A stretch of 64,000 nucleotides of DNA. Source: a virus. The notes below the pieces were generated by a model. That model had not been told where the DNA came from. It did not search any database and was given only the letters and a program-made list of their open reading frames with translations. A program made the translations under genes and the position numbers. Below, piece after piece: positions 1 to 64,000 of this stretch; the stretch's first letter is position 1, and every line of letters begins with the position of its first letter. The stretch is taken from IMG/VR virus record IMGVR_UViG_3300036853_000417, positions 18,151-82,150 of that record, one strand, 5' to 3'.

Positions 1-11
1 CTTCTTTTTTC

Positions 12-632
12 TTATTTCTGTTCTTTGAAGAAGTTACGTGTTTGCCTGCCAGCAGTTGCCGTTGTTGCTCCAGCAAGCTGATCAAATGTTGATTGCATCT
101 CTCCACTTGCAAAACTCATGGTATTGCCTGCATACATTCCGAGATCTCCCGCAACAGACCAGGCATCCTGATCAGCTCCTAAGTAGACAAAGGTCCATGC
201 ACCTTTATCCTCGCGCTCTTTTATTCCGGTAGTAATGTCTTTTTTCACGTATTCCTTAGAGGCATTTTCCTGCCCATCGGTCATAATGATAACAAGTACG
301 GGATCAGTCCCATAGGGGTGTTCTGGACTTACATCAGGAAATTTCGAGGCTTGCGCGAAAATGTATCCAATTGCATCATAGAGAGCAGTATGGTTAAGTG
401 GCTGGTAATTCTCTTTGGTGAGCTGAGGTACTTCATCGAGTGCCATGCCAATGACCAGAGGGTGAACTTTTGATTCAAACTTGATAATTGAGAGGGAATA
501 GTTATTGCCATCTCCTTTCAATTTCTCAAGATAACTATTGAATCCTCCTCTAACATCTTCTGCTTTGGGTAACATTGATCCTGATTCATCAATTAAAAAG
601 ATTACGCGTGTTGTTATGTTTGCTTCCATCAT
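12..632 (-). CDS. von Willebrand factor A (VWA) domain protein
   Basis: 206 residues. The protein is a single VWA domain. The metal-ion-dependent adhesion site is visible as DESGSM near residue 15, and a second conserved strand reads VLVIIMTDGQ near residue 115. Such domains bind a divalent metal and mediate protein-protein contacts; no signal peptide or membrane segment is seen, so it is probably cytoplasmic. The start is supported by a GAGGAG ribosome site just upstream. It is the last gene of a leftward series whose genes overlap slightly. Its role in the phage is unknown; VWA proteins occur in phage accessory regions without a settled function. Confidence 0.88.
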   Translation of the reverse strand: MMEANITTRVIFLIDESGSMLPKAEDVRGGFNSYLEKLKGDGNNYSLSIIKFESKVHPLVIGMALDEVPQLTKENYQPLNHTALYDAIGYIFAQASKFPDVSPEHPYGTDPVLVIIMTDGQENASKEYVKKDITTGIKEREDKGAWTFVYLGADQDAWSVAGDLGMYAGNTMSFASGEMQSTFDQLAGATTATAGRQTRNFFKEQK

Positions 633-840
633 TATCTTTCTCCTCTATAATACGAACTGTTCCCGTTTTCTTGAGTGCGGATAACAGGTCTCCTTGTTGG
701 TTGTAACAATGGATATCATTATCCTCTCCAACGAACGCAACTTTGCCGTTCCCGAACACCACTCCTTCGTATGTCTGGACTACAGGTTTTCTAAATCCAC
801 ACGGGAATCTGCTGTAACTAATGTGAATGTTTTTGGTCAT
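589..840 (-). CDS. small hypothetical protein
   Basis: 83 residues, no recognised family. It overlaps the end of the upstream gene by about 23 bp and the start of the VWA gene by about 44 bp, in the same leftward direction. The middle reads like a short beta-rich domain (VVFGNGKVAFVGEDNDIHCY). The last 20 residues are charged and run into the next gene. The long overlap makes it less certain than its neighbours, but no better frame fills this interval. Confidence 0.5.
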   Translation of the reverse strand: MTKNIHISYSRFPCGFRKPVVQTYEGVVFGNGKVAFVGEDNDIHCYNQQGDLLSALKKTGTVRIIEEKDNDGSKHNNTRNLFN

Positions 841-1594
841 GCGGTACCCAATCTTTTCCTCCGTATTTATAGCGCTTCCTGAGCACTACACGCACGCAAT
901 CAGCAATGGCATCTGGAATAGTAGTAGCCAGTGATCCAACTGATAAAAAAGCGCTATCCTCCAGGTCCCAACTGCTCTCCCCTTTCCCCGGAGCAGGAAT
1001 GCCTTTCCCTGCAATATCGATAGTGGTTCCCCTGTGTTTTCTGGGAAAAGGACATCGTGGGCGTTTCCATGTGTAGTTTGAGAAGGTCACGGTAGCCTGG
1101 TATACGCCTTCTGGCATAGGGATAGATACGGGAACAGGGGGCTGATCGATCTTGGAGAATTCGGCACGCCCCAGGAAAAAATCTGGAATATTAAAAGATC
1201 CGCGTCTCCATTTTGGCGTGGTCGATTTCCATATACTTTCATCGTGCCAGATGCGCCACCATAGAGACCAGTGATGCGCACTAATGCTGGTCTCTCTTCC
1301 GTGATAGTTACGCGCAGTTCTCCATCTATTGAGTATTGGAAAATCTTCCAGGTTAAAATACAGCGCAAAGAGACCACAGCCAATACTCAAGCGCAATTGA
1401 TCCTCCACACCTCCAATGGTTAGCTCAATGTGATAGCTTCTCGTTGGAATACACCACTCAATCCCAAATATTCCTTGTGGCCGGTAGTGCAACCAGACAC
1501 GTCCATGTAGCCAGGATCGCGATGCATCTCCATGTTTTAAATTTTGCCAGTGCCACCAGAAACGTGGCTCATGTTGCGGTGTCGTTTTCTCCAT
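818..1594 (-). CDS. conserved phage-type hypothetical protein, Trp/Arg-rich
   Basis: 258 residues, rich in Trp and Arg in the N-terminal 120 residues. The C-terminal part carries GTTIDIAGKGIPAPGKGESS and a following helix, a pattern I associate with conserved phage proteins of unknown function. No catalytic motif is recognised. The gene overlaps the upstream HNH gene by about 26 bp, consistent with one leftward transcript. Coding is supported by length and composition. Confidence 0.7.
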   Translation of the reverse strand: MEKTTPQHEPRFWWHWQNLKHGDASRSWLHGRVWLHYRPQGIFGIEWCIPTRSYHIELTIGGVEDQLRLSIGCGLFALYFNLEDFPILNRWRTARNYHGRETSISAHHWSLWWRIWHDESIWKSTTPKWRRGSFNIPDFFLGRAEFSKIDQPPVPVSIPMPEGVYQATVTFSNYTWKRPRCPFPRKHRGTTIDIAGKGIPAPGKGESSWDLEDSAFLSVGSLATTIPDAIADCVRVVLRKRYKYGGKDWVPHDQKHSH

Positions 1595-2114
1595 CTCCCC
1601 TCCATTTCAGCGACTGTCGCAAGGCTTCAACAATGGGTTCGTCTTCTCTGGTAAGAGACCCTACTCTTTCTAAATATGCAAGATGCTCATATGCCATCTG
1701 TGCAGCCTCCTCTATTTTTTGCTGTCTTGTTGGATGTTCATCGGGTGTGACTTTATCTTGAAGATAGTGTCCTACTCGTATTTCAGCCTTATCGTATCCC
1801 TCTTTCCTTCTGTGACTGCATGCCCTGCAAGCTGGAATCACATTATGATAGGTGAGACCATGTACAGGAATAAATCGTTCAATAACATTTCCAAGAAACT
1901 CATCACAAAATGCACATTTTCCCTCAAAGTCTGACAATGTTGCCAACCATTCAATCAGATTGAGCGAAGCTGGAAGATTCATTCGTTGTACCTGATATCT
2001 TGCACTTTCAACTCTGTCAAATTCTCTCAGTCTATCGGTATTCGCACATTCTTTACATAATCCATAGGTATGCCGAGCCTGAAAGATTGCTCCACAGATA
2101 ATACAGGTACTCAT
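1569..2114 (-). CDS. HNH-type endonuclease-like protein
   Basis: 181 residues. The N-terminus has a CxxC...CxxC zinc knuckle (CIICGAIF, then CKEC). A second pair follows in GKCAFCDEF and ACRACSHRRK, with His and Asn residues between (PVHGLTYHNVIPAC), an arrangement like the treble-clef HNH fold. HNH proteins nick or cut DNA and are frequent in phage genomes as packaging nucleases or free-standing homing enzymes. Target and role are unknown. The start overlaps the stop of the upstream 73-residue gene by 4 bp. Confidence 0.65.
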   Translation of the reverse strand: MSTCIICGAIFQARHTYGLCKECANTDRLREFDRVESARYQVQRMNLPASLNLIEWLATLSDFEGKCAFCDEFLGNVIERFIPVHGLTYHNVIPACRACSHRRKEGYDKAEIRVGHYLQDKVTPDEHPTRQQKIEEAAQMAYEHLAYLERVGSLTREDEPIVEALRQSLKWRGDGENDTAT

Positions 2115-2332
2115 GAATCTTTATTCTTCCTGTGCATTTCCTCCCACTCCTCCAAAGTCCAGTATTCCCCAGGATGACATCCATGCATTCCGATTGGTCC
2201 AAATGTTCCATTCGGTCTCTTACCATAAGCAGGAAAGGGTTTGTCGTAAGACCTGAGCGGTACCTTGAGATTCAAGAGACGCTCGGTCTCACGAGCCACC
2301 ATCTCGTTATAGCTCTGTTCTTTGAGTTGCAT
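2111..2332 (-). CDS. small hypothetical protein
   Basis: 73 residues, charged, no recognised family. The C-terminus is acidic with tryptophans (EYWTLEEWEEMHRK). A weak purine-rich ribosome site (GGACAGAG) precedes the ATG. It is the upstream partner of the HNH gene with a 4-bp overlap, so the two are probably translated together. An 85-bp AT-rich gap separates it from the next gene to the right. Confidence 0.55.
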   Translation of the reverse strand: MQLKEQSYNEMVARETERLLNLKVPLRSYDKPFPAYGKRPNGTFGPIGMHGCHPGEYWTLEEWEEMHRKNKDS

Positions 2333-2417
2333 GGTTCTCTGTCCAGTACTGATTTGTTGTCTGTTTGCTAAATGTACACATCATATTTTAGTTAGACTAT
2401 AATCTTCCTTAGATACA

Positions 2418-3026
2418 CTATTCTTGTGAATTATCCCTTTTTAAACCAATATATAAATCATCTAATTCAGCAATCTTTCGCATATCTTCTATTCCCCAAT
2501 ACACCATTCCTTCATATTTATCAGAAATTGGAAGCAAAATAGGATGACAGAATAATCCAGTAGGTGCAGGACGATGCTCAGTTGGTACGCACTGTTTATC
2601 TAATGCTTTCTCTGACTTCGGTTTAATGATATGAAAGACATAGTGAGGAATACGTGTAAGTCGTTCAGATTTGAGATAAATTTCCCAGCACCATTGATCA
2701 ATACCTGATTGGTATCTTTTATTTTTGCGATAGTAGGAGCATTCATCTTTTTCCTTAATATCTGCAAAAAAGTGAGGAGGAAGTCCTTTAGGGGTAAGTT
2801 GTCGATTTTGATAAGGCCAAAATGCCTCAATATCTTGTACTGGCAAATTTTGCTTACAAACTTCATGAGATAAATAGAATCTTGGGCCATGTTGTTGTAA
2901 TTCATTGCTTCTACCACGATGTAGAATGACAAACTTCAGATCTTTAAGAAAGTTCGCTATTATTTCCTCCTGATTCCATGCGTGCTTTAACGTTTCTAGT
3001 TTTTTTTCGGGAGTTTCATTCCACAT
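2418..3026 (-). CDS. hypothetical protein next to a DNA methyltransferase
   Basis: 202 residues. Its ATG lies inside the last codons of the upstream methyltransferase gene, preceded by AGGAG, so the two are translationally coupled. The protein is basic and rich in Tyr, Trp and His, with no recognised motif. Coupling to a DNA methyltransferase would fit a partner nuclease or specificity factor, but no PD-(D/E)XK or HNH signature is evident, so this stays a guess. Confidence 0.65.
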   Translation of the reverse strand: MWNETPEKKLETLKHAWNQEEIIANFLKDLKFVILHRGRSNELQQHGPRFYLSHEVCKQNLPVQDIEAFWPYQNRQLTPKGLPPHFFADIKEKDECSYYRKNKRYQSGIDQWCWEIYLKSERLTRIPHYVFHIIKPKSEKALDKQCVPTEHRPAPTGLFCHPILLPISDKYEGMVYWGIEDMRKIAELDDLYIGLKRDNSQE

Positions 3027-4620
3027 TTGCTAGTCTCCTCTGCATAGCCATAAAGAAAGTGTTATCCTTCTCAATACCAATGAACCTTCTTCGCAATTCT
3101 TTGGCTGCTGCGCCACTAGATCCCACACCAGCAAAACCATCAAAGACCGTATCACCTCGATTGCTGCTTACTTGTATCAGATGCTTTAGAACTGATACAG
3201 GCTTTTGTGTGGGATGAAGAGTATCTCCTTTAGCATCAACTATTCTTTCTTTTCCAGAACAGATTGGTGCATCAATATAATCATGCATTTCATTCTCACC
3301 CTGCCAGTTAAGTGTATGTCTTCCCTTACCTTTAGTGAAAAAGAGGATGTACTCACAGCTACTGCGATAAGTTGCTTTTACAATTTGTGGGCCTGGATTG
3401 GTCTTGTGCCATGTGATCATGACATGTACGTGTAAGTTTGCTTTTTGCAAGACTTCTCGCAAGTAAGAAACATACCAATAGGAACAAAAGACATAACCCG
3501 ATCCATGTGGACGAAGAATTCGCATCCACTCTTGTGCCCATAAATCAAAGAGTGCAATGAACTCTTTAGGGATGTATTTATCCCACGCCCCAAAGTCTTG
3601 TGAGCGGTTATTTCTACCATCAAGATCAAATTCCCGCTCATTAGCTATATTGTATGGAGGATCGGTTACAATAAGGTCAATGCTTTCATTAGCGATCTTC
3701 TTGACTTCTTCATAGAAATCACCATGAATCAGAGAAATGCTATTCTTCTGTTCATACTCATCGCGTATCGAAGCAATCAGCTTTTGCAACTTGGGGTGTG
3801 TCTCTTGCTTCCAATCAGCATCATATGCCCCACTATATACCTCATCGATAAGTTGCGTTGTGTATGTATCTCCTAGTGATTCGATCTGTTCTAGTGCATA
3901 TTTCTTCATCTGGTTACGTGCTTTGTAGTTTCCAGCTAGAACTTTGAATTTTCCTTTAGAAAAGTTAGAATTAGTAATCAGTTCTTGAACCAGCTCCAAT
4001 TGTTGTGAGGGCGTGAGGTCAAGAATTGAGCGGAGTAAGTTTTCTGTAAAGGGGGCGGTCGCCCCCTCAAGGGGGGCGACACCATTTTCCTCACCAGGGG
4101 CGGCACTCTCAAAAGTCGCCCCTATCATACTCCAAGCCTCTTTCTCTATTTTTCTGAGAGCAGCGTAGTCCTTCACACTCTCCTTATTCCATCCAAGCAT
4201 CTGTCCAACATCAGCTTGTGTATATTTCTTCTTCCCCTGTTCATCCTCTTCTTCCAACCTTGCCCAAATAAACTCAGCATAGGTAACTAGTGTTGATGGG
4301 ACAACCGTCTCAGCAGCATTGTTGCACTGCATTGCCATCTGATAGAATTCAGCTTCTGTGAATCCAGATTTAACTACGCAAGGGACAGAGATTATATCTA
4401 GTCCTTTAGCCGCCTCATGGCGATGATTGCCATCTATGAGAAGATAACCATCTTCATAAGGAGTCACTGTTAAGGGGTAATTCTCTAAAAAACCTGCCCA
4501 ACGCATACTTTCCTGTAAACGGGCAATACCAGATGCGCTGAGTCTACGCACTGATAATTTAGATATAATTTTATTTAGAGGAAGTATTACAAAATGAGGA
4601 GTTTCAACTTCAGTTGTCAT
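3016..4620 (-). CDS. ParB-like domain fused to beta-class DNA N-methyltransferase
   Basis: 534 residues. The N-terminal 110 residues form a ParB/sulfiredoxin-like domain with the IDGNHRHEAA motif. A helical linker follows. The methyltransferase has catalytic TDPPYN near residue 322 and the AdoMet-binding loop FAGVGSSG near residue 495, preceded by HPTQKPVSVL. DPPY ahead of the FxGxG motif is the beta-class order of amino-methyltransferases (N6-adenine or N4-cytosine). The fusion is common in phages and mobile DNA. The linker near residues 165-195 is coded by a GC-rich stretch of repeated GGGGCGAC motifs unlike the rest of the gene. RBS and overlap link it to the genes on its left. Confidence 0.92.
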   Translation of the reverse strand: MTTEVETPHFVILPLNKIISKLSVRRLSASGIARLQESMRWAGFLENYPLTVTPYEDGYLLIDGNHRHEAAKGLDIISVPCVVKSGFTEAEFYQMAMQCNNAAETVVPSTLVTYAEFIWARLEEEDEQGKKKYTQADVGQMLGWNKESVKDYAALRKIEKEAWSMIGATFESAAPGEENGVAPLEGATAPFTENLLRSILDLTPSQQLELVQELITNSNFSKGKFKVLAGNYKARNQMKKYALEQIESLGDTYTTQLIDEVYSGAYDADWKQETHPKLQKLIASIRDEYEQKNSISLIHGDFYEEVKKIANESIDLIVTDPPYNIANEREFDLDGRNNRSQDFGAWDKYIPKEFIALFDLWAQEWMRILRPHGSGYVFCSYWYVSYLREVLQKANLHVHVMITWHKTNPGPQIVKATYRSSCEYILFFTKGKGRHTLNWQGENEMHDYIDAPICSGKERIVDAKGDTLHPTQKPVSVLKHLIQVSSNRGDTVFDGFAGVGSSGAAAKELRRRFIGIEKDNTFFMAMQRRLANVE

Positions 4621-4628
4621 ATCTCTCC

Positions 4629-4850
4629 CTATTCACTACTATGCTTACACTGCCCTCTCACTGCATCAATGGCATATCGAAGAGCCTCAACAGTCTCACG
4701 GTTAGTTGGGAAATCATCCTGAAATGAGCGAGGAGTTAGCATTTCTACAAGCCATTGATAGCGCTTTATTATACGTATCACGTCTAACAGCACTCGTATA
4801 GAATGCTCAGCTTCGCTTAGTGGGCGTATATCTTTTGTTTTATCGCTCAT
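4629..4850 (-). CDS. small hypothetical protein
   Basis: 73 residues starting MSDKTKDIRP; GAGGAG lies 9 bp upstream of this ATG, so I prefer it over an in-frame start at 4949 inside the upstream gene. No family is recognised; the sequence is mostly helical. It sits 4 bp from the upstream gene and 8 bp from the methyltransferase, all leftward. Confidence 0.6.
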   Translation of the reverse strand: MSDKTKDIRPLSEAEHSIRVLLDVIRIIKRYQWLVEMLTPRSFQDDFPTNRETVEALRYAIDAVRGQCKHSSE

Positions 4851-4854
4851 TTCT

Positions 4855-5331
4855 TTATTTCTCCTCAACAATATCAATATCACTTCTAACAAAATGTGTA
4901 CTAAAACAACGGAAAATATCCTCTGTACAGAGTCCAAGTGTGTTCCCATACCCTTCTGTGGCTGGCTTACTATCCCTCACCTCGCGCCAGTATTCTCCTG
5001 CCCGACCCTCTAATTGCTCAACCGCAGGACAGAGCATATTGCGTTCATAGTTTGGCTCCATGATTGAACCATAAAGCCACTCCTCAATGTCTTCTGCATT
5101 GCGGTATGAGAGGTAGAGTGCAGCCTGGTAAAAAAGCATCTTGTGGAGCATTTTTTCATCTGCAATTAAGAATTGCCTCAGAAGTGCCAGATCAAATTGC
5201 TTTACTTCCTCATCGTTGCCCGACCTCGTAATGGGTGTGTCGGACACACATATGTCAAGATACAACGTTACCCGCAAACGTCGCCTGAGTAGCTCATTAT
5301 CTTGTTGTGCATCGTTTGCTATACCTATCAT
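4855..5331 (-). CDS. hypothetical helical protein
   Basis: 158 residues starting MIGIANDAQQ. The start is chosen from AAGGAG placed 9 bp ahead; a longer reading to 5430 would lack a ribosome site and run into the divergent promoter region. The protein is largely alpha-helical and acidic at its end. No motif is recognised. It is the first gene of the leftward left-end operon. Confidence 0.65.
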   Translation of the reverse strand: MIGIANDAQQDNELLRRRLRVTLYLDICVSDTPITRSGNDEEVKQFDLALLRQFLIADEKMLHKMLFYQAALYLSYRNAEDIEEWLYGSIMEPNYERNMLCPAVEQLEGRAGEYWREVRDSKPATEGYGNTLGLCTEDIFRCFSTHFVRSDIDIVEEK

Positions 5332-5454
5332 AGTGTTGTCTCCTTGTCGTGATGAGTTTACGAGATATCTGGACGGCTTTTTCAGATACATTTGGGGTCT
5401 CTCTCTTATTATAGATCCTCTACCGAACACACAGGAAGGAGTTTCCTCATTGTG

Positions 5455-5484
5455 TTGTACGGATAATCAGACATGCTGTATACT
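5455..5484 (+). promoter_or_regulatory. probable sigma70-type promoter
   Basis: TTGTAC at 5455-5460 and TATACT at 5479-5484, spacing 18 bp, lie 38 bp before the first gene of the rightward modification region. The interval also separates it from the leftward operon. Confidence 0.5.
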
Positions 5485-5521
5485 GGTATCAGACAGATGA
5501 TTTAGAGAAAATAGGGGATGA

Positions 5522-6184
5522 ATGATTAACCTTGTTGCTAAGTCGATAGATATCCTACAGGCTCATCCACGCAATTACCGTATCCATCCTGAGGATGAAA
5601 TTGAGCATCTCATGGAGAGTATTCGTCTACATGGCATCTATCGCAATATTGTCATTGCACAGGATGGAAAGACGATTCTGGCTGGACACGGAGTTGTAGA
5701 AGCTGCTCGTAGACTTGGGATGACACAGGTCCCTGTGTTTCAGACAAACTATCAACCTGATGATCCACATGCTTTAAAACTGCTGGTTGGTGATAATGAG
5801 ATCCAGCACCTTGTTGAGGCTGATGATAGGGCACTCACGGAACTCTTACGTGAACTGAAAGAGATTGATGACCTACTTAGCACTGGTTATGATGAGATGA
5901 TGCTTGCTAATCTCGTCATGGTCAGTCGGCCTGCATCTGAGATTACCGATCTGGATGCAGCCTCACAATGGGTAGGACTACCTGAGCATGATAGAGAAGG
6001 AGAGCGCCGACTTCAAATTATCGTGAACTTTGCCAATGAGGAAGACCGCAAAGCATTCTGTCATCTGCTCGGCCTTGAGTCCAGCAAGATTGCAAATGAA
6101 GGAACAGGAAAGTCTATCTGGTGGCCGAAGCAAGATCGAGATGATGTGAAATCCCTTCGCTTTACTGATGGGAGACAAGGATGA
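5522..6184 (+). CDS. ParB-like nuclease-domain protein
   Basis: 220 residues. Residues 1-105 are a ParB N-terminal-like domain: the start VAKSIDILQAHPRNYR, then a helix and ILAGHGVVEAARRLG. This domain binds nucleotides or DNA. Unlike chromosome-partitioning ParB there is no obvious central HTH; the C-terminal half is helical and unassigned. The gene overlaps the following glycosyltransferase gene by 4 bp (ATGA), suggesting a shared role. A related protein is encoded at 7882-8688. Confidence 0.85.
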   Translation: MINLVAKSIDILQAHPRNYRIHPEDEIEHLMESIRLHGIYRNIVIAQDGKTILAGHGVVEAARRLGMTQVPVFQTNYQPDDPHALKLLVGDNEIQHLVEADDRALTELLRELKEIDDLLSTGYDEMMLANLVMVSRPASEITDLDAASQWVGLPEHDREGERRLQIIVNFANEEDRKAFCHLLGLESSKIANEGTGKSIWWPKQDRDDVKSLRFTDGRQG

Positions 6185-7140
6185 CTCACCGAATACTCCC
6201 AAACTATCCTATCTATATTCCCAGCAAAGGTCGTGCTGATTGCTGCTATACTGCCAAATGTCTTGATGCTGGTGAAGTTCCATTTCATCTCGTTATTGAA
6301 CCACAAGAAGAAGCTCTCTATCGGGTGCAGTTCCCCAGTGCTCATTTTCTAATTCTCCCCTGGAATGGTGATGATCAGGTACGACGTGATTTCTGCCAGC
6401 AACGTCGTATTGAGAATGGGGGCCTCATTGCTGCACGCAACTGGATTAAAGAGCATGCCACAGCAACAGGCAGTGAAAGACATTGGCAGTTAGATGACAA
6501 TATCACAGAGTTCTATCGGCGCTACAAGGGTAAGCGTATCCGATGTGAGTCGGGTCTTGCACTACGTGCCTGTGAAGACTTTACTGACCGTTATGAGAAT
6601 GTTGCGATCTCAGGTCTCAATTATTATATGTTTGTTATGGATGATAAGCAGACATCTCCACTTGTTATTAATTGTCATGTGTATTCTTGCTCCCTGATCC
6701 TGAATGCACTTCCCTTCTGCTGGCGTTTGGCCTACAATGATGATACGGATATATGCCTGCAAGTCCTCTCAACAGGGATATGGTGTACGGTACTCATCAA
6801 TGTCTTCATGTGTAGGAAGTTGCGCACAATGACTGTACAGGGTGGCAATACTGCTGATCTCTATCAAGGTGATGGACGATTGCATATGGCGCGTTCACTT
6901 GAACGGGTATGGCCAGGCATCGTTGAAACAAAGCGTCGTTTTCATCGACCACAACATGTCATAAAAGAGAACTGGAAATGCTTTGATACTCCGCTTCGAT
7001 TGAAACCGGACATTGATCTAACACAACTTCCTCCAACCAATGAATATGGGATGGATCTTTGTCAGATCAAAGATGTAATCAAAAGTCCCCGAATCCAAAG
7101 ATTACATGATGCATGGCAACAGACACATAGATCTGAGTAA
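6181..7140 (+). CDS. TET-associated-type glycosyltransferase (TAGT-like), DNA-base glycosylation
   Basis: 319 residues. The protein begins with YIPSKGRA (residues 12-19), followed by a Rossmann-like strand order, WQLDDN at residues 103-107 and YNDDTDICLQVL near 185-196. These fit the GT-A-like TAGT family found beside TET/JBP dioxygenases in phages, where it is thought to add sugar to 5-hydroxymethylcytosine. The acidic pairs D105/D106 and D187/D188 are candidates for metal and sugar-nucleotide binding. The TET-like gene is 1.5 kb downstream. The family call is from remembered motifs, and sugar donor and acceptor are not shown by the sequence. Confidence 0.72.
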   Translation: MTHRILPNYPIYIPSKGRADCCYTAKCLDAGEVPFHLVIEPQEEALYRVQFPSAHFLILPWNGDDQVRRDFCQQRRIENGGLIAARNWIKEHATATGSERHWQLDDNITEFYRRYKGKRIRCESGLALRACEDFTDRYENVAISGLNYYMFVMDDKQTSPLVINCHVYSCSLILNALPFCWRLAYNDDTDICLQVLSTGIWCTVLINVFMCRKLRTMTVQGGNTADLYQGDGRLHMARSLERVWPGIVETKRRFHRPQHVIKENWKCFDTPLRLKPDIDLTQLPPTNEYGMDLCQIKDVIKSPRIQRLHDAWQQTHRSE

Positions 7141-7155
7141 GGATTTCTTATTATG

Positions 7156-7240
7156 AGGGGCAATTTTATCTTTAGTGATGCATGGTCTTTTTCACAAAAA
7201 GTGAGGTTTGCATGGCAAAAATGCCATTGTTGAAGTTGCC
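7156..7240 (+). other. intergenic stretch with long-range inverted repeat
   Basis: Between the glycosyltransferase gene and the kinase promoter, AGGGGCAA near 7156 can pair with TTGCCCCT near 7236. The loop of about 70 bases has no T-run after it. It may be a weak terminator or a transcript boundary ahead of the promoter at 7243. Confidence 0.35.
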
Positions 7241-7242
7241 CC

Positions 7243-7271
7243 TTGAATAGTGCTGGTATGCTCTGTATACT
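7243..7271 (+). promoter_or_regulatory. sigma70-type promoter for the modification/packaging operon
   Basis: TTGAAT at 7243-7248 and TATACT at 7266-7271 with the optimal 17-bp spacing, about 30 bp before the kinase start codon. From here to the portal gene the coding sequences are nearly continuous, so this promoter could drive the modification genes together with terminase and portal. Confidence 0.6.
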
Positions 7272-7300
7272 TATAGTAGATTACTGGAAAAGAGGAAAAA

Positions 7301-7885
7301 GTGGACAGGGGAAATTCATCACTTTTCGTTCTTGGCGCTCCTGGGACTGGAAAATCAATCCTGTTACGTTCTTTTCTTCAATCCCTCGGATCTTTTGGAG
7401 AGTCTTATCAGTACAACCTGATTACCGGACAATGGTTTTCTGACTATTCATTGTTGGTTTTGGGAGAATATGTATCTGAGGAATCCTTTCCCGGCACTGA
7501 TCGCTGGTCAATGGAGGTACAACGGTGTGCAGCAGGATTTTGGCAGGACATTGCTCAACAATCTTGTACAGTTCTTGGTGAGGGAAGTCGCATTGCAACA
7601 CGTCCCTTTATTGATGCGGCACGTATCTCTACGCTGGTCTCTCTTGTTTTCTTACAGGTACACACTGATATTCTACAGGCACGCAGGGAATGGAGAGGAA
7701 AGCAAAATGCATCCTGGGTGAAAGGGATAGAGACACGCATAGAGAATCTTCAGCACTATTATCAAAATCAATTGCCCTGTTTTACCTGGAAGAATGAAAC
7801 AGACCAGGACCTCACACGCAATCTGAATGCATTGCATACAATGTTATTTAGCTCGATGTCTGTACATATGGAGGACCTATCATGA
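7301..7885 (+). CDS. small P-loop kinase, candidate hydroxymethylpyrimidine-DNA kinase
   Basis: 194 residues from a GTG start with GAGG 7 bp upstream. The Walker A motif GAPGTGKS is at residues 12-19. Further on, VLGEYVSEESFPGTDRWS and VLGEGSRIA resemble the substrate and lid regions of small nucleoside/DNA-base kinases. In thymine-hypermodifying phages a P-loop kinase phosphorylates 5-hydroxymethyluracil in DNA. Here the gene is followed by a ParB-like protein, a TET-like dioxygenase and a glycosylase-fold protein, so a role on 5-hydroxymethylcytosine is an inference from context. It overlaps the next gene by 4 bp. Confidence 0.65.
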   Translation: MDRGNSSLFVLGAPGTGKSILLRSFLQSLGSFGESYQYNLITGQWFSDYSLLVLGEYVSEESFPGTDRWSMEVQRCAAGFWQDIAQQSCTVLGEGSRIATRPFIDAARISTLVSLVFLQVHTDILQARREWRGKQNASWVKGIETRIENLQHYYQNQLPCFTWKNETDQDLTRNLNALHTMLFSSMSVHMEDLS

Positions 7886-8688
7886 GTACTACAGTTGTTA
7901 CCCATAAAACGATTCCGCTTTCACTCATTGATACGCACGCTCGTAATTATCGCAAGCATCCTCCTGCACAATTAGAGAGGCTGCGTGCCTCGCTTATCCG
8001 ATTCTCGCAGGTGCGTTCTATCGTCGTGCAGGCAAAAGAAGGTGGTCGCTACAGGATACTGGCAGGGCATGGAGTTGCATCGGCTGCACTTGAATGTGGA
8101 ATTCTCAAGCTGCATTGTAACGTTGTTCCTGACAACTGGGATGAGGGGACCTGTAATGCATATCTTGTTGCTGATAATGAGGTTGAACGAGGGGTGGATC
8201 TTGATAATCAACTTTTAGCTGAATTGCTGAAAGAGCAGGTGGATGCTGGATACTCGCTAGATGCATTAGGTATTCAAGAGAAAGAATTTACTGATCTTTT
8301 GCAAATACTCCAGGAATCTGATCGTGCTGTCCCGTCTTTTGCTGAACTTGAAGAAGAGGAGGAGGATGTACGACAGTCGATGACCCTTCCTCAAGGGAGA
8401 ACTGCCGATATTGTGAACTCTAAGAATATCAATCAAAAAGGAGATGGTGTTGCATTCGGGAGAGATCCAAAGCAATGGTTGCAGCAGTATGAAACAACTA
8501 TGCTACGACAGATAGTTCTCATCTATAAAAGCGATGAATATACACGTGTTTTAACCCAATTTATGGCTATTCGTCGCCAAAATAATCTGGAAACAAATGC
8601 CGATGTTGTAGGAGAACTTCTTTCATTTTATTTAAAGAGTCATCCAGAACTTGAAGAGGAGGCAAAGCAATATGCCTCTTCAGTCTGA
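7882..8688 (+). CDS. ParB-like domain protein, paralogous to the one at 5522
   Basis: 268 residues. The N-terminal 110 residues match the pattern of the 5522-6184 product: SLIDTHARNYRKHP, then ILAGHGVASAALECG and a VADNEVERG segment comparable to VGDNEIQHL. The C-terminal 150 residues are helical and differ. It lies between the kinase and the TET-like gene, overlapping both, which suggests it recruits or positions the modification enzymes on DNA. No nuclease residues are identified. Confidence 0.82.
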   Translation: MSTTVVTHKTIPLSLIDTHARNYRKHPPAQLERLRASLIRFSQVRSIVVQAKEGGRYRILAGHGVASAALECGILKLHCNVVPDNWDEGTCNAYLVADNEVERGVDLDNQLLAELLKEQVDAGYSLDALGIQEKEFTDLLQILQESDRAVPSFAELEEEEEDVRQSMTLPQGRTADIVNSKNINQKGDGVAFGRDPKQWLQQYETTMLRQIVLIYKSDEYTRVLTQFMAIRRQNNLETNADVVGELLSFYLKSHPELEEEAKQYASSV

Positions 8689-9526
8689 GCCAAGAGTCAT
8701 CACTCGACCAAGACGTGAGCTTGATCTCAAGTCATATCGTTTTCGGAGAGCAGAGATACGTGACTATACAGAATTGTTGACCTCTTCCACTATTTTGCGA
8801 GATGAAGCTAGTGGAAGAGTGCGTGTTGTTTATCTCGTATTATCTGATGATTGTAATGAGATTGTCCAGTCACTGCGCTCTATTCAATTTGAAATAGATG
8901 AGCGTGCATCAGGAATGCTTTCTCAATCTCGGATATTTGGATATCGTCCAAGAATTACCATTCGAGATGATTTTTGTACGACTGCTGCTCTTGCTCGCGA
9001 GCATCCTTTTGCCTACAAACTTATTTCTTCCTATGCAGCAAAGGTTTCAGATTACTACCATCAGTTCAATCCTGAGTTGTTTATAGAACATCAACGGATA
9101 GTAGGTCGTGTGCTTCCTGAATGGAGGCTGGAGGGATCGGTTTTTACCTCTGGAATTATTAATAAGAATAATCCTTTGCCTTATCACTTTGATCAAGGAA
9201 ATTTTCAGGATGTTTGGAGTAATATGCTTGTTTTCAAGCACCAAATAGGAGAGGGGTATCTTTCTGTTCCTGAATATGACATTGGTTTTGAGGTAGCACA
9301 TAATTCTCTTCTGATGTTTGATGGGCAAAACATTCTACACGGAGTAACACCTATTTATTTAGAAGGACCTGAAGCTTTTCGTTATTCCATCGTTTACTAT
9401 AGCTTAAAATCAATGTGGAATTGTCTGTCTCCCGATGAAGAGGTGAGGCGTATTCAACGTTTGCGTACCTCTCGTGAAGAAAAAAGATTTTTCAAATATC
9501 TTCCACCAAAGGAGATGCCAGAATGA
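8672..9526 (+). CDS. TET/JBP-like 2-oxoglutarate/Fe(II) dioxygenase
   Basis: 284 residues starting MPLQSEPRVI; AGGAGG lies 9 bp upstream, so I use this start. The double-stranded beta-helix signature is clear: HFD with iron ligands H172 and D174, distal ligand H223 in HGVTP, and R237 in RYSIVYY placed to bind 2-oxoglutarate. The segment between includes MLMF-type strands (NSLLMFDGQNILHG) typical of TET/JBP enzymes. The family oxidises 5-methylpyrimidines in DNA to 5-hydroxymethyl forms. Neighbouring glycosyltransferase and kinase genes and a C5-methyltransferase at 46.9 kb support action on 5-methylcytosine. It overlaps the flanking genes at both ends. Confidence 0.78.
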   Translation: MPLQSEPRVITRPRRELDLKSYRFRRAEIRDYTELLTSSTILRDEASGRVRVVYLVLSDDCNEIVQSLRSIQFEIDERASGMLSQSRIFGYRPRITIRDDFCTTAALAREHPFAYKLISSYAAKVSDYYHQFNPELFIEHQRIVGRVLPEWRLEGSVFTSGIINKNNPLPYHFDQGNFQDVWSNMLVFKHQIGEGYLSVPEYDIGFEVAHNSLLMFDGQNILHGVTPIYLEGPEAFRYSIVYYSLKSMWNCLSPDEEVRRIQRLRTSREEKRFFKYLPPKEMPE

Positions 9527-10419
9527 TCATGTCTGCAAAGGTATTTGAGGATTTTGCATTCTTCTGTCAGCATCAACTTGTGAGTAAAGATGTTGATCCC
9601 GTCTATCCATTGTTGCGGTTGCTGGTATCTCCTCTCTTGGAGGAGCAGGCACTCTGGCACACACTCCTCTATGTTGGATATTACTCTCTCCCTTCATCTC
9701 GTGCCGCTTTTGATCGTGTTCCCAGTGTTGATGCACTTCCCTTGTCCCTGTCACGTTTACCAACTGGGGTAGAGCGAAGAGGATTTCGTGGAGGAACCAT
9801 TACCAGGCATGTTGATAGCTTGCTTTATTTGCACGAGACATTTGGAAGTTTGAAAGCATGGCTCTGTCAGGAATTTGGGAGAGACATACGACAGAACTGG
9901 ATTCATTTACAAAATACCCTGCAGCAGGCATGGGGGAATGGACGGTGGGCTGCTTATAAGACCGGAGAAATTTTACAGAAAGTCCATGATTTTCCAGTGC
10001 AGCCAACAGATATGGGACATGAGTTTTCAACGGGTCCTCGTCATGGTCTTGCCCTTTTCTATGGGAATGCTTGGGGGAATGCTCCTGATGCTATTCAAAC
10101 ACTGAATGCTCAGGGAGAAAATCTCCTACAGTGTCTTGCAGAACAAGGGATACACATGGGCATAGAGCAGTTAGAGACAATGCTCTGTGATTTTTATTCC
10201 CTGGTAGGGGGACGCTATTATGTTGGTCATGATATTGATATGCTACAGACACAATTACTTGCCTCCTCTCTTTCATCAGATATCCTTGAACCTATCTGGC
10301 AAGCAAGAAAAAGAGCATTACCACACGCATATCTGGGAGAAATACAAGGCTGGACAGGAATTGATAGGGAGCGGAAAAAAGTGTATCAAAGAACAGGAAG
10401 GGTGATTATTCGTGGCTAA
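9523..10419 (+). CDS. DNA-glycosylase-fold base-modification enzyme, aGPT-Pplase/AADT-like
   Basis: 298 residues, almost entirely helical. Visible blocks are EEQALWHTLLYVGYYSLPSS near residue 38, GNGRWAAYKTGEILQKV near 138 and STGPRHGLALFYG near 171. Helical proteins with GRW...K...E and GPR.GL motifs belong to the group first called alpha-glutamyl/putrescinyl-thymine pyrophosphorylases. Some members were later shown to transfer amino acids to activated hydroxymethyl-pyrimidines in phage DNA. The assignment rests on remembered motifs and on position, between a TET-like enzyme (4-bp overlap) and an FAD enzyme (8-bp overlap). Confidence 0.55.
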   Translation: MIMSAKVFEDFAFFCQHQLVSKDVDPVYPLLRLLVSPLLEEQALWHTLLYVGYYSLPSSRAAFDRVPSVDALPLSLSRLPTGVERRGFRGGTITRHVDSLLYLHETFGSLKAWLCQEFGRDIRQNWIHLQNTLQQAWGNGRWAAYKTGEILQKVHDFPVQPTDMGHEFSTGPRHGLALFYGNAWGNAPDAIQTLNAQGENLLQCLAEQGIHMGIEQLETMLCDFYSLVGGRYYVGHDIDMLQTQLLASSLSSDILEPIWQARKRALPHAYLGEIQGWTGIDRERKKVYQRTGRVIIRG

Positions 10420-11302
10420 ACAGTGTCACCTTGTGGGTATGGGGCTGACTGGAGCGATGGTTGCATGGATACTCTATCAACATGGCTATACATTCACATG
10501 GGAGGATAATGACCAATCTGTTTGTGCCTGGAAAGCTTCAACAGGACTGATTTACCCTTGTGGGGATGACGGAGAAATGAAAGCATACTCTATCTGGAAA
10601 CAATGGCATGGAGGAAGAGCATCCTGGTCTGGTTGCCAGGTAATTGAAAAATGTGTAGAAGCTGGATCATTCTGGTTTGTGACGAAGAATCCTCCCCACG
10701 GGGGAACCTATTCAATTGAGCGCTCAATTGGATTGCTGCATCTTGCCTCTCTTTCATCATATCACTTGAATGTTCAGCATTTTGTGCGGCAAACCAGGCA
10801 GATATTTTCTGCTTGCCGCAAAGATAGATCTCATGGTCAGATCATTATTGCGAATGGATATGGATCACGCCTCCACCATTATCTTTGGGGCTGGTCTGCT
10901 CGCGTTCACCTCTCTTTTTCACAGGATTTGCTCAATGCTTCCCCATTGCGTCCAACATTCTATTTACGTCGCTCACGTTATCAATTTGGATATGCCAATA
11001 TCATTCCTGGGGAATCTGTCTATTATGCAGGTTCATCCCTCATTCATCAGGCTGAACCAAAATCCTTGAATATTGATTCTAAATATGAACGATGGAAACA
11101 ACATGTATTTGATACAACTGGAGGCAAGATATGTGTAACAGGTGTTTTGGACAGGCAAGAAGGATGGAGACCTGTATCAGACAAGCAAGATCTCGCATGG
11201 ATTACACAAGAGAATGGGATGCTGATCGTGCGCCCAATGGGTAGCTCCGGGGTCCGTCTTGCCCCATTGCTATGTGAAGCATTGCTTAAAATACTGGGAT
11301 AG
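10412..11302 (+). CDS. FAD-dependent oxidoreductase-like protein
   Basis: 296 residues. The N-terminus is a dinucleotide-binding beta-alpha-beta fold, HLVGMGLTGAMVA (GxGxxG at residues 9-14), followed by an acidic residue in FTWEDND. The C-terminus has MGSSGVRLAPLL, like the second FAD contact in glycine/D-amino-acid oxidase-type enzymes. In thymine-hypermodifying phages FAD enzymes act on the amino acid attached to the base, so a similar late tailoring step is plausible. It overlaps the preceding gene and ends 9 bp before terminase small subunit. Confidence 0.68.
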   Translation: MAKQCHLVGMGLTGAMVAWILYQHGYTFTWEDNDQSVCAWKASTGLIYPCGDDGEMKAYSIWKQWHGGRASWSGCQVIEKCVEAGSFWFVTKNPPHGGTYSIERSIGLLHLASLSSYHLNVQHFVRQTRQIFSACRKDRSHGQIIIANGYGSRLHHYLWGWSARVHLSFSQDLLNASPLRPTFYLRRSRYQFGYANIIPGESVYYAGSSLIHQAEPKSLNIDSKYERWKQHVFDTTGGKICVTGVLDRQEGWRPVSDKQDLAWITQENGMLIVRPMGSSGVRLAPLLCEALLKILG

Positions 11303-11311
11303 GGGAAAGAT

Positions 11312-11845
11312 ATGCGCGAAACACCTGATTCAGCTTTGGCATTTGAGCGATATTATGACCTGGGAGAGGATCGTACCTTAGCCCTTCTTGCCCAAAAAAT
11401 GCGTCAGGAAATGATCAGACAACAACAGATCCTGAGGGATACCAAACCCATACCAACAGAAGCAACACTGCTCTCTCGTTATAAGAAATGGTCAAAGGCA
11501 CACAAATGGCAGGAGCATGTCATTCAGCGTGACCGCGCACAGGCAGAAAAGGACCGTAAGAAGAGGCTAAAAGCCATAGAGCAGATGAATGATGAACATT
11601 CACTGTTTGGACGAACACAGGCAATGCAGGCAGTAAGACAAATCAAAGAATTGATTGATGCAAAGAAACTTGGGGCGCCTGCAGCAGTGCAGCTCTTTAA
11701 ATATGCAACCGATCTGGAACGGGTAGCGCGGGGGGCTGCTACCGAAGTGGCACATCTTCAGCATACAGGTGAAGAAGGTGGACCAATTGTCATTAAGACC
11801 GAATGGGGGACGGTAAAACTTGATCGCAATGAAGAGGAGATATAA
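11312..11845 (+). CDS. terS: terminase small subunit-like protein
   Basis: 177 residues, helical and highly charged, with a central coiled segment (residues 65-110). Position directly before and overlapping the large terminase gene, size and helical content support a small-subunit role in packaging-site recognition. No HTH is clear by eye. GGGGAAAG lies before the ATG. Confidence 0.65.
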   Translation: MRETPDSALAFERYYDLGEDRTLALLAQKMRQEMIRQQQILRDTKPIPTEATLLSRYKKWSKAHKWQEHVIQRDRAQAEKDRKKRLKAIEQMNDEHSLFGRTQAMQAVRQIKELIDAKKLGAPAAVQLFKYATDLERVARGAATEVAHLQHTGEEGGPIVIKTEWGTVKLDRNEEEI

Positions 11846-13182
11846 TGCCTACTGCTACTCGCGAGTATCGCGTTCGGCTCTACACTCCTCATCCAGGTCA
11901 AGTCCCTCTCCATGAAAGTCGGGCGCGTTTTCGTGTGATAAATTGCGGCAGAAGATTCGGGAAAACGTATTTCGCCGCGAATGAAGAATGTAAGTTTGCC
12001 CTTGACCACAATGATGTTCTCTGCTGGTGGGTAGCTCCAACATATAGACAATGTAAGATTGCCTATCGTTTGATGAAGAGAGCCTTAAAAGAGGTGCTGG
12101 TCAAGCATAGTGATACGGATCTTCGCTTAGAAATCATCAATGGTTCTGTTATCGAGTGTCGGTCATGCGATAAACCAGACAACCTGCTTGGAGAAGGTAT
12201 ACACCTGCTCGTCGTTGATGAGGCCGCCATGCTTCCAGATAGCACGTGGTTCAATGTGCTGCGTCCCATGCTTTCAGACACAAATGGGAAAGCTATCTTT
12301 ATCTCAACACCCAAGGGTCGCAACTGGTTTTACACGATGTACTTGCGGGGGTTGGACCCACTTCAGAAAGATTATGAGTCCTTTACCAGGCCCACATCCG
12401 CCAACCCCTACATTGATCCAGAAGAAATTGCGCATGCAAAAGAAGATTTGCCAGAGGATGTCTATGAGCAAGAATACCTGGCAGAATTTAAGGAGAATGC
12501 AGCGGGCGCGTTTCGGGGGATTGATGCCTGTATTGAAGGAGAGCTACAGGAGCCTCGCCCTGGAGTCATTTATGAAATTGGGTATGATGTAGCCAAGCAT
12601 CGGGATTTTTCAGTGATCACGGTGCTCAATACTTCAACACAGCATGTAGACTGGTGGTACAGGGTCAATCACGTGGATTACGTTGTTCAAGTCCAAGATT
12701 TAAAAGATATTGCAATGCGCTATAATAATGCGCACGTACTGATGGATGCTACCGGCGTTGGGGACGCGGTGATGGAGATGGCACGCCTGGTTGGGGTCAC
12801 TGTTGATGGATTTCTCTACACCAATACCTCTAAAACCAATCTTATTGGTGATCTGATTGTGGGTATCCAGCACCGGGCCATTACATTTCCTGATATTCCG
12901 GTACTGGTCGGGGAGCTACGTGCAATGCAGGTCAAATATTTACCAAGTCGTCTGGTTCAATATGAAGCCCCTCCCGGCTATACGGATGATGGAGTGCATT
13001 CACTGGGTCTCTGCTACAAAGCAGGTGCAACAGGTGGTACAATAGCCTTATCATCTTCTCATCAGGACAAGGGTGATGAACTTCCTGTACAACATCAATC
13101 TGATGATGATCTGATTATGGAGCGCCAGGCGCAGATGGCAAGATTGCTTGGACGTGTTCGTATTACATCAACATTTGGATAG
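11845..13182 (+). CDS. terL: terminase large subunit
   Basis: 445 residues. The ATPase has Walker A GRRFGKT at residues 35-41 and Walker B LLVVDEAAML near residue 122, with a following motif III-like ISTPKG. The C-terminal nuclease domain shows IGYDVAKHRDFSVI near 247 and DATGVGD near 300, acidic residues of the RNase H-like fold. The enzyme powers DNA translocation into the prohead and cuts the concatemer. It overlaps terS by one base and is followed at once by the portal gene. Confidence 0.95.
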   Translation: MPTATREYRVRLYTPHPGQVPLHESRARFRVINCGRRFGKTYFAANEECKFALDHNDVLCWWVAPTYRQCKIAYRLMKRALKEVLVKHSDTDLRLEIINGSVIECRSCDKPDNLLGEGIHLLVVDEAAMLPDSTWFNVLRPMLSDTNGKAIFISTPKGRNWFYTMYLRGLDPLQKDYESFTRPTSANPYIDPEEIAHAKEDLPEDVYEQEYLAEFKENAAGAFRGIDACIEGELQEPRPGVIYEIGYDVAKHRDFSVITVLNTSTQHVDWWYRVNHVDYVVQVQDLKDIAMRYNNAHVLMDATGVGDAVMEMARLVGVTVDGFLYTNTSKTNLIGDLIVGIQHRAITFPDIPVLVGELRAMQVKYLPSRLVQYEAPPGYTDDGVHSLGLCYKAGATGGTIALSSSHQDKGDELPVQHQSDDDLIMERQAQMARLLGRVRITSTFG

Positions 13183-13184
13183 AC

Positions 13185-14939
13185 TTGTACAGATGTGTGG
13201 AGAACGTGGTGAGTAGGAGACGATACAAAAAAGCAAAAAAAGGAAATTGGCAACATCTTATTGAGAATGAAGAGTTGCGTACTGCATTCTTGCGCTTTGC
13301 ACGAAGTATTCATACAGCAGAGGAATCGGCAGAGCAGATAGCAGTGCGTGCTGGCCGACCTGCTTCACAGTTTATCGATTTACGCGAGGCTGGTCGTATT
13401 CTGGACCGATATCCTCAGTTATCTGGTTATCTCTTGAGTATTCGAGAACGCCAGGAAGAGCTACAAGATGCTCAAATGAGGCATAAAGAATCCCCCACAC
13501 ATGAAGTATCTCAGGCTGCGGCGCTTGGAGGATGGGCAGGATATCAAAATGTGACACCACAGGGAGTCCCTAATGCACGTGCCTTGCGCAATTTTGCAGA
13601 TGAATGTGAATTTGTAGCGGCAAGTATTAATCATTATTGTGATCGTATCAGCAGATTTAAACTAACGGTACTCCCCATCGATGAACAAAAACCATATAAT
13701 CGCTCAGTTGAAAAAGAGATGATTGCGCTTCTTGAAAATCCTAATGAACTGGGAGATACCGTTGCTGATATTGTAAGTACCATCACTCGTGATTATCTTA
13801 CCATTGGACGCGGCATTATCAGCAAAGCAATGTCAGTGCGGCGCATTCCTACAACGCTCTATATGGAGGATGCAGCCCTGTTTCGGATTGATCCAAAGTG
13901 GAGTGGAAATGCTGAAGAACCTCGCTATCTCTACCAACCAAATTCACAGACAAAGATCCCACTACGCAATGATGAGATTATTTGCTTACTTTGCGGTCCA
14001 TCCACCTTTCGTCTATCATTTTCTCCTGTCCAGATCTTGAGAAACACCATTCTCTCTGACCTCAAAGCGACAGAGAGCGCATCCCGACTGGTCGAGCACA
14101 AACCTCCTCCTCACCTTGTTCAACTGCCAGGAGCCAGCGCAGCACAAATTGATCGTTTGCGATCAACCTATGATGCAGATATTGCAGGACATCGTGAGAT
14201 CATGTTTCTGGGTGGCCCTAACCCGGCGCAGATCAAACCGATGATTTTCTCATTGCGGGACAATCAGTGGATGGAGTGGCTTGAATATCTGGCACGCAAA
14301 ATAGCTGTTGTGTTTGGACTGTCTATACAAGATCTTTCCTTCACCGGAGATGTCAACAGGGCAACCGCAACCAGCCAGCAAGAGCTATCAGAAAGCAAGG
14401 GACTTATCCCACTGATGCTTCGTATTGAAATGTATTTCCATCATCATCTTCTTTCAGATTTTGCTCCTAAGCGAAATGGTATTCCAGATATGCGTGCGCT
14501 CAACTTACGTGTTGCATATCCTGAGATTGGAGAAGCTATGCGTATGCTTCATGTAGAGCAAACAATCCATCTGGCAACAAAAAGTCTTGCTGGTCTTCCC
14601 TCGCAAACGCTCAATCAGGTGCTCACTGCGCAGGGGTTAGAGCCTGTGCCAGGAGGAAATACTTTTTATCTCAAAACAGCAACCGGCGCTATTCCCTGGT
14701 TGTCTTATGACAATGATTTTGGTCCGACCATTCAGGAGAATCCAACAGAAGAAGAGAATAATTCTCAAAATCCCACGAATGAAGAGGAGAACAAGAGCTA
14801 TCGCACCCCAAAGCGAGCAACCATTCAAAAATCACATCCATATGATAAGGAGGCACGCGATACTTTGGGTACCGCAATAGAACATATTTTCCACTCGATA
14901 GAAAAGCAAGGATCAGAGCAATTGAGGAGGCTACAATGA
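13185..14939 (+). CDS. phage portal protein
   Basis: Up to 584 residues. The long reading begins at a TTG; a GTG at 13209 with GGAG 6 bp ahead (VSRRRYKK) is the better start. The core has the portal order: a mixed N-terminal domain, a region with GLSIQDLSFTGDVNRATATS near residue 380 (the wing/stem with the conserved asparagine and ATS element) and a helical crown. The last 80 residues are Glu/Asn-rich and basic. It forms the dodecameric ring through which DNA enters. The stop codon overlaps the ATG of the next small gene. Confidence 0.88.
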   Translation: MYRCVENVVSRRRYKKAKKGNWQHLIENEELRTAFLRFARSIHTAEESAEQIAVRAGRPASQFIDLREAGRILDRYPQLSGYLLSIRERQEELQDAQMRHKESPTHEVSQAAALGGWAGYQNVTPQGVPNARALRNFADECEFVAASINHYCDRISRFKLTVLPIDEQKPYNRSVEKEMIALLENPNELGDTVADIVSTITRDYLTIGRGIISKAMSVRRIPTTLYMEDAALFRIDPKWSGNAEEPRYLYQPNSQTKIPLRNDEIICLLCGPSTFRLSFSPVQILRNTILSDLKATESASRLVEHKPPPHLVQLPGASAAQIDRLRSTYDADIAGHREIMFLGGPNPAQIKPMIFSLRDNQWMEWLEYLARKIAVVFGLSIQDLSFTGDVNRATATSQQELSESKGLIPLMLRIEMYFHHHLLSDFAPKRNGIPDMRALNLRVAYPEIGEAMRMLHVEQTIHLATKSLAGLPSQTLNQVLTAQGLEPVPGGNTFYLKTATGAIPWLSYDNDFGPTIQENPTEEENNSQNPTNEEENKSYRTPKRATIQKSHPYDKEARDTLGTAIEHIFHSIEKQGSEQLRRLQ

Positions 14940-15001
14940 TCATTGAAATTCGAGAAATTAAGGAAATTCCAACATACAGGACTATTCTTGTGATCTATTA
15001 G
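14936..15001 (+). CDS. very small predicted peptide
   Basis: 21 residues (MIIEIREIKEIPTYRTILVI plus Y). A GAGGAGG site precedes the ATG, and the ATG overlaps the portal stop as ATGA. Translation is therefore likely by coupling; whether the peptide has a function is unknown. Confidence 0.4.
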   Translation: MIIEIREIKEIPTYRTILVIY

Positions 15002-15011
15002 GAGAGAAGAA

Positions 15012-15314
15012 ATGTCAATAGAAGAAATGTGCGCAACACAAACGAGTCTTCCACTGATCGAGGGAGTTGCTAAAAAGATTGGCATGATCAGAGAACGTAT
15101 CTATTGTCCTCCAAAATGTCCTCCACTTCGTTGTTTTACTTTCCAAAAGTATGGGTATACGTGGCAGGGAGTTCTTTTTGAAGATGGATATATTTGCATT
15201 CGTGGGAGATCAGCAAAAGGGGATGCAGTGACCTGCCAGTATAGCGATCTTGAAGAAATGATGAGAATTCGTAGTTTAAAGCAAGCAGACATTCACTGGA
15301 TGGAAAATGAGTAA
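15012..15314 (+). CDS. small hypothetical protein
   Basis: 100 residues with GGAG 6 bp before the start. It has four cysteines in YCPPKCPPLRC (residues 31-41), possibly metal-binding, followed by a beta-rich segment. It overlaps the next gene by 8 bp. No family is recognised. Confidence 0.6.
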   Translation: MSIEEMCATQTSLPLIEGVAKKIGMIRERIYCPPKCPPLRCFTFQKYGYTWQGVLFEDGYICIRGRSAKGDAVTCQYSDLEEMMRIRSLKQADIHWMENE

Positions 15315-15612
15315 GAACACTATCTGTGAAATATGTGGAGGAATATTGCGTGTTGAGTATGTCATTACCTTTGAGCAATGTACACCACGTGAAATGAGGG
15401 TAGAACCTTCTCCATTTCCTCAAGATGCACGACTCTGTGCAGGGCATGATGCTCTTGCACCCAAAGACACCGTATCACTACTCAAAGAAGCACTTTCTGA
15501 CGGATTGCATGCTGAGGGTGCTCACCATAAACAGCATGCACTCTGGAGGCTTGCAAAAATCCTGGGATTAGAACATTTGTTTGAAGATGGAGAAGAGAGA
15601 GGAATTGCATGA
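15307..15612 (+). CDS. small protein with N-terminal CxxC motif
   Basis: 101 residues. CEICGG near residue 7 and a later Cys-His pair (LCAGHD) could form a zinc knuckle; the rest is helical and acidic. It overlaps both neighbours, so it is part of one rightward transcript. Function is not recognised. Confidence 0.6.
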   Translation: MSKNTICEICGGILRVEYVITFEQCTPREMRVEPSPFPQDARLCAGHDALAPKDTVSLLKEALSDGLHAEGAHHKQHALWRLAKILGLEHLFEDGEERGIA

Positions 15613-15737
15613 TGATGATACTTGCCGATGTTGGTATCAATGGGGAAATGCTTTTTAATGATTTCATCACAGCTTTGATGGTGGTAATCTTGATGGCAGT
15701 GCTCTTTGGTGTTTTTCGGTGGTGGACACCAAGATAG
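15609..15737 (+). CDS. small single-pass membrane protein
   Basis: 42 residues. The ATG overlaps the upstream stop (ATGA). Residues 17-36 (NDFITALMVVILMAVLFGVF) form one hydrophobic helix, followed by RWWTPR. A short inner-membrane peptide is the likely product. Its function is unknown. Confidence 0.55.
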   Translation: MMMILADVGINGEMLFNDFITALMVVILMAVLFGVFRWWTPR

Positions 15738-15746
15738 GAGAAGATT

Positions 15747-16373
15747 ATGGCTCGTATTCGTTGCTTCCTTTTAGAGGAGACAGAGCGTGTTGCAGTCTAT
15801 TTCCGTCGCTATAATAGCACTGCCTTCAAAAAAGGAACCTGTCCAGTACATGATGATTATCATAATGCTTCTGTTCGTATTGAAGATGAGTTAGTAGAGA
15901 AGGATGAACGAGGATATATTGTCAATGGCAGCAAGCCAGCCTCACACGACGATCCTCGCTGGCCGAAAATCTGTGCTTGTGGATATATCTTTCGTCCAGA
16001 GGATGAGTGGCAACGTGATGCCCATCTCCTCTATTGGAGACGGGATACTGGAGAGGAAATGATTCTGCGCAATGCTCCACCAGGTGCAATGTGGTATGCC
16101 TGGTGGTTTGATGATATCTATCAACCACAGGGCAAGCATTGTCTGGTCATCAGGATGCCAGGAGGAGGGGAATGGATAGTGGATAGCCAGGCCAAAAATT
16201 GTAGCATGCCAGAAGATAGAAAGCAGGAGAAACATCATTGTTGGATACTTCATGGTGACCCTCCTAATGTCACAGTAGACAAGCAGGGAGCCTCTACCTG
16301 TGCAGCAGGGTCTGGAAGTGTTCAGATGCAGAATTGGCATGGTTTTTTGAGAAATGGTTTTTTAGAAGAATAG
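15747..16373 (+). CDS. conserved phage hypothetical protein
   Basis: 208 residues with GGAG ahead of the start. Cysteine and histidine residues are clustered (KGTCPVHDDYHNAS; WPKICACGYIF), suggesting a structural zinc site. The central RNAPPGAMWYAWWFDD and a GGGEWIVDS segment resemble a protein seen in several actinobacterial and other phages near virion genes, with no known role. No catalytic motif is claimed. Confidence 0.7.
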   Translation: MARIRCFLLEETERVAVYFRRYNSTAFKKGTCPVHDDYHNASVRIEDELVEKDERGYIVNGSKPASHDDPRWPKICACGYIFRPEDEWQRDAHLLYWRRDTGEEMILRNAPPGAMWYAWWFDDIYQPQGKHCLVIRMPGGGEWIVDSQAKNCSMPEDRKQEKHHCWILHGDPPNVTVDKQGASTCAAGSGSVQMQNWHGFLRNGFLEE

Positions 16374-16382
16374 GAGAAATAC

Positions 16383-16589
16383 ATGTCTTATTCTGCTGTT
16401 GGGCAGTGTACCAGGTGTGGTGCTCCGATCTATGCAGAATATCCCTGGATGGCAGTTACTCCCCCTCCATTTCGTTATTCCTGTCTCTGTTGGGTTTCTG
16501 TGAAAAAAGGGAGACCATTCTACAAAACAACTTCAGGAACAACGGTAGATGAACAAGATACAAAAAACAAGGAACAACAGAAAACATGA
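16383..16589 (+). CDS. small zinc-ribbon-like protein
   Basis: 68 residues. CTRCGAP (residue 9) and CLCW (residue 34) could pair as a minimal zinc ribbon. It overlaps the start of the split methyltransferase gene by 4 bp (ATGATGA). Function unknown. Confidence 0.5.
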   Translation: MSYSAVGQCTRCGAPIYAEYPWMAVTPPPFRYSCLCWVSVKKGRPFYKTTSGTTVDEQDTKNKEQQKT

Positions 16590-17023
16590 TGACAGAAAGA
16601 ACAGCAGAGGGTCAGATTATCAACGGAGATGCTTTAATTGTGTTGAAAAATCTACCTACACACTCGGTAGATTCCATTGTTACTGATCCACCTGGTGGGA
16701 TTTTCTTTATGGGCAAAGAATGGGATAGCGATAAGGGTGGGCGAGATCAATGGATCGCATGGTTAGCGTCAATTATGCAAGAGGCTCGCCGTGTGATCAA
16801 ACCTGGGGGTCATGCTTTGGTATGGTCACTTCCTCGTACTGCACATTGGACTGCAATAGCGTTAGAAGATGCAGGATGGGAAATAAGGGATAGTGTGCAT
16901 CACATCTTCGGAAGCGGTATGCCCAAAAGTCATAATATAAGTAAAGCGGTAGAATCTGAGATAGTAAAACAACTGCAACTAAAAGGGATAGTATTTACTA
17001 GTTGGGAGGATGAACATGAATGA
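16586..17023 (+). CDS. DNA methyltransferase, N-terminal half of a split gene
   Basis: 145 residues. The N-terminal half carries INGDALIVLKNLPTHSVDSI and the catalytic motif TDPPGG near residue 34, followed by an alpha/beta core ending SGMPKSHNISKAV. Intact phage methyltransferases of this type continue with a target-recognition region and a C-terminal FxGxG motif. Here the frame stops after a short divergent tail (FTSWEDEHE), and the missing half is encoded at 17797-18831 beyond an antisense HNH gene. The half alone lacks the AdoMet-binding loop, so activity would need the second product. Confidence 0.82.
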   Translation: MMTERTAEGQIINGDALIVLKNLPTHSVDSIVTDPPGGIFFMGKEWDSDKGGRDQWIAWLASIMQEARRVIKPGGHALVWSLPRTAHWTAIALEDAGWEIRDSVHHIFGSGMPKSHNISKAVESEIVKQLQLKGIVFTSWEDEHE

Positions 17024-17783
17024 GTTTTTCAAATCTATCTATGTATTGCGCTTCTTTGCCCCATATAGAGCGATGACAAGATACACACAATGTTATTCCA
17101 TTAGTAATATCAAGAATACGTTCAGGACATTCTCTGACTGGATGTATGTGATGTGCTTGTATGTCTCCATTGCTAGGCTTATTGCACATTTGGCAGGTAT
17201 AATTATCACGTTCATATACAGATTTGCGCCAGTCTTTGTACTCAAATTGACCATGAATAATAGCTCGATATTTAGTAATTCCTCCATTTTTCCAATTAGG
17301 ATGAAGATGTTGACGATATTTTCCTTTAAGGCTGCTAGAAATCTTTTTACGGGTAGTATCAGCAAGCTTGGCCCCGTATCGTGGGGAATTCTCTCCTATA
17401 CGGCTTTTTGCATAATCACTCAATTCTTGTTTACGTTGAGCAGACAAGGGAATACCCTTGTTCCAACCAGCACATTTTTCAGTTTTATCTCGAATTGGAA
17501 TTTCGTATTCATGCAACAATTTACTAATACTACTTTCAGACGAACCCAGTTGACGCCATATAGTATCTATACTCAATTCCTGATTTACATACAGTTCATG
17601 CAATTGTTCTTTACTAGATGCCACAGGACGTTGTGCAAGATGCCTGTCACGAATGGGAATATCATATTTTCTCAACCAATTACTAATAGTTTGGCTAGAA
17701 TTGACTCCTACAAGTGCAGCAATTTCAACTGTGGTCAAATTTTCAGTAACATACAAATTATACAAAGTGTCTTTGTCCAGCAT
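16998..17783 (-). CDS. HNH homing-type endonuclease inserted in a methyltransferase gene
   Basis: 261 residues on the opposite strand. The N-terminal 95 residues contain two similar HTH-like units, each ending YDIPIRDR or YEIPIRDK, probably DNA-binding repeats. The middle has NUMOD-like basic segments (SSSLKGKYRQHLHPNWKNGG). The C-terminus is a clear HNH nuclease: YERDNYTCQMCNKP, AHHIHPV, DITNGITLCVSCHRSIWG. A strong AAAGGAG site precedes the ATG. It overlaps the 3' end of the first methyltransferase half by 26 bp. The placement is that of a free-standing homing endonuclease that has fractured its host gene. Confidence 0.88.
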   Translation of the reverse strand: MLDKDTLYNLYVTENLTTVEIAALVGVNSSQTISNWLRKYDIPIRDRHLAQRPVASSKEQLHELYVNQELSIDTIWRQLGSSESSISKLLHEYEIPIRDKTEKCAGWNKGIPLSAQRKQELSDYAKSRIGENSPRYGAKLADTTRKKISSSLKGKYRQHLHPNWKNGGITKYRAIIHGQFEYKDWRKSVYERDNYTCQMCNKPSNGDIQAHHIHPVRECPERILDITNGITLCVSCHRSIWGKEAQYIDRFEKLIHVHPPN

Positions 17784-17799
17784 GGGAGGCTCCTTTATG
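17781..17799. promoter_or_regulatory. overlapping divergent ribosome-binding sites and start codons
   Basis: In 19 bp the leftward HNH gene (ATG at 17783-17781, Shine-Dalgarno AAAGGAG) and the rightward second methyltransferase half (Shine-Dalgarno GGGAGG, ATG at 17797) share complementary bases for initiation. The two start codons are 13 bp apart and face away from each other. Confidence 0.7.
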
Positions 17800-18831
17800 C
17801 AGTACCATAACTTTCCTAATTATAACACAACAGAAGAAATTATACAAGTTACTGTATATGGAAGAACGTTAAATCTTATCAGACGTAATGGGAGATTTGT
17901 GAAACCTATTGAACTAAAAGAACTAGAAGGGAATGGGACTGGGATGAAGCCCTCTCATGAAGTATGGTGGCTGGCGCGTGCTCCTCTTTCAGAATCTACT
18001 GTAGCTGCTAATGTCCTAAAACATGGTACTGGTGCACTCAATATTGATGCCAGTCGAGTCTCATATGTGAGTGAGAAAGATGGACAACCTAAAGATTATA
18101 GCAATAGCAAAGGGATAGGAACCTATCAGGAAAGTTGTAAAGAACAGGGTGCCCGCAAATACGCAGATGGTTTTTCTTATCTTAAAAATAACTTTGTTGC
18201 ACAGACTCCTGCCAATGGTCGATGGCCTGCTAATCTTCTGTTTTCTCACACTTTATTTTGTACTGAGGAGCAATGTACAGAAGATTGTCCGATAGTGCTA
18301 CTAGATAAACAGAGCGGGGTGAGGAAAAGCGTAAGAAGCCTAAGAGGCGGTGTGAAGCTCACCGGGACAACGTATAGCCCTCGATTTAAGCAAGAAATCA
18401 GCGAATATGAATGTGGCTACAATGATCAAGGTGGAGCTTCCCGTTTCTTTCAGCAATTTTACTACTGCCCTAAAGCTTCACAATCTGAAAGAGAATCAGG
18501 TTGCGAACATCTTTCTGAGCACAATGGATTTGATAAAAACACCAGTAAGCAGATAGCGCACATCAATCACGAAACAGGGAATACGACCTATTCAGAGTAT
18601 TCCCCAAGTGTGCGTAAAAATAATCATCCAACGGTAAAGCCTGTAAATCTTTTGAAGTATCTTATCAGGATGATTACGCCTCCTGGTGGAACAGTTCTTG
18701 ACATGTTTGCAGGAAGTGGGAGTACTGGGCTGGCAGCAATACAGGATGGATGTACCTTTATTCTCATTGAAAAAGAGATTGAGTATGTAGAGATTGCACG
18801 TGCAAGGATAGCCGCTATCCAGAATGGATGA
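17797..18831 (+). CDS. DNA methyltransferase, C-terminal half of a split gene
   Basis: 344 residues from the ATG at 17797 with GGGAGG 7 bp upstream. After about 50 residues of unrelated lead sequence, the familiar GTGMKPSHEVWWLARAPLSE appears, then a recognition region with several cysteines, then NNHPTVKPVNLLKYLI and the AdoMet-binding loop MFAGSGSTGLAAIQDG. It complements the TDPP-containing half at 16586. The two halves are in different frames, so they can work only as separate chains. The stop overlaps the next gene start. Confidence 0.85.
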   Translation: MQYHNFPNYNTTEEIIQVTVYGRTLNLIRRNGRFVKPIELKELEGNGTGMKPSHEVWWLARAPLSESTVAANVLKHGTGALNIDASRVSYVSEKDGQPKDYSNSKGIGTYQESCKEQGARKYADGFSYLKNNFVAQTPANGRWPANLLFSHTLFCTEEQCTEDCPIVLLDKQSGVRKSVRSLRGGVKLTGTTYSPRFKQEISEYECGYNDQGGASRFFQQFYYCPKASQSERESGCEHLSEHNGFDKNTSKQIAHINHETGNTTYSEYSPSVRKNNHPTVKPVNLLKYLIRMITPPGGTVLDMFAGSGSTGLAAIQDGCTFILIEKEIEYVEIARARIAAIQNG

Positions 18832-19384
18832 AAGAAAGATGACGAAAGAACACTATAAAAAAACAATAGATCTCAGGGAATATCCCTATCCGGCCCTGAT
18901 TCTTCCCTGTGAGTCAGGAATCCTTTTTGAGCAGCAAACAGGAGGGTTGGCGTGTTCACACCATCAAATAGAAGGGTTGTTCTTGCCACTTCCTGTACAG
19001 AGTCATAACTTACACATGTTTATGGAAGCACTGGAAGTCATTCATCCAGGATGCTATGGACACTCCCTGACATTTGAAGAGGCATGTAAACTCGATGATG
19101 CTGTTATTAAAAGATATAATGTACCATTAGAGGTAAATAAAGAAAAGCGAGGAGAAAGCACAGAAGCATGGGTACATGTACGTATTATGGGGAAGGATGA
19201 CAAATGGCCGTATAGACCAGGGAGTTCTGAACTATGGGATTTTCAGCGGTTTGCCAAAAAAATGAAACCAGACATCACCAAAGAAGAAATTATCCAGATT
19301 CTTCATAAGAACATCCTTGAATGCTCTACTCTGGCAGATTTTGCAGGAGAAGGGGCTATTTTGACCTGGGAGAATTGTGACTGA
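18824..19384 (+). CDS. hypothetical protein (possible DUF6210-like)
   Basis: 186 residues. The segment LILPCESGILFEQQTGGLAC near residue 25 resembles a small domain found in proteins annotated DUF6210, but I am not certain. Two alternative starts (18824, 18839) are possible; the first overlaps the methyltransferase stop. It overlaps the next gene by one base. Confidence 0.6.
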   Translation: MDERKMTKEHYKKTIDLREYPYPALILPCESGILFEQQTGGLACSHHQIEGLFLPLPVQSHNLHMFMEALEVIHPGCYGHSLTFEEACKLDDAVIKRYNVPLEVNKEKRGESTEAWVHVRIMGKDDKWPYRPGSSELWDFQRFAKKMKPDITKEEIIQILHKNILECSTLADFAGEGAILTWENCD

Positions 19385-20046
19385 TGACAGATGCAGAGCT
19401 GATTACAACCATTCTCAATGTCTATAGTTTCCAGGATCAGGAGATTACCACTCTCTCTGAGGCTATTGTTGATGCGCGTCTGCTTTCCATGCGGGTATCC
19501 TACCAGCACGCACAAAAGGTTGTTGGGGTGCCTGTAAACTGGGAACCATCTGGAAGCATGCGAAGTCGAATTACCAGGCAAAGTCAGAAGGATGCGCATG
19601 GGATTGCTACAACATTTAGGAATCTCCTGACATCACTGCTTGAAGATCTTTTCCAGGTCAAGCATGTTGCCAGTTGGCAAGACATCTTTGGAACACTTTC
19701 AGAGGCTGTATCCAGTGTTATTGCTCATATTAAAGAATGGATACGCGATCTGCTTCCCTGGAAAGGACAACAAATTATCAATGCTTCATGTGGCACCGGA
19801 CTAAATGAAGGGCTGGATACTTTTATGAAAGATCTTGCCAATGGAGATATCATTGATGATTCAGGGAAACCGCTCAGTATTGAGTACATGACTGACTATG
19901 CAGTTCGCGTACTTCCGGTAGAATCAAGTGATGATATTTGTCGTGATTATGCAGGAGTTACTTTTGCGCTATCCGATTACGATCTCATCCCTGCGTTCCC
20001 TGTCCATGTAAATTGTCCACATTATAAAGAAATTCTTCAAAGATAG
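19384..20046 (+). CDS. head morphogenesis (MuF/gp7)-like protein
   Basis: 220 residues, helical in the first two thirds. The C-terminus has VESSDDICRDYAGVTFALSD and PAFPVHVNCPHY, the Cys...P..H.NC pattern that closes phage head-morphogenesis (SPP1 gp7/MuF) domains. Position after the portal and before the protease fits a minor capsid protein present at the portal vertex. Confidence 0.55.
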   Translation: MTDAELITTILNVYSFQDQEITTLSEAIVDARLLSMRVSYQHAQKVVGVPVNWEPSGSMRSRITRQSQKDAHGIATTFRNLLTSLLEDLFQVKHVASWQDIFGTLSEAVSSVIAHIKEWIRDLLPWKGQQIINASCGTGLNEGLDTFMKDLANGDIIDDSGKPLSIEYMTDYAVRVLPVESSDDICRDYAGVTFALSDYDLIPAFPVHVNCPHYKEILQR

Positions 20047-20060
20047 AGGAGGACGACCGT

Positions 20061-20363
20061 ATGTACTACCGTCAGAATGAGCATATTGTTGAGACTGATA
20101 ATATTGATGCAATTCAACGCGCCTATCTTACCGAAGAGGAGGATGGTGTAAAGCTTCTGCATGTAACATTTGTACTCAAACCGGATGCAAATATTACAAC
20201 GCCTGAGTCCTTTCATCTTACCAATGGGGTAGAACACCGCTTATTACATATTCCACCAGAGGAGCCTGCTCCTCCGTCTGAAGAGCCTTTTCCTCCACCA
20301 GAGGAGCCTGCTCCTCCGTCTGAAGAACAAGTACAGGAAGACGAAAAGCCTGTTGAGGATTAG
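20061..20363 (+). CDS. small protein with Pro/Glu repeat tail
   Basis: 100 residues. The first 75 form a compact beta-rich domain; the tail repeats EEPAPPSEE twice with a PFPPP variant between. GAGGACG lies ahead of the ATG. A role as a spacer or surface extension in the virion is possible. The repeat copies are close in DNA sequence too. Confidence 0.6.
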   Translation: MYYRQNEHIVETDNIDAIQRAYLTEEEDGVKLLHVTFVLKPDANITTPESFHLTNGVEHRLLHIPPEEPAPPSEEPFPPPEEPAPPSEEQVQEDEKPVED

Positions 20364-20376
20364 TCGTTGTTTAGTG

Positions 20377-20410
20377 GTGTCTATCCGAATAAGCTTATTT
20401 GGATAGACAC
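20377..20410 (+). terminator. 34-base near-perfect hairpin without T-run
   Basis: GTGTCTATCC at 20377-20386 pairs with GGATAGACAC at 20401-20410, and the intervening AATAAGCTTATT is itself palindromic. No T-tract follows on either strand. It may be a processing site or a weak pause element before the protease gene. Confidence 0.45.
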
Positions 20411-20433
20411 TCAAGTGGTAAGGTGGTAATGAA

Positions 20434-22512
20434 GTGGATGCTCTTCTTTCCTCTCGATATATTCAAGCTTCAAAATTTGGAGTTGGACCTGATTTCTCTA
20501 TCCATACTGGTGCTATGCATCCGGTAACTGAAAAGGATATTCCAGTAGAGGACCTGGATAAGCCTGTGCTCAAGATGCGCGGTTCATCAGTCGTGGAAGA
20601 TTTACAGGGAGATATCATGCAACTTACGGCATTGCAAGATATGACCAAAGTTGCCTCAGATCTCACCTTCTGGCTCAATCATAGCTATGAGTTGCCAGAT
20701 GATGCCTATGGTAAGATGTACGGTCATCCGACTATTCAGGTACAAAACACTATTGCTGACCTTTGGGTAGCTGTTGAGACCTTTATCAGTAATTCTAAGG
20801 CTGAAAAGACCTATAACCTGATAAAGCGAGAAGGGGCAAGATTCGGCTGCTCTATTGGCTGCATGGTCACGGATTGGAGCTGGCTTGATCCTGACGATCC
20901 CTGGATGTCTGGAATCTCTATTGATCATGTTTACACGGTCGAATTTAGTATTGTTGGCGTTCCTGCAAATCAACGCTGTTGGGTGGAAAATGCGATTAAG
21001 GGCATGTTTGCGCGGAGCCTGGTCAATGGAAATGGGGATATGGCTAAAAGTCTCGCGCCAGCATTTCGAGGACTCTTCTCCAAACAATATGAGGACATTC
21101 TGCGAAACGTGACAAGTGAAGGATTACGAAAGGACCTGGAAAGTATCCCTCTTCGTGATGCACCATCTCACCGCATTATCTATGATTTTGATGGGACAGA
21201 AGGGTTTGCTTTGAGGGACAATAAGGGGACAAAGAAGTCATTACATCGCGAAGATATCCCCACAATTCTTGAGCAATATAAAGAGAAGAAGACGACCAGC
21301 GGTAATACCAACTATCCCCAGAAGGAGGATAGTACCAATGAGCCTGAAGAGGGGACAGACAAAAAGGAGAAGATAGCTGCTGCATCCGAGGTCAGTGTTT
21401 CTGAAGATGGGTCCCACGAGGTATGTACAGGAACACATTCCCATTCGCACAAAGCATATGGGGATCAAGGTAGTGATGAAATGCACAAGCATTCCCATAG
21501 TCACGATGGAGATTCTGCCCACGGCCACAACCACGAAAAATCACAGGAACCTGAAGTACAGAAGGATGTATCAGGACAGGAGCCAATTGTACAACACGAC
21601 GCTCTAAGGGTGGTCTATCATGCATTGCTCGATCAAGCAAACGCTATTGGCAAACAACTTGGTTTATCTCCTGTTGGAGAAGAGACACAAAAAGCAATCA
21701 TCGCAGTCAACATTCCTCCGCAAGACGTGATTACCTTGCTATCTAGCATTGACAGTCAGGTTGATACTCTTATGGCAGGTTTCGGTATCCCTGATATTGA
21801 TGAGACCTACAGCATTGATACTCAGGTGCGTAGAATGCTTGAGAGCTTTTTCAAGATAGCAGAGGGGAGAGAGCTGTCTGACAAAAATAAGCGCATCTTG
21901 CAGTCTATTCATGATGGAGTAAAATCCATGCATCCTGCTGTCTGCGGAGAAGAGAATGCAATGAGTATTGATGATCTGGCCAGATCCTTGCATCCTGACA
22001 CTCGCAAAGATATGACACTTCAGCAAGTACAGGTTTACCAGGAAAGTATGGAAAAGCAACTTGAAGTGTTTACCAGACTCACGGAGGCAATTGAATCAGT
22101 CACTGCAAAAGATCTGATAGAAGGAGCAATTTCGAACGCTTTCAAGAAGTTTCGCATAGAGCAAGAGGAAATCGTACAGATGTTCAAAAGGCTCAAAGAT
22201 ATGCCTCTTGGCCGACCGACGAATCTTGTGGGAAGAACAGTAGAACCGCAAGATGAGGGTGTAGCGCATTATCATGATTTTCTTCAGAGTAGAGCAGGAA
22301 AACCCTGGAGTTTGGAGGAGGCTCTGGCACAGACAATAGTCGAAGAGTACCGTGGAATGCCTTGCAGGAGATGGGAAGATGGTATTGGGGGAGATGTATC
22401 ATCAGGAGTGCGCCCGCGCCTGACAGAACATCAGAAAACGTACATGTCCCCATCTGAAATACTTCGATACAATAAGGGGGAAAAGGCATTCGTTCCAGAA
22501 TTTAACCGATAG
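20434..22512 (+). CDS. prohead protease fused to a scaffold-like region
   Basis: 692 residues from GTG. Residues about 1-190 look like an HK97-type prohead (S78-like) serine protease, ending in the hallmark EFSIVGVPANQ near residue 172. After a linker comes a His-rich block at residues 333-369 (HSHSHKAYGD, HKHSHSHDGD, HGHNHE), then long helical, probably coiled-coil sequence to the end, as expected for a scaffold. Protease-scaffold fusions cleave themselves out during head maturation. The His-rich insert could bind metal and is not part of the usual family. Confidence 0.75.
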   Translation: MDALLSSRYIQASKFGVGPDFSIHTGAMHPVTEKDIPVEDLDKPVLKMRGSSVVEDLQGDIMQLTALQDMTKVASDLTFWLNHSYELPDDAYGKMYGHPTIQVQNTIADLWVAVETFISNSKAEKTYNLIKREGARFGCSIGCMVTDWSWLDPDDPWMSGISIDHVYTVEFSIVGVPANQRCWVENAIKGMFARSLVNGNGDMAKSLAPAFRGLFSKQYEDILRNVTSEGLRKDLESIPLRDAPSHRIIYDFDGTEGFALRDNKGTKKSLHREDIPTILEQYKEKKTTSGNTNYPQKEDSTNEPEEGTDKKEKIAAASEVSVSEDGSHEVCTGTHSHSHKAYGDQGSDEMHKHSHSHDGDSAHGHNHEKSQEPEVQKDVSGQEPIVQHDALRVVYHALLDQANAIGKQLGLSPVGEETQKAIIAVNIPPQDVITLLSSIDSQVDTLMAGFGIPDIDETYSIDTQVRRMLESFFKIAEGRELSDKNKRILQSIHDGVKSMHPAVCGEENAMSIDDLARSLHPDTRKDMTLQQVQVYQESMEKQLEVFTRLTEAIESVTAKDLIEGAISNAFKKFRIEQEEIVQMFKRLKDMPLGRPTNLVGRTVEPQDEGVAHYHDFLQSRAGKPWSLEEALAQTIVEEYRGMPCRRWEDGIGGDVSSGVRPRLTEHQKTYMSPSEILRYNKGEKAFVPEFNR

Positions 22513-22515
22513 CTA

Positions 22516-22688
22516 TTAGGAACAGATAAAGATCGGGTCATCATACGCCCGCTCTTTATCCTTTCGCACCTGCTCTAGATCATCAAGCATCTCGCCAGGC
22601 AGATCACTCCATGCTCCGAATGGATAAATTTCTTCAAGCAATCTCTGATTCGATCTTTAGTCAAATCTGAAAATGGATAGTGGGTCAT
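22516..22688 (-). pseudogene. small leftward gene broken by a frameshift
   Basis: A start at 22688 has AAGGAG 7 bp upstream and reads MTHYPFSDLTKDRIR. About 20 codons in, good coding sequence continues only in the -1 frame, as LLEEIYPFGAWSDLPGEMLD then LEQVRKDKERAYDD, to a stop at 22516. The total length is not a multiple of three. Either one base has been lost or gained, or there is recoding; no canonical slippery heptamer is seen. Confidence 0.5.
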
Positions 22689-22721
22689 AAAAATGCTCCT
22701 TTTCTATTCAACAACCAGCTC

Positions 22722-23369
22722 CTACTGAGGGGATGACATTGATACAAAGGAATATCGATAGTCACTTTTATATGCACCCACTATGGAGCGTATATCTTTG
22801 ATATCATACTCATTATTGTAGGGATCAATCTTCCATGAGGGGGCATCGATCATACATTGCTTGCCTCTCTCTAAACGGATAATAGAAAGATCCTGTGGCA
22901 AGAAGTCTGGAATTTCTTCCTCATCATATACAGCAAGGAAAGATATGTAATGCGATCTTTTGGTGAGATTGGCCGTGTGACCCTCCTTCCATGCAGTTAT
23001 GTCCTCTTCCCTTCCCTTCTCTCTGAGAGCGTCCAACACCTCGCCTTTTGGCAAAACATCCTCGCCTGAAGGAGGGAGATGAATTGTCTCTATGGGATAA
23101 CGGATCACGGACGATTCTTCCCGCATGCCATATCCATCAGGAGACTCGTACTCCAACTTCACTATTTTCTCAGTGTAAAACTCGACCTCAACGTTGTTCG
23201 CACTGACACTGACATCCATAAGGCATTCTGAAAAACGTTTCGATCCATCGGGCCAAATGGAGGTTGCAACCTCAATGACAATAGCAATCTCATCGAAATT
23301 CTGCAATTTGCGGGTATAACGGTAGCAGTCGCTGTCAGTAAAACTGACAGTATTATTCTCATAATACAT
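22722..23369 (-). CDS. hypothetical protein of the leftward small-gene operon
   Basis: 215 residues with AAGGATAAGG before the ATG. Acidic, mixed alpha/beta, no recognised motif. It is one of seven or more leftward genes between 25.75 and 22.5 kb that share spacing of 20-60 bp and similar GAAAGGAT-type leaders, likely early phage functions. Confidence 0.65.
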   Translation of the reverse strand: MYYENNTVSFTDSDCYRYTRKLQNFDEIAIVIEVATSIWPDGSKRFSECLMDVSVSANNVEVEFYTEKIVKLEYESPDGYGMREESSVIRYPIETIHLPPSGEDVLPKGEVLDALREKGREEDITAWKEGHTANLTKRSHYISFLAVYDEEEIPDFLPQDLSIIRLERGKQCMIDAPSWKIDPYNNEYDIKDIRSIVGAYKSDYRYSFVSMSSPQ

Positions 23370-23389
23370 ATCCTTATCCTTTCAAACTC

Positions 23390-23689
23390 TTATTCTAAAA
23401 CAACATAATTCGGGATACGTGCCGGTTCCAATGGTTTCCAGGGGGGACGCTTGTTTCCTACGTCGCCCAGGGCATTCATTACGCCTGTCCACGAGTAGTG
23501 AGGAACAATCCCCAGAGACTCACAGGCTTGCGCATACTCAGCAAGGAGTCCTGTAACTAGTGCGCGATCACGTCCTTCCAAAATGCTTCCAACACTGTGA
23601 GCCTTAGAACCTTCCGGTTCTAGTTGATAGAGCATTCCCTCATACACGAGGAAATGCCTACCCGACTTTGTACTTTTCCGTATTTCCAT
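23390..23689 (-). CDS. small hypothetical protein
   Basis: 99 residues beginning MEIRKSTKSGRHFLVYEG, preceded by AAAGGAT. No family recognised. It lies 20 bp upstream of the 215-residue gene and 4 bp downstream of a 26-codon reading frame. Confidence 0.6.
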   Translation of the reverse strand: MEIRKSTKSGRHFLVYEGMLYQLEPEGSKAHSVGSILEGRDRALVTGLLAEYAQACESLGIVPHYSWTGVMNALGDVGNKRPPWKPLEPARIPNYVVLE

Positions 23690-23693
23690 TGAT

Positions 23694-23774
23694 TCATCCT
23701 TTCAAAATTTGGCACGTTTCACGCAGAGCATTTATTTGGTCTAGAGACATTCCATGATTATTCCAACGTGCCAT
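23694..23774 (-). CDS. very small predicted peptide
   Basis: 26 residues starting MARWNNHGMSLDQINALRET. GGGAGG is placed about 8 bp before its ATG, and the AAAGGA inside its last codons serves the following gene. Such tightly packed mini-genes are common in phage early operons. No function is inferred. Confidence 0.45.
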   Translation of the reverse strand: MARWNNHGMSLDQINALRETCQILKG

Positions 23775-23792
23775 GATATAATCCTCCCTGAG

Positions 23793-24269
23793 CTATCTCT
23801 GCCAATATTGGAGGAGCATAAGCTCTCCCTCACTCAAAGAGGAGACATCCAGCTTCTCAAGATCATTTGCTGCAAATCCATAGGCTGCTGTGGGGCCTGT
23901 GCAGGATACGTAATAATCAGGGAGGCCCTCTTCAGGCTTTGGCGCTCTGATGAGATCGATCATCATAGGGGCGCCACTTTCCCCTTTCCTCTGGACGAGA
24001 TCTCCCAGAGAGAACCCGCCGCCTGATAGCAGGGATATCGTCAATACGGAATCTTGTACGGAATCTTGTACAGAGTCCCTATCAGGGACATGATAGATGA
24101 GGAGATATCCCGCACACTCCCAAGTGTGCATCTTCCCTGAGGAGAAGAGCGTGGAGCGCTCCATTGTACCCTCTATTGTAACTTGCATGCCCTCGGCAGC
24201 AGACTCATAAGGAATTCTGCAATCGTCCAGGTCTCCCTGAAATCGGGAATCAATGAGAATGTTTGTCAT
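23793..24269 (-). CDS. hypothetical protein with short internal tandem repeat
   Basis: 158 residues starting MTNILIDSRF; AAAGGA lies 9 bp upstream, and the promoter at 24314-24342 lies just ahead. The residues DSVQDSVQDSV near 67-77 come from a tandem duplication of 12 bp in the DNA. No family is recognised. Confidence 0.65.
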   Translation of the reverse strand: MTNILIDSRFQGDLDDCRIPYESAAEGMQVTIEGTMERSTLFSSGKMHTWECAGYLLIYHVPDRDSVQDSVQDSVLTISLLSGGGFSLGDLVQRKGESGAPMMIDLIRAPKPEEGLPDYYVSCTGPTAAYGFAANDLEKLDVSSLSEGELMLLQYWQR

Positions 24270-24282
24270 TTTCTTTGTCCTT

Positions 24283-24549
24283 TCAGAACTTGTGTGTTTC
24301 TTCTGACACATATACCATAACATATATACATACATATGTCAAGGCTTTAGCGATATCAGCAGCGGTACAACCAATATCAACGGGCTTGACGAGTGCGTCT
24401 ATCTCGTCGCTAGGAACATCTGAGAAGTACTGCACATACGCACGCGTGCAGGCTGATTGTGACATCTTTGAATCAATTGTACTAATAATGTCTTCAGAGG
24501 TGGCTTGTAGAGAAATCATAACCACCTTTGAAATATCGGCTATCTGCAA
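24283..24549 (-). CDS. small hypothetical protein, 3' end overlaps a promoter
   Basis: Up to 88 residues from a TTG; an ATG at MSQSACTRAY is also possible, with a poor ribosome site. Composition between residues 15 and 70 looks like real protein. The last 20 codons (ALTYVCIYVMVYVSEE) run through the promoter of the next gene, whose bases therefore serve two purposes. A competing 23-codon frame begins at 24565. Confidence 0.45.
   Translation of the reverse strand: MQIADISKVVMISLQATSEDIISTIDSKMSQSACTRAYVQYFSDVPSDEIDALVKPVDIGCTAADIAKALTYVCIYVMVYVSEETHKF
24314..24342 (-). promoter_or_regulatory. leftward early-type promoter of the repeated cassette
   Basis: On the minus strand, TTGACA (24342-24337), 17 bp, then TATGGT (24319-24314). 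The spacer is TATGTATGTATATATGT-like, as in the copies at 25.8, 28.9 and 62.8 kb. The leader that follows contains AAGTTCTGAAAGGACAAAG, also shared. Confidence 0.75.
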
Positions 24550-24565
24550 AATCCGGTTTACTCAT
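24494..24565 (-). CDS. very small predicted peptide
   Basis: 23 residues starting MSKPDFADSRYFKGGYDFST. Its ATG overlaps the stop of the 79-residue gene upstream, with AGGA 4 bp ahead. It competes with the larger frame at 24283-24549, so only one of them may be real. Confidence 0.35.
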   Translation of the reverse strand: MSKPDFADSRYFKGGYDFSTSHL

Positions 24566-24801
24566 CTATTCCTTCGTAACTTCCGTTTCAGCAACGGCTC
24601 GACTTCATCAGGCCAGAAGGACATTGAATGCCCATCTTCTGCTTCGACAATGAGAACTTCATCTAAACGAATCTTCTTAACAGTTACAGCCTGTCCAGGG
24701 CCGTATCCATCCTCAATATCGTCCTCATACATCTCAGCATTTTGAGCAATGCGAACTTTATCATTCACTGCATACTGTATCGTCCAAGTGTGCAACCTCA
24801 T
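24562..24801 (-). CDS. small hypothetical protein
   Basis: 79 residues with a strong AAGGAGG site. Beta-rich with acidic patches (MYEDDIEDGYGPGQAV) and a basic end. Could be a small SH3-like fold, not recognised. Confidence 0.6.
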   Translation of the reverse strand: MRLHTWTIQYAVNDKVRIAQNAEMYEDDIEDGYGPGQAVTVKKIRLDEVLIVEAEDGHSMSFWPDEVEPLLKRKLRRNR

Positions 24802-24825
24802 ACGACCTCCTTCCTGTAGCAGAAG

Positions 24826-25107
24826 TTATGACTCGCCGAGTACATTCTTAAACCCTTGTTGGTATCCAAGGTAGTATGCGTGCTGCGCCTTTCGCACACG
24901 CTTTACCCCCTCAGTGATATCAGGTCCCCACTTGCTATCCTCTATGCATTCGCTGATACGTTTGAGTGTTTCTTCCAATGTTGTACCTCCAAAGATATTG
25001 GTTTTCTTATATGGCTGTGCAAATGCTTTGCCATCTGCATAACCTTTGGATTGTTGATACTCCAGGATTTGTTGTAATCCTTCAGTACTCAGATCTTCCC
25101 ATTTCAT
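24826..25107 (-). CDS. small helical hypothetical protein
   Basis: 93 residues, helical, with GYADGKAFAQPY and YYLGYQQGFKN segments. Similar small proteins occur in phage early operons. It has AAAGAGGG ahead of the ATG. No function is recognised. Confidence 0.6.
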   Translation of the reverse strand: MKWEDLSTEGLQQILEYQQSKGYADGKAFAQPYKKTNIFGGTTLEETLKRISECIEDSKWGPDITEGVKRVRKAQHAYYLGYQQGFKNVLGES

Positions 25108-25159
25108 ACTATACCCTCTTTCTGACTGTAAAAATCACTATTGAAGCATAATATCTCAC

Positions 25160-25438
25160 TTAGTCACAATCATCTAACGGACAAGATTGTTCTCCAGTAC
25201 ATTCATAAATGGTGATAAGTGTGTGTGCATTGTCCTGACTGGACCATGCCAGATCATACGCGCTTTTGTGATGGAGACAAAGCATTCCATCTGTAGCTAC
25301 GCCAGTACAGATAAAATCATCTGCATAGAGATGTTTGGCAGCCCTTAACTCTCTAACTGCCTGCTTCCATGTTTTAATATGACGTTCTAGTATGTCTCCT
25401 AGCTCTGAATCCATAATGTGGTAATGTAGTGTGCTCAT
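25160..25438 (-). CDS. small hypothetical protein
   Basis: 92 residues. It contains spaced His/Cys residues (MLCLHH, CTGEQSCPLDDC) that could bind metal. AGGTATCAA lies before the ATG. Second gene of the leftward operon. Confidence 0.6.
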   Translation of the reverse strand: MSTLHYHIMDSELGDILERHIKTWKQAVRELRAAKHLYADDFICTGVATDGMLCLHHKSAYDLAWSSQDNAHTLITIYECTGEQSCPLDDCD

Positions 25439-25460
25439 TTGATACCTCGGTGATTTTGTT

Positions 25461-25754
25461 TCATCTAAAACAAAGATCTTTTATTTTAGATGGACCAGAT
25501 ATGCGGTCATAGGTTACTTTTAATTGTGTCTCATCGTATTCTCGTAGCTCCACCCTGACTGCTGGCACTGCACATTCTTTCTCGTAGTCGTTCGCTGTGA
25601 GATTACCATTTCGCAGCATCCTCTCAAGCATCTCAAACTTCTGAGCAGCTAGCGTTGGATTAGATCCAACATAGTAAGCATCTTTGCTTCCCACAACATA
25701 ATTAGGGTCATTGGTAGGGAAAATGATCACTATCTGATTTCTTACTTTTTTCAC
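25461..25754 (-). CDS. small hypothetical protein, first gene of leftward operon
   Basis: 97 residues from a GTG start (reads MKKVRNQIVI), preceded by GAAAGGATAAG. Beta-alpha composition, no known family. It is first behind the promoter at 25800-25828, so the operon probably runs from here to 22.5 kb. Confidence 0.6.
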   Translation of the reverse strand: MKKVRNQIVIIFPTNDPNYVVGSKDAYYVGSNPTLAAQKFEMLERMLRNGNLTANDYEKECAVPAVRVELREYDETQLKVTYDRISGPSKIKDLCFR

Positions 25755-25799
25755 TTTCTTATCCTTTCAGAACTGTTGGTACTTTCTTCTTCTATATAT

Positions 25800-25828
25800 A
25801 TCATAACATATATACGTGCATATGTCAA
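25800..25828 (-). promoter_or_regulatory. leftward early-type promoter of the repeated cassette
   Basis: TTGACA (25828-25823), 17 bp, TATGAT (25805-25800) on the minus strand: consensus -35 and near-consensus -10. The 20-bp palindrome at 25859-25878 lies 30 bp upstream, separated by a conserved CAGAACCTTTC-containing stretch. Confidence 0.82.
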
Positions 25829-25858
25829 GGCTTTGGAGGCAATTTTGAAAGGTTCTGA

Positions 25859-25878
25859 AAAATTATGTGTATAAGTTT
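25859..25878. promoter_or_regulatory. 20-bp palindromic operator candidate, copy 1
   Basis: Eight-base arms flank GTGT: AAAATTAT and ATAAgTTT, one mismatch. The same palindrome recurs at 28843, 44560 and 62896. Three copies lie just upstream of TTGACA/TATGAT promoters. Confidence 0.65.
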
Positions 25879-25932
25879 TGGCAAGAAAAAAAGAGGAGCC
25901 ATGCCTGTATAGCCCCTCTTTGAATTGCTGTG

Positions 25933-27546
25933 TCAGGAAATGGTAAGAGACAGAGGAAAAGAGAAGTTTCCTCCACTGGTTGTTACCTTAACCATTGCTG
26001 TATGTTCTCCGCCGGATAGTTCGGAAACATTTATGAGGATGTTGAAGGTTTGTGCCTGTCCCGGTCCCAGAGATCCTCCGGTGATATCGAAAAAATACCA
26101 CGGTTGATCAGATGAGACACTCCAGGTCAGGCGAATCGGTCCATCATTCTGGATAGTATGAGCAATCTTATAGAGCAATCCTGATGATGATGATGATGTT
26201 GGAGGTGGCGCAGGTTCTGGTGGTACCTGTGTTATCCACTGTGGGTACTTTGCAATGTAGTTCTTTAGAGCGGTGTAGGCTTTCACGTATCGTGTTTGTG
26301 CTTGCCCATTGACATACTGTACTTGTACCAGGCTGAAGGCATCTGAGATAGGATTGCCACTAGCATCTCTGTTGATAGCTGCATTAGATGGAGCGTAATC
26401 TAGTGTCCAGAAAAAGGCATGAGAGACAGTACTCGATGTACGTGCACTATCCAAAACAGTAACGAAATTCTTTGCCTGAACCTCCTCTGTTACCAGATTC
26501 TCCGTTCCACGATATGGCTGATTCGTGGTCGCATACCAGCCAAATTCCGTAACCCTGATACCCTTGTCGCCGTCTCCATTGGCTTTCATCACCTCATAGA
26601 GTGCCTTCCATTCTTGTTCAAATGAGGGAACAGTAGACTTGAGTTGTGCTGCCCACTTCCATTGAGTCGGGTCAGTCGCACCGCTTGCTCCAGACTCAAA
26701 TGGATAGTAGTGGAAGTTGACATAATCAAAATGGCTTTTCATGGTTGGAGATGCTTTATAAATAGCATCCAAAAAGTCACAAATGTGGGGTATCTGATTC
26801 CACCAGATGGCACACATCCCAACCAGGGCAGCAGGATTCGCTGTCCTGATTACAGGTGCAACCACAGGCAAAACATTGATGTAGTACTTAGGAGAACGAT
26901 CATTGTAGGCATTTACTGAACCACCATCTGAATTCTGGCTATCGTATTCCTCGTTTCCGATCTCAAATGCCTGGATGATTCCATGTCCATTCTTCCCGTT
27001 ATAGCGCGTAGCTACCGCTTCAGCAAAGATTGCAGTCTGCTTAGGATCGGGGTAGAGGTACCATTGTATCATTGTTCGGTTGTTGCCAGTTATAGGGTTG
27101 GCAAGTATAACTGGATTGGAGCCAGTGCCATAAAACCGATCAGTCTGAATAATTTCTGGATTGCCTATCCCTCCACTCAAGCGCACAGGAGTGTTTGCAG
27201 GTAACTCGGTTGGAGCATTGTCAAGCCTGATAAATTTTGAACCTGTTGTTCCACCACTGATAATGGCACGATTGTTATATCCAGGTTGCTGATCATAAAA
27301 CAGTGGTGATCCCTGGATGACATAACAAATGTTGATGTTGTTACTATTGCATGCTGCTACGACACTATCCAGAGCGGTCCAGGTATACACACCCTGCTTC
27401 TGCTCAATAAAAGACCATGGGAGTTGGTACCGCAGCCAGGTCAGCCCGATAGATTTCATATCGGTAATCAACTGACTAGGAAGTGTGCCATTTATCGGGT
27501 CAAATGTAAAGAAGGCGCAACCATAGGGGGAATCATTCACAACCAT
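25933..27546 (-). CDS. glycoside hydrolase (clan A type) with C-terminal beta-sandwich domain
   Basis: 537 residues. The first 430 form a TIM-barrel glycosidase: the acid/base glutamate sits in AFEIGNEEYD (about residue 197) and the nucleophile in VTEFGWYAT (about residue 333), the strand 4/7 arrangement of clan GH-A. A Ser-rich linker leads to an 80-residue BACON-like beta-sandwich (IRLTWSVSSDQPWYFF). There is no signal peptide, so it would act in the lysate, in the cytoplasm or on the particle. It is leftward and isolated between the early operon and a tRNA, as expected of a cargo gene. Substrate is unknown, probably a plant or bacterial polysaccharide. Confidence 0.85.
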   Translation of the reverse strand: MVVNDSPYGCAFFTFDPINGTLPSQLITDMKSIGLTWLRYQLPWSFIEQKQGVYTWTALDSVVAACNSNNINICYVIQGSPLFYDQQPGYNNRAIISGGTTGSKFIRLDNAPTELPANTPVRLSGGIGNPEIIQTDRFYGTGSNPVILANPITGNNRTMIQWYLYPDPKQTAIFAEAVATRYNGKNGHGIIQAFEIGNEEYDSQNSDGGSVNAYNDRSPKYYINVLPVVAPVIRTANPAALVGMCAIWWNQIPHICDFLDAIYKASPTMKSHFDYVNFHYYPFESGASGATDPTQWKWAAQLKSTVPSFEQEWKALYEVMKANGDGDKGIRVTEFGWYATTNQPYRGTENLVTEEVQAKNFVTVLDSARTSSTVSHAFFWTLDYAPSNAAINRDASGNPISDAFSLVQVQYVNGQAQTRYVKAYTALKNYIAKYPQWITQVPPEPAPPPTSSSSSGLLYKIAHTIQNDGPIRLTWSVSSDQPWYFFDITGGSLGPGQAQTFNILINVSELSGGEHTAMVKVTTSGGNFSFPLSLTIS

Positions 27547-27693
27547 TTTCCACCTGCATTCTCCTGGGAAATGTTACTCAAAATTGATTATCACCTTCAT
27601 TATACCTCTTAAAGACTTTCCTTGGAGGGTATTCTAAAGATAGAACATATTCTCATATTATCGGGGGAGCAGCGATGAAAAATATCTGCTTTT

Positions 27694-27767
27694 GGATCTT
27701 TAGCTCAGAAGGTGAGAGCGTAGTCCTGATAAGGCTGAGGTCCCTGGTTCGAGTCCAGGAAGATCCA
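27694..27767 (+). tRNA. tRNA-Ile(GAU)
   Basis: 74 nt with all arms: acceptor GGATCTT/AAGATCC, D stem GCTC/GAGC, anticodon loop CTGATAA giving GAU, variable AGGTC, T arm CCTGG TTCGAGT CCAGG, discriminator A. CCA is not encoded. It lies between a leftward hydrolase gene and a structured RNA locus and is followed by a strong terminator. Confidence 0.95.
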
Positions 27768-27780
27768 TTATTCATACAAA

Positions 27781-27820
27781 AAGGAACCAGAGCATCAAAT
27801 AATCTCTCTGGTTCCTTTTT
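27781..27820 (+). terminator. rho-independent terminator after the tRNA
   Basis: AAGGAACCAGAG (27781-27792) pairs with CTCTGGTTCCTT (27806-27817), followed by a T-run. It ends the tRNA transcript; on the other strand the A-run side also gives T residues, so it may act both ways. Confidence 0.85.
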
Positions 27821-27865
27821 GACTTTCAAGCCCAATAGGGGTTTTTCATCGTGTCGGGTCAGGAG

Positions 27866-28230
27866 ACCCCCGTCATTTATGCGGGAGAGGAATGACCCTT
27901 CCTTTCTTTGGTGGATAGGGTGGGGATTCCCACCTACGCTCAAGTCCCCTTGCGGGGAGCCGTTTTTGTCGGAACGGTTAAACCGTTGGCGGATTGCCGC
28001 CCACCGTGTCCAGGCACGGGTGATATAACCCTTCGTGGTTGCAATACAGGCTTAGCTATGAATGTATCCATAACATCGCTTTCGGCGTGAGTAGAAGAGG
28101 TCCGAGTTAGGGTGGCGCTCGGACATTCTTGTAGCCCGTACCGCTGCTGACTGTTCACAAGAACAAAGCCCACTAGTCACAAACTTACGTTGCGCTGGCC
28201 GTTTCGCAAGCCCCGTCATTTCTGGCGGGG
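27866..28230 (+). ncRNA. structured RNA resembling HEARO/IscB omega-RNA, no nuclease gene
   Basis: A 365-bp gap-like interval is packed with hairpins. In order these include GTGGG/CCCAC near 27920, ACGGTT/AACCGT (27974-27986), GGCGG/CCGCC (27988-28001), CCGTGT/GCACGG (28004-28019), CGCTTTCGGCG (28077-28087) and TCCGAG/CTCGGA (28101-28123). The conserved-looking core CGCTTTCGGCGTGAGTAG and this hairpin order resemble what I remember of the HEARO RNAs that guide IscB nucleases and are abundant in Ktedonobacter. CCCCGTCATTT hairpins occur on both sides (27867, 28211). No IscB or TnpB reading frame is present, so it would be a stand-alone copy. Confidence 0.55.
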
Positions 28231-28383
28231 TTCATGACATCACTTGGCTTGATGTATGCAAAAGTTTCAACCCTGTTCAGGTTGCCATCGAGAAGGAAAT
28301 CGCCATTGAATTCCTTCTCGGCGGAGTTGTTTGACCGGTGATTAACTCATCATACCATACAACTCAACAACACGCAAGAGTAT

Positions 28384-28749
28384 TCAGGCAGTTCCATTAA
28401 ATCCTTTAAGCCATCCTTCTATGAATGCCTGTACATGAGGACGCTCACTATATTCCATATATGTTTCTTCGCGTGGCATCTCATCAGAAAAATCATATGC
28501 GTGATCCAGTGCAATCTCCTTTGGCGATTTTCCACTGGATGATAGAGCTTCCATATATGCCAGGGGTCCTAATTTCATGATCTGATTGTAAGGAGTACGG
28601 TGTGCAATAGCGTATCTTTTCCCTGCCTCATATCCGATCTGCTGCGTTGCCTCTATGGTCTTTGAATTTCTCCAAGTAGAAACACACTCCAGGTACTCAG
28701 TAGGAAAGGGGATACAGAGTATCTCATAGGCAAAATCATATTTGTTCAC
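28384..28749 (-). CDS. small hypothetical protein under a palindromic operator
   Basis: 121 residues starting at GTG (reads MNKYDFAYEIL) with AAGGAG 7 bp ahead; a longer frame to 28797 would overlap the promoter. Helical, with EALSSSGKSPKEIALDHAY in the middle. No family is recognised. Its promoter carries a perfect 26-bp palindrome. Confidence 0.65.
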   Translation of the reverse strand: MNKYDFAYEILCIPFPTEYLECVSTWRNSKTIEATQQIGYEAGKRYAIAHRTPYNQIMKLGPLAYMEALSSSGKSPKEIALDHAYDFSDEMPREETYMEYSERPHVQAFIEGWLKGFNGTA

Positions 28750-28787
28750 TTGCTTGCTCCTTCTATCTTGTATTTTATCCTTACTCC

Positions 28788-28817
28788 CATTATACACATT
28801 AATGTGTATAATGTAAA
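28788..28817 (-). promoter_or_regulatory. leftward promoter overlapped by a perfect 26-bp palindrome
   Basis: Minus-strand TTTACA (28817-28812), 17 bp, TATAAT (28794-28789). Bases 28788-28813 form a perfect inverted repeat with 13-bp arms (ATGTGTATAATG half-site) covering the spacer and -10. The half-site ATGTGTATAAT is shared with the 20-bp operators. Confidence 0.8.
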
Positions 28818-28842
28818 TATTTTAACACATTTGAAGTAACAC

Positions 28843-28862
28843 AAAATTATGTGTATAATTTT
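28843..28862. promoter_or_regulatory. 20-bp palindromic operator candidate, copy 2 (perfect)
   Basis: AAAATTAT, GTGT, ATAATTTT. It lies between two divergent promoters, 43 bp upstream of the rightward TTGACA and 26 bp from the leftward -35. Confidence 0.7.
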
Positions 28863-28904
28863 TCAGAACCTTTCAAAACTGCCTTAAAATTACCCCCAAA
28901 AGCA

Positions 28905-28933
28905 TTGACATTGATACGTGTGTATGTTATGAT
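28905..28933 (+). promoter_or_regulatory. rightward early-type promoter of the repeated cassette
   Basis: TTGACA (28905-28910), 17 bp, TATGAT (28928-28933). The leader carries AAGTTCTGAAAGGACAAAG before the ATG at 28980, matching the leftward copies. Confidence 0.85.
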
Positions 28934-28979
28934 ATATGTGTAAGAAGGAAAACACGCAAGTTCTGAAAGGACAAAGAAA

Positions 28980-29471
28980 ATGGACACAGTCGTAGAGATC
29001 GCCACCTGCCAGGTCTGTGGCAGGCAAATCAAAGCCAAAACAGGCTTGATCGCCCACCACGGATATAAGCGCCCCTACGAGGGGTGGCAAACCGCTTCTT
29101 GTGAGGGTGCAAGATATGTGCCTTACGAAGTATCCTGCGAGCGTCTTATCGAGGTTACAACATGGGTGGAAAAATTTATTCAGGACCAGGAACTCTTCCT
29201 GGCAGACCTCCTCACAACGCCGCCACAAACAATCACTGTTTTTGAGAAATGGGGATCATACGGAAAAGGGGAAGAGGTGACATATGAGAGGCCGAGCGAT
29301 TTCAAACAAGATGGTTATCAGTATTGTATCCCGCGAACCTATGACAGTGCCTACGGCAATAGGAAATTTTCGTTACAAACGAATATTAAAGCGGCAAAAG
29401 CGGATTTCTCGATAATGCAGAGACGAATACAAGAGTGGAAACCTGCTATCCAGGCAACACAGAAAGGATAA
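28980..29471 (+). CDS. zinc-finger protein conserved in phages
   Basis: 163 residues. The N-terminal 60 residues have CQVCGRQIKAKTGLIAHHGY and a following SCEGARYVPYEVSC, a Cys2-His-Cys zinc module I associate with phage and plasmid hypothetical proteins. The remainder is helical and basic, suggesting nucleic-acid binding. It is the first gene of the rightward operon behind the consensus promoter, so is probably expressed early. Confidence 0.75.
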   Translation: MDTVVEIATCQVCGRQIKAKTGLIAHHGYKRPYEGWQTASCEGARYVPYEVSCERLIEVTTWVEKFIQDQELFLADLLTTPPQTITVFEKWGSYGKGEEVTYERPSDFKQDGYQYCIPRTYDSAYGNRKFSLQTNIKAAKADFSIMQRRIQEWKPAIQATQKG

Positions 29472-29477
29472 TTCATA

Positions 29478-29915
29478 ATGTATAAAAACTACACAAAAGG
29501 CCGGGTTGTTTTTGAGACTATTCCTCTTGACAATGGTTTCCCCTATCAGGAAACAGTGGTACATGTAAGTAACGTTATTGCTGTTATTGAGTTTAGAACA
29601 GGTAGCACTGTTCATGGGTACCGCATTGAATGGATGGATGAAGTTGCATCACTCCATCACACACAGGTTCTGGTTGATGATCTTGATCAGGCTTTTACAA
29701 GAGTTGTGGAGGTTTGCCAGCAGATTGCAAAAGATCGCGCCTGTCCTGTAAAAATCTACAACGATGCGTTTCAGAACGTATTAACTGGAAGGATGTATAC
29801 CATTGAAGACCCCCTGAGCATTTTCGACAATGGAGGACAGGTAATCAATGCCGATAGTAAACAACTCTTATCAAAACCCCACCTGGAGCTTCTTCTAGGA
29901 TATACAAAGCAATAA
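29478..29915 (+). CDS. hypothetical protein
   Basis: 145 residues beginning MYKNYTKGRVVFETIPLD, 6 bp after the zinc-finger gene with AAAGGATAA ahead. Mixed alpha/beta, no known motif. Second gene of the operon. Confidence 0.65.
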   Translation: MYKNYTKGRVVFETIPLDNGFPYQETVVHVSNVIAVIEFRTGSTVHGYRIEWMDEVASLHHTQVLVDDLDQAFTRVVEVCQQIAKDRACPVKIYNDAFQNVLTGRMYTIEDPLSIFDNGGQVINADSKQLLSKPHLELLLGYTKQ

Positions 29916-29933
29916 AGAAGGAGAGAACATTCA

Positions 29934-30314
29934 ATGAAAGAATACGAAGTTATGCCAGATACTATCTGGAACAAGTGTGTTTTTTGTGACGGTTATACGG
30001 TCGCCAATATTGTAGAGAGTGATGGATGGCAGGCAATTGCGGTGTGGGGTAGCCAGGATTGCCATTTCCTGGGAAACTGGCCTTATGTAATCTTCTTTGA
30101 GAAGCAGATAGAGGGAGATAAACCCTTTCTTATTGTGGTCTACTCTGAGGGTAGTATTACCCAATATGTATTCGAGGATGAAGCAGCGAGAAACACCTTT
30201 CTGGACATAATGGCTTTTAATCAATGGAAACATGAGGAGCAGGAATGGGTCAAAGACTACCAATCGGTAGAGGATTTGCCTGCGGCTTTGCGCGGATATC
30301 CTGAGCAAGATTAG
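29934..30314 (+). CDS. hypothetical protein
   Basis: 126 residues with AAGGAG before the start. Begins with two Cys-containing strands (WNKCVFCDGYTV) and ends acidic. Last gene of the early rightward operon, followed by a terminator. Confidence 0.65.
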   Translation: MKEYEVMPDTIWNKCVFCDGYTVANIVESDGWQAIAVWGSQDCHFLGNWPYVIFFEKQIEGDKPFLIVVYSEGSITQYVFEDEAARNTFLDIMAFNQWKHEEQEWVKDYQSVEDLPAALRGYPEQD

Positions 30315-30320
30315 AAGGGA

Positions 30321-30350
30321 AAGAGGATACTCTAAACCGTATCCTCTTTT
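30321..30350 (+). terminator. rho-independent terminator
   Basis: AAGAGGATAC and GTATCCTCTT form a 10-bp stem followed by TT and an AT-rich tract, 7 bp past the stop of the 126-residue gene. It separates the early operon from the capsid promoter. Confidence 0.82.
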
Positions 30351-30373
30351 ATATATTTCTCAAATTCTCTCCA

Positions 30374-30403
30374 TTGATCTCTTGTTTCTTTCTATGTTAT
30401 ACT
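30374..30403 (+). promoter_or_regulatory. probable promoter of the capsid module
   Basis: TTGATC (30374-30379), 18 bp, TATACT (30398-30403). The expected start near 30410 gives a leader of about 180 nt before the capsid ATG. Confidence 0.5.
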
Positions 30404-30411
30404 TATCATGT

Positions 30412-30588
30412 ATAGCACGCCAATACAATGTCTTCGGCAGGTAGTCAGCTAAGACATTCCTCTGGCCGCACAATATTGGTACCTCAATGTGCAGCACGCC
30501 GCTTTTTTTCTTCGGCTCTTAGCAGCTAAGATTCCCCCACAGGTGAGCCTCGGCAACGATGGTTAGTCATTTACGAGGTGTACCTTGA
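30412..30588 (+). promoter_or_regulatory. structured 5' leader of capsid gene with two tandem RNA motifs
   Basis: Two imperfect copies about 78 bp apart each read AGCACGCC, a spacer, TCTTCGGC, TAG, CAGCTAAGA and CC. In both, TCTT and AAGA can close a hairpin; in the first the stem is TGTCTT/AAGACA. Between them GCACA/TGTGC forms another stem. Finally CCTCG near 30548 can pair with CGAGG near 30573, which contains the Shine-Dalgarno bases of the capsid gene. I do not match it to a known riboswitch. Confidence 0.5.
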
Positions 30589-31800
30589 ATGGACACATTC
30601 CAAAAAACATATAGTCCACATGATTCACAGTACAAAGCCAATAGAATGCATATCCTGCGTGAGCTGAGCACGCAATCGGATACTGCGCTCAAACAGCAAC
30701 TGGACTACCTGGAAACACAACCTCCTCCAGCTGACGAACAAAATGAAGCGGTGCGCATGTTCCACAATATTCGCACGCTCAGACTTCCACAACGCATTAA
30801 AGGCATACTTGATAGTACATCAGGGACGACCGGAAGTGTCATCATCAGGCAGGACCTTGAACCCATTATTCACCTGCTCTTTGTCAGGAAATTCCCATTA
30901 TGGGAGGCAATACAAAAAGCTCAGTCAAATGGGTTGGTTCATGCGTATGAACAAATGACTGCTCCCGATGCTGGCGCACTTGGCAGTTCACTCATTGCAG
31001 AACTTGGTCCTGCTCAATACGACCATAGTGTGATGGTCCGACAAACGACGCCTATCAGCGTTTTTGCGCAGGGGAGAGGCGTTTCATTTAAAGAGCAGGC
31101 TGCGGTGGAGGCTGGCGGAATGAACTTCAAACCGCTTTCTATTGAGATGAGCGGTGCTGTTACCAGGCTCGCAACTGATATTCAGTTTTACATGTTTCAG
31201 GGAAATTTCGGTAACTCCAGCATAACATCTACCGCACTTGAAGGGGGTAACTATAACGCTCTTGCCTTTGATGGGTTCAGGGGCGTCATGGGGTCCGTTG
31301 GCAATTTTAGTGCCAATAATGCAACACAGGTTGATATTGGGACGCTCAATATCACAGAATCACTCAAGTTTACAGCGGCCAAGATTGCTGATAATGGTGG
31401 AATGCCTGACATGGTTGTGATGGGCATGCTCGCGAAAGATGCGCTCGAAACTGAGAATATGGGCAATCAACGCTGGAATGATAACCTCCCTGAAATCGTT
31501 CCTGGCGTGCGCGTCAACACGGTCAACTGGTCCAATGGTCAACTCAAGCTGTTACCAGTGCCCGGCAACACCATTGGGAAGTATAACCGAACATCAGACA
31601 GTGCGCTGGTTGAGGATCTCTATGTCTTCGACTCATCCAAGATCATTCTCCGCTGGCTTTACTCCGAGACGATGACTGTTCTTGAAATTCCTTCAGGGGT
31701 TGATAGTCAACTGAGTAACAGAATTATCGCCTTTTACATGTATGGCATGGAACAGGCTGCTCCTGTCTTCTCAGGTAAAGCGAGACGGTTAGCAAGTTAA
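30589..31800 (+). CDS. major capsid protein, HK97-fold type
   Basis: 403 residues. The N-terminal 85 residues are helical and charged, as in a delta/scaffold domain, followed by IRQDLEPIIHLLFVRKFPLW at the start of the capsid shell. The C-terminal part has MPDMVVMGMLAKDALE and a VRVNTVNWSNGQLKLLPVPG strand typical of phage capsids. Position after its own promoter and before virion genes supports it. It would form the icosahedral shell; the protease-scaffold gene is 8 kb upstream, split from it by early operons. Confidence 0.82.
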   Translation: MDTFQKTYSPHDSQYKANRMHILRELSTQSDTALKQQLDYLETQPPPADEQNEAVRMFHNIRTLRLPQRIKGILDSTSGTTGSVIIRQDLEPIIHLLFVRKFPLWEAIQKAQSNGLVHAYEQMTAPDAGALGSSLIAELGPAQYDHSVMVRQTTPISVFAQGRGVSFKEQAAVEAGGMNFKPLSIEMSGAVTRLATDIQFYMFQGNFGNSSITSTALEGGNYNALAFDGFRGVMGSVGNFSANNATQVDIGTLNITESLKFTAAKIADNGGMPDMVVMGMLAKDALETENMGNQRWNDNLPEIVPGVRVNTVNWSNGQLKLLPVPGNTIGKYNRTSDSALVEDLYVFDSSKIILRWLYSETMTVLEIPSGVDSQLSNRIIAFYMYGMEQAAPVFSGKARRLAS

Positions 31801-31814
31801 TAGGTGTAGAATAA

Positions 31815-32228
31815 ATGTCAAAAACTGAACAGCAGACAGCTCAAGAAGAAGCTATGATAAGCAGAAAACAAGAGAAGACAGCAGAACACTATGAGGACAA
31901 TGATCCCGTTACGGTGATCTGGAAGTCATGGGGAACCAATGGTATGCCATCCAACAAAGTAACGTACTTTGACAGGCAAATGTTTGAGGGTGGAGTTGGT
32001 CGGCGCATTCCCTATGGCATAGCTCAAAAATGGCAGAAGCAGGGACATGGAGTGCTCATCTTTGATGTTGATGCGACGGAGGCTGATTTTATCCGAGCAA
32101 CAGGGCATAAGCCGCTGGACGACGATAAACTGACAATGCTCCTCAAGGCAACGCCTCTCGACAAGATTGCAGCACTCCTGGGTCCTGATGCCGTTGAAAA
32201 GATTACTGCCATGCAAAACAAAAAGTGA
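31815..32228 (+). CDS. head-module hypothetical protein
   Basis: 137 residues. A central VDATEADFIRATGHKPLDDD and a helical end. It lies 15 bp after the capsid gene, as small head accessory proteins do. The ribosome site is weak. Confidence 0.6.
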   Translation: MSKTEQQTAQEEAMISRKQEKTAEHYEDNDPVTVIWKSWGTNGMPSNKVTYFDRQMFEGGVGRRIPYGIAQKWQKQGHGVLIFDVDATEADFIRATGHKPLDDDKLTMLLKATPLDKIAALLGPDAVEKITAMQNKK

Positions 32229-32270
32229 TGTGGTTTTTCAATCGGGTTGGTGGAGGGTCGGAGAAGAGAT

Positions 32271-32951
32271 ATGGCACGATTTTCACGCGTTATTGGACGC
32301 AATAGAGATATTCCACAATTTGCCTCCTATCAGGGTGCCGCAGCAGCAGGTGGGACAGCAGCAGACTTTGAGCGTCCAATTGTTGCGCTCACTGATCTGA
32401 CACTCAATGCTCCATCTGGGTCAGTAGGAAGTATTGTCAGTAATGCAATGTCAGCGCGAGCATGCATATTGACATTCATGGCTGCAATTACGGGAGATAA
32501 TACCAATAATTGCGCCTTTAGTTTTGTTCAGTATCGCAGTGGCGCAATCCTGGTCAACACGACATCAGCCACAACCATTACTGCCGGAACAAGAACTGTT
32601 ACCCCTACAAGCATGACAAATCTCTATAATGGTCAGCAGCTTATCTTTAGTGGTGGTACAGGTGCTACCGAAACCGTTGTCATTTACAATCTTACCCCAA
32701 CAACCTTTCAAGCAACCTTTGCAAACGGGCATAGCGGAGCCTACGCGATCACATCAGCTCCTTTAGCTTCAACAACCTTCCAAACCGGAGTGAATGCCTC
32801 AGCCATTGTTCCGATTCAGTTTGCCAGCGCTATCAACTACATTAAAGGCGGAGATGTAATCACTATCAAGCGTGTGAGTAATAATGTAACAGGCCTTGCA
32901 ACACCTGCATTTGATGCAAGGATTGACTGGGTTCCTGCAGGTCTTGGTTAG
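32271..32951 (+). CDS. virion structural protein (beta-rich)
   Basis: 226 residues starting MARFSRVIGR, with GGAG 8 bp upstream; a TTG at 32247 is an alternative. Thr, Ser, Ala and Gly dominate in short strands (TTSATTITAGTRTVTPTSMT), as in phage decoration or tail proteins. No family is assigned. Confidence 0.65.
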   Translation: MARFSRVIGRNRDIPQFASYQGAAAAGGTAADFERPIVALTDLTLNAPSGSVGSIVSNAMSARACILTFMAAITGDNTNNCAFSFVQYRSGAILVNTTSATTITAGTRTVTPTSMTNLYNGQQLIFSGGTGATETVVIYNLTPTTFQATFANGHSGAYAITSAPLASTTFQTGVNASAIVPIQFASAINYIKGGDVITIKRVSNNVTGLATPAFDARIDWVPAGLG

Positions 32952-32955
32952 AGGT

Positions 32956-33678
32956 ATGGACATGGCTGACTTTACGACGATAAGATCCATGTGGAATAGC
33001 AACACTGATGCAGCTCCTACATGGAATGCTGTTACATTTGGAGGATCATCAGGTCAACAGGAAATCAGGTGGTGTGCTACCAGTGCAGGTTCTGCTACGA
33101 TAGGTTCTGCTGCATGGCCGCAATACGCGAGGCCAGCCAGCCCCGGTGCAGTACCAGAACTCTGGTACTTTACGTCTTCCGATAACTCAGGAGGGGTCAA
33201 AGTCGGAACCTATGATGGGGACAATGGACAGGCCAACGTCGCATGTATCGACTATGACAACCTTGGGACATTTGCCACCGCTCCCACGCTCACTGCATAC
33301 AGTTCCTCTGCACACAATGCACCAGTTGCAGGCACACAACCGGGAGCCGAGGCAGGATCTCCAATTATCAATGGACATGCAACCGATACCAGCTCGACTT
33401 CCTACCTCAAAATTAATCTCTATGGGGATGATCAGACGGGCAATCCAACGGCAGGCGCTGTTGGAAGCATGCCATCAGCTACCACAGGCACGGCAGGTAG
33501 TGTGTCTCCTGGCGCTGCTGCATGGTTAGCTACGTGGCAGTCAGCGCAGGGAGCCGTCCAATTCATCACCCATCGCAGGACACCTGCCGCAACTACAGCA
33601 GGAAAGATCTTTTTTGTACTTATTCTGTTTACGGGGCCGAATATGAGCCTTAGTTTAGCCAGGGCCTTCAAGGAGTAA
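32956..33678 (+). CDS. virion structural protein; 3' end abuts a group I intron core
   Basis: 240 residues starting MDMADFTTIR. Gly/Ser/Thr-rich, beta-strand composition (WYFTSSDNSGGVKVGTYDGD), similar in character to the preceding protein. Its stop TAA lies in the loop of a CAAGGA/TCCTTG hairpin that begins a group I intron-like RNA, so the true C-terminus might continue in a downstream exon that I could not identify. Confidence 0.65.
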   Translation: MDMADFTTIRSMWNSNTDAAPTWNAVTFGGSSGQQEIRWCATSAGSATIGSAAWPQYARPASPGAVPELWYFTSSDNSGGVKVGTYDGDNGQANVACIDYDNLGTFATAPTLTAYSSSAHNAPVAGTQPGAEAGSPIINGHATDTSSTSYLKINLYGDDQTGNPTAGAVGSMPSATTGTAGSVSPGAAAWLATWQSAQGAVQFITHRRTPAATTAGKIFFVLILFTGPNMSLSLARAFKE

Positions 33679-33930
33679 TCCTTGTTGAAAACCTCTCTGG
33701 GAACGGTGAAAGCCCCAATCATTGAATGGGTAACGCCGTGGCAAGCAGGGCAATGAAGCCTGTGCAGCCGTAGAGATCAAGTGAGAGGCTCCATACAATT
33801 GTGTATGGATGATGCCATGATCCGACCCTTGCAGGAATGTAAGGAGGCCAGCAGAAATGACTGACCCCACTCATAAGAGTGAGTAACAAGATAGTGGTAC
33901 ACTAACACCCGTAATCACATTTACCTATAG
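33660..33930 (+). ncRNA. group I intron core (IC3-like)
   Basis: The conserved pairings can be written in order. P1/P2 hairpin CAAGGA/TCCTTG is at 33669-33684. P3 is CCTCTC (33692-33697) with GAGAGG (33783-33788). P4-P6 include GTAACGCCGTGGCAAGC (about 33730-33746) and a CAGG/CCTG hairpin. P7 is GATCA (33775-33779) with TGATC (33818-33822). P8 is CCATACA/TGTATGG (33791-33808). P9 is CCTTGCA, GGAA tetraloop, TGTAAGG (33827-33844). P3 and P7 interleave with P8 as in the group I double pseudoknot, and the Q and R/S regions resemble the Azoarcus tRNA-Ile intron. Splice sites are not located. Confidence 0.75.
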
Positions 33931-33951
33931 TTATGTGTAGTAATGTACATT

Positions 33952-35181
33952 CTAATAGTTGATGCCACGACGATCAAAGGGCGTAAGGTCTTCAAGTCTA
34001 CGATTTGACTTTCTGGCATTACATTCACGATGTGTAGGTTTGATATTGTCCTCTGTGTGGGTTCCCTGTGGATCACCTGCACGAGGGACGAGAGGCACAA
34101 TATGATCGAATGTCAAAGTATGGTGAAGCAAAATAGGTTTATCGCACAGGTAACAATGTCTTCCATCGCGTTTAAGGATATGAGTAAAGTCTACCTTATC
34201 TACGATGACTGCCCCCTTTTTACGAGCAAGACGTTGAAGTTGATATCCTTGTGTGCGAAGTCTATTGTTGTGCCTCCATACTCGATGTTTTGCCCTAATC
34301 GAAGCCATATGCAGAGCATCATGACGACGACTATCATTGTATATACGCCTCTCTTCAAGCCGTTCATGATGATATATGCCCACACACTTTTTGCAGATCG
34401 CATAATGTCCATCACGTCGGTTCCTGTCCAAAGAAAACTCACTCAAGAACTTTTCAAGAGAACATTGTGGGCATACCTTGGCTCGTACCTTACGCGGAGG
34501 CGGAATCATCTGTCGCTGTTTGAGGATGCGAGTCTGACGCTTTACAGCATTGCGTGCTCTTCTTCTTGCTCTGTGCTCATCAGTATTGTGGCGAGCACGA
34601 TCATAGGTGCGAAGGCGATCACTGTTAGCGGATCTATAGGCATTATTATATGTCCTTTTCTCGAATTTCTTTTCAGGAGAGGCATGATAGCGCTCACTCT
34701 TACATTGCTTGCAACGACCTGCATAGCCATCCTTTTGAGCAATGTCATGCATAAATGCACTATGAGGTTTTTCTATCAGGCATGTGTTACACACCTTGTG
34801 TCCTTCAAGAGTGGCCTTTGGAAGAACAGGTGTCTTGCGAATACGTCGCAATTGATTGCGCTCTCTGTCCCTTGCATGTTCACAGGTAATACAAGTGGCT
34901 GTAGGCTTGCCATTCCGAAAATGAAAGTCAATATATGGCTTCTCCTGCTTACAAGCATTGCAAAATCGGTAGCCCTCTTTAGTCGATTTCAATTGAGATT
35001 TATTACGTGGGTTATACCGAGGATTCGGCAGCACATAGGGGCGTCTACGTGCTCGATCTCGTTCCCGTGTGCAATCAATACAGTAACTAGAGGGTCTATC
35101 CTTATGTATCTTGAATTGACCAAAAGGTTTTTCAATCTCGCACGATGCGCAAACTTTGAAAGTAGGATACAATGGGTCCAT
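33952..35181 (-). CDS. HNH endonuclease with four N-terminal zinc modules
   Basis: 409 residues, leftward among rightward virion genes. Four modules of the form C-x2-C, E-K-P or similar, F, then C-x2-C occur at about residues 11-36, 73-98, 131-160 and 238-268. Basic helices rich in Arg lie between them. The C-terminal HNH domain reads RDGRHCYLCDKPI, TFDHIVPLVPRAGD, NIKPTHRECNARKSNRR. GAGGA precedes the ATG. Its stop is about 20 bp beyond the group I intron structure, so it is probably the mobility nuclease associated with it, encoded antisense. A long frame on the other strand is its shadow. Confidence 0.85.
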   Translation of the reverse strand: MDPLYPTFKVCASCEIEKPFGQFKIHKDRPSSYCIDCTRERDRARRRPYVLPNPRYNPRNKSQLKSTKEGYRFCNACKQEKPYIDFHFRNGKPTATCITCEHARDRERNQLRRIRKTPVLPKATLEGHKVCNTCLIEKPHSAFMHDIAQKDGYAGRCKQCKSERYHASPEKKFEKRTYNNAYRSANSDRLRTYDRARHNTDEHRARRRARNAVKRQTRILKQRQMIPPPRKVRAKVCPQCSLEKFLSEFSLDRNRRDGHYAICKKCVGIYHHERLEERRIYNDSRRHDALHMASIRAKHRVWRHNNRLRTQGYQLQRLARKKGAVIVDKVDFTHILKRDGRHCYLCDKPILLHHTLTFDHIVPLVPRAGDPQGTHTEDNIKPTHRECNARKSNRRLEDLTPFDRRGINY

Positions 35182-35207
35182 AGCTATGAGTCCTCAAATT
35201 CTAGCTT

Positions 35208-35242
35208 AGGTACAAAGAGTGTCGTAAGCACTCTTTGTACCT
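35208..35242. terminator. 14-bp-stem hairpin upstream of the HNH gene
   Basis: AGGTACAAAGAGTG and CACTCTTTGTACCT with a 7-base loop; an A-run follows on the plus strand. It separates the HNH gene from the tRNA to its right. It could end readthrough from the leftward tRNA or be the boundary of an inserted segment. Confidence 0.5.
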
Positions 35243-35314
35243 CAAAAAATCCACCCTCATTATACCACAAAACCGCTCCACAAGCCAGTTTATGTCTTTT
35301 TTGCGTATCAAAAA

Positions 35315-35388
35315 TAGCCCCAATTGGAGTTGAACCAATGCCTCCCATTTATAAGATAGGTGCACTTAACCACATGTGCTTTGGGGCT
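35315..35388 (-). tRNA. tRNA-Ile(UAU)
   Basis: 74 nt on the minus strand: acceptor AGCCCCA/TGGGGCT, D stem GCAC/GTGC, anticodon arm CCTAT CTTATAA ATGGG giving UAU, variable AGGC, T arm ATTGG TTCAACT CCAAT, discriminator A. Position 8 is A rather than U. UAU would read AUA directly; bacteria usually do this with a modified CAU anticodon. It sits just outside the HNH/intron insertion. Confidence 0.85.
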
Positions 35389-35522
35389 ATGCGTTCACTA
35401 TTGCTTCCTGCCAAAAAAACCGTGTCGTCGGTAGTAAGAAATCGCCAATCGAACACGTGTCACAAAATCAGCAAAAAATGTTCTCATGCATTCAATCTCC
35501 TTTCAGAAAGGAGTATAGCACA

Positions 35523-36035
35523 ATGGGCATAGCTACATCTCTCTATGCCGTTGGAGATGCGATAGATCCCTCCCTCTCCTACTGGAGTGTCCTTTTGACG
35601 ACTGGCAAAACATGGTCAGAACGTCAACTTGTACCAACGTGGACAAAGGGCCAGAGGGGATTGCGCAAGCTTGATTGGGGAGAGGATTTAGTAAGCACCG
35701 GGGATATCCACCGTATAAAAGAAATCACACTCCATTGTCCTGATGGAGGAACGGCAGTCCTGGAAGTCCCTGAGCGGAGTACCGCGTTTCAATTTAAGAC
35801 ACGCAGCCTCAATATGCTTGGCGCAAGTGGCAATGACCTGGAATTTCAGGTTATTGGTCGTGTGGTTGACAAGACAACAGGACGATGTGAGTGCTTTATC
35901 TGGGATTACCGACCACTCCCAGGAGAGAAAAATCTCATAGCGTATAAATCGAGTATATACAACTTTGGTGCATGGAGAAACACTATCACACCTATTGGTG
36001 CACTAGGTATTGAAGTACAGGGTTTCCGTTTATGA
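35523..36035 (+). CDS. virion-associated hypothetical protein
   Basis: 170 residues starting MGIATSLYAVG with AAAGGAG 9 bp upstream; longer in-frame starts would run into the tRNA. Mixed beta composition, no known motif. It restarts the rightward structural series after the insertion. Confidence 0.65.
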   Translation: MGIATSLYAVGDAIDPSLSYWSVLLTTGKTWSERQLVPTWTKGQRGLRKLDWGEDLVSTGDIHRIKEITLHCPDGGTAVLEVPERSTAFQFKTRSLNMLGASGNDLEFQVIGRVVDKTTGRCECFIWDYRPLPGEKNLIAYKSSIYNFGAWRNTITPIGALGIEVQGFRL

Positions 36036-36174
36036 GATAAGAAATGATTCATGTCATGGCATTTGGCTAAACACCTGCTGGCTCGGTTTTGAGCGACACA
36101 CAAACAGCAGTAACGACATCAAAATTTATCCATGTATTCCTCATTTTTGAGGATAGTATAACACAGGAGGAGCA
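36036..36174 (+). other. non-coding gap with small inverted repeats
   Basis: This 139-bp gap contains CTGCTG/CAGCAG around GGCTC/GAGC (36078-36110) and CCTCA/TGAGG (36144-36157) followed by TATAAC. It may hold a processing site or weak promoter for the fibre gene at 36175. Not a tRNA: no acceptor or T arm can be built. Confidence 0.3.
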
Positions 36175-36591
36175 ATGTCAGGAAAGTCGGCATATCTAGA
36201 GGATAAATTGCTAAACTGGCTCAAGGGAACGGCGTTTGGAACTGCACCAACTACCGTTTATGTCGCTCTTCTGACAACGAACCCAGCCTCAGATGACGGT
36301 ACGGGTGCTGTTGAAGTGAGCGGCGGGTCCTATGCACGTGTAGCTATCACCACATCGTCAGGTTGGTCAGCTATTAGTGGATCAGGCACAAGTCCGCACC
36401 AAATCAGCAATAGCGGCGTGGTGACGTTTGTTACGCCCACGGCCTCATGGGGGGATATCATAGGCATAGCTATCTATGATGCTAGTACAGCAGGCAACTT
36501 ACTCTATTGGAATAGTATAACATTGCAAACAATAAACAGCGGAGTTATTGCTTCGTTTGCGATTGGTGCTTTAGTCGTAACCGACAATTGA
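36175..36591 (+). CDS. phage tail fibre-like protein
   Basis: 138 residues, AGGAGGAG before the ATG. The start SGKSAYLEDKLLNWLKGTAF, then TVYVALLTTNP and GGSYARVAI, is the pattern of a small phage fibre/head-fibre domain common in cyanobacterial and other phages. It would be exposed on the virion. Confidence 0.7.
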   Translation: MSGKSAYLEDKLLNWLKGTAFGTAPTTVYVALLTTNPASDDGTGAVEVSGGSYARVAITTSSGWSAISGSGTSPHQISNSGVVTFVTPTASWGDIIGIAIYDASTAGNLLYWNSITLQTINSGVIASFAIGALVVTDN

Positions 36592-36626
36592 CGGTTAATT
36601 AGTGCATTAACTGTAAAGGAGATATC

Positions 36627-37517
36627 ATGCCTTTAACACCAGGAATAGCTGACGTACTGCAACCAATGGCAGCACCTACCGTTGTACAGAATGCAACAGG
36701 CGCGGGTGCGGCTATTACATATAACATTGTCGCTGTAAATGGAGCAGGCGCGGACGGCGCTCCTAGCCCGTCGTTTGTGACAGGTGCCAATAACGCAGCG
36801 ACTGCCAACAATACGATAAGTTGGGTAGCCATTCCAGGGGCATTTGCATACCGTGTGCTCAAGAATGGAGCACTCTTAGTAACAGTAGGACCTGGGGTCA
36901 CTTCATACACAGACAGCGCAGGCGCGGCGGGCGCTGCGTACACGGCGTCCGTTGTCAACCCATCGGCTCCAGCGCTTGTTGCCAATTCTCTATTGGATGG
37001 TGGCAAACCAACATATTCAGCGGCGAAACAAGGTCTGGTACCAGTTGCTACACCTACCGATGTGTGGACGATTATCGGTAGTGCCTCAAAGATTGTTCGC
37101 GTATTGCGTATTGAGATTGTCGTCACATCTACCGCTGCAACAGGCGCGGCTATTGATGTTTTGTTACTCAGGAGAAGTACAGCAGACACGGGTGGGACCT
37201 CATCGACTACAGCATTTATTCCTCATGATAGCCTTGATCCGGCTGCAACCGCTGTCTTCACGACCTACACAGCGAATCCAACACTTGGGTCAATTATTGG
37301 TGTTGCACTTAGAGCGACAAAGATCATGCCTACTCTTGCCACAAGTACAGCTACAGACTTTCCACTGCCTGATAGGGCTTCCTGGGACTTTGGTAGCCGT
37401 CCAGGTAAGGGAATTGTGCTTAGAGGAGCTGCTGATACACTGGCAATTAACTTGAACTCAGTGTCATTAGCGGCGGGTGCTTCTATGAATATCGCATGCG
37501 AAATTACAGAGGAATAG
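36627..37517 (+). CDS. virion surface protein with Ig/Fn3-like segment
   Basis: 296 residues. Residues 20-110 (AITYNIVAVNGAGADGAPSP, ISWVAIPGAFAYRVLKNGAL) look like a fibronectin III-type fold. The remainder is Ala/Thr-rich beta structure. GGAG precedes the start. Probably a decoration or fibre component. Confidence 0.7.
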   Translation: MPLTPGIADVLQPMAAPTVVQNATGAGAAITYNIVAVNGAGADGAPSPSFVTGANNAATANNTISWVAIPGAFAYRVLKNGALLVTVGPGVTSYTDSAGAAGAAYTASVVNPSAPALVANSLLDGGKPTYSAAKQGLVPVATPTDVWTIIGSASKIVRVLRIEIVVTSTAATGAAIDVLLLRRSTADTGGTSSTTAFIPHDSLDPAATAVFTTYTANPTLGSIIGVALRATKIMPTLATSTATDFPLPDRASWDFGSRPGKGIVLRGAADTLAINLNSVSLAAGASMNIACEITEE

Positions 37518-37520
37518 ACC

Positions 37521-38678
37521 ATGGGATTTAGCAATCCACAACCAAATGACTCTGCTACTGTTCCAATAAGTTCGGAGTACTCACCACAAAATAATACCTT
37601 CCCAGCCATGCAAGGTGCTGACGGGGCCTATGTCGATGCGTATGGGAATGCATCAACCGCTCCCGTCACGTCCTTTATACAGCCTAGAGTTGTTCAGAGA
37701 GGCATTGCGCAAACGGGCGCGGGAGCGAAAAGTCTTTCTTATACGTTTCCTAATCCTGTCATGGGCGGGAACTCTATTGTCGTTTGCTTAGGTGTGGGCG
37801 ATATGGAGGACTCGGTTACTAGCTTTGTAGTGGCTGACTCGGCAGGGAACATCTATACCAAGGTGACATCACAACCGCAAGGAAGCACGCTTGAGGCCGC
37901 TATCTATCTCACAACTGGCATTAAATCAGGACTTGGTTCAAATCCAGATCTGCTACCTGTGACAAGTCCAGTTCTCAATACGGTCACGATTAAGATCACA
38001 GGTCCTACTGCTGTTCCTACTGGCATTTCGATGAAGGTGTATGAAATCTGGGGAACTATTGCCTCATTGGATGCGCTTGATCAAGTAGATATGGGTAGTG
38101 GAGCTAGTGGATTGATAGCATCAACTTCAGTGGTTACACCGCAAGTCCCCAACACGATAGCATTTACAGCTCTTGCCGTAGGGAGAATAACAACTATCAC
38201 ACCAATGGTTGGATATTCAACAAATGACGGCACACTATTCCCTTGGGGTGGGAACTTAGGTGCTTTTGATAGTCAGTACCGTGCGCTCTCAACCATTGCA
38301 ACGGTTACACCACAAGCAAACTTGTCACTTTCTAGCGCGTGGGCTATGTGTAGCGCAACGTTTAGGACAATTGTGTTACCAGTAGAGGGAACATTTAATT
38401 ATGCTCCCGCTACAAATGCTCCAATGACAACAGTAAATGCGTCATTATCTCCTGTACAGTTACTTGCAGCAAACGGAGTGCGTAAAGGCGTTAGTGTGTT
38501 TGGAGGTTCAACAGCTATATTGTTTGTGGCATATGGTGTTATTACAGCAAAAACAGCATACGTAACGCAAGTGCCACCCGGGGCTCTTTGGGAAATGCCG
38601 TTGCCAATTTATCCAGGTCCAATTTATGGATGGTGGTCTGCTGTCAATGGCAGCGCGAACATAACCGAACTTTCCTAG
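37521..38678 (+). CDS. virion surface/fibre protein
   Basis: 385 residues, Thr/Ala/Ser-rich beta composition. The middle has SLSYTFPNPVMGGNSIVVCL and a repeated strand pattern, and the C-terminus (FGGSTAILFVAYGVITAKTA) continues the style. It starts 3 bp after the preceding gene. No catalytic motif. Confidence 0.68.
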   Translation: MGFSNPQPNDSATVPISSEYSPQNNTFPAMQGADGAYVDAYGNASTAPVTSFIQPRVVQRGIAQTGAGAKSLSYTFPNPVMGGNSIVVCLGVGDMEDSVTSFVVADSAGNIYTKVTSQPQGSTLEAAIYLTTGIKSGLGSNPDLLPVTSPVLNTVTIKITGPTAVPTGISMKVYEIWGTIASLDALDQVDMGSGASGLIASTSVVTPQVPNTIAFTALAVGRITTITPMVGYSTNDGTLFPWGGNLGAFDSQYRALSTIATVTPQANLSLSSAWAMCSATFRTIVLPVEGTFNYAPATNAPMTTVNASLSPVQLLAANGVRKGVSVFGGSTAILFVAYGVITAKTAYVTQVPPGALWEMPLPIYPGPIYGWWSAVNGSANITELS

Positions 38679-38689
38679 GAGATATCATA

Positions 38690-39973
38690 ATGCCTTTATA
38701 TCCATCAAATCAATTCATACCTAATGTAGTTGTGCCTGCTACTCCACCTCCTGACATTGATACGCCGTTGCCTATTTCAGGTCCATATTACTATTTGCCG
38801 ACTGACTGGGACGCAGCATGGAAAGCTGCGAAATCTGCTGTTGGAAGCCAACGTATAAGCGTGGTCGGGATTGGAGATAGCGATACAGCCGGGGAAGGGG
38901 CGTCGGATATCGTGACGACGGCCTGGTGGCCCAGACTTCGCTCAGCTCTCCTCTCGGCCAATGGCAACCGACTTGGAGGAGATCACTTTGGAGTTCTCTA
39001 TACTCCTGCTGTGAACCTTCCAAAATCCTCGACGCCGCTCACAATGGGTGGCACAATCAATACTGATTGGACAGCGTACTATAACTCATTTAATAACGTT
39101 ATTTTTAACAATAATGCACAAACGCCACTGTGGACCTGTGCGCCAGCCTATAATGTCGTCGGTTTCGATATCCTCTATCAGGATTTCCAGGCAGGAAGCT
39201 GGACCTACAACGTGGACGGAGGAAGCAATACGACCGTTACTGTCACCAATAACGGCACATATGCAACTGCACAGGTCAAAAAGATAAGCATTACAGGTCT
39301 CACATCGGGCCTGCATACTCTTCATATCAATTCGTCTTCCACTACAAATTCCTGCACTATTCTTGGCATTACCGCGTATGCCAGCACGAGCGGCATCTGT
39401 TTTGCAAATAACGGGTGGCAAGGATTGGGGCTAGTAAACGGGGATGTGTATAACAATGCGCTCCTCGACACATCGCTTACGCCAGTTGATCGATTGGCAA
39501 TGTATCAGGGGTACACAGGCATCCCATCAGCGCCAACAGCATTATCGGGTTTGGGCTTTCCTGCTCAGCCGGATCTCGCTATCGTTGCGCTTGGGATCAA
39601 TGATGCTATTGCCTCAGTCAGTCGTGCAGATTTTCGCAATGGGTTAGAGCGACTCATCTGGTCGTTGCGATACGGCAAAAACGATGCTTGCAGCATTATC
39701 ATTGTCGCTATGTACTGCCCAGATGGGACGCTGACAAACTCCTCAACTACCGTTGCAAATATGGATTACACCAATGCGGCATATGTCGCTTATCGTGATA
39801 TCAAAGCTGCCATGCTTGAATGCGCACAGGCAAATAACTGTGCATTTGTAGATGTGCATAGCGCGTTTGGCAGGCAGCCGATTGCAAATGGGTGGGTTAC
39901 CAGCGCAAGCAATCTGCATCCAACAGATGCAGGACATTTGAAGATTGCTACTCTGTTGGGTGCGCTTGTGTAG
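38690..39973 (+). CDS. SGNH/GDSL-family hydrolase on the virion
   Basis: 427 residues starting MPLYPSNQFI with AGGAG 9 bp upstream. Block I is VVGIGDSDTAGEG (Ser64), block III is ALGIND near residue 302, and block V is LHPTDAGHL near 410, giving the Ser-Asp-His set and the Gly/Asn oxyanion residues of SGNH esterases. An inserted beta-sandwich lies between blocks I and III. On phage tails such enzymes deacetylate surface polysaccharide. It lies in a run of fibre proteins, supporting host-surface action. Confidence 0.82.
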   Translation: MPLYPSNQFIPNVVVPATPPPDIDTPLPISGPYYYLPTDWDAAWKAAKSAVGSQRISVVGIGDSDTAGEGASDIVTTAWWPRLRSALLSANGNRLGGDHFGVLYTPAVNLPKSSTPLTMGGTINTDWTAYYNSFNNVIFNNNAQTPLWTCAPAYNVVGFDILYQDFQAGSWTYNVDGGSNTTVTVTNNGTYATAQVKKISITGLTSGLHTLHINSSSTTNSCTILGITAYASTSGICFANNGWQGLGLVNGDVYNNALLDTSLTPVDRLAMYQGYTGIPSAPTALSGLGFPAQPDLAIVALGINDAIASVSRADFRNGLERLIWSLRYGKNDACSIIIVAMYCPDGTLTNSSTTVANMDYTNAAYVAYRDIKAAMLECAQANNCAFVDVHSAFGRQPIANGWVTSASNLHPTDAGHLKIATLLGALV

Positions 39974-39984
39974 AAGAGGTGTAA

Positions 39985-42114
39985 ATGGCAGTATTATATA
40001 AGCCTAGAGCATTTGGCGGTGCGGTTCCATATGAATCTCAGGCAGTGTCTCTTGCAGGCACGCTTGCAGGCACAGGTACGCTTGTACCTGTATTGTCGGC
40101 TTCTACTGCTCTCTCAGCAGAATTCGATGGAATTGGCACTTTAACAGGAACGCTCTCAGCTAATCAATTAAAAGATATTGCTACACGTTTACGATTAGCT
40201 CTTTTTAAAGATATTGCCTCTCGATTACGTTTGGTGTCAGCTATTCAATTAAAAGATATTGCTACACGTCTAAGATTAATATCCACATTGCAATTCAAGG
40301 ATATTATAACACGTCTAAGACTGATATCTGCATTACAGAGCAAGGACATTCCTTCACGTCTGAGATTGATATCTTCTAACCAATTAAAAGATATTGTTTC
40401 TCGATTCCGTTTGGCTATTTTCAAAGATACTACTGCTCGATTACGTTTAATGTCTGCTAATCAATTAAAAGATATTGTCACCCGTTTCTCTCTCATAGGG
40501 AGTGTCCAGATACAGGGTATTATGACCCGGTTGAGATTGATATCAGCCTCACAACTCAAGGATGTAGCTATTCGTCTGCGTTTGATGTCAGCAAATCAGA
40601 TCAAAGACATCATATCCAGATTGCGCCTGATGTCTTCCTCGCAATTGAAGGATGTTATTTCTAGATTGCGTCTGAGAAGTGCAAATCAGATCAAGGACCT
40701 CATCACACGTCTGCGTTTAGCATTCTTTAAAGACATTGTTTCCAGACTTCGTTTAATGAGTGCCTCGCAACTAAAGAATGTAGCTCTTCGATTGCACCTG
40801 ATGTCTGCTCCTCAGGTAAAGGATGCCGTAACACGTTTAAGACTGCGATCAATTAATCAATTCAAAGATATAGACACACGTTTGCGCCTGGCACTCTTTA
40901 AAGATATTTCTGCCAGATTGCGCGTAATGAGCTTGAGTCAGCTCAAAGATATCACTTCCAGACTTCGCTTAATATCTGCCAGCCAGCTGAAAGACATTGT
41001 TTCCAGATTGCGCTTGATATCAGGGAGTCAGCGCAAGGATGTGTCATCACGTCTACGACTGGCACTCTTTAAAGACATTGTTGCACGTTTGCGCCTGATG
41101 TCTGCCAGTCAGATCAAAGATGTCGCTCTTCGGCTACGTCTGATATCTGCCAGCCAGCTCAAAGACATTATTTCCAGATTGCGCTTAAAATCAGCAAATC
41201 AGCTCAAGGATATCAATACACGTCTACGATTAGCGCTCTTTAAAGATATTGCGGCCAGACTGCGCTTGATGAGTGCCAAACAGTTTAAGGATGTTTCAAC
41301 ACGATTTATCCAGGTTGTGCCAGGGCAACAAATCAAGGATCTTATCACACGTATGCGACTCATGAGTGCTAATCAACGCAAGGACATTCCTGCTCGCATG
41401 TGTTTGGCACTCTTTAAAGACATTGTTTCCAGATTGCACTTGATATCAGCTAGTCAACTCAAGGATGTAGAAACGCGTCTGAGAATAATGTCCACTCCTC
41501 AGATAAAGGATGCTCTAACCAGGATTCGATTGCGATCTGCTAATCAGTTCAATGACATCGACACACGTCTACGGTTAGCACTCTTTAAAGACATCGCTTC
41601 CAGGCTTCGTTTGATGAGTGCTGAACAGATCAAGGATACCACGACTCGCCTGAGAATGAGGAGTGCTAACCAGCTTGAGGACATCGTTTCAAGGCTCAGT
41701 CTAATGTCTGCTAGCCAGCTCAAGGATGTCACTTCCAGGCTTCACTTAATGTCTGCCAGTCAGTTCAAGGATGTCGTATCCAGACTGCGCCTGATGTCAG
41801 CTATCCAGTTCAGGGATATGTCCATTCGTTTGCGCCTGATGTCAGCTTTACAACAAAATGACCTCGATACCCGTTTGCAATTAATGTCAGCAAGACAATT
41901 ATGTGATATCAATGTACGTCTTCTCCTAACATATGCTATTCAATTAAAAGATATTACATCAAGACTGATTCTTATTTATGATGCGGATCAATATCACGAT
42001 ATTCCTTGTCGCTTTATTTTAACGACAATAGTGGATGGGACTTTCTATGTACGTAGTGGTAACATTACGTCATATGTACGTAGTGGTGATATTAACATGT
42101 ATGTAAGGAGCTAA
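39985..42114 (+). CDS. giant repeat protein, 43 copies of a 12-15 residue motif
   Basis: 709 residues. After 45 residues, I count 43 units of the form K-D-[IV]-x-x-R-L-R-L. Units are spaced 15 residues apart (xKDIxxRLRLxSxxQ) or 12 (xKDIxxRLRLAL), the short spacing recurring every few units. The end changes to YVRSGNITSYVRSGDINMYV. The regular alternation suggests a beta-solenoid or beta-helical rod. Its place after fibre proteins and an SGNH hydrolase suggests a long tail or head fibre. The DNA copies have diverged at wobble positions, so the array is old and under selection. Confidence 0.8.
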   Translation: MAVLYKPRAFGGAVPYESQAVSLAGTLAGTGTLVPVLSASTALSAEFDGIGTLTGTLSANQLKDIATRLRLALFKDIASRLRLVSAIQLKDIATRLRLISTLQFKDIITRLRLISALQSKDIPSRLRLISSNQLKDIVSRFRLAIFKDTTARLRLMSANQLKDIVTRFSLIGSVQIQGIMTRLRLISASQLKDVAIRLRLMSANQIKDIISRLRLMSSSQLKDVISRLRLRSANQIKDLITRLRLAFFKDIVSRLRLMSASQLKNVALRLHLMSAPQVKDAVTRLRLRSINQFKDIDTRLRLALFKDISARLRVMSLSQLKDITSRLRLISASQLKDIVSRLRLISGSQRKDVSSRLRLALFKDIVARLRLMSASQIKDVALRLRLISASQLKDIISRLRLKSANQLKDINTRLRLALFKDIAARLRLMSAKQFKDVSTRFIQVVPGQQIKDLITRMRLMSANQRKDIPARMCLALFKDIVSRLHLISASQLKDVETRLRIMSTPQIKDALTRIRLRSANQFNDIDTRLRLALFKDIASRLRLMSAEQIKDTTTRLRMRSANQLEDIVSRLSLMSASQLKDVTSRLHLMSASQFKDVVSRLRLMSAIQFRDMSIRLRLMSALQQNDLDTRLQLMSARQLCDINVRLLLTYAIQLKDITSRLILIYDADQYHDIPCRFILTTIVDGTFYVRSGNITSYVRSGDINMYVRS

Positions 42115-42115
42115 T

Positions 42116-42487
42116 ATGATTGATGATTTTAGTCCCATCATGCAGGGAGATACGGGTAATCCATTTAATGTGCAAATTCGATATACGGCTAATGGAAAAC
42201 CATATCCACTTGATAATGTCACCTTTAGCATGAAAATGCAGATTATCGAAACAATTGGAGATATTGGGAAAGTAGGTATGGTCAAGACCTGTTCAGTCAG
42301 TGGGGATGGTGCGGTGATTGTGGATGATGCTGAAAATGGTAAGTGCCATCGACAGTGGCAACCGGAGGATGTAGACATTCCTGGGAAATGGGGGATTTAT
42401 CTGAAAGCAATAAGAGCGGGACGGAGCGTTACAGGGGATAATGGATTTGGCCATCCAAAAACTATTACCATTCTTCCAGCACCATAG
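42116..42487 (+). CDS. BppU-like N-terminal domain protein
   Basis: 123 residues. DFSPIMQGDTGNPFNVQIRY and a following PYPLDNVTFSMKMQ resemble the Ig-like N-terminal domain of baseplate/receptor proteins (BppU-type). GGAG precedes the ATG, which is 1 bp beyond the repeat protein. Likely an attachment domain for fibres. Confidence 0.6.
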   Translation: MIDDFSPIMQGDTGNPFNVQIRYTANGKPYPLDNVTFSMKMQIIETIGDIGKVGMVKTCSVSGDGAVIVDDAENGKCHRQWQPEDVDIPGKWGIYLKAIRAGRSVTGDNGFGHPKTITILPAP

Positions 42488-42499
42488 AAAGAGCAACAC

Positions 42500-43411
42500 A
42501 TGCCAAAATATCTCACCACACAACAATATAGAGATCTTGATGCAGGTACCAGCCTTGCTGACATCAATGACTTTACTCTGGCAAGGCTTATTGCTCGCGC
42601 TGAAACAGCAGTCGATGCTCATATGGGATTTGATCTCGCTTATGGGGGATTTGAACCGCATCCTGTCTGGGTTCAATGCGCATATGATATGCAATCACGA
42701 AAAATAACCTATGCTGGAATTGTACCGGTACAGGTCATTAATCGCTATCGTATACAAATTTCAAATCAGGGGGATGGTTCGGGCTTTTTTGCCACTATTC
42801 GACCACAGGATTGTGTGATTAATCAGGGAGATAAATACATTGAAATTGTCCCGTTTCAAGCAATCACCTTTGATATTACTCCTTTCCTTTTTCAGTTTGG
42901 TCTTAATCCTCCTATTATGCAGATGGATAGTTTTGTCTGTTTTTATACCCCGTTCTTCAATGACGCTTTATATAACACAGGAGATAACAGGGCATATAGG
43001 GCGCTACGAGGATTCTGGGCATCAACCTATATCCAGGCAACATATTTACAACCATTTCAGATACCACAGGTTCCTCCCATTGTGTATGTAGATGGGATTA
43101 TTGCAACAGATTACACGATAGATTATACGGAAGGGGCTATCACGTTTGATGAAGCGCAATCGGCAAATGCAAAAGTTACCGCTGATTACACAGCACAAAT
43201 ACCGGATACGGTGCGAGAGGCAACAATTCGTCAGGTCACGTACATTTTGGAACAGAGAGCGCTCAAAAAGACGGGAATGGGAAGCATCATGCGTGCCAGG
43301 AATGCTGATCAAGAAATACAACTCTTTTCGAAAGGGGATGGACAGATAGTTGTTCTCTGTGAAGAGGCTGCAAAATGTCTCGTAAATTATGAGGAGATTG
43401 CAATCGCATGA
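42500..43411 (+). CDS. head-tail connector-like protein
   Basis: 303 residues. The start KYLTTQQYRDLDAGTSLADI and RAETAVDAHMGF resembles gp6-type head-tail adaptors that begin with a short helical bundle; the long middle is beta-rich. The last third (TVREATIRQVTYILEQRALK) returns to helix. It is followed by genes of the sizes expected for stopper, tail completion and terminator proteins. Confidence 0.6.
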   Translation: MPKYLTTQQYRDLDAGTSLADINDFTLARLIARAETAVDAHMGFDLAYGGFEPHPVWVQCAYDMQSRKITYAGIVPVQVINRYRIQISNQGDGSGFFATIRPQDCVINQGDKYIEIVPFQAITFDITPFLFQFGLNPPIMQMDSFVCFYTPFFNDALYNTGDNRAYRALRGFWASTYIQATYLQPFQIPQVPPIVYVDGIIATDYTIDYTEGAITFDEAQSANAKVTADYTAQIPDTVREATIRQVTYILEQRALKKTGMGSIMRARNADQEIQLFSKGDGQIVVLCEEAAKCLVNYEEIAIA

Positions 43412-43788
43412 TTCCGCTGAAAAATGTCGTCATCTCAACTAAACGTCCGGGCATCTATACCGCATCAACAGGAACATCTGCACCAGGTCCTTACCTCTCG
43501 CTGGTTCCAGCATATGCAGGACCTGTCCCGGAGTCTGACTATCGCACAGGGACAGCCCCCATTTTGGAAAGTGATTATCTGCTAAAAGTGGACATTGGAA
43601 TAGACATTAGGAAAGGAGACATTATTAGCGAGGTGTGCCTTAACAATTCACCTGTATATAGTGCATGGGATGAACTGGGAATCAATGAAACGCTTCTCGT
43701 CAGTTTTGCTAGAAATAGTTCGGCTGGAGTTTTGCAGCATCGCAGAGTCTACTGCAAACGTATTACAGCAGGTGGACCTGTAGTATAG
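43408..43788 (+). CDS. head-tail joining hypothetical protein
   Basis: 126 residues, overlapping the upstream gene by 4 bp (ATGA). Beta-rich, no family recognised; the position suits a stopper-type protein. Confidence 0.55.
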   Translation: MIPLKNVVISTKRPGIYTASTGTSAPGPYLSLVPAYAGPVPESDYRTGTAPILESDYLLKVDIGIDIRKGDIISEVCLNNSPVYSAWDELGINETLLVSFARNSSAGVLQHRRVYCKRITAGGPVV

Positions 43789-43799
43789 GAGGAAAGATA

Positions 43800-44045
43800 A
43801 TGAGTAATTCAGTTTTAGCACGATTTTCATTACAAGAAGTGGCACGCGTTTACTACTGGCAAGAGCCGCATCAAGCAACCAGGATACGACTACAGGCTGT
43901 GCATGGAGAGCCATTTGGAAGTGCCACGCCAAGCGCAAATATAGAAATGGTCATTGTCAATCCAGAAGCAGCAGCCGTCTTCAACAATGCTGAGATTGGT
44001 AAGGAGTTCAATGTCATGATCTCTCCTGTTGAGGATCAGACATGA
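43800..44045 (+). CDS. small head-tail module protein
   Basis: 81 residues with AGGAGG ahead of the ATG. The end NNAEIGKEFNVMISPVED looks like a beta-barrel strand. It overlaps the next gene by 4 bp (ATGA). Confidence 0.55.
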   Translation: MSNSVLARFSLQEVARVYYWQEPHQATRIRLQAVHGEPFGSATPSANIEMVIVNPEAAAVFNNAEIGKEFNVMISPVEDQT

Positions 44046-44548
44046 ACATTAAAAGTGATGCATCTGGCATGGACATCCTTTACCAACAATTCAGTCGGTT
44101 GTATGCAGAATTTCCTTATATGACACGAGAGATTGCACGACACACTGGTGATGCGGTTACGCAATTACTCCATGATAGTGCACCTCGTGGTTCCCTCGGA
44201 GGACCGCCACCTCCGGGGGATGCGGGAGGCTCACTTGCATCCTCGTTTCAGGCAGAGGTGATAGAAATCGGTGGGGGAAGTGTTACGCTCAACCTGTTCA
44301 CCAGTCAACCAACCAAGCTGGGATACGTGACAAAGGGGACGGGTATCTATGGTCCCTCGCGTCATCGTATTGTCCCTCGTGAAAAGCGAGCGCTATTCTG
44401 GCAGGGAGCTGCGCATCCCTACCGCAGTGTTGCCGGACAACGCCCGAACAACTTCGTTAAACGAGTACGCAATCGCTTTGACGAGATTGTCCAAACGGAA
44501 ATGGATCGCTTGATCGAGGAGATGAATCAAATGGTAGGAGGTGGATGA
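44042..44548 (+). CDS. HK97 gp10-like tail completion protein
   Basis: 168 residues. Helix-rich start, then SAPRGSLGGPPPPGDAGGSL, corresponding to the P-x-TG-x-L-x-x-S motif of gp10-like proteins, and a beta segment with the IYGPSRHRIVP turn. Proteins of this family bridge the connector and tail. Followed by an overlapping gene that starts with an operator-like palindrome. Confidence 0.65.
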   Translation: MNIKSDASGMDILYQQFSRLYAEFPYMTREIARHTGDAVTQLLHDSAPRGSLGGPPPPGDAGGSLASSFQAEVIEIGGGSVTLNLFTSQPTKLGYVTKGTGIYGPSRHRIVPREKRALFWQGAAHPYRSVAGQRPNNFVKRVRNRFDEIVQTEMDRLIEEMNQMVGGG

Positions 44549-45128
44549 GACACCTCCCAAAAATTATACACATAATTTTTTGTTGATAGAGGAGATGCAG
44601 AGAGTGCTACGTGGATTCAACAATCCGCAGGATGTTCTGACAGTGATGGGTGTGTTTAAACAACTCTTGCCGAGTGACCCAAAAACAGGACAATCTAATA
44701 CCAGACTTGGGGACATTATGAGCGCAACTGGGGTTGATCTTATCTACATCCAAAAGCGCTATGAAATGTTGCTCGGTCCCAAACCAGCACTCTTAATTGA
44801 GGCGGGTCCTCAGATATCAAGGCTCGCAGCAGGAGAGGGACGGGATGGAGAGATGCGCATCAAGATCCGTTACATTGACACCTGGGATCGTCAACCTGAT
44901 ACCATTGATACCATCAAATTAAACAATATGATCGATCTCATGCGCATGCAGGCAAATCTGGAAAACAACGATGCATCCACCTTTCAGAGGCATGATTACA
45001 GTATGAGCCTGCCAACGATGACACTTGGAGGATATGAGGGAGCCATTGATGACGTGACCATACCAGGAACCAGCCTTATTGTTCATGATCTTGACGTTGT
45101 GGTCAATGTGCTCCCGTATGATGTCTGA
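44541..45128 (+). CDS. tail terminator-like hypothetical protein
   Basis: 195 residues from GTG, with GGAG in the preceding codons; an internal ATG at MQRVLRGFNN is possible but would have its ribosome site too close. The MRIKIRYIDTWDRQPDTIDT segment suits a tail-terminator fold. The first codons contain a perfect copy of the 20-bp palindrome found at early promoters. Confidence 0.6.
   Translation: MDETPPKNYTHNFLLIEEMQRVLRGFNNPQDVLTVMGVFKQLLPSDPKTGQSNTRLGDIMSATGVDLIYIQKRYEMLLGPKPALLIEAGPQISRLAAGEGRDGEMRIKIRYIDTWDRQPDTIDTIKLNNMIDLMRMQANLENNDASTFQRHDYSMSLPTMTLGGYEGAIDDVTIPGTSLIVHDLDVVVNVLPYDV
44560..44579. promoter_or_regulatory. 20-bp palindromic operator candidate, copy 3, inside a gene
   Basis: AAAATTAT, ACAC, ATAATTTT, a perfect palindrome, lies 20 bp inside the coding start of the tail gene at 44541. 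No promoter of the repeated cassette accompanies it. Confidence 0.6.
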
Positions 45129-45141
45129 TCAGGAGGAAAAG

Positions 45142-45534
45142 ATGGAAGAAGAATTTGTACCTGCACGATATATCGGCAATCACATTGTAGATTTACAGAA
45201 AAGTCGAAGAGACTGGAAACACATTGATGGCACTCCCATGACCAATCTTCAATTAAGCAATGGTGATGTTGTCATGATGCCTGCACAGGAGGTCATCGGT
45301 CAAACATTCTTCTTTGATCGCAACGGCAATGCCCCTCCTCTCTGGCTTGGATATGGTCGTGTCGTCAAGTCCGAACACGCTGCTGTTCCTGTAGAGGATC
45401 TGGGACCCCTGGGATATGAGTTTCATGATGGCCGACCTGATTTTGAGGTGCTTGAAACACCGTCAGAGCAATCTCCAGAAGCTATTCCAGAATCGATCAC
45501 GATTGATGAAAGACAGGTTGAGGAGGAAAAGTAA
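45142..45534 (+). CDS. small tail-module protein
   Basis: 130 residues starting MEEEFVPARY, with AGGAGG 5 bp upstream. The C-terminus is acidic. It lies directly before, and 1 bp from, the tail tube gene. No family recognised. Confidence 0.58.
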   Translation: MEEEFVPARYIGNHIVDLQKSRRDWKHIDGTPMTNLQLSNGDVVMMPAQEVIGQTFFFDRNGNAPPLWLGYGRVVKSEHAAVPVEDLGPLGYEFHDGRPDFEVLETPSEQSPEAIPESITIDERQVEEEK

Positions 45535-46803
45535 ATGGCGTTAATTGTACCAGTTCGTGAAAATAATGGATACCTTGGTTTTAGCAAACAGACGGTATCA
45601 GATGTAGCGGTTGCGCCATCGGTATTTCCCAGGTGGATGGACGGATCTGGAATTGAGATAATAGCAGACTCCGAAACCATTGAGGAAGGAGAAGGATCAC
45701 GCCGCACATCCATTATTATTAAAAATGGGCAAAGGGCAAAAATAAAGCTGAAAGCCGCTTTTCGTGCCAATGAGTTAGGGTTTTTTGAGGCGGCTTCAAT
45801 GGGGAGTGGAAGTGATGTGTATACTGCCCCAACTGTCAGCACAACCCTTTCGGCAAATACAGTAGTGGGAGCAACAACCATTTCCGTTGCTGCTAACACA
45901 GGACTGACAGGAAGTGGCACACTTGCCCTGGTCATCGAGCCTGGAACCGTAACAGAGGAGATTGCAATTTTCACCATTCCACCAACCGGTGTGGGACCCT
46001 ACATTCTTACTGTTGCTAATGGAGGAACACTCAAACTTGCTCACACCTCAGCGGGCGCAGTAAAGGGTAGTGCATCACATGTGCTCACTGATCAGACAGA
46101 TGGCGATTATTATACCAGTGAGGTCGGTCTTGGCAATCTCTCCGGGGGTCCTGGAACGGCCATTCGTGTGCGTTCCTGTAAAGTTTCATCTTTCGAGAGA
46201 AGTGGGGAACACGGCAAAATCTTAATCCATGAAGTTGAGCTGACTGGCATTGTTTCAGTTGTACAGGTAACTCCTGCGACCATTACCCTGGAACAACATT
46301 TACCCTTCCTTTTCACTCACATGAATGGGGGAGTAACACTTGATGGCTCAACTTCTGGTGATGCTGCAAATCTGACCAAATTTAAGATTGCTCAGGACAA
46401 CAAGCTTGATGAAGATACACAGGCTGAAGCATTTACGCTTGCTGCACTGCTCTTCGGCAATCTTGAGATTAAAGTAAGCTACAGCGCGATCTTTACCTCG
46501 TTTAGTAAACTTGCCCTGATTTACTTCGGCAGTACTACTGGCACCACTGATTCTTCAGTCGTTGGACTGGGATCACTCATCATGACATTCACACAACCAG
46601 ACACCTTCCAAACGGTGCAATACAAGATTTTAACGCTTGCGTATTCAAAAGGAAAGTTTCCTGAATTAAAGAAGGGTGGAAAGCATTTTACGGTTGATAT
46701 CGATGATGCGATGAGTATTGCAGCTCCATTATCAGGAGCTGGGCTAAACAATGCGTACCTGCTACAAACAACCATTACCAATACACAGTACAGTCAATAT
46801 TAG
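45535..46803 (+). CDS. major tail tube protein
   Basis: 422 residues. The N-terminal part (GYLGFSKQTVSDVAVAPSVF, IEEGEGSRRTS) and the C-terminal strand order match phage tail-tube proteins. A Thr/Ser/Val-rich insertion at about residues 90-185 resembles an extra surface domain. GAGGAAAAG precedes the ATG. It would polymerise to the tail tube on the tape measure. Confidence 0.75.
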   Translation: MALIVPVRENNGYLGFSKQTVSDVAVAPSVFPRWMDGSGIEIIADSETIEEGEGSRRTSIIIKNGQRAKIKLKAAFRANELGFFEAASMGSGSDVYTAPTVSTTLSANTVVGATTISVAANTGLTGSGTLALVIEPGTVTEEIAIFTIPPTGVGPYILTVANGGTLKLAHTSAGAVKGSASHVLTDQTDGDYYTSEVGLGNLSGGPGTAIRVRSCKVSSFERSGEHGKILIHEVELTGIVSVVQVTPATITLEQHLPFLFTHMNGGVTLDGSTSGDAANLTKFKIAQDNKLDEDTQAEAFTLAALLFGNLEIKVSYSAIFTSFSKLALIYFGSTTGTTDSSVVGLGSLIMTFTQPDTFQTVQYKILTLAYSKGKFPELKKGGKHFTVDIDDAMSIAAPLSGAGLNNAYLLQTTITNTQYSQY

Positions 46804-46852
46804 GGACTATTCGGAATAGTGCATGGAATCCAAAAAGAGAGGGATGTAACCA

Positions 46853-47695
46853 GTGATACAAAAACCTCGTTTGCTTGATCTTTGCTGTAAGGCTGGTGGG
46901 ACGTCGGTTGGGTATGCGCGTGCTGGTTTTGAGGTTGTAGGTGTGGATATCGAATCACAACCGAATTATCCCTATACGTTCTACCAGTCTGATGCATTAA
47001 CTTTTGACCTGATAGGTTTTGACGTTATAGCGGTTAGTCCCCCGTGTCAAGGTTATTCACAGTCCAGTTACTTCCACAAGGGAGCTAGGGCAAAACATCC
47101 TTTGCTTATAGGTGCATTCCGTGAACGTTTACAAGTTTCTGGATTGCCTTACATTATCGAGAATGTAGAGAAAGCTTTACTCGATATGCGCAACCCTATT
47201 CTGCTTTGCGGTGAAATGTTTGGATTGCGAACATATAGACATCGACTTTTTGAGAGTAACATACTGCTTTATGCTCCATATCATCCCCCTCACATTATGC
47301 CAGTAGCAGGACCAGGGGCTATAGCAAGAGCAGGGGAATATTGGAGTGTTGGCGGTCACTTTGGACAGAAAGAGAGAGCACAGAGGGAAGCATTAGGAAT
47401 TGATTGGATGAAGACAACTGAAGAGATAGCAAACGCGATACCTCCAATTTATACGGAATGGATAGGCTTACAAGTTCTTCAGGCATTGAGTAAGCGTCGT
47501 CAAGAGGTGCGAATACAGTTATGTGAGTGTGGATGCAGAAGAATAGCCAAACCAGCTAACAGCAGGGGAAGGCCAGGAAAGTATGCATCAGATGCTTGTA
47601 GAGTACATGTAAATCGGGCAAAAGGGGTGCATGTTACGAAACTCGCAAAGGTCGTTACTGGTCACTCTATGAAAATTTTACACGATTCTGAATAG
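46853..47695 (+). CDS. C5-cytosine DNA methyltransferase
   Basis: 280 residues from GTG with GAGAGGG ahead. Motif I is LLDLCCKAGGTSVGYARAGF, motif IV AVSPPCQGYSQ with catalytic Cys65, motif VI IIENVEKA near 105 and motif VIII RTYRHRLFES. The usual target-recognition domain is short. The last 60 residues are an unusual Cys/Arg-rich tail (CECGCRRIAKPANSRGRPGK). It would make 5-methylcytosine, the substrate a TET-like enzyme needs. Its place between tail tube and tail chaperone genes is unexpected and suggests insertion. Confidence 0.9.
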   Translation: MIQKPRLLDLCCKAGGTSVGYARAGFEVVGVDIESQPNYPYTFYQSDALTFDLIGFDVIAVSPPCQGYSQSSYFHKGARAKHPLLIGAFRERLQVSGLPYIIENVEKALLDMRNPILLCGEMFGLRTYRHRLFESNILLYAPYHPPHIMPVAGPGAIARAGEYWSVGGHFGQKERAQREALGIDWMKTTEEIANAIPPIYTEWIGLQVLQALSKRRQEVRIQLCECGCRRIAKPANSRGRPGKYASDACRVHVNRAKGVHVTKLAKVVTGHSMKILHDSE

Positions 47696-47717
47696 CCAAT
47701 ATTAAGGAGGAGATGGA

Positions 47718-48191
47718 ATGAACACAACACAGAATGGAATGATTGGATTTTCAGAGGAACAGTTAGAGACGGTGATGCAATCACTGGAACTGGCAAATCC
47801 AGATGAAGTCACCAATGAAGTCATTGATGTTCGAGTGCGCTTTTATCGTGATGAGCCAGTGCTTGATGATAGTGGTAATCCTTTTTGCGATGAGAAAGGT
47901 CATCCCTTCACCTATCGAAGAGCAGGTATGCGTACCGCGCATATTCAAAACATTGTTCCGGTCAATGTCTATGCTCGCTCCATTGCCATTTCAGAGGGGT
48001 TTGCAGGAGGAACGCCAACGGCTGAACAGGTTGAGGCAATGGGCGATCTGGTCCATCAAGTCTGGAAAATCAGTGAGCCGTTTATGACACGAAAAATGTT
48101 GATTGAAGAAGGTATTGATGGTGATGTTGTTTTTGGACTCTTCATGCGTTTTTTCGCCAAGCTGAACCGCCCGTTGAACAACAAAGCGTAG
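47718..48191 (+). CDS. tail assembly chaperone (G-like), zero-frame product
   Basis: 157 residues with AAGGAGGAG ahead. Acidic, helical, it sits between tail tube and tape measure where tail assembly chaperones lie. The zero frame stops after PLNNKA. Just before, the bases U UUU UUC at 48149-48155 permit a -1 shift into the next frame, giving a longer chaperone. Confidence 0.75.
   Translation: MNTTQNGMIGFSEEQLETVMQSLELANPDEVTNEVIDVRVRFYRDEPVLDDSGNPFCDEKGHPFTYRRAGMRTAHIQNIVPVNVYARSIAISEGFAGGTPTAEQVEAMGDLVHQVWKISEPFMTRKMLIEEGIDGDVVFGLFMRFFAKLNRPLNNKA
48149..48155 (+). promoter_or_regulatory. -1 ribosomal frameshift site (U UUU UUC)
   Basis: Read in the zero frame as CGT TTT TTC, the heptamer fits the X XXY YYZ rule. 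After slipping, codons from 48155 run open through 48191 and join the 125-residue frame at 48257 in phase, giving a 305-residue G-T type fusion. This is the classic tail-chaperone arrangement. Confidence 0.85.
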
Positions 48192-48634
48192 CACGCAGGG
48201 AGTACAACGCCAGGCATAGGCGCGGTTCAGTTATTGATGATGGTGTTATTGATCCTTTGTGTGATTGGGATGAAAAAGCTATCCAGAAAGCCATCTCCGA
48301 AGCTCACAAAATTCAGAAATGGGATGAAGAGGCGTCAAGACAGATGCTGGCACAGGTGCAGGCAGTCAAAATAGGTAGCAGGACAAGCAGAGAACCGTAT
48401 GACCTGATGAAGCTATTTGCCCGCGTGCTCTACCACTACAAGGGAGCGATTGCCGACGCGGATTTTGATCGGATGGATTACCGAAGATTTTTTGGATATG
48501 TACGAGAGTTAGACCTGATTCTAGAGGAGGAGCATGAGGCGACAAAAGAGAATAGTAACGGCAATGTGCAAACAACACTTTCTCAAATTCCACAGGCCAA
48601 TGACTATGACGGAGAAGTGATCAAGTTGGTATGA
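48155..48634 (+). CDS. tail assembly chaperone T-like extension (frameshift product)
   Basis: 159 codons in the -1 frame with no stop between the slippery site and 48634. The first 34 codons have no good independent start, and a TTG at 48257 (reads MCDWDEKAIQKAI) lacks a Shine-Dalgarno site, so expression as a frameshift fusion with the upstream protein is likelier. Mostly helical. It ends 9 bp before the tape measure gene. Confidence 0.75.
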   Translation, partial: RQAEPPVEQQSVARREYNARHRRGSVIDDGVIDPLCDWDEKAIQKAISEAHKIQKWDEEASRQMLAQVQAVKIGSRTSREPYDLMKLFARVLYHYKGAIADADFDRMDYRRFFGYVRELDLILEEEHEATKENSNGNVQTTLSQIPQANDYDGEVIKLV

Positions 48635-48643
48635 GGTAGAACG

Positions 48644-51600
48644 ATGGTAGATGAGACGATATGGAAACTTGGGATTCAACTGGGCAATAGCCAGGCTGTA
48701 CTTGATGGACTCAAGAATGCGCTCTCCTCTGTCAAAGATCGCTTTGCTGAAATCGGCAATCAGGCTACTAAATTTACCTCCAATTTCAAGGCAACAAACA
48801 CCAGTATTGCTGATCTTGGAAGTCGCGCCGCAGCCGCCGGGCTAGACCTCTCTCGATTGACCACCTCTCAAGTCCGGGCATCTGAAGCAGCAAAACGCTT
48901 GGAGCTTGCCCAGGCCCAGGCAACCGCAGCGCTGGCACGTGCCAATGACATGGCAAAAAGTGGTTCTGCTTCTGCCGAAAGGATAGCTGTTGCTTATGCT
49001 CAGGCTACTCTTGCTGCTGCAAGAATAAAGAGTGCAGAGGATGCGGTGAGTGTTGCCATGCAGAAAGTGCAGACAGAAGCAGCACAACTTTCATCTTCTT
49101 TAAACAATAGTACGCACCATACCAATCTCTTTGCCAATGCCATCTCAAGCGCAAAGTCGCATATTGCTAGTTTTCATGCCTCTCTTTCCAGTGCTGCAGA
49201 TAAAGTGGTCGATTTTGGCAGTAAAGCTGGTATGGGTATTTTTGCACTCCAACAAATCGGACAAACAGCCATAAGTGTAGCGCAATCTCTCTTTCAACCA
49301 GCTCTGGCAATCGAGCAGACAAACGTTGCCTTTAAAGGGCTTTTCCAGGGTAATCAACAGGCAGCGGCAGCATTTCTCGACAAACTTCATCAATTCGATG
49401 ATGCCTCTACCTTCTTTGATTGGCCAACACTCACACAATCCTCGCGCTCACTCATTGCGATGAAGGTTGGGGTGGGAGATATCATTCCACTCATGCGTGG
49501 GTTAGGAAACACGATTGCGACGATGGGAGGGGGAACAGATGAAGTAAATAGAGCAGTCCTTGCTATCGGTCAGATGTCAGCCAAGACAAAAATTTCGGCT
49601 GAAGAGATGAATCAGTTAACCGAGGTCGGTATCCCCGGCTGGGACATGCTTTCAGAGTCAATGCATAAGCCAATTCCAGAACTGATGAAAATGTCAGAAC
49701 AAGGGAAATTGCTTTCAGCAGAAGCAATTCCAGCACTGATTCAAGGGATGGAGCGCTTCTCGACTGGTATGGCGGATCAAGCAACGACTGCGGCTGGCAT
49801 GTTTGATCGAATGAAAAACAGCGCAATAAAGGCGCTTATTGCACTCACCTCGCCCATTCTCGAAAGCGCAAAGGGTCAATTTAAAGCAATCGCAGATACC
49901 GTTTCCTCTCCTGCATTCCAGCAATTTGCAACAACGGTCGGGCAAGATATTGCAGGTGCACTGGCAACCGTCAGTGGCTTTCTATCTGGAACCGTTATTC
50001 CAGCAATTCAGACGGCTAACACCTGGATTGGTCAGTTCACCGGAACTGGCAATGCACTCATTCCTGTTTTAGCTGGTATTGGATCTATTGTTGCTGCTGT
50101 TGTTATTCCCGCCCTGGTCAGTCTTGTTGCATCTGTTGGCCCATTTCTACTACTTGGCGCAGCGATAGCTGGACTCACTGCTATCTTTTTACATTTTTAT
50201 AATTCTAATGCAGGTTTTAGAGAATTTATCAACAGTATAGGACAATCTATACAAAACGTATGGAAAATCATATCATCTAATTTCATGCCTGCTCTACAAA
50301 TAGTTGGATCATTTCTTCAGACCACCTTCCAACCCGTGTGGCAACAACTGGTTGATACCTGGCAAACACAACTCCTACCTTCCTGGAATCAACTGATGGT
50401 GGCACTGCAACGAGCAACCCCTCTCTTCCAGCTTATCGGTGTAGCCATCCTCATCATACTTGTTAGTTCCATACGGGCACTGGCAGGGCTGCTTCCCGGC
50501 GTTATTCAGGTTTTCGGAGGAATTGTACAGTTTATTTCAGGCGCAATACAAATAATTACCAATATTATCATGTTTTTTGTTCATTTGTGTACAGGACAGT
50601 TTGATCAGCTAGGAGGTGATCTGGGCGGTATATGGCAGGGTATCGTTACTATGTTTTCAGGTGTTTGGAATATTATCATTGGGATATTCAGGGCAGCAAT
50701 AGGATACATTACTGGATATTTTAGTCCAGTTAGTCAGTTTTTTATCGATAAATTTAATGATGCTAAAAATGGAATAGTAAATGTATTTGGTAATATCGGT
50801 GCATGGTTCGGAGATAGATACAGAGACATACAAAACGTATTTATCGGGATAGGTGCCTGGTTCGGTGATCGATTCCGTGAGATTTCCGCCCCGCTAATGC
50901 CTGTCATCTCATATATTGGCTCAATATTCCAAACACTCTGGAATATTATCATTGCCATTTTTGGCATATTCGGCAAGTGGTTCCGTGACCGGTGGCAGGA
51001 GGTTGTGGTTATTTTCTCTCCTGCTGCTGCTGTATTCCGTTATATATTTACTACCGCGTGGAATGCTGTTACTGGCGTTTTTGCATTTCTTGGAGGGTGG
51101 TTCCGTGATCGGTTGAATGAAGTGATTTCACATGTCATTTCATTCAAAGATAGTGTTATCGGTAAATTTAACGAAGTAAGTGCGGGTGTCAATAATATAT
51201 TTCACAATATGATAAATAGTATAATAGACAGATTAAATAACGGAATCACAGCAGTAGAGAATTTTGTCAACTTTTTTGGACAGGGACTCAACTCTATTGC
51301 AGCAGCACTGGGGACAAGGGGAGTTATCGCAGTTGTTCACTTGAACCGTATCCCCCATTACGCAGAAGGGACAGCAGGGCATCCCGGTGGACCGATGGTC
51401 ATTGGTGAAGAGGGACCCGAACTGGTTATTGCCCCTCGTGGAACAGCCGTTCTTTCAGCGCAGGAAACAAGAGCGTTTTTTTCTGGTCGTATCCCTGGCT
51501 ATGCAGGTGGAATAGGAGATATCACAGGAAGCATCATAGGTTGGATTGCAGGTGGAGCAAAATCCATTTTAGATAATGTCATAAGAGCTATGGGTATTTC

Positions 51601-52387
51601 TACTCCTAACATGGGAGGGTTTGGTGATATCGGGTCTGCTCTCTTTGAGAAAGTCAAATCCTGGGCTGTCGGTTGGATTGATTCGATTCTTCCCAAGTTT
51701 GACTTTGGTGGAGGCACTGCGGCTCCAGGTGATGTGCAAAGTTGGATTGCAGCAGCTATGGCAATTACCAGTGTGCCCGGTAGTTGGGCAGGTGCTCTTG
51801 CAACGATTGCAATGCATGAGTCAGGAGGTAATCCAAGAGCAATCAATCTGAACGACATCAATGCGATAAACGGAGACCCTTCACGTGGACTCTTTCAGAC
51901 CATTGGTGCAACATTTAGAGCGTATGCGCTTGCTGGACATGGAGATATCTACAACCCTGTAGACAATGCTATTGCGGCTATTCGCTATATTTTAGCACGA
52001 TATGGGAGTGTTTTTAATGTTCCTGGTATTGCGTCTATGGCACGTGGAGGTGCTTATGTTGGCTATGCACTTGGTGGAATGATCAACGAGCCTATAGCAG
52101 GACTAGGATTGCGCAGTGGAACAAGCTACATGTTCGGTGAACGCGGGCCAGAACTGGTGACACCTGCCTTTGCTTCTCCTCGTCCTGCCAATGACCAGAC
52201 AACACAATACCTGGCACAAATGGTAGCATTGCTCGCACAAATCGTAACATTGCAAAGACAAAATAGTGGAAATGTCACGACAAATAACAATGTAAATATG
52301 AATCCAGTAGATGTTCAGAGAATGAATCAAATCATGCAGTCGCTCAGCGGATATGGATATGAGGGGGTGTCACGTGGTGCATTTTAA
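48644..52387 (+). CDS. tape measure protein with lytic transglycosylase domain
   Basis: 1247 residues. The N-terminal 180 are coiled-coil. Hydrophobic stretches near residues 465-520 and 600-640 could insert in the host membrane. Repeats of GAWFGDRYRDI/GKWFRDRWQEV occur four times at about 710-830. GEEGPELVIAP and GERGPELVTPA mark two typical tape-measure turns. Residues about 1030-1125 form an SLT-like transglycosylase: AMHESGGNPRAIN with catalytic Glu near 1059, then SRGLFQTI and AAIRYI. The length implies a tail near 185 nm, at about 1.5 angstrom per residue. Domain and size show it opens the cell wall during DNA entry. Confidence 0.93.
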   Translation: MVDETIWKLGIQLGNSQAVLDGLKNALSSVKDRFAEIGNQATKFTSNFKATNTSIADLGSRAAAAGLDLSRLTTSQVRASEAAKRLELAQAQATAALARANDMAKSGSASAERIAVAYAQATLAAARIKSAEDAVSVAMQKVQTEAAQLSSSLNNSTHHTNLFANAISSAKSHIASFHASLSSAADKVVDFGSKAGMGIFALQQIGQTAISVAQSLFQPALAIEQTNVAFKGLFQGNQQAAAAFLDKLHQFDDASTFFDWPTLTQSSRSLIAMKVGVGDIIPLMRGLGNTIATMGGGTDEVNRAVLAIGQMSAKTKISAEEMNQLTEVGIPGWDMLSESMHKPIPELMKMSEQGKLLSAEAIPALIQGMERFSTGMADQATTAAGMFDRMKNSAIKALIALTSPILESAKGQFKAIADTVSSPAFQQFATTVGQDIAGALATVSGFLSGTVIPAIQTANTWIGQFTGTGNALIPVLAGIGSIVAAVVIPALVSLVASVGPFLLLGAAIAGLTAIFLHFYNSNAGFREFINSIGQSIQNVWKIISSNFMPALQIVGSFLQTTFQPVWQQLVDTWQTQLLPSWNQLMVALQRATPLFQLIGVAILIILVSSIRALAGLLPGVIQVFGGIVQFISGAIQIITNIIMFFVHLCTGQFDQLGGDLGGIWQGIVTMFSGVWNIIIGIFRAAIGYITGYFSPVSQFFIDKFNDAKNGIVNVFGNIGAWFGDRYRDIQNVFIGIGAWFGDRFREISAPLMPVISYIGSIFQTLWNIIIAIFGIFGKWFRDRWQEVVVIFSPAAAVFRYIFTTAWNAVTGVFAFLGGWFRDRLNEVISHVISFKDSVIGKFNEVSAGVNNIFHNMINSIIDRLNNGITAVENFVNFFGQGLNSIAAALGTRGVIAVVHLNRIPHYAEGTAGHPGGPMVIGEEGPELVIAPRGTAVLSAQETRAFFSGRIPGYAGGIGDITGSIIGWIAGGAKSILDNVIRAMGISTPNMGGFGDIGSALFEKVKSWAVGWIDSILPKFDFGGGTAAPGDVQSWIAAAMAITSVPGSWAGALATIAMHESGGNPRAINLNDINAINGDPSRGLFQTIGATFRAYALAGHGDIYNPVDNAIAAIRYILARYGSVFNVPGIASMARGGAYVGYALGGMINEPIAGLGLRSGTSYMFGERGPELVTPAFASPRPANDQTTQYLAQMVALLAQIVTLQRQNSGNVTTNNNVNMNPVDVQRMNQIMQSLSGYGYEGVSRGAF

Positions 52388-52388
52388 G

Positions 52389-52568
52389 TTACTCTTGTTT
52401 GGGTGGGATTTTCACCGGAAAAGGAAACTCATTTCCTGGAAACCATATAAGCGTGTATCCATACTCAATCAATCTCTGATGAACTTCTTCCCATGTTTCG
52501 GGCGTCCATTCTGGAACGTATCCCAGGACCTGCTTTATCAACTCTTGTGGCATAGGAATATCTGGCAT
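52389..52568 (-). CDS. small leftward gene inside the late operon
   Basis: 59 residues starting MPDIPMPQELIKQ, with a perfect AAGGAGG 9 bp ahead and an extended -10 (TGTTATACT) upstream on the minus strand. Tryptophan- and Pro-rich (WTPETWEEVHQRLIEYGYTL). It opposes the surrounding late genes, which marks it as a moron. No function is recognised. Confidence 0.62.
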   Translation of the reverse strand: MPDIPMPQELIKQVLGYVPEWTPETWEEVHQRLIEYGYTLIWFPGNEFPFPVKIPPKQE

Positions 52569-52618
52569 AATCTTTGTCCTCCTTTTAACAGTATAACACA
52601 GGTGGGAGGGACATCCTG

Positions 52619-53692
52619 ATGACTGCAAGTTACTTTTTTGGGTCCTTTCAACTCAATGCTAATTCAGGAGGCAGAGGCTATTTTATCCAGTCAAAGCCCT
52701 TTAGTTCTCCGGTAGTGAGTCCTGTCTTCTTTCCTATCGCACGTCTGTGGACAATGAAAAAATCGGGAGAAACGACTAGTCCTCGTGAGATTATGATGGA
52801 TATCAAGGTGGTCGGTTCATCTCGATCTGACTTGATAGCTCGATTGCGTACGTTGCAGCAGGGTCTTTTGCCAAGATCACAGACACTGCTCGTTGATGAC
52901 ACCAATACGTGCCAGTATCAGAGTGTTGATTGTGTTTCAGCCGAGACAACACTTGGTAAGGGTAATCTTATCGCGTGTGTGGTGCAATGCAAATTTCTGG
53001 CAACTGACCCATTTGCTTATGCCGTTTCCTCCTCCTCCTATGATACCGGAACTGTTGCCCTGACACTGGCCAATTCACTCTGGAATTTTGCAGCCATCAA
53101 CGTGGCCGGTGGAGGGAATTATTATAGTTTTCCACTCTTCCACATTATCAACAAAACGAGCACAGGAAGTACAACGCTTACTACTGCTCGAAATTCAGGA
53201 ACCGCTTACACCACACTTCCAGTGAGTGCTACCTCTTTTAGTGCTTCAATTGGGGATACACTTCAGCTATCCAGTGGAGGAAACAGTCAAAATGTCATCG
53301 TCGCTACGGCGTTCTCGGTGGGGGCAACCACACTTACGGTTAACTCGTTTGTTGCCAATGCAACCTATGGGATAGGAGCAGCCGTTACCAAGGTTACTCA
53401 GTGGAATGCGATCAGTATCTCACAGATACAAGATTCTTTCACTCTCACCGCAAATTCAACCTCGACCGTACCGTTGCCAAATCTCAACGGCGATTATGTT
53501 GATGTCCTTTGTGATCCTGCTGTAGTAAACGGCATGAGTATCCAGACCAATTCATCTGGCAAAAATTCTGATTTTAGTGGGATACCTCCGGTTTTAGAGT
53601 ATAGTACGACCACCTTCAATATAGCCATATCCTGTGCTTCTGCTGTAAGTGCACAGTGCATCATTTCATGGAATGCGAGGCATATCTCATGA
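52619..53692 (+). CDS. distal tail (Dit)-like protein
   Basis: 357 residues. The first 130 (FFGSFQLNANSGGRGYFIQS, then MDIKVVGSSRSDLIARLRTL and DTNTCQYQSVDC) follow the SPP1 gp19.1/Dit pattern; the rest is a beta-rich galectin-like extension. It would form the hub ring at the tail tip. The stop overlaps the next ATG. Confidence 0.7.
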   Translation: MTASYFFGSFQLNANSGGRGYFIQSKPFSSPVVSPVFFPIARLWTMKKSGETTSPREIMMDIKVVGSSRSDLIARLRTLQQGLLPRSQTLLVDDTNTCQYQSVDCVSAETTLGKGNLIACVVQCKFLATDPFAYAVSSSSYDTGTVALTLANSLWNFAAINVAGGGNYYSFPLFHIINKTSTGSTTLTTARNSGTAYTTLPVSATSFSASIGDTLQLSSGGNSQNVIVATAFSVGATTLTVNSFVANATYGIGAAVTKVTQWNAISISQIQDSFTLTANSTSTVPLPNLNGDYVDVLCDPAVVNGMSIQTNSSGKNSDFSGIPPVLEYSTTTFNIAISCASAVSAQCIISWNARHIS

Positions 53693-55611
53693 TTCTTGAA
53701 TTTGATAGCGGAGTACGCATCTCGGTGCTGGCTAATTCCTGGGGAACTGCTTCTGATAGGAGATCGTGGGTAACTACTTCAGGAAGTAACACGAAAACAA
53801 CAATAACACAACTACAGTTTTATAATAGTGCAGAATCTTTTGGAGTTATTGGCACAAATAATAACCTTGACTGTATAATCACTGCTCGTATTGTAAAGAC
53901 AGTCACCGCAGACACACCAGGGTTGCTTCTTCGCTATACGGATGTCAATAACTTTATCAAACTTGACTTTAGTAGCGGTTCACTCAGGATTCGCAAGCGC
54001 GTTGCAGGAGTGAATACCAATGTAGTAACTACTGCTGTTACGATGAATAACAGTACCAACTACTGGTTTAAGATGCAGGTCATTGGTACAACGTATAGTG
54101 CTAAATTCTGGCAGGATGGGACAACGGAACCTGATTGGATGCTATCTGGAACAGCATCTGATCCTGCATTACAGCGCGGTCTATGGGGATTGTATGGGAG
54201 TCCTACCACTTCTGCTGCTCTATCATTTGACTCATTTAGTGTATCGAGCGTCGTTCACACCCCTGTCTCAGACCAGGATCAGAATATCTATAAATTTCAG
54301 ATCGTCAAAGTATACGATCCAACGGGTCTCTTCATTGATGTAATCCGTGATGCTCCCCTACTCTCTTTTCAAGAAAATATCAATGCAGCCGCATCTACAG
54401 TTACTATGACACTTTCCAGGTCATTCGATGCTTATGATGGACTCTACCAGCCAGGAAGTAAAAACACCATTGCTAAAGGAAACATCGTGCAGTGGTGGAT
54501 CTATGGTGCTGGACTCCCTTCCAGTGGACTTCTCAAGTATGCAGGACGCATTGATGAAATTACACCAAAGATTGGAGAAGATAGAAGTGAAAGCATCAAT
54601 GTGCTTGTTACGAGCTGGTCACAAATTGCTTTTGGCGACCATGGTGTGACCACTGCTATCACGTTTGGAACTGTCGGAGATCCCAGCACCTATATTGATA
54701 CAGGAGCAATTTTCAGGAGCTTCTTCACCGGCTCCTACATAGATCGTACAGGAACCACTATCAGCACTATGGACGCCACGACTGGTAAGCCCTATGCTGA
54801 TCCCTATACATTAGATGCCAGCAGTACATCTCTCACTGGCAATGAAACACAGATCAAGGCCGAGAATCAACCAGTGGTTAACGCGTTATCCAATGTGGTT
54901 CTCCTTTCTCCTACCAACTACTACTTCAGACCAGGCCCTGACCAGATTGCATACTTCGGTCCTATTCCTACAGACCCCAAGCATATCCTGCTTCTTGGGA
55001 AACACATCTCTTCCATTGAATACTCGCAAAGTAATATTCCGCGTAAAAACCTCATTATTGTGCAAGGAAATGGAGTACAGGGCAAATACATCGGTTCTAG
55101 CATTTCAACGATTGGACAGCGTTTTTATGGCAAGAGTGATAATCGCATTACCGATGTTGCGACCGCACAGGCTCTTGCCGATGGGCTGGGGGCTATGCTT
55201 GATCGAGACCAGATCCGAGCAAAGGTCAAAATTCCTGATTATAGGGGAGACCAGTTGTCGGGACTTGGGTATGACATTGAGACCTTTATGGTCGGTCAAC
55301 CAATCAAGATTATTGATGCACGTGCGCCAACAAGCTCTATTACAGGACAGGGCATGGTTTGGGGGAGTGCGATATGGGGGGGAGATAAGTGGGGAAGTTC
55401 ATCAAATCCAGCGGCTGTCTGGGGAAGTTTTACGTGGGGGAATGTTGTGTGGGGTTCAACGGTTGGAAGCATTTTCAACACGGTTGTTACGATTGTTTCT
55501 ATTCAATACGATTTCTTCTCTTGCACATTGGAGATTGGATTTCGCGCTCCTACACTTAATCGCAAGATTTACGAAATACAGACATTATTACAGGATGCAA
55601 CACTCGTTTAG
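53689..55611 (+). CDS. tail tip/baseplate hub (Tal-like) protein with LamG-like domain
   Basis: 640 residues starting MILEFDSGVR at the ATGA overlap. Residues about 30-190 have a jelly-roll, LamG-like appearance (DCIITARIVKTVTADTPGLL, YWFKMQVIGT). The larger part begins NIYKFQIVKVYDPTGLFIDV and looks like a tail hub. Near the end, VWGSAIWGGDKWG and VWGSFTWGNVVWGS form an unusual Trp-Gly repeat. Cell-surface recognition is likely. Confidence 0.7.
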   Translation: MILEFDSGVRISVLANSWGTASDRRSWVTTSGSNTKTTITQLQFYNSAESFGVIGTNNNLDCIITARIVKTVTADTPGLLLRYTDVNNFIKLDFSSGSLRIRKRVAGVNTNVVTTAVTMNNSTNYWFKMQVIGTTYSAKFWQDGTTEPDWMLSGTASDPALQRGLWGLYGSPTTSAALSFDSFSVSSVVHTPVSDQDQNIYKFQIVKVYDPTGLFIDVIRDAPLLSFQENINAAASTVTMTLSRSFDAYDGLYQPGSKNTIAKGNIVQWWIYGAGLPSSGLLKYAGRIDEITPKIGEDRSESINVLVTSWSQIAFGDHGVTTAITFGTVGDPSTYIDTGAIFRSFFTGSYIDRTGTTISTMDATTGKPYADPYTLDASSTSLTGNETQIKAENQPVVNALSNVVLLSPTNYYFRPGPDQIAYFGPIPTDPKHILLLGKHISSIEYSQSNIPRKNLIIVQGNGVQGKYIGSSISTIGQRFYGKSDNRITDVATAQALADGLGAMLDRDQIRAKVKIPDYRGDQLSGLGYDIETFMVGQPIKIIDARAPTSSITGQGMVWGSAIWGGDKWGSSSNPAAVWGSFTWGNVVWGSTVGSIFNTVVTIVSIQYDFFSCTLEIGFRAPTLNRKIYEIQTLLQDATLV

Positions 55612-55623
55612 GAGGAGGGCTAT

Positions 55624-56178
55624 ATGGCAACGGGAATAGTTGGTGCAAGTTTAACAACACTTACTAATGGTACAACGGCTAATGCTACCGATGTCCTGGG
55701 CAATGATCAGGCGCTCAAGAATAACGGAGTTGACAACTGTGGAGGACAGATTCAAACAGATGGCGCAGGAGGTTTGACTGTTGTCAAAGTGAGTAATAGC
55801 CAGGGTGTGATACGGGGTGCATTTGTCGAAACAACGCCGTATCGATTTGCATCGGGTGCAAGCATTTTGAGTGGTAATACCATTGTCTACCCGATTACTG
55901 GTAATGGTTCTCCTGCGATTCCAGCAGGGACAACCTTCGTGTATGTATCCTGCTTTTGGGTCGGGAGCGCCGCAGGAACATATGTCCAAATATATCCACT
56001 TGGAGGAACCAATACCGATCCAAGCAACTGGCCACTCATGGGTCAGGCACAGGTATCCAGTGGGCAGGTCGCGGCATCGGCAGTATGCGCACTGGATGTA
56101 ACTGGGAATCTTGTTGTCAAGGCATCAGGAGGAAATGTCAGTGGTTTTAACGCCAGCGTCTATGGCTATGTCTATTAG
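55624..56178 (+). CDS. tail-tip accessory / fibre protein
   Basis: 184 residues with AGGAGG ahead. Gly, Thr, Ala and Val dominate, beta composition (FVYVSCFWVGSAAGTYVQIY). Position after the hub and before the holin suits a minor tail or receptor-binding protein. Confidence 0.62.
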   Translation: MATGIVGASLTTLTNGTTANATDVLGNDQALKNNGVDNCGGQIQTDGAGGLTVVKVSNSQGVIRGAFVETTPYRFASGASILSGNTIVYPITGNGSPAIPAGTTFVYVSCFWVGSAAGTYVQIYPLGGTNTDPSNWPLMGQAQVSSGQVAASAVCALDVTGNLVVKASGGNVSGFNASVYGYVY

Positions 56179-56215
56179 GTTGTAGGGATGTCTAGTTGAC
56201 GACAGGATAGCACTT

Positions 56216-56593
56216 ATGTGGGAACAAATTATTAGCACATTCATACTCACCTTCGGCATTCCTTTTGCTGTCGGGCTATCTATCCATTGGACAAGAATCC
56301 TTGCCCAGAAATTGCCTGAGCAACAGAGACATGCATTGGAGCAATTTGCGAAGATAGCAGTACAGAGTGTAGAGCAAGAATATCTCAATGATCCAGGTAA
56401 AGCCGACAAGCCTAAAAAGCGACTCGCTGAGGACGCTATCATAAAACTCTTCAGTGAATTTAATCTTCCTGTTCCGTCCAGAGAGTCTATTGGCATTGTG
56501 ATAGAAGCGGCAGTATTATCGCTCCCCAAGCCACAAGATCTTCCTCCATCAAGACCCTCTCCTGATAGAGGTCCTCCGGTGGAAGGGAAGTAA
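56216..56593 (+). CDS. LLH-type holin
   Basis: 125 residues. One N-terminal transmembrane segment (IISTFILTFGIPFAVGLSI) is followed by a charged helix and the pattern HALEQFAKIAVQSVEQEYLN, then KKRLAEDAIIKLF, as in LLH-family holins. The tail is Pro-rich. It opens the membrane for the endolysin, here encoded 2 kb downstream. Confidence 0.78.
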   Translation: MWEQIISTFILTFGIPFAVGLSIHWTRILAQKLPEQQRHALEQFAKIAVQSVEQEYLNDPGKADKPKKRLAEDAIIKLFSEFNLPVPSRESIGIVIEAAVLSLPKPQDLPPSRPSPDRGPPVEGK

Positions 56594-56597
56594 ATAG

Positions 56598-57113
56598 ATG
56601 GCTGAAGACGAACCCATCCCTATGCGAGAATTTCTAGAACGTATTGTGGACGAGCGTGATCGGCAATACGATATGCGCTTTCGGGCGGCGGAAATTGCGG
56701 TTCAGGCGGCGCTTCTAGCACAGAAGGAGGCCGTGACCAGTGCCTTCGCAGCTTCAGAGAAAGCCATTATCAAGGCAGAAGAAGCACAAAAGGACTACAA
56801 TCTGAGATCAAATGAGTTTAGGGGTCAGCTTGACGATCAGGCGAAACTCCTCATGCAACGAGCGGAAGCGCTTGGCTTGTTCAAGGCGCACGATGATAAA
56901 CTTGAAGCAATGCGCATCTTTTTTGAAAGCAGGTTAGAGAGCCAGCGGCTCGCCTTTGACAAGAGCGTGGAAAACCTAACAAAAGAAATAGCGGGCCTGC
57001 GTGAATCCCGTAGCGAAATAGGAGGTAAATCCACAGGGGCAAACGCATTGTGGGGCTACCTCGTAGGAATTGCTGGCATTGCTATGGCACTGGCTTTTCA
57101 TTTTATCAAGTAG
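56598..57113 (+). CDS. coiled-coil protein with C-terminal membrane anchor
   Basis: 171 residues. About 140 residues of charged helix are followed by one C-terminal transmembrane segment (LWGYLVGIAGIAMALAFHFI). Such proteins often follow holins and may be an antiholin or accessory of lysis. The start has AAG-rich ribosome signals only. Confidence 0.68.
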   Translation: MAEDEPIPMREFLERIVDERDRQYDMRFRAAEIAVQAALLAQKEAVTSAFAASEKAIIKAEEAQKDYNLRSNEFRGQLDDQAKLLMQRAEALGLFKAHDDKLEAMRIFFESRLESQRLAFDKSVENLTKEIAGLRESRSEIGGKSTGANALWGYLVGIAGIAMALAFHFIK

Positions 57114-57249
57114 AGATTGACAAAAATGGCATATAATAAAAAAGTAGTGGAAGTGTGAGCCAAACATACACAAATGCTACGACACTGTGAGGCAGGCCCC
57201 CCTCCTGCCTTCTTTGTATATACAGACATACTGTTGTAAGGATGAATAT

Positions 57250-57549
57250 ATGAGTTCACTTTTTGATAGCAAGGTCTATCAACGTCGCAATGGGACGCCG
57301 TGGGCAGAAATGAGTCTTTCTGCATTTATGCACGAAATGATGTTTAATGGAGAGGTCACATTTACCTGTAAATATCGTCCTGATGTTGCATCTCGCCAGT
57401 GGTATACCATTGAGTGGACAGATGAGGATGGAGTGCAGCATACCCAATGTGCTCAGGAATGGGATCTCTGTTTGTGGAGAGCTGCTCAGATAGAGCTACA
57501 GACAAGAGAGCAGGGGAAGATAGCTGAGAAAAGGACCACAAAGCCATGA
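57250..57549 (+). CDS. small hypothetical protein
   Basis: 99 residues starting MSSLFDSKVYQRRNGTPW with AAGGATG ahead. Reads like a small beta domain (FTCKYRPDVASRQWYTIEW). It resembles in style the 145-residue protein at 29478, but no family is assigned. The gene ends inside the stem of the following terminator. Confidence 0.6.
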   Translation: MSSLFDSKVYQRRNGTPWAEMSLSAFMHEMMFNGEVTFTCKYRPDVASRQWYTIEWTDEDGVQHTQCAQEWDLCLWRAAQIELQTREQGKIAEKRTTKP

Positions 57550-57570
57550 ATAATGGCTTTGTGTTTGTTG
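57537..57570 (+). terminator. late-operon terminator
   Basis: CACAAAGCCAT and ATGGCTTTGTG form an 11-bp stem with a 5-base loop, followed by TTTGTTG. It overlaps the stop of the preceding gene and closes the rightward late region. Confidence 0.75.
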
Positions 57571-57709
57571 TAGAAAGGGCTAGTCTCATACAATGAAGTC
57601 CAACACAACAGCGCGAGGGACAATCTTCAACACAGTCTCTCCCACACCACTATGTTATTCTTGAGTATAACAGATACCTGGATAAAAAACAAGTACACGT
57701 ACATATTAG
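57571..57709. other. non-coding gap between convergent genes
   Basis: About 140 bp between the late terminator and the end of the leftward regulator operon. I see nothing further here except AT-rich sequence and TCTTGAGTATAACAG. Confidence 0.4.
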
Positions 57710-57955
57710 TTATGCGTGTTCCACAATCTGCATATGCTCATTGAGCGCAAGTCCGATTGTCTCAAGCCATGCATTGATCGTAGCAATAGCCCAGAAACGC
57801 GTTCCAATGCGCCAGTCATATGCACTGGTAATTCCTTGCCCTTCCATCCAACAAAGGAATGCTTCAGGATTATCAGGCTTTTCTGTCTGGATAAGACCGA
57901 CCTCAATGCCATGACCATGCACAATTTCACAGCCATTTGGTAATACTTTATACAT
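57710..57955 (-). CDS. small hypothetical protein
   Basis: 81 residues. Its ATG overlaps the end of the upstream regulator-like gene, in GGAGGAGGAGA-rich sequence that serves as the ribosome site. The FLCWMEGQGITSAYDWRIGT and INAWLETIGLALNEH segments look like a real fold. It is translationally coupled to the upstream gene. A second frame over the same bases (57706-57936) is weaker. Confidence 0.6.
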   Translation of the reverse strand: MYKVLPNGCEIVHGHGIEVGLIQTEKPDNPEAFLCWMEGQGITSAYDWRIGTRFWAIATINAWLETIGLALNEHMQIVEHA

Positions 57956-58478
57956 TCTCCTCCTCCTCCTCTCTTTCTTCTGGAATCTTGAGGCCCTGAG
58001 CCATCAGACCCAGTTCAGATATCACCCATCGTTCAGAGATTTTGAATGCTCCTACTATTTCTCTGCGGGATACTTTGTTTTTAAGCGTACCGACGTTCAG
58101 GTTGTTAGCTCTTGCTACCTGATCAAGACTGAAGATACGATTGCGTGCGGTAGCAACCGCAAATAACGCGGAAAAAATCGCAACCATTTCAATTCCTCCC
58201 TGCTGAACTATCTCAACAAGCCAATCCATATCTTCCTGTCGATGTAAGAGTCTCATGTCGGATGATACAATTGCCATGTACATCCCAAGAAATTCGATTA
58301 AAAACTGTTGCTTTACTGCATCAGACATGGAAGCAGTTTTGACAAGTGTTGAAAATCGATCTAGCGTTCCCCGCACTGATGGAACTTCTGGATGTTTTTC
58401 TCTCCATCTTCTATTCATGGCAGTTGAGAGTATAGCTGCATATTGATTAAAATGTGGGTTACTGAGTACTTCTTTCAT
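57948..58478 (-). CDS. putative transcriptional regulator
   Basis: 176 residues. Helical; near residues 115-160 FSLDQVARANNLNVGTLKNK and the following helix look like an HTH. The C-terminus is an acidic run (EEREEEEENV). AAAGGA lies 7 bp before the ATG. Its promoter carries two CGCTAGCG sites, which suits autoregulation, but binding is inferred. Confidence 0.62.
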   Translation of the reverse strand: MKEVLSNPHFNQYAAILSTAMNRRWREKHPEVPSVRGTLDRFSTLVKTASMSDAVKQQFLIEFLGMYMAIVSSDMRLLHRQEDMDWLVEIVQQGGIEMVAIFSALFAVATARNRIFSLDQVARANNLNVGTLKNKVSRREIVGAFKISERWVISELGLMAQGLKIPEEREEEEENV

Positions 58479-58497
58479 TTTTTGATCCTTTCTTTTT

Positions 58498-58540
58498 GCG
58501 CTAGCGCATTTATTTTATTCGCTAGCGTACTTTTTGTCAA
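58498..58540 (-). promoter_or_regulatory. promoter with two CGCTAGCG operators
   Basis: Minus-strand TTGACA (58540-58535), 17 bp, TAAAAT (58517-58512). Palindromes at 58520-58527 (CGCTAGCG) and 58498-58507 (GCGCTAGCGC) lie on either side of the -10, centres 21 bp apart, two helical turns. A repressor dimer pair could cover the promoter. Confidence 0.8.
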
Positions 58541-58563
58541 GGAAATCCAGGATTAGCAAGCAC

Positions 58564-58572
58564 TGATATAAT
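58564..58572 (+). promoter_or_regulatory. extended -10 promoter for the endolysin gene
   Basis: TGATATAAT, with TG one base before TATAAT (58567-58572), 28 bp ahead of the endolysin ATG. No good -35 is present, as is usual for extended -10 promoters. It faces away from the CGCTAGCG promoter. Confidence 0.6.
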
Positions 58573-58600
58573 AAGGATAAAAAGACATGGAGATGTAGGG

Positions 58601-59560
58601 ATGACTGTACCACAATTCGTTGACCTCTCAGCATTTCAGCCGACCACTATTGATTGGGCAGCCTACCGAACATGGGCTGCGCAATGGGATGGAGTTGCGC
58701 GGGTTGCCATGCGGTCAAGCTATGGTGTTGGTTATATCGACCAGCATTTTGCGGGCTACCGAGCGTCAGCACTAACCGCAGGAATAGATGTTATTCTCTT
58801 CTATCATTATAGCTATCCACAATTTAATAGTCGTGCCTCTGATGAGGCAAACTGGCAACGGCAAGTTGTAGGAAGCATACGCGAGCAAGATATGATGATC
58901 CTGGATTATGAGGAGAATGTTGGACAGGCGACTAGCGACTGGGCATATGTATGGCTACAGACACAAGAAGCCAATTACGGAAAACCTCCAGGGATTTATG
59001 CAAGTAGTTCGTACATCCAGCAAAGATTACAACACGACGGGCGCCTTACTCGATATCCATTGTGGCTGGCCAACTGGCAGTTTTCTCCCGATGCAAGACC
59101 CGCTTGCCCTCCTCCCTGGTCGAAATATGAATTTGTTCAGTATACCGATAAAGCAACTGGCATTCCTGGCATTCCAGGGGCAGTTGATGCCAATATTTTT
59201 CTCGGAGGGAGTACACCAATCGTGCAAATCTATACTCCTGGCAAAGGAGACTTTGCTACATACTTTGTTGATAATGGAACTGGATCATGGACCTGCAAGC
59301 AGACTAATATGGTCCTCATGGGTGGGAACCTGACACTCTATCAGAAGCTCTCCATAGATGGGAACTCATTGCCTATCCTGGGATTGCCACGTACCAATGA
59401 ACTCTATCAGCATGATCCTGATGGATATGGGTGGAGTGTTCAATTCTTTGAGCGGGGACTTATTGTCTTTGATTCACAGCATAAAAAGGACTCGCAGCCT
59501 GGAATGGGAAGTTCCTATCTCGGTAAATATGAACAATTCAAGCAATATGATCCTGCATGA
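58601..59560 (+). CDS. GH25 endolysin (N-acetylmuramidase)
   Basis: 319 residues. Residues 1-205 are a GH25 lysozyme: VDLSAFQPTTIDWAAY at the start, catalytic DxE in MMILDYEEN near residue 102, and FVQYTDKATGIPGIPGAVDA near 185. The C-terminal 110 residues (LGLPRTNELYQHDPDGYGW, VQFFERGLIVFDS) resemble LGFP-type wall-binding repeats. It cleaves peptidoglycan after holin action. The next gene starts at its stop codon (ATGA). Confidence 0.92.
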   Translation: MTVPQFVDLSAFQPTTIDWAAYRTWAAQWDGVARVAMRSSYGVGYIDQHFAGYRASALTAGIDVILFYHYSYPQFNSRASDEANWQRQVVGSIREQDMMILDYEENVGQATSDWAYVWLQTQEANYGKPPGIYASSSYIQQRLQHDGRLTRYPLWLANWQFSPDARPACPPPWSKYEFVQYTDKATGIPGIPGAVDANIFLGGSTPIVQIYTPGKGDFATYFVDNGTGSWTCKQTNMVLMGGNLTLYQKLSIDGNSLPILGLPRTNELYQHDPDGYGWSVQFFERGLIVFDSQHKKDSQPGMGSSYLGKYEQFKQYDPA

Positions 59561-60000
59561 ATAATGCAACAATCACTGTCTACCTTGTAGTTATCCTGAT
59601 TCCGCTTTTTACAGCATGGCTTCAAGTGGGTATACACAGAAAGCTAGCCAATGCATTTATTGCATTCCTGTTTTTTGTTGTATTAGTTATACTATGTTAT
59701 ATAATTGGTGGCATCATTACAGGAAATGCAATGATAGATACACTCATCTACGTTGGAATAATAAACAGCATTTGCAGATTTACCCCGTGCAAGCAGCTTG
59801 CAGACGTTTTTGCAGAAATACCCTCTCCTCTCCTGCTCTTTAGACCTCCACCTAAAGAGGAGACGCTTCCAATTGCGGAGACCATTCCTCTTCATGCACA
59901 GGATACAGAGCATGAGATACCAATAGTACAGCCAAGAATCATCTCCTATCTTTCTGCAAGTCAACTGGAAGAATCTTCTTATGAAGAATGTAGTACTTAG
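59557..60000 (+). CDS. membrane protein next to endolysin
   Basis: 147 residues. Three hydrophobic segments lie at about 5-22, 34-55 and 60-76, then a Pro/Glu-rich cytoplasmic tail. It overlaps the endolysin stop by 4 bp, so it may be an additional holin or accessory of lysis. Confidence 0.65.
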   Translation: MNNATITVYLVVILIPLFTAWLQVGIHRKLANAFIAFLFFVVLVILCYIIGGIITGNAMIDTLIYVGIINSICRFTPCKQLADVFAEIPSPLLLFRPPPKEETLPIAETIPLHAQDTEHEIPIVQPRIISYLSASQLEESSYEECST

Positions 60001-60005
60001 TTGAG

Positions 60006-60055
60006 GAAACCTCGTCTGTATGATTTACAGATCCTGGCAGTGACGCTGACCGACA
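60006..60055 (+). repeat. 50-bp inverted repeat, left copy
   Basis: Begins GAAACCTCGTCTGTATG and ends CGCTGACCGACA. It matches the reverse complement of 61075-61124 at 44 of 50 positions and bounds a 1-kb cassette with its own promoter and two genes. Confidence 0.8.
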
Positions 60056-60067
60056 AAATGATCCCCA

Positions 60068-60116
60068 TTGACAACTACTGGTAGTTGCGGTATACTCATT
60101 ATAACTACCAGTAGTT
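60068..60116 (+). promoter_or_regulatory. consensus promoter with two AACTACnnGTAGTT operators
   Basis: TTGACA (60068-60073), 17 bp, TATACT (60091-60096). Palindromes AACTACTGGTAGTT (60073-60086) and AACTACCAGTAGTT (60103-60116) flank the -10 with centres 30 bp apart, about three turns. A repressor at both could shut the promoter. Confidence 0.85.
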
Positions 60117-60149
60117 GTATGAAGCGAGTCAGAGAGCGGAGAGAAACGT

Positions 60150-60752
60150 ATGGCTGAATTTGATGGTAATGCACTTGGACAAGAGGCAGTGCGCATGCTG
60201 TATGGCTACATTACCTTGATGATTGGTCCCAGAATGTATCGTGGATGGCGGGCTACCATGCTCCCTGATGATCTTCTAGAACAGTATCAACAGGCACCTC
60301 TTTACCGGGATATCCAACTCCTTGTCCGCATCGCCAATGGAGATATCGAGCGCGACCAGGCAAGTGAGGACATATTGGATGAGATTCTTGCCGCAATTCA
60401 GCAAGTACGAGATGACCTACAGCGACCACCATCTGGGGCATGGCTATTTACGCAGACATCTGAGTTCTTGCAAACTCCCCTCGGTCAGATGCTCCAACAG
60501 GCAGAGTTCTGGTTGGCCAGCCCAGACCTCATTACCCTTTCCGAAGCTGCGTCCCTTTACACCGGACAGGCAAATCTCAATGGACTCAAAATCATCCAGC
60601 GTTTGATCGCCAAACGAGAACAGGGAAAGTATGACCAGAAGGGGAGACAGACCGGATTGCAGGTTATTATTGATCCCTTTGAGCAAAATCCACAACACAA
60701 TAAGCGCGTTCGCCGAAGTGAGGTCGAACGACTCAAGGCAGAGAGAGCATAA
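60150..60752 (+). CDS. putative DNA-binding protein (HTH/excisionase-like C-terminus)
   Basis: 200 residues. The first 115 are helical. From residue 127, DLITLSEAASLYTGQANLNG, then LKIIQRLIAKREQGKYDQKG and a basic RVRRSEVERLKAERA, resemble the winged HTH of excisionase/MerR-like proteins. GGAGAG precedes the ATG. It lies under an operator pair inside the inverted-repeat cassette, so it may regulate itself. Confidence 0.65.
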   Translation: MAEFDGNALGQEAVRMLYGYITLMIGPRMYRGWRATMLPDDLLEQYQQAPLYRDIQLLVRIANGDIERDQASEDILDEILAAIQQVRDDLQRPPSGAWLFTQTSEFLQTPLGQMLQQAEFWLASPDLITLSEAASLYTGQANLNGLKIIQRLIAKREQGKYDQKGRQTGLQVIIDPFEQNPQHNKRVRRSEVERLKAERA

Positions 60753-61028
60753 ATGGAATCAGCGGAAGGAGTATTGTCAATGATAGAGCAAACAGTCACA
60801 TGGCATACGGTGAAGCATGGCAATGGATCTCGCAACCAGATGCGTGTGAACGGCAAGGTGGTCCTGGAAGATTATTATCTTGCTGGCGGTCATACATACG
60901 AAATACCACAAGGACGAGGCAAGCCACGAGCGAGGGTCTGCTTTAAGGAAACTCCTCGTGGTGATGGAAAAGTACTGTGGGAAGAAAACGATGGCATCGC
61001 AGAATTGGAACGAGTTCGTTTATCCTAG
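60753..61028 (+). CDS. small hypothetical protein of the cassette
   Basis: 91 residues, start directly after the upstream stop; a second ATG (MIEQTVTWHT, 60780) is possible. A small beta-rich fold (MRVNGKVVLEDYYLAGGHTY). Function not recognised. It ends just before the right inverted repeat. Confidence 0.58.
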   Translation: MESAEGVLSMIEQTVTWHTVKHGNGSRNQMRVNGKVVLEDYYLAGGHTYEIPQGRGKPRARVCFKETPRGDGKVLWEENDGIAELERVRLS

Positions 61029-61074
61029 TGCCTAATCTTTACTGCCTAAAATTGACTCGAAACAGCCGAAAGGC

Positions 61075-61124
61075 TATCGGTCAGCGTTGCTGCCAGGATT
61101 TGTAAACCATCCAGACGAGGTTTC
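61075..61124 (-). repeat. 50-bp inverted repeat, right copy
   Basis: Reverse complement of 60006-60055 with six mismatches. With its partner it encloses promoter, operators and two genes. Confidence 0.8.
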
Positions 61125-61170
61125 TTAGTTGAGTAGCGCATTCTGGCTCAAAGGCTTCGCTAGTAGAGAA

Positions 61171-61199
61171 AAAGGCGGGGTTGGACCCCGCCTGATTGT
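61171..61199. terminator. bidirectional rho-independent terminator
   Basis: AGGCGGGG and CCCCGCCT form an 8-bp stem with a 5-base loop. On the minus strand it is followed by TTTTT, ending the leftward 404-residue gene; on the plus strand TGATTGTTT follows. Confidence 0.85.
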
Positions 61200-61203
61200 T
61201 TCA

Positions 61204-62418
61204 TTATTGAATGGTACATCGGGTGAGTACTGTCTGTTTTACTTCCCTATATAGACCTTGATCCTTGACTGTCGCCTTGAGTGTGTAGGTCTCTTTCACA
61301 TTCAACACATCTCTGGATGAGAACCATACGAACTGATTCCCCTTCTCATCAGAGAGATTGTAGATAGAAGTAGTAGTAAAGCCCCTTCTCCCATATACAG
61401 GAGACTCGATATATTTTACAGAGTCACAGGTCAGAGTGAATATTGTACGCTGTCCGACCTCTCCCTGCCACTCTGACGTGACTGCAACCTGTTTTTCTTT
61501 CATTGCCCTGTTGTAGGCAGAGAAGAGGCTAGCCGCGGTCCCGACATTCCTAGAATTGACATAACTTAATTTACAGATGGTATACAGGTTATGCATGTAG
61601 TCATCAGGAAGGACTTGTAACTCTCGAACCCACTCAAGAGCCAGTTTGCTCGTCTCCTGGTCTGCATCACTGGGTTTGAATGCACTATAGGGATTTTTCT
61701 TGTAATAATCCATTGCTTGAATGGCTACATCAGCAGTGGCGGCTTTGTCTCCAAAGCTATCGCGGGCATCACCGCGAGAGACCCATCCATACTTGCGCAT
61801 GCAAGCATGTACCCATGCCAGATAGCACTCCAGGTCAAATGCACTTACCTTGCCACCATACCCTCCTCCGAGCAAGTCGTCATCCGTACAGGAAGATGCT
61901 TCTTCCATTGCCTGTGATAGAATTTCAGCAGAGGCTGCAACACTCATTGGGTCAGCATGTCCTGTGAAGTCCTTCAAGCAGGTTCTCCCTACCTGTTTGA
62001 TTTCACCACTAGATGATTTCAAGAGATAGGTATCATTGCGGAGACGATTTTGATGGCAGTGATCACACTGTGGATCACTATTATAATAGCCGGAAAGTTC
62101 TCCATCTGAGATAAGGCCAGGGACGGCATGGATAATATTTTGCATTGCTCCTTGATCATCATAGGTGTGCTCAAGGGTGGCAACAAAGATCCATCCATTA
62201 ACAATGGGTGTCTCTCCTGAAACACGAACACGATAGAAGAGAGAAACCATCCCATATTGATCCTTCTCGCTATCTGTTCCAAGCTGCTCTAAAGTGATAG
62301 GAGCAGTATGGAGTCTTTTGGCTCTCCTATTCAACTTTTCTAAACGCTCTGTGAGTGTGTCTATATTTTGTGCTGGAATACGAAATTCCTGAGAAATCTG
62401 ATTGATGAGTGCATTCAT
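61204..62418 (-). CDS. conserved phage-type protein with zinc knuckle and OB-like C-terminus
   Basis: 404 residues starting MNALINQISQEF, with AAAGGATC 7 bp upstream; an in-frame ATG at 62436 would overlap that site. CDHCHQNRLRNDTYLLKSSS and GRTCLKDFTGH near residues 116-150 make a CxxC...C zinc site. The end (GQRTIFTLTCDSVKYIES, YTLKATVKDQGLYREVKQTV) resembles an OB-fold. Similar proteins occur in other phages and plasmids without a firm role. It may act on single-stranded DNA, which is inference. Confidence 0.72.
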   Translation of the reverse strand: MNALINQISQEFRIPAQNIDTLTERLEKLNRRAKRLHTAPITLEQLGTDSEKDQYGMVSLFYRVRVSGETPIVNGWIFVATLEHTYDDQGAMQNIIHAVPGLISDGELSGYYNSDPQCDHCHQNRLRNDTYLLKSSSGEIKQVGRTCLKDFTGHADPMSVAASAEILSQAMEEASSCTDDDLLGGGYGGKVSAFDLECYLAWVHACMRKYGWVSRGDARDSFGDKAATADVAIQAMDYYKKNPYSAFKPSDADQETSKLALEWVRELQVLPDDYMHNLYTICKLSYVNSRNVGTAASLFSAYNRAMKEKQVAVTSEWQGEVGQRTIFTLTCDSVKYIESPVYGRRGFTTTSIYNLSDEKGNQFVWFSSRDVLNVKETYTLKATVKDQGLYREVKQTVLTRCTIQ

Positions 62419-62507
62419 GGTTTTTGATCCTTTCATTATTTTCTTCTCACATATTGGTGTGTGTATATCAATGCTTTTAGGGACGCCTTGAGGGGGAGGG
62501 GATCATA

Positions 62508-62777
62508 TCAAATACGATCCTCTTGAGCTGACTGATCATCGACTTTGATATAGACGCTGTAACCGGATGTCTTTTTGTCCCGTCCATCAAGACGATACCA
62601 ATCAGTTCCGCACTGGATATTCTTTGCAGTTATGCGCACTATTTTCGCTTTCCGTAATCTATTATATGCTAACTTCAAGTAGACTACTGTGCCATAAGCT
62701 ATATCATTTGGCTCAATCTTTCGATATCCTAGCGGCCCATTACCTTTATCATCATACTTGATATAAAGAGCTTCCAT
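62508..62777 (-). CDS. small early-type hypothetical protein
   Basis: 89 residues with AGAGGAAAAG ahead of the ATG and the shared AAGTTCTGAAAG leader. Beta-rich (AYGTVVYLKLAYNRLRKAKI). It is first behind the promoter at 62825-62853. Confidence 0.6.
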   Translation of the reverse strand: MEALYIKYDDKGNGPLGYRKIEPNDIAYGTVVYLKLAYNRLRKAKIVRITAKNIQCGTDWYRLDGRDKKTSGYSVYIKVDDQSAQEDRI

Positions 62778-62824
62778 TTTCTTTTCCTCTTTCAGAACTT
62801 GTGTGTTTTTCTTCTTACATGTAT

Positions 62825-62853
62825 ATCATAACATATAGGTATACATATGTCAA
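62825..62853 (-). promoter_or_regulatory. leftward early-type promoter of the repeated cassette
   Basis: Minus-strand TTGACA (62853-62848), 17 bp, TATGAT (62830-62825). Upstream are the CAGAACCTTT element and a 20-bp palindrome, as in the other copies. Confidence 0.82.
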
Positions 62854-62895
62854 TGCTTTTATGGGCAATTTTGAGGCAATTTTCAAAGGTTCTGA

Positions 62896-62915
62896 AAAGT
62901 TATGTGTATAATTTT
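62896..62915. promoter_or_regulatory. 20-bp palindromic operator candidate, copy 4
   Basis: AAAgTTAT, GTGT, ATAATTTT, one mismatch, 42 bp upstream of the -35 of the last leftward promoter. Confidence 0.65.
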
Positions 62916-63093
62916 TGGATTCTGGCGAAGTCTATGAACATATCCAAACTTCCATCGCAATATATTCAGGAGAAAAGTAATGCCTGTGGCTACATAGCCG
63001 CACATCAATGATAGATAATTATCTGTTCTTCCTCTTGCTACTCTGAAGATGTATCTCAAAGATACGCAACCGATAGGGGGAATGAGTATGGAG

Positions 63094-63700
63094 GTTCCAT
63101 CTTCATGCTGGGAGTGGAGCAAGTTGCAACTGGGAAGATGATCCTGTGTTCCGTTTCATCTCCATGTAGGAGCAGGGCAGGTTGCAACGACATGTGATAC
63201 ATTTCACCGCGTATGTAACTGAAAGTTTCACTGCCATGCTAGTTGTGAGACATGCTGCAACTTTGAGCTATCTCTAAGATCGTCCAACGTTCAGCAAGTT
63301 TCACTACCATTCTGGTTGTGGGACACGTTGCAACTGGTCCTTGGTGAACATCGCTACGAGACTATTGGTTTCACTGCCATTCTGGTTGTGGGACATGTTG
63401 CAACTGCTGAAAATGCAAACCGAGCACTGCTTTATACATAATGTTTCACTGCCATTCTGGTTGTGAGGCACGTTGCAACCTATGATGGATTGGTTGGTCG
63501 TTGCACGGTTTCAAAGTTTCACTGCCATTCTGGTTGTGGGGCATGTTGCAACCTATGATGGATTGGTTGGTCGTTGCACGGTTTCAAAGTTTCACTGCCA
63601 TTCTGGTTGTGGGGCATGTTGCAACCTGAGGATAGCACTGCGATTACACTTGGATTGCGTGCCGTTTCACTGCCATGCTGGTTGTGGGACACGTTGCAAC
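63094..63700 (-). CRISPR. CRISPR array, nine 36-37-bp repeats, two degenerate
   Basis: Repeats start at 63094, 63153, 63225, 63298, 63368, 63443, 63516, 63589 and 63664. On the plus strand each begins GTTTCACTGCCAT and ends GTTGCAAC. Spacers are 33-38 nt, except 22 between the two degenerate left copies. Read leftward the repeat ends GTGAAAC, the usual 3' end of CRISPR repeats, and degeneracy at the left marks the trailer end, so transcription is probably leftward with the leader to the right of 63700. The spacers at 63480-63515 and 63553-63588 are identical. No cas gene is in the window. Confidence 0.92.
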
Positions 63701-64000
63701 CGGAAGTCGATTTTGATGGCTTGTCAGGCTGCTCTAGATGGATAGTTTCGCAAATCGGGAAATATCTTCATCATTTCTTCTGGAAAAGGGGAAGATACTT
63801 CTTGTTTGTGCTCAAGTTTTCTCGAAAATCGAGGCTATTTGAGGACAAAATGCGAACATGCAACGTGTTCCATAACCTGGGGATTCTTTGTTCAATCCCA
63901 GGATTGAATGGAGTATCTTGTTGAAACCAGACTCAGTTCTTCGGAACTCCGTTAGAAGCGAATATATAGGTACCATAGAGTGCGTGGCCAGCTCGATGCG
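63701..64000. other. non-coding region, probable CRISPR leader
   Basis: The 300 bp right of the array carry no convincing gene. A long frame over the array (63473-63924) is an artefact of repeats. The hairpin-prone GGGATTC...CAATCCC is near 63880-63902. If the array is read leftward this holds the leader and promoter. Confidence 0.45.

Follow-up and report, generated by a model that had tools for sequence, protein, structure and literature searches.

A short C5-cytosine methyltransferase gene in the tail module of a phage genome that also carries a distant TET cluster

The 64,000-nucleotide stretch of viral DNA analysed here (the window) carries a TET/JBP dioxygenase gene within a cluster of DNA-modification genes and, far downstream among the tail genes, a gene for a C5-cytosine methyltransferase, which raises the question of whether the methyltransferase supplies 5-methylcytosine (5mC) to the dioxygenase or serves the phage in a separate way. 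An earlier note on this DNA had argued that the TET pathway, if it operates, would need this gene expressed earlier than its late neighbours. Our analysis favours a different answer: the gene probably encodes an orphan, protective methyltransferase of the short phrog_363 type, a stand-alone moron that is not required by the TET cluster.

By its sequence the product is a C5-methyltransferase in which every examined motif is intact, and it is predicted to be active. It matches the Pfam DNA_methylase profile PF00145 (E 3.1e-5, 24 bits against a gathering cut-off of 22), a profile that is weak on short methyltransferases (E 0.0088 for the ToastyFinz enzyme), and its residues 3-218 match the phrog_363 'DNA methyltransferase' profile at E 1.7e-32. 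Across alignment A5, whose 39 rows comprise the window methyltransferase and 38 relatives from viral contigs, the catalytic PPC (P63 P64 C65) is invariant, as are ENV (E103 N104 V105) and RHR (R129 H130 R131); PPC, ENV and RxR are motifs of C5-methyltransferases. The predicted structure contains a block at pLDDT 80-98 spanning residues 1-210, and Foldseek matched the model best to 3g7u (E 5e-9) and M.HaeIII (1dct, E 1e-8) in the PDB, with further matches to M.HhaI (E about 1e-7) and DNMT3A/B; the top match among viral predicted structures was a Pithovirus methylase at 40% identity. The gene has its own GTG start, as the earlier note had it, and its standing as the only enzyme able to make 5mC was borne out by a profile search of the entire 82,150-base record (linear and possibly a fragment, which limits the statement to the record), where PF00145 gave a single match, to this gene; a second C5-methyltransferase outside the window was rejected on the same result. 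The gene does not stand out from the rest of the genome in codon usage (deviation rank 58/89, and 20/38 among genes of similar length), so the gene bears no mark of recent arrival, and recent foreign acquisition as judged by composition was rejected.

The Cys/Arg-rich C-terminal tail that had been described is likewise present: the final 66 residues hold 4 Cys and 15 Arg+Lys. Residues 249-280 fall below pLDDT 50 in the predicted structure, and the extension is predicted from the model to be either disordered or a small zinc-finger-like knuckle. The 4-Cys basic tail was not found in the methyltransferase relatives aligned in A2; tails with at least 3 Cys occur in 3 of 96 relatives, and these look unrelated.

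The gene lies in the tail module, upstream of frameshifted chaperone genes and the tape measure gene (Table 1), and this location is unusual. It had been placed between the tail tube and the tail chaperones, and the downstream half of that description stands. Overlapping frames with a slippery site before the tape measure gene are characteristic of genes for tail assembly chaperones; here the first small ORF follows the methyltransferase stop by 22 bases, and a slippery TTTTTTC at 48149-48155, between that ORF and a -1 frame running to 48634, likely marks a programmed -1 frameshift, to judge from the sequence. The tail tube could not be upheld, as the product of the preceding gene matched no PHROG and no Pfam family and had no relative among phages or viral contigs, and its single-sequence structure model was unusable (pLDDT 31). 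The distance to the TET gene also needs correction: the two are indeed far apart, by 37.3 kb and not 35 kb.

Table 1. Positions in the window of the methyltransferase gene, its tail-module neighbours and the TET cluster
Feature	Position	Strand	Evidence or remark
ParB-like protein, first gene of the TET cluster	5612..6184	+	PF02195 below cut-off (run on ORF 5522-6184)
TET-associated glycosyltransferase (TAGT)	6181..7140	+	PF20691, E 1.5e-38
P-loop nucleotide kinase (Ploopntkinase3), presumed 5-hmU DNA kinase family	7301..7885	+	PF18751, E 1.3e-8
Second ParB-like protein	7882..8688	+	phrog_620
TET/JBP dioxygenase	8672..9526	+	PF12851, E 4.2e-10 (run on ORF 8651-9526); alignments A1, A4
ADDT, amino acid:DNA transferase	9523..10419	+	PF18724, E 9.7e-18
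FAD-dependent-oxidoreductase-like protein	10412..11302	+	weak PF01266, E 0.019; orthologues in CaiB, Tonitrus, LittleMunchkin
Terminase large subunit, directly after the TET cluster	11845..13182	+	Pfam and PHROG match
Upstream gene, 422 aa, no family found	45535..46803	+	position fits a major tail/tube protein (putative)
Gap before the methyltransferase gene	46804..46852	+	49 bases; 6-bp hairpin without T run; GAGGG stretch resembling a ribosome site
Short C5-cytosine DNA methyltransferase	46853..47695	+	GTG start, 280 aa; PF00145, phrog_363, alignment, predicted fold
C-terminal extension of the methyltransferase, residues 215-280	47495..47692	+	4 Cys, basic; sequence and model
Two small ORFs (47718-48191, 48344-48634), likely tail assembly chaperones	47718..48634	+	overlapping frames, slippery site
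Tail tape measure protein	48644..52387	+	phrog_167, E 8.4e-89

Relatives of the methyltransferase gene are found in other surroundings. Among ten named phages that carry one (Beuffert, Ruotula, GIW2016, ToastyFinz, Baka, Phabuloso, Tesla, Nesbitt, Amavida and Success), none has it in a tail module; the neighbours are DNA polymerase, primase, ThyX, RecT, RecB-like, helicase and small unknown genes, and in Tesla the gene is divergent and lies near terminase. With such DNA-metabolism, terminase and small unknown genes beside it in these ten phages, the gene travels alone. IMG/VR loci gave a similar picture among the best 80 of at least 596, of which 52 are flanked by 3 kb or more in each direction: the sole ORF longer than 900 aa within 3.5 kb is SbcC-like, and the ten large neighbours identified comprise eight of DNA metabolism (SbcC-like in four cases, then a helicase, a polymerase, a ribonucleotide reductase and a primase), two terminases and no tail gene. 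A single-sequence search of viral contigs returned no close relatives of the methyltransferase; searches for close relatives of the phage found none, giving four weak matches with the tape measure protein and one weak match with the terminase, and a look at sequence repeats yielded nothing useful.

Transcription signals gave no footing to the early promoter that had been suggested for the gap before the gene. A consensus scan of the + strand found no sigma-70-like site in 46800-46853, and such sites occur in the region at chance frequency (13 against 10.2 expected, sd 3.9); no terminator-like sites were detected on the + strand between 43 and 49.5 kb, and an Rfam scan over 40-52 kb had no match. 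The simplest reading is that the methyltransferase gene is co-transcribed with the tail genes. Early expression finds no support in the gene order either: the terminase genes follow the TET cluster immediately, TET and methyltransferase may both be late, and a post-replicative methyltransferase can act late. Methylation and oxidation both act on polymerised DNA, and both could thus act on replicated DNA before packaging. We infer that the layout does not require early expression even if the methyltransferase feeds TET.

The composition of the TET cluster (5.6-11.3 kb) bears directly on what its dioxygenase modifies. The PF12851, PF18751, PF18724 and FAD-like genes linked in 7.3-11.3 kb correspond to the parts expected of a thymidine hypermodification cluster: a source of the 5-hydroxymethyl group, a kinase, an amino acid:DNA transferase and a tailoring enzyme. 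Gordonia phage CaiB has orthologues of the kinase (30% identity), the ADDT (38%) and the FAD-like protein (33%), and orthologues of the last two also occur in LittleMunchkin and in Rhodococcus phage Tonitrus, whose cluster PMC11955845 labels a thymidine hypermodification system, by annotation and not by chemistry. A mycobacteriophage homologue, Prince gp2, carries the GenBank annotation 'thymidine hydroxylase'. For phages M6, ViI and phi W-14, PMC6449724 sets out a chemistry that proceeds from 5hmdU through a 5hmdU DNA kinase to amine transferases. No match to PF00303, the dUMP/dCMP hydroxymethylase family, was found in the record, and TET is therefore the likely source of the 5-hydroxymethyl base. 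Orthologous clusters occur in phages where no C5-methyltransferase was detected, and by analogy with these the TET cluster most likely acts on thymine. A comparison with the PDB for TET substrate residues found nothing beyond weak, partial similarity to Naegleria TET, CMD1 and TET2, and no bacterial genomes carrying the window's TET clade were found.

Several features of these loci deserve mention in their own right. A ParB-like gene lies near TET in 76 of the 80 loci examined (the best 80 of 341; L004-L007 and L119-L194), and perhaps the ParB-like partner guides the enzymes of the TET locus along DNA; three loci (L004, L005 and L124) hold two TET genes each, with ParB-like genes interleaved. 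A second, different DNA methyltransferase is encoded in the window on the - strand (3016-4620), with an N-terminal ParB-like region joined to a CcrM-like adenine/N4-cytosine methyltransferase domain. Two family names also call for care. The PHROG phrog_800, named 'terminase small subunit', matches both the window's kinase and CaiB gp4 (L009:2512-3057), which Pfam assigns to P-loop nucleotide kinase 3, and the PHROG name looks wrong for both; phrog_6059, named 'queuine tRNA-ribosyltransferase', matches TET/JBP dioxygenases including that of the window, and the same name stands on TET/JBP proteins in many RefSeq records (mycobacteriophage gp2).

The named phages do not support the need of the TET pathway for this gene that had been supposed. 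A C5-methyltransferase was found in none of 12 named TET phages searched (0/3 and 0/9) with PF00145, and in none of the 12 with the short-type profile A3, which recovered three of three controls; the window's TET neighbourhood also matches the Tonitrus cluster, published in PMC11955845 as thymidine hypermodification by annotation. No C5-methyltransferase could be detected in the genomes of CaiB, LittleMunchkin and Tonitrus, all of which carry kinase/ADDT/FAD-like clusters, and TET was absent from all ten named phages with a short methyltransferase (two of two controls found). Two annotated methyltransferases beside TET were rejected as C5 enzymes, Nonlabens P12024L gp28 being an N6/N4 methyltransferase and cyanophage MED4-117 gp24 a ParB-like protein.

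Viral contigs present a more mixed picture. At the best 80 of 341 TET loci, examined for up to 10 kb on each side, seven have a C5-methyltransferase-like gene: full-size in L006 and L161, short and of the window's type in L119 and L127, and weakly matching directly after TET in L154, L155 and L176. The short gene of L127 also directly follows TET, and in L119 a phrog_363-like methyltransferase precedes the TET, ADDT and kinase genes by about 2.3 kb. A search of the whole length of 22 of these TET contigs, drawn mainly from the longer ones, found a clear C5-methyltransferase in three (G005, G010 and G025) and a marginal match in G019 (E 0.002-0.003), which we scored as absent. In the TET tree the window falls in a supported clade of eight rows with L004 (two TETs), L006, L007, L119, L120 and L121, and a C5-methyltransferase is present in four of the five informative genomes of this clade (window, G001, L006 and L119) against 2/32 others. 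This count leaves out L005, L007 and L121, whose contigs measure 7-12 kb (L005 is, besides, near-identical to L004), and it leans towards association because L006, a 13.7 kb fragment, was included for having a methyltransferase. Fisher's test gives p = 0.001 with the window and 0.005 without it; dropping G001 along with the window gives 0.029, and 0.067 results when the named phages are left out as well; among IMG/VR contigs outside the clade the count is 2/20, plus one marginal. The clade enzymes are not orthologous, being short in the window and L119 and full-size in L006 and G001, a difference that would fit repeated recruitment for a function. The G001 gene lies 32-35 kb from its TETs on a 327 kb contig, with no recognisable DNA-modification genes in its neighbourhood, and this co-occurrence may be chance.

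The clade association is one ground for a reading in which a cytosine pathway begins with the unlinked methyltransferase, making 5mC that TET converts to 5hmC for further tailoring by the kinase, ADDT and FAD-like enzymes, by the glycosyltransferase, or by both. Phage TETs that act on 5mC in company with C5-methyltransferases and glycosyltransferases were reportedly described by Burke et al. (2021), according to PMC12730594 and PMC11404850, and the window has the corresponding parts: the sole C5-methyltransferase of a TET-bearing record, and TAGT within the TET cluster. The short methyltransferases near TET in L119 and L127 point the same way, L119 being the best single argument. We nevertheless consider this reading unlikely, given the CaiB, LittleMunchkin and Tonitrus clusters, the small clade numbers with a G001 enzyme that is possibly there by chance, and L120, a 59 kb contig of the same clade without a C5-methyltransferase. 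We know of no kinase or ADDT that acts on 5hmC. One form of it, decidedly unlikely in our estimate, is a split pathway in which a late, unlinked methyltransferase places 5mC at a short motif, TET makes 5hmC, and the kinase, ADDT and FAD-like protein phosphorylate, aminoacylate and trim that base to yield aminomethyl- or aminoacyl-cytosine; the window's TET clade would then be a cytosine-switched branch that recruited unrelated methyltransferases several times. To our knowledge, tailoring of a 5-hydroxymethyl base by kinase, ADDT and FAD-like enzymes has been described for thymidine alone.

Both chemistries might also coexist, with TET making 5hmU for thymidine hypermodification and oxidising 5mC to 5hmC that TAGT glycosylates. 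The presence of TAGT and kinase/ADDT in one cluster, and the joining of a short methyltransferase with kinase and ADDT in L119, would suit such an arrangement, which we still judge very unlikely; TAGT could equally act on 5hmU, the base on which the base J glycosyltransferase acts. It is highly improbable that the protein is catalytically dead or a non-DNA enzyme, whether as a relic or with its Cys-rich basic tail serving DNA binding or regulation: the extra tail and the short target-recognition region, unlike that of classical enzymes, would suit such a protein, but all motif residues are intact, the frame is open, and close relatives are equally short.

In the orphan, protective reading that we prefer, the gene would have entered the genome as a stand-alone moron and settled between structural genes, where it would be transcribed with its late neighbours. 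Once the phage's own DNA has been replicated, the active enzyme would methylate a short motif in it, before or during packaging, and so may shield that DNA from host restriction. The TET cluster, 37 kb away, would hydroxylate thymine in DNA, and the product would then be phosphorylated and aminoacylated by other enzymes of the cluster. So read, the enzyme most likely adds one more to the protective methyltransferases of phages, its place being the main point of interest; and as the TET cluster looks like thymine chemistry, a phage TET gene alone should not be taken as evidence of 5mC oxidation. Should the clade association prove true, the same kinase and ADDT would be acting on cytosine, and that would be a new finding.

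Other features of the record concern the biology of the phage more broadly. Several six-base palindromes are strongly avoided over the whole 82 kb record, GGATCC (13.9 expected), CTCGAG (10.2) and TCCGGA (9.8) being absent and CTGCAG (5 against 24.0) and CCATGG (3 against 18.4) depleted, a pattern that hints at restriction in the phage's past even though it carries modification genes. Two tRNA-Ile genes, with anticodons GAT and TAT, lie at 27693-27768 (+) and 35314-35389 (-). An integrase gene in the same record outside the window (L003 14706-15641, +; phrog_1) indicates that the phage may be temperate.

Comparison with known systems places each half of this arrangement. The phrog_363 enzymes of Mycobacterium phage Ruotula (gp92), Streptomyces phage Beuffert (gp6) and Paenibacillus phage GIW2016 (gp50), at 47-50% identity in alignment A3, have the same motifs on a core of about 210-230 aa and are likewise encoded by stand-alone genes; the window gene differs in its tail-module location and its extra 4-Cys basic C-terminal tail. 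With M.HaeIII, M.HhaI and the E. coli prophage CP-933R enzyme (3g7u) it has the Rossmann core and catalytic motifs in common but is much shorter between motif VIII and the C-terminal motif, and we therefore draw no inference on its specificity. The TET cluster resembles those of CaiB and Tonitrus (the latter as given in PMC11955845), in which ParB, TET, ADDT, P-loop kinase and FAD-like genes lie upstream of terminase, and the window adds TAGT, a second ParB-like gene and the unlinked C5-methyltransferase. The phage TET cytosine hypermodification reportedly described by Burke et al. in PNAS in 2021 likewise unites TET, a C5-methyltransferase and a glycosyltransferase in one genome, whereas in the window the methyltransferase lies 37 kb off and kinase, ADDT and FAD-like genes are present.

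Follow-up and report, generated by a model that had tools for sequence, protein, structure and literature searches.

A probable trans-mobilised, MIC-type transposon cassette carrying an operator-bearing operon in a tailed phage

A 1,119-bp cassette in the genome of a tailed phage, measured between the outer edges of two inverted repeats, is probably a non-autonomous DNA transposon of the mobile-insertion-cassette (MIC) type that was mobilised in trans and gave the phage a moron. The window, meaning the whole stretch of DNA that was analysed, is 64,000 nucleotides long and corresponds to bases 18151-82150 of the 82,150-base virus record IMGVR_UViG_3300036853_000417. Window positions are used throughout, and positions prefixed L010 belong to the same record. 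The source can be assigned to a tailed phage by its predicted terminase, portal, tape measure, GH25 endolysin, and tyrosine integrase. The cassette (60006-61124) has two terminal inverted repeats and a target-site duplication, and it carries cargo instead of a transposase gene. Neither the cassette nor the rest of the ORFs scanned contained a transposase that could be recognised. The case is of moderate interest because the acquisition of morons by phages usually goes unexplained; here, the transposon ends are intact and the duplicated target is perfect, which suggests an acquisition that is recent and can still be read.

The left terminal inverted repeat, which starts with GAAACCTCGTCTG, lies at 60006-60053 on the plus strand, and the right one lies at 61077-61124 on the minus strand. 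The initial annotation had described them as 50-bp inverted repeats of 88% identity. They are real and are better given as arms of 48 nt that are complementary at 43/48 positions (90%), with mismatches at the other 5 and none in the outermost 13 bp, GAAACCTCGTCTG. The window was scanned for arm pairs of 40 nt with at least 85% agreement and at most 3 kb between them. Besides the cassette, only dispersed promoter repeats at 25.8 and 28.9 kb were found, and under the same settings no comparable pair occurred in any of 20 first-order Markov shuffles of the window.

Immediately outside the arms, a 9-bp direct repeat, TTAGTTGAG, can be read directly in the sequence. Its left copy occupies 59997-60005 and its right copy 61125-61133. 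The two copies are perfect, each abuts the outer edge of one arm, and the complementarity of the arms ends precisely where the direct repeat starts. Identity of 9 bp at a fixed position has a chance probability of p ~4e-6, and it was seen at the same span in 0 of 20,000 random positions used as a control. A transposase that makes staggered cuts classically leaves inverted ends with the target duplicated in direct orientation right outside them, and several IS families use a duplication of 9 bp. This combination is the signature of DNA transposition. A target-site duplication had been named in the initial annotation as something to look for, although the perfect copies outside both arms had been missed; together with the terminal repeats, they bear out its suggestion of a small mobile element.

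The insertion point lies between an upstream membrane-protein gene and a convergent phage gene. The upstream gene is an ORF at 59557-60000 on the plus strand that encodes 147 amino acids, and it adjoins the endolysin gene (58601-59560), which has a Pfam GH25 match. Its position and hydrophobicity suggest a holin. The TAG stop codon of this holin-like gene lies inside the duplicated 9 bp, in the left copy, and the gene is thus left intact. On the other side, a strong bidirectional terminator is predicted at 61173-61193, about 40 bases past the right copy of TTAGTTGAG, and it is the sole strong terminator nearby. The cassette thus appears to occupy the space that separates the lysis genes from their terminator, a place where its insertion does no visible harm. 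At 48.7%, its GC content exceeds the 44% of both flanks and ranks at the 96th percentile within the 82-kb record. No terminator is predicted inside the cassette. The earlier description of this segment as a moron is supported in part: the cassette has its own promoter, a distinct base composition, and an apparent insertion between two genes, but no terminator of its own. Farther upstream, a 176-aa protein is encoded on the minus strand at 57948-58478, pointing away from the endolysin gene; it has an HTH-like C-terminus and a weak match to the excisionase family phrog_2655 (E 0.08).

Just inside the left arm lies a sigma-70-type promoter on the plus strand (60068-60096), with a -35 element TTGACA at 60068-60073, a 17-bp spacer, and a -10 element TATACT at 60091-60096. 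It agrees with the consensus at 11/12 bases and is the best promoter match in the region, so that the consensus promoter reported in the initial annotation is real as a pattern. Two operators accompany it. O1, AACTACTGGTAGTT, lies at 60073-60086 between the -35 and -10 elements, and O2, AACTACCAGTAGTT, lies at 60103-60116, on the inferred start of transcription or immediately past it (~+1), 30 bp from O1. The two are exact reverse complements of each other, which confirms the operators noticed earlier, and no further perfect copies exist in the window or in the other parts of the record examined. As a single strand, the operator stretch folds far better than shuffled sequences (z -6.5). However, only O2 falls in the transcript, and a dimeric repressor acting on DNA is thus a simpler reading than an RNA fold.

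Two reading frames follow the promoter, as had been noted at the outset. The first, ORF1 (60150-60752, plus strand), encodes 200 amino acids and has no significant match in PADLOC, Pfam, NCBIfam, or PHROGs. Its C-terminal third weakly resembles a winged HTH of the excisionase or MerR type. The hints of an HTH are a match to phrog_11483 (E 0.09) and a short similarity: residues 152-175, 24 residues in all, are weakly similar to the wing of a 117-aa protein from another phage contig, L004 (E 0.03). The predicted structure is helical and poor (pLDDT 42). Searches for relatives of ORF1 in viral contigs, in phages, in plasmids, and in 398 Bacillota genomes found none. The earlier label of an HTH-like protein has weak support. 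Because ORF1 lacks a family match and has a poor model, its autoregulation of its own promoter is a guess from the layout.

ORF2 most likely starts at 60780, as suggested by an AAGGAG ribosome site and by the start of its relative in L004, and ends at 61028 on the plus strand, giving about 82 amino acids (91 if counted from 60753). It is the small protein of the earlier description. The model is all-beta, with six predicted strands and a pLDDT of 72, and has no significant fold match in the PDB or BFVD. PADLOC, Pfam, NCBIfam, and PHROGs likewise gave no match for ORF2. It does have a relative of 75% identity over 64 residues in an unrelated phage, IMGVR_UViG_3300012199_000003 (L004). Among viral contigs, the only relatives are those in L004 and L007, which are the same contig. 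None were found in phages or plasmids, and 299 Bacillota genomes gave two sub-threshold noise matches.

The relative in L004 is the last member of a plus-strand group of small genes flanked by minus-strand genes of the terminase region, and the 117-aa protein with HTH-like sequence precedes it. Inverted repeats like those of the cassette are absent around the relative. This position in an unrelated phage, in a plus-strand group behind an HTH-like protein, indicates that ORF2 is moveable cargo; its gene travels as an accessory in more than one way, probably with an HTH partner. The group itself (L004:7374-8581), which includes the HTH-like protein and the ORF2 relative and has a palindrome-bearing, promoter-like upstream region, is probably another moron.

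The ends of the cassette were sought in the rest of the record, in viral contigs (with three patterns), and in 84,980 genomes, and no further occurrence was found; in plasmids, BLAST returned only matches with E ~1-3. These searches required exact matches of 17-21 bases or a BLAST hit, which diverged relatives could escape. A single match to the inner part of the ends in one viral contig lies within a coding sequence and was set aside as chance. No helper transposase, second copy, or empty site was found. Comparisons of the holin and terminase likewise found no close relatives of the phage; the terminase has only distant ones, and an apparent holin relative in contig L005 proved spurious.

Several other features of the phage record were observed. 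Three CRISPR-like arrays are present, at 63225-63702 of the window, L010:305-872, and L010:8707-9750. They are of two repeat types: GTTTCACTGCCATTCTGGTTGTGGGACATGTTGCAAC, with a period of ~73-75 nt, which is found in inverted orientation at the two ends of the record, and GTTTCAATCGCTCAGTCGCGAAAAACCTTATTGCCAC, with a period of 73-75 nt. No cas genes were noticed alongside the arrays, and a genome scan for a host with the phage CRISPR repeat gave only two chance matches in coding DNA. A DNA hypermodification cluster at 6181-11302 comprises a TAGT glycosyltransferase, a P-loop nucleotide kinase, a Tet/JBP oxygenase, and an amino acid:DNA transferase (ADDT), with a weakly FAD-oxidoreductase-like protein in the same row. 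The dispersed promoter repeats have the form TTGACA-17-TATGATA; their spacer holds a palindromic operator, and a conserved block lies upstream. They precede many genes (window 24278, 25764, 28843, 62449, and 62789; L010:1176, 5629, 8507, and 16608) and apparently form one phage regulon. Adjoining the tail genes, a 709-aa protein (39985-42114) is built for the most part from repeats of 12 to 15 amino acids (LRLMSANQLKDI type), and its gene has about 20 nucleotide repeat copies with a 45-nt period. Finally, bacterial-type genes at L010:2976-5584 encode a TerC family membrane protein and an HD-domain protein with a LuxR-type HTH.

The features of the cassette suggest the following mechanism. A transposase supplied in trans, by the host or by another element, would recognise the two 48-bp terminal inverted repeats and insert the cassette into TTAGTTGAG just behind the holin-like gene, with duplication of 9 bp. 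Once in place, the strong promoter of the cassette would drive ORF1 and ORF2 together. A dimeric repressor, most likely the ORF1 product acting through its C-terminal HTH, would then bind O1 and O2 and close the promoter. Transcription probably stops at the phage's own terminator past the right repeat. The mobilisation in trans, the regulatory role of ORF1, and any benefit conferred by ORF2 are suggested by the layout.

The cargo may also be taken as the whole of the matter. The segment would then be an anti-defence or immunity operon, of the anti-CRISPR/Aca-like, superinfection exclusion, or toxin-antitoxin kind, and its ends would be incidental. The layout fits such an operon: behind a strong promoter with a pair of inverted operators lie genes for a possible HTH regulator and for one small protein whose family is rare. 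Promoters of acr genes that contain inverted repeats are known targets of Aca repressors (PMC9410906). The CRISPR-like arrays in the record also mean that the biology of this phage touches CRISPR. However, searches of PADLOC, Pfam, NCBIfam, and PHROGs gave no match for the operon. The regulator of a known acr operon is usually smaller and follows the acr gene, and the order and size found here are unlike this. Moreover, incidental ends leave the 9-bp duplication unexplained. As a complete account this is unlikely, but an anti-defence function of the cargo is compatible with a trans-mobilised cassette.

It is improbable that the cassette is instead an autonomous transposon of an unrecognised kind, with ORF1, alone or with ORF2, as its transposase. 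ORF1 does occupy the usual place of a transposase between the two ends, its product is helical and finishes in an HTH-like region, and the record yielded no other transposase. Against this, the 200-aa product of ORF1 matches no transposase in Pfam, NCBIfam, or PHROGs. ORF1 also shares an operon with ORF2 under a promoter that has two paired operators, and ORF2 has a relative in another phage without these ends.

An invertible switch, also raised in the initial annotation, is very improbable. Here, a site-specific recombinase would flip the 1.1-kb segment between its inverted arms. The 13 identical outer bases of the arms would suit such a recombinase, and the record encodes a tyrosine integrase about 63 kb away (L010:14493-15641). 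However, the promoter and the genes both lie inside the segment and would turn together, so that flipping would not switch expression. The arms also differ at 5 of 48 positions, and no recombinase gene adjoins them. Finally, the perfect 9-bp direct repeat next to the arms is not a product of recombination between inverted sites and would be unexpected for an inverton.

It is scarcely credible that the arms are unrelated hairpins, such as the paired transcription-stop structures once proposed, beside a coincidental 9-bp repeat, since the left arm as RNA folds somewhat better than shuffles (z -2.1) but the right arm does not (z ~0), neither arm has a predicted terminator, the one strong terminator lies outside, and neither the shuffled windows nor the chance probability of the abutting repeat favour coincidence.

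A trans-mobilised cassette remains the best account of these features, and it has consequences for the way in which phages gain genes. It implies that non-autonomous transposition into a safe gap behind a lysis gene can bring a phage a regulated operon. ORF2, a small and rare protein that has a counterpart in an unrelated phage, is a candidate for an accessory, possibly anti-defence, function. More tentatively, the cassette could represent a class of transposable morons, in which self-regulated accessory operons, perhaps with anti-defence functions, are carried by phages between transposon ends. If such a class exists, transposases acting in trans would spread these cassettes between phages and hosts, which would be a concrete mechanism of moron acquisition.

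The cassette shares features with several known systems. Like MITEs, it is apparently non-autonomous, with inverted ends and a target duplication; MITEs, however, are short and gene-free, whereas the cassette carries two genes. It resembles Acr-Aca operons (PMC9410906 and PMC9410881) in pairing a small protein with a possible regulator of the HTH type and in having inverted-repeat operators that cover the promoter. However, none of the known Acr or Aca proteins tested is related to it in sequence, and its regulator differs in order and size. Phages often carry morons, whose acquisition has been called "mysterious" (PMC4378225). Those of lambdoid and Mu-like phages likewise have their own promoter, lie between two phage genes, and have a base composition unlike that of their neighbours. 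Morons are normally without bounding inverted repeats and a target duplication, both of which are present here, while the cassette lacks a terminator of its own and carries two genes.

The closest likeness is to mic elements, which are defined by inverted repeats and the lack of a transposase, with a target duplication usually seen (PMC3913671). Known examples are MIC231 of Bacillus cereus and mic-qnrD of Proteeae, the latter with 24-bp ends and a 2-bp duplication (PMC3913671). The cassette shares with them inverted repeats at both ends, a target-site duplication, and, where a transposase would be, cargo under its own promoter. It differs in its location in a tailed phage, in its 48-bp ends, which had no related ends in the viral, genome, or plasmid collections searched with these strict settings, and in its 9-bp duplication. 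Its cargo is also an operator-controlled operon, while MIC elements carry a single gene for an enzyme or for resistance. Trans mobilisation was demonstrated for MIC231 (cited in PMC3913671) and is probable for the cassette. The cassette is thus best called a MIC-type cassette working as a moron, in an uncommon place and with an unusual cargo.
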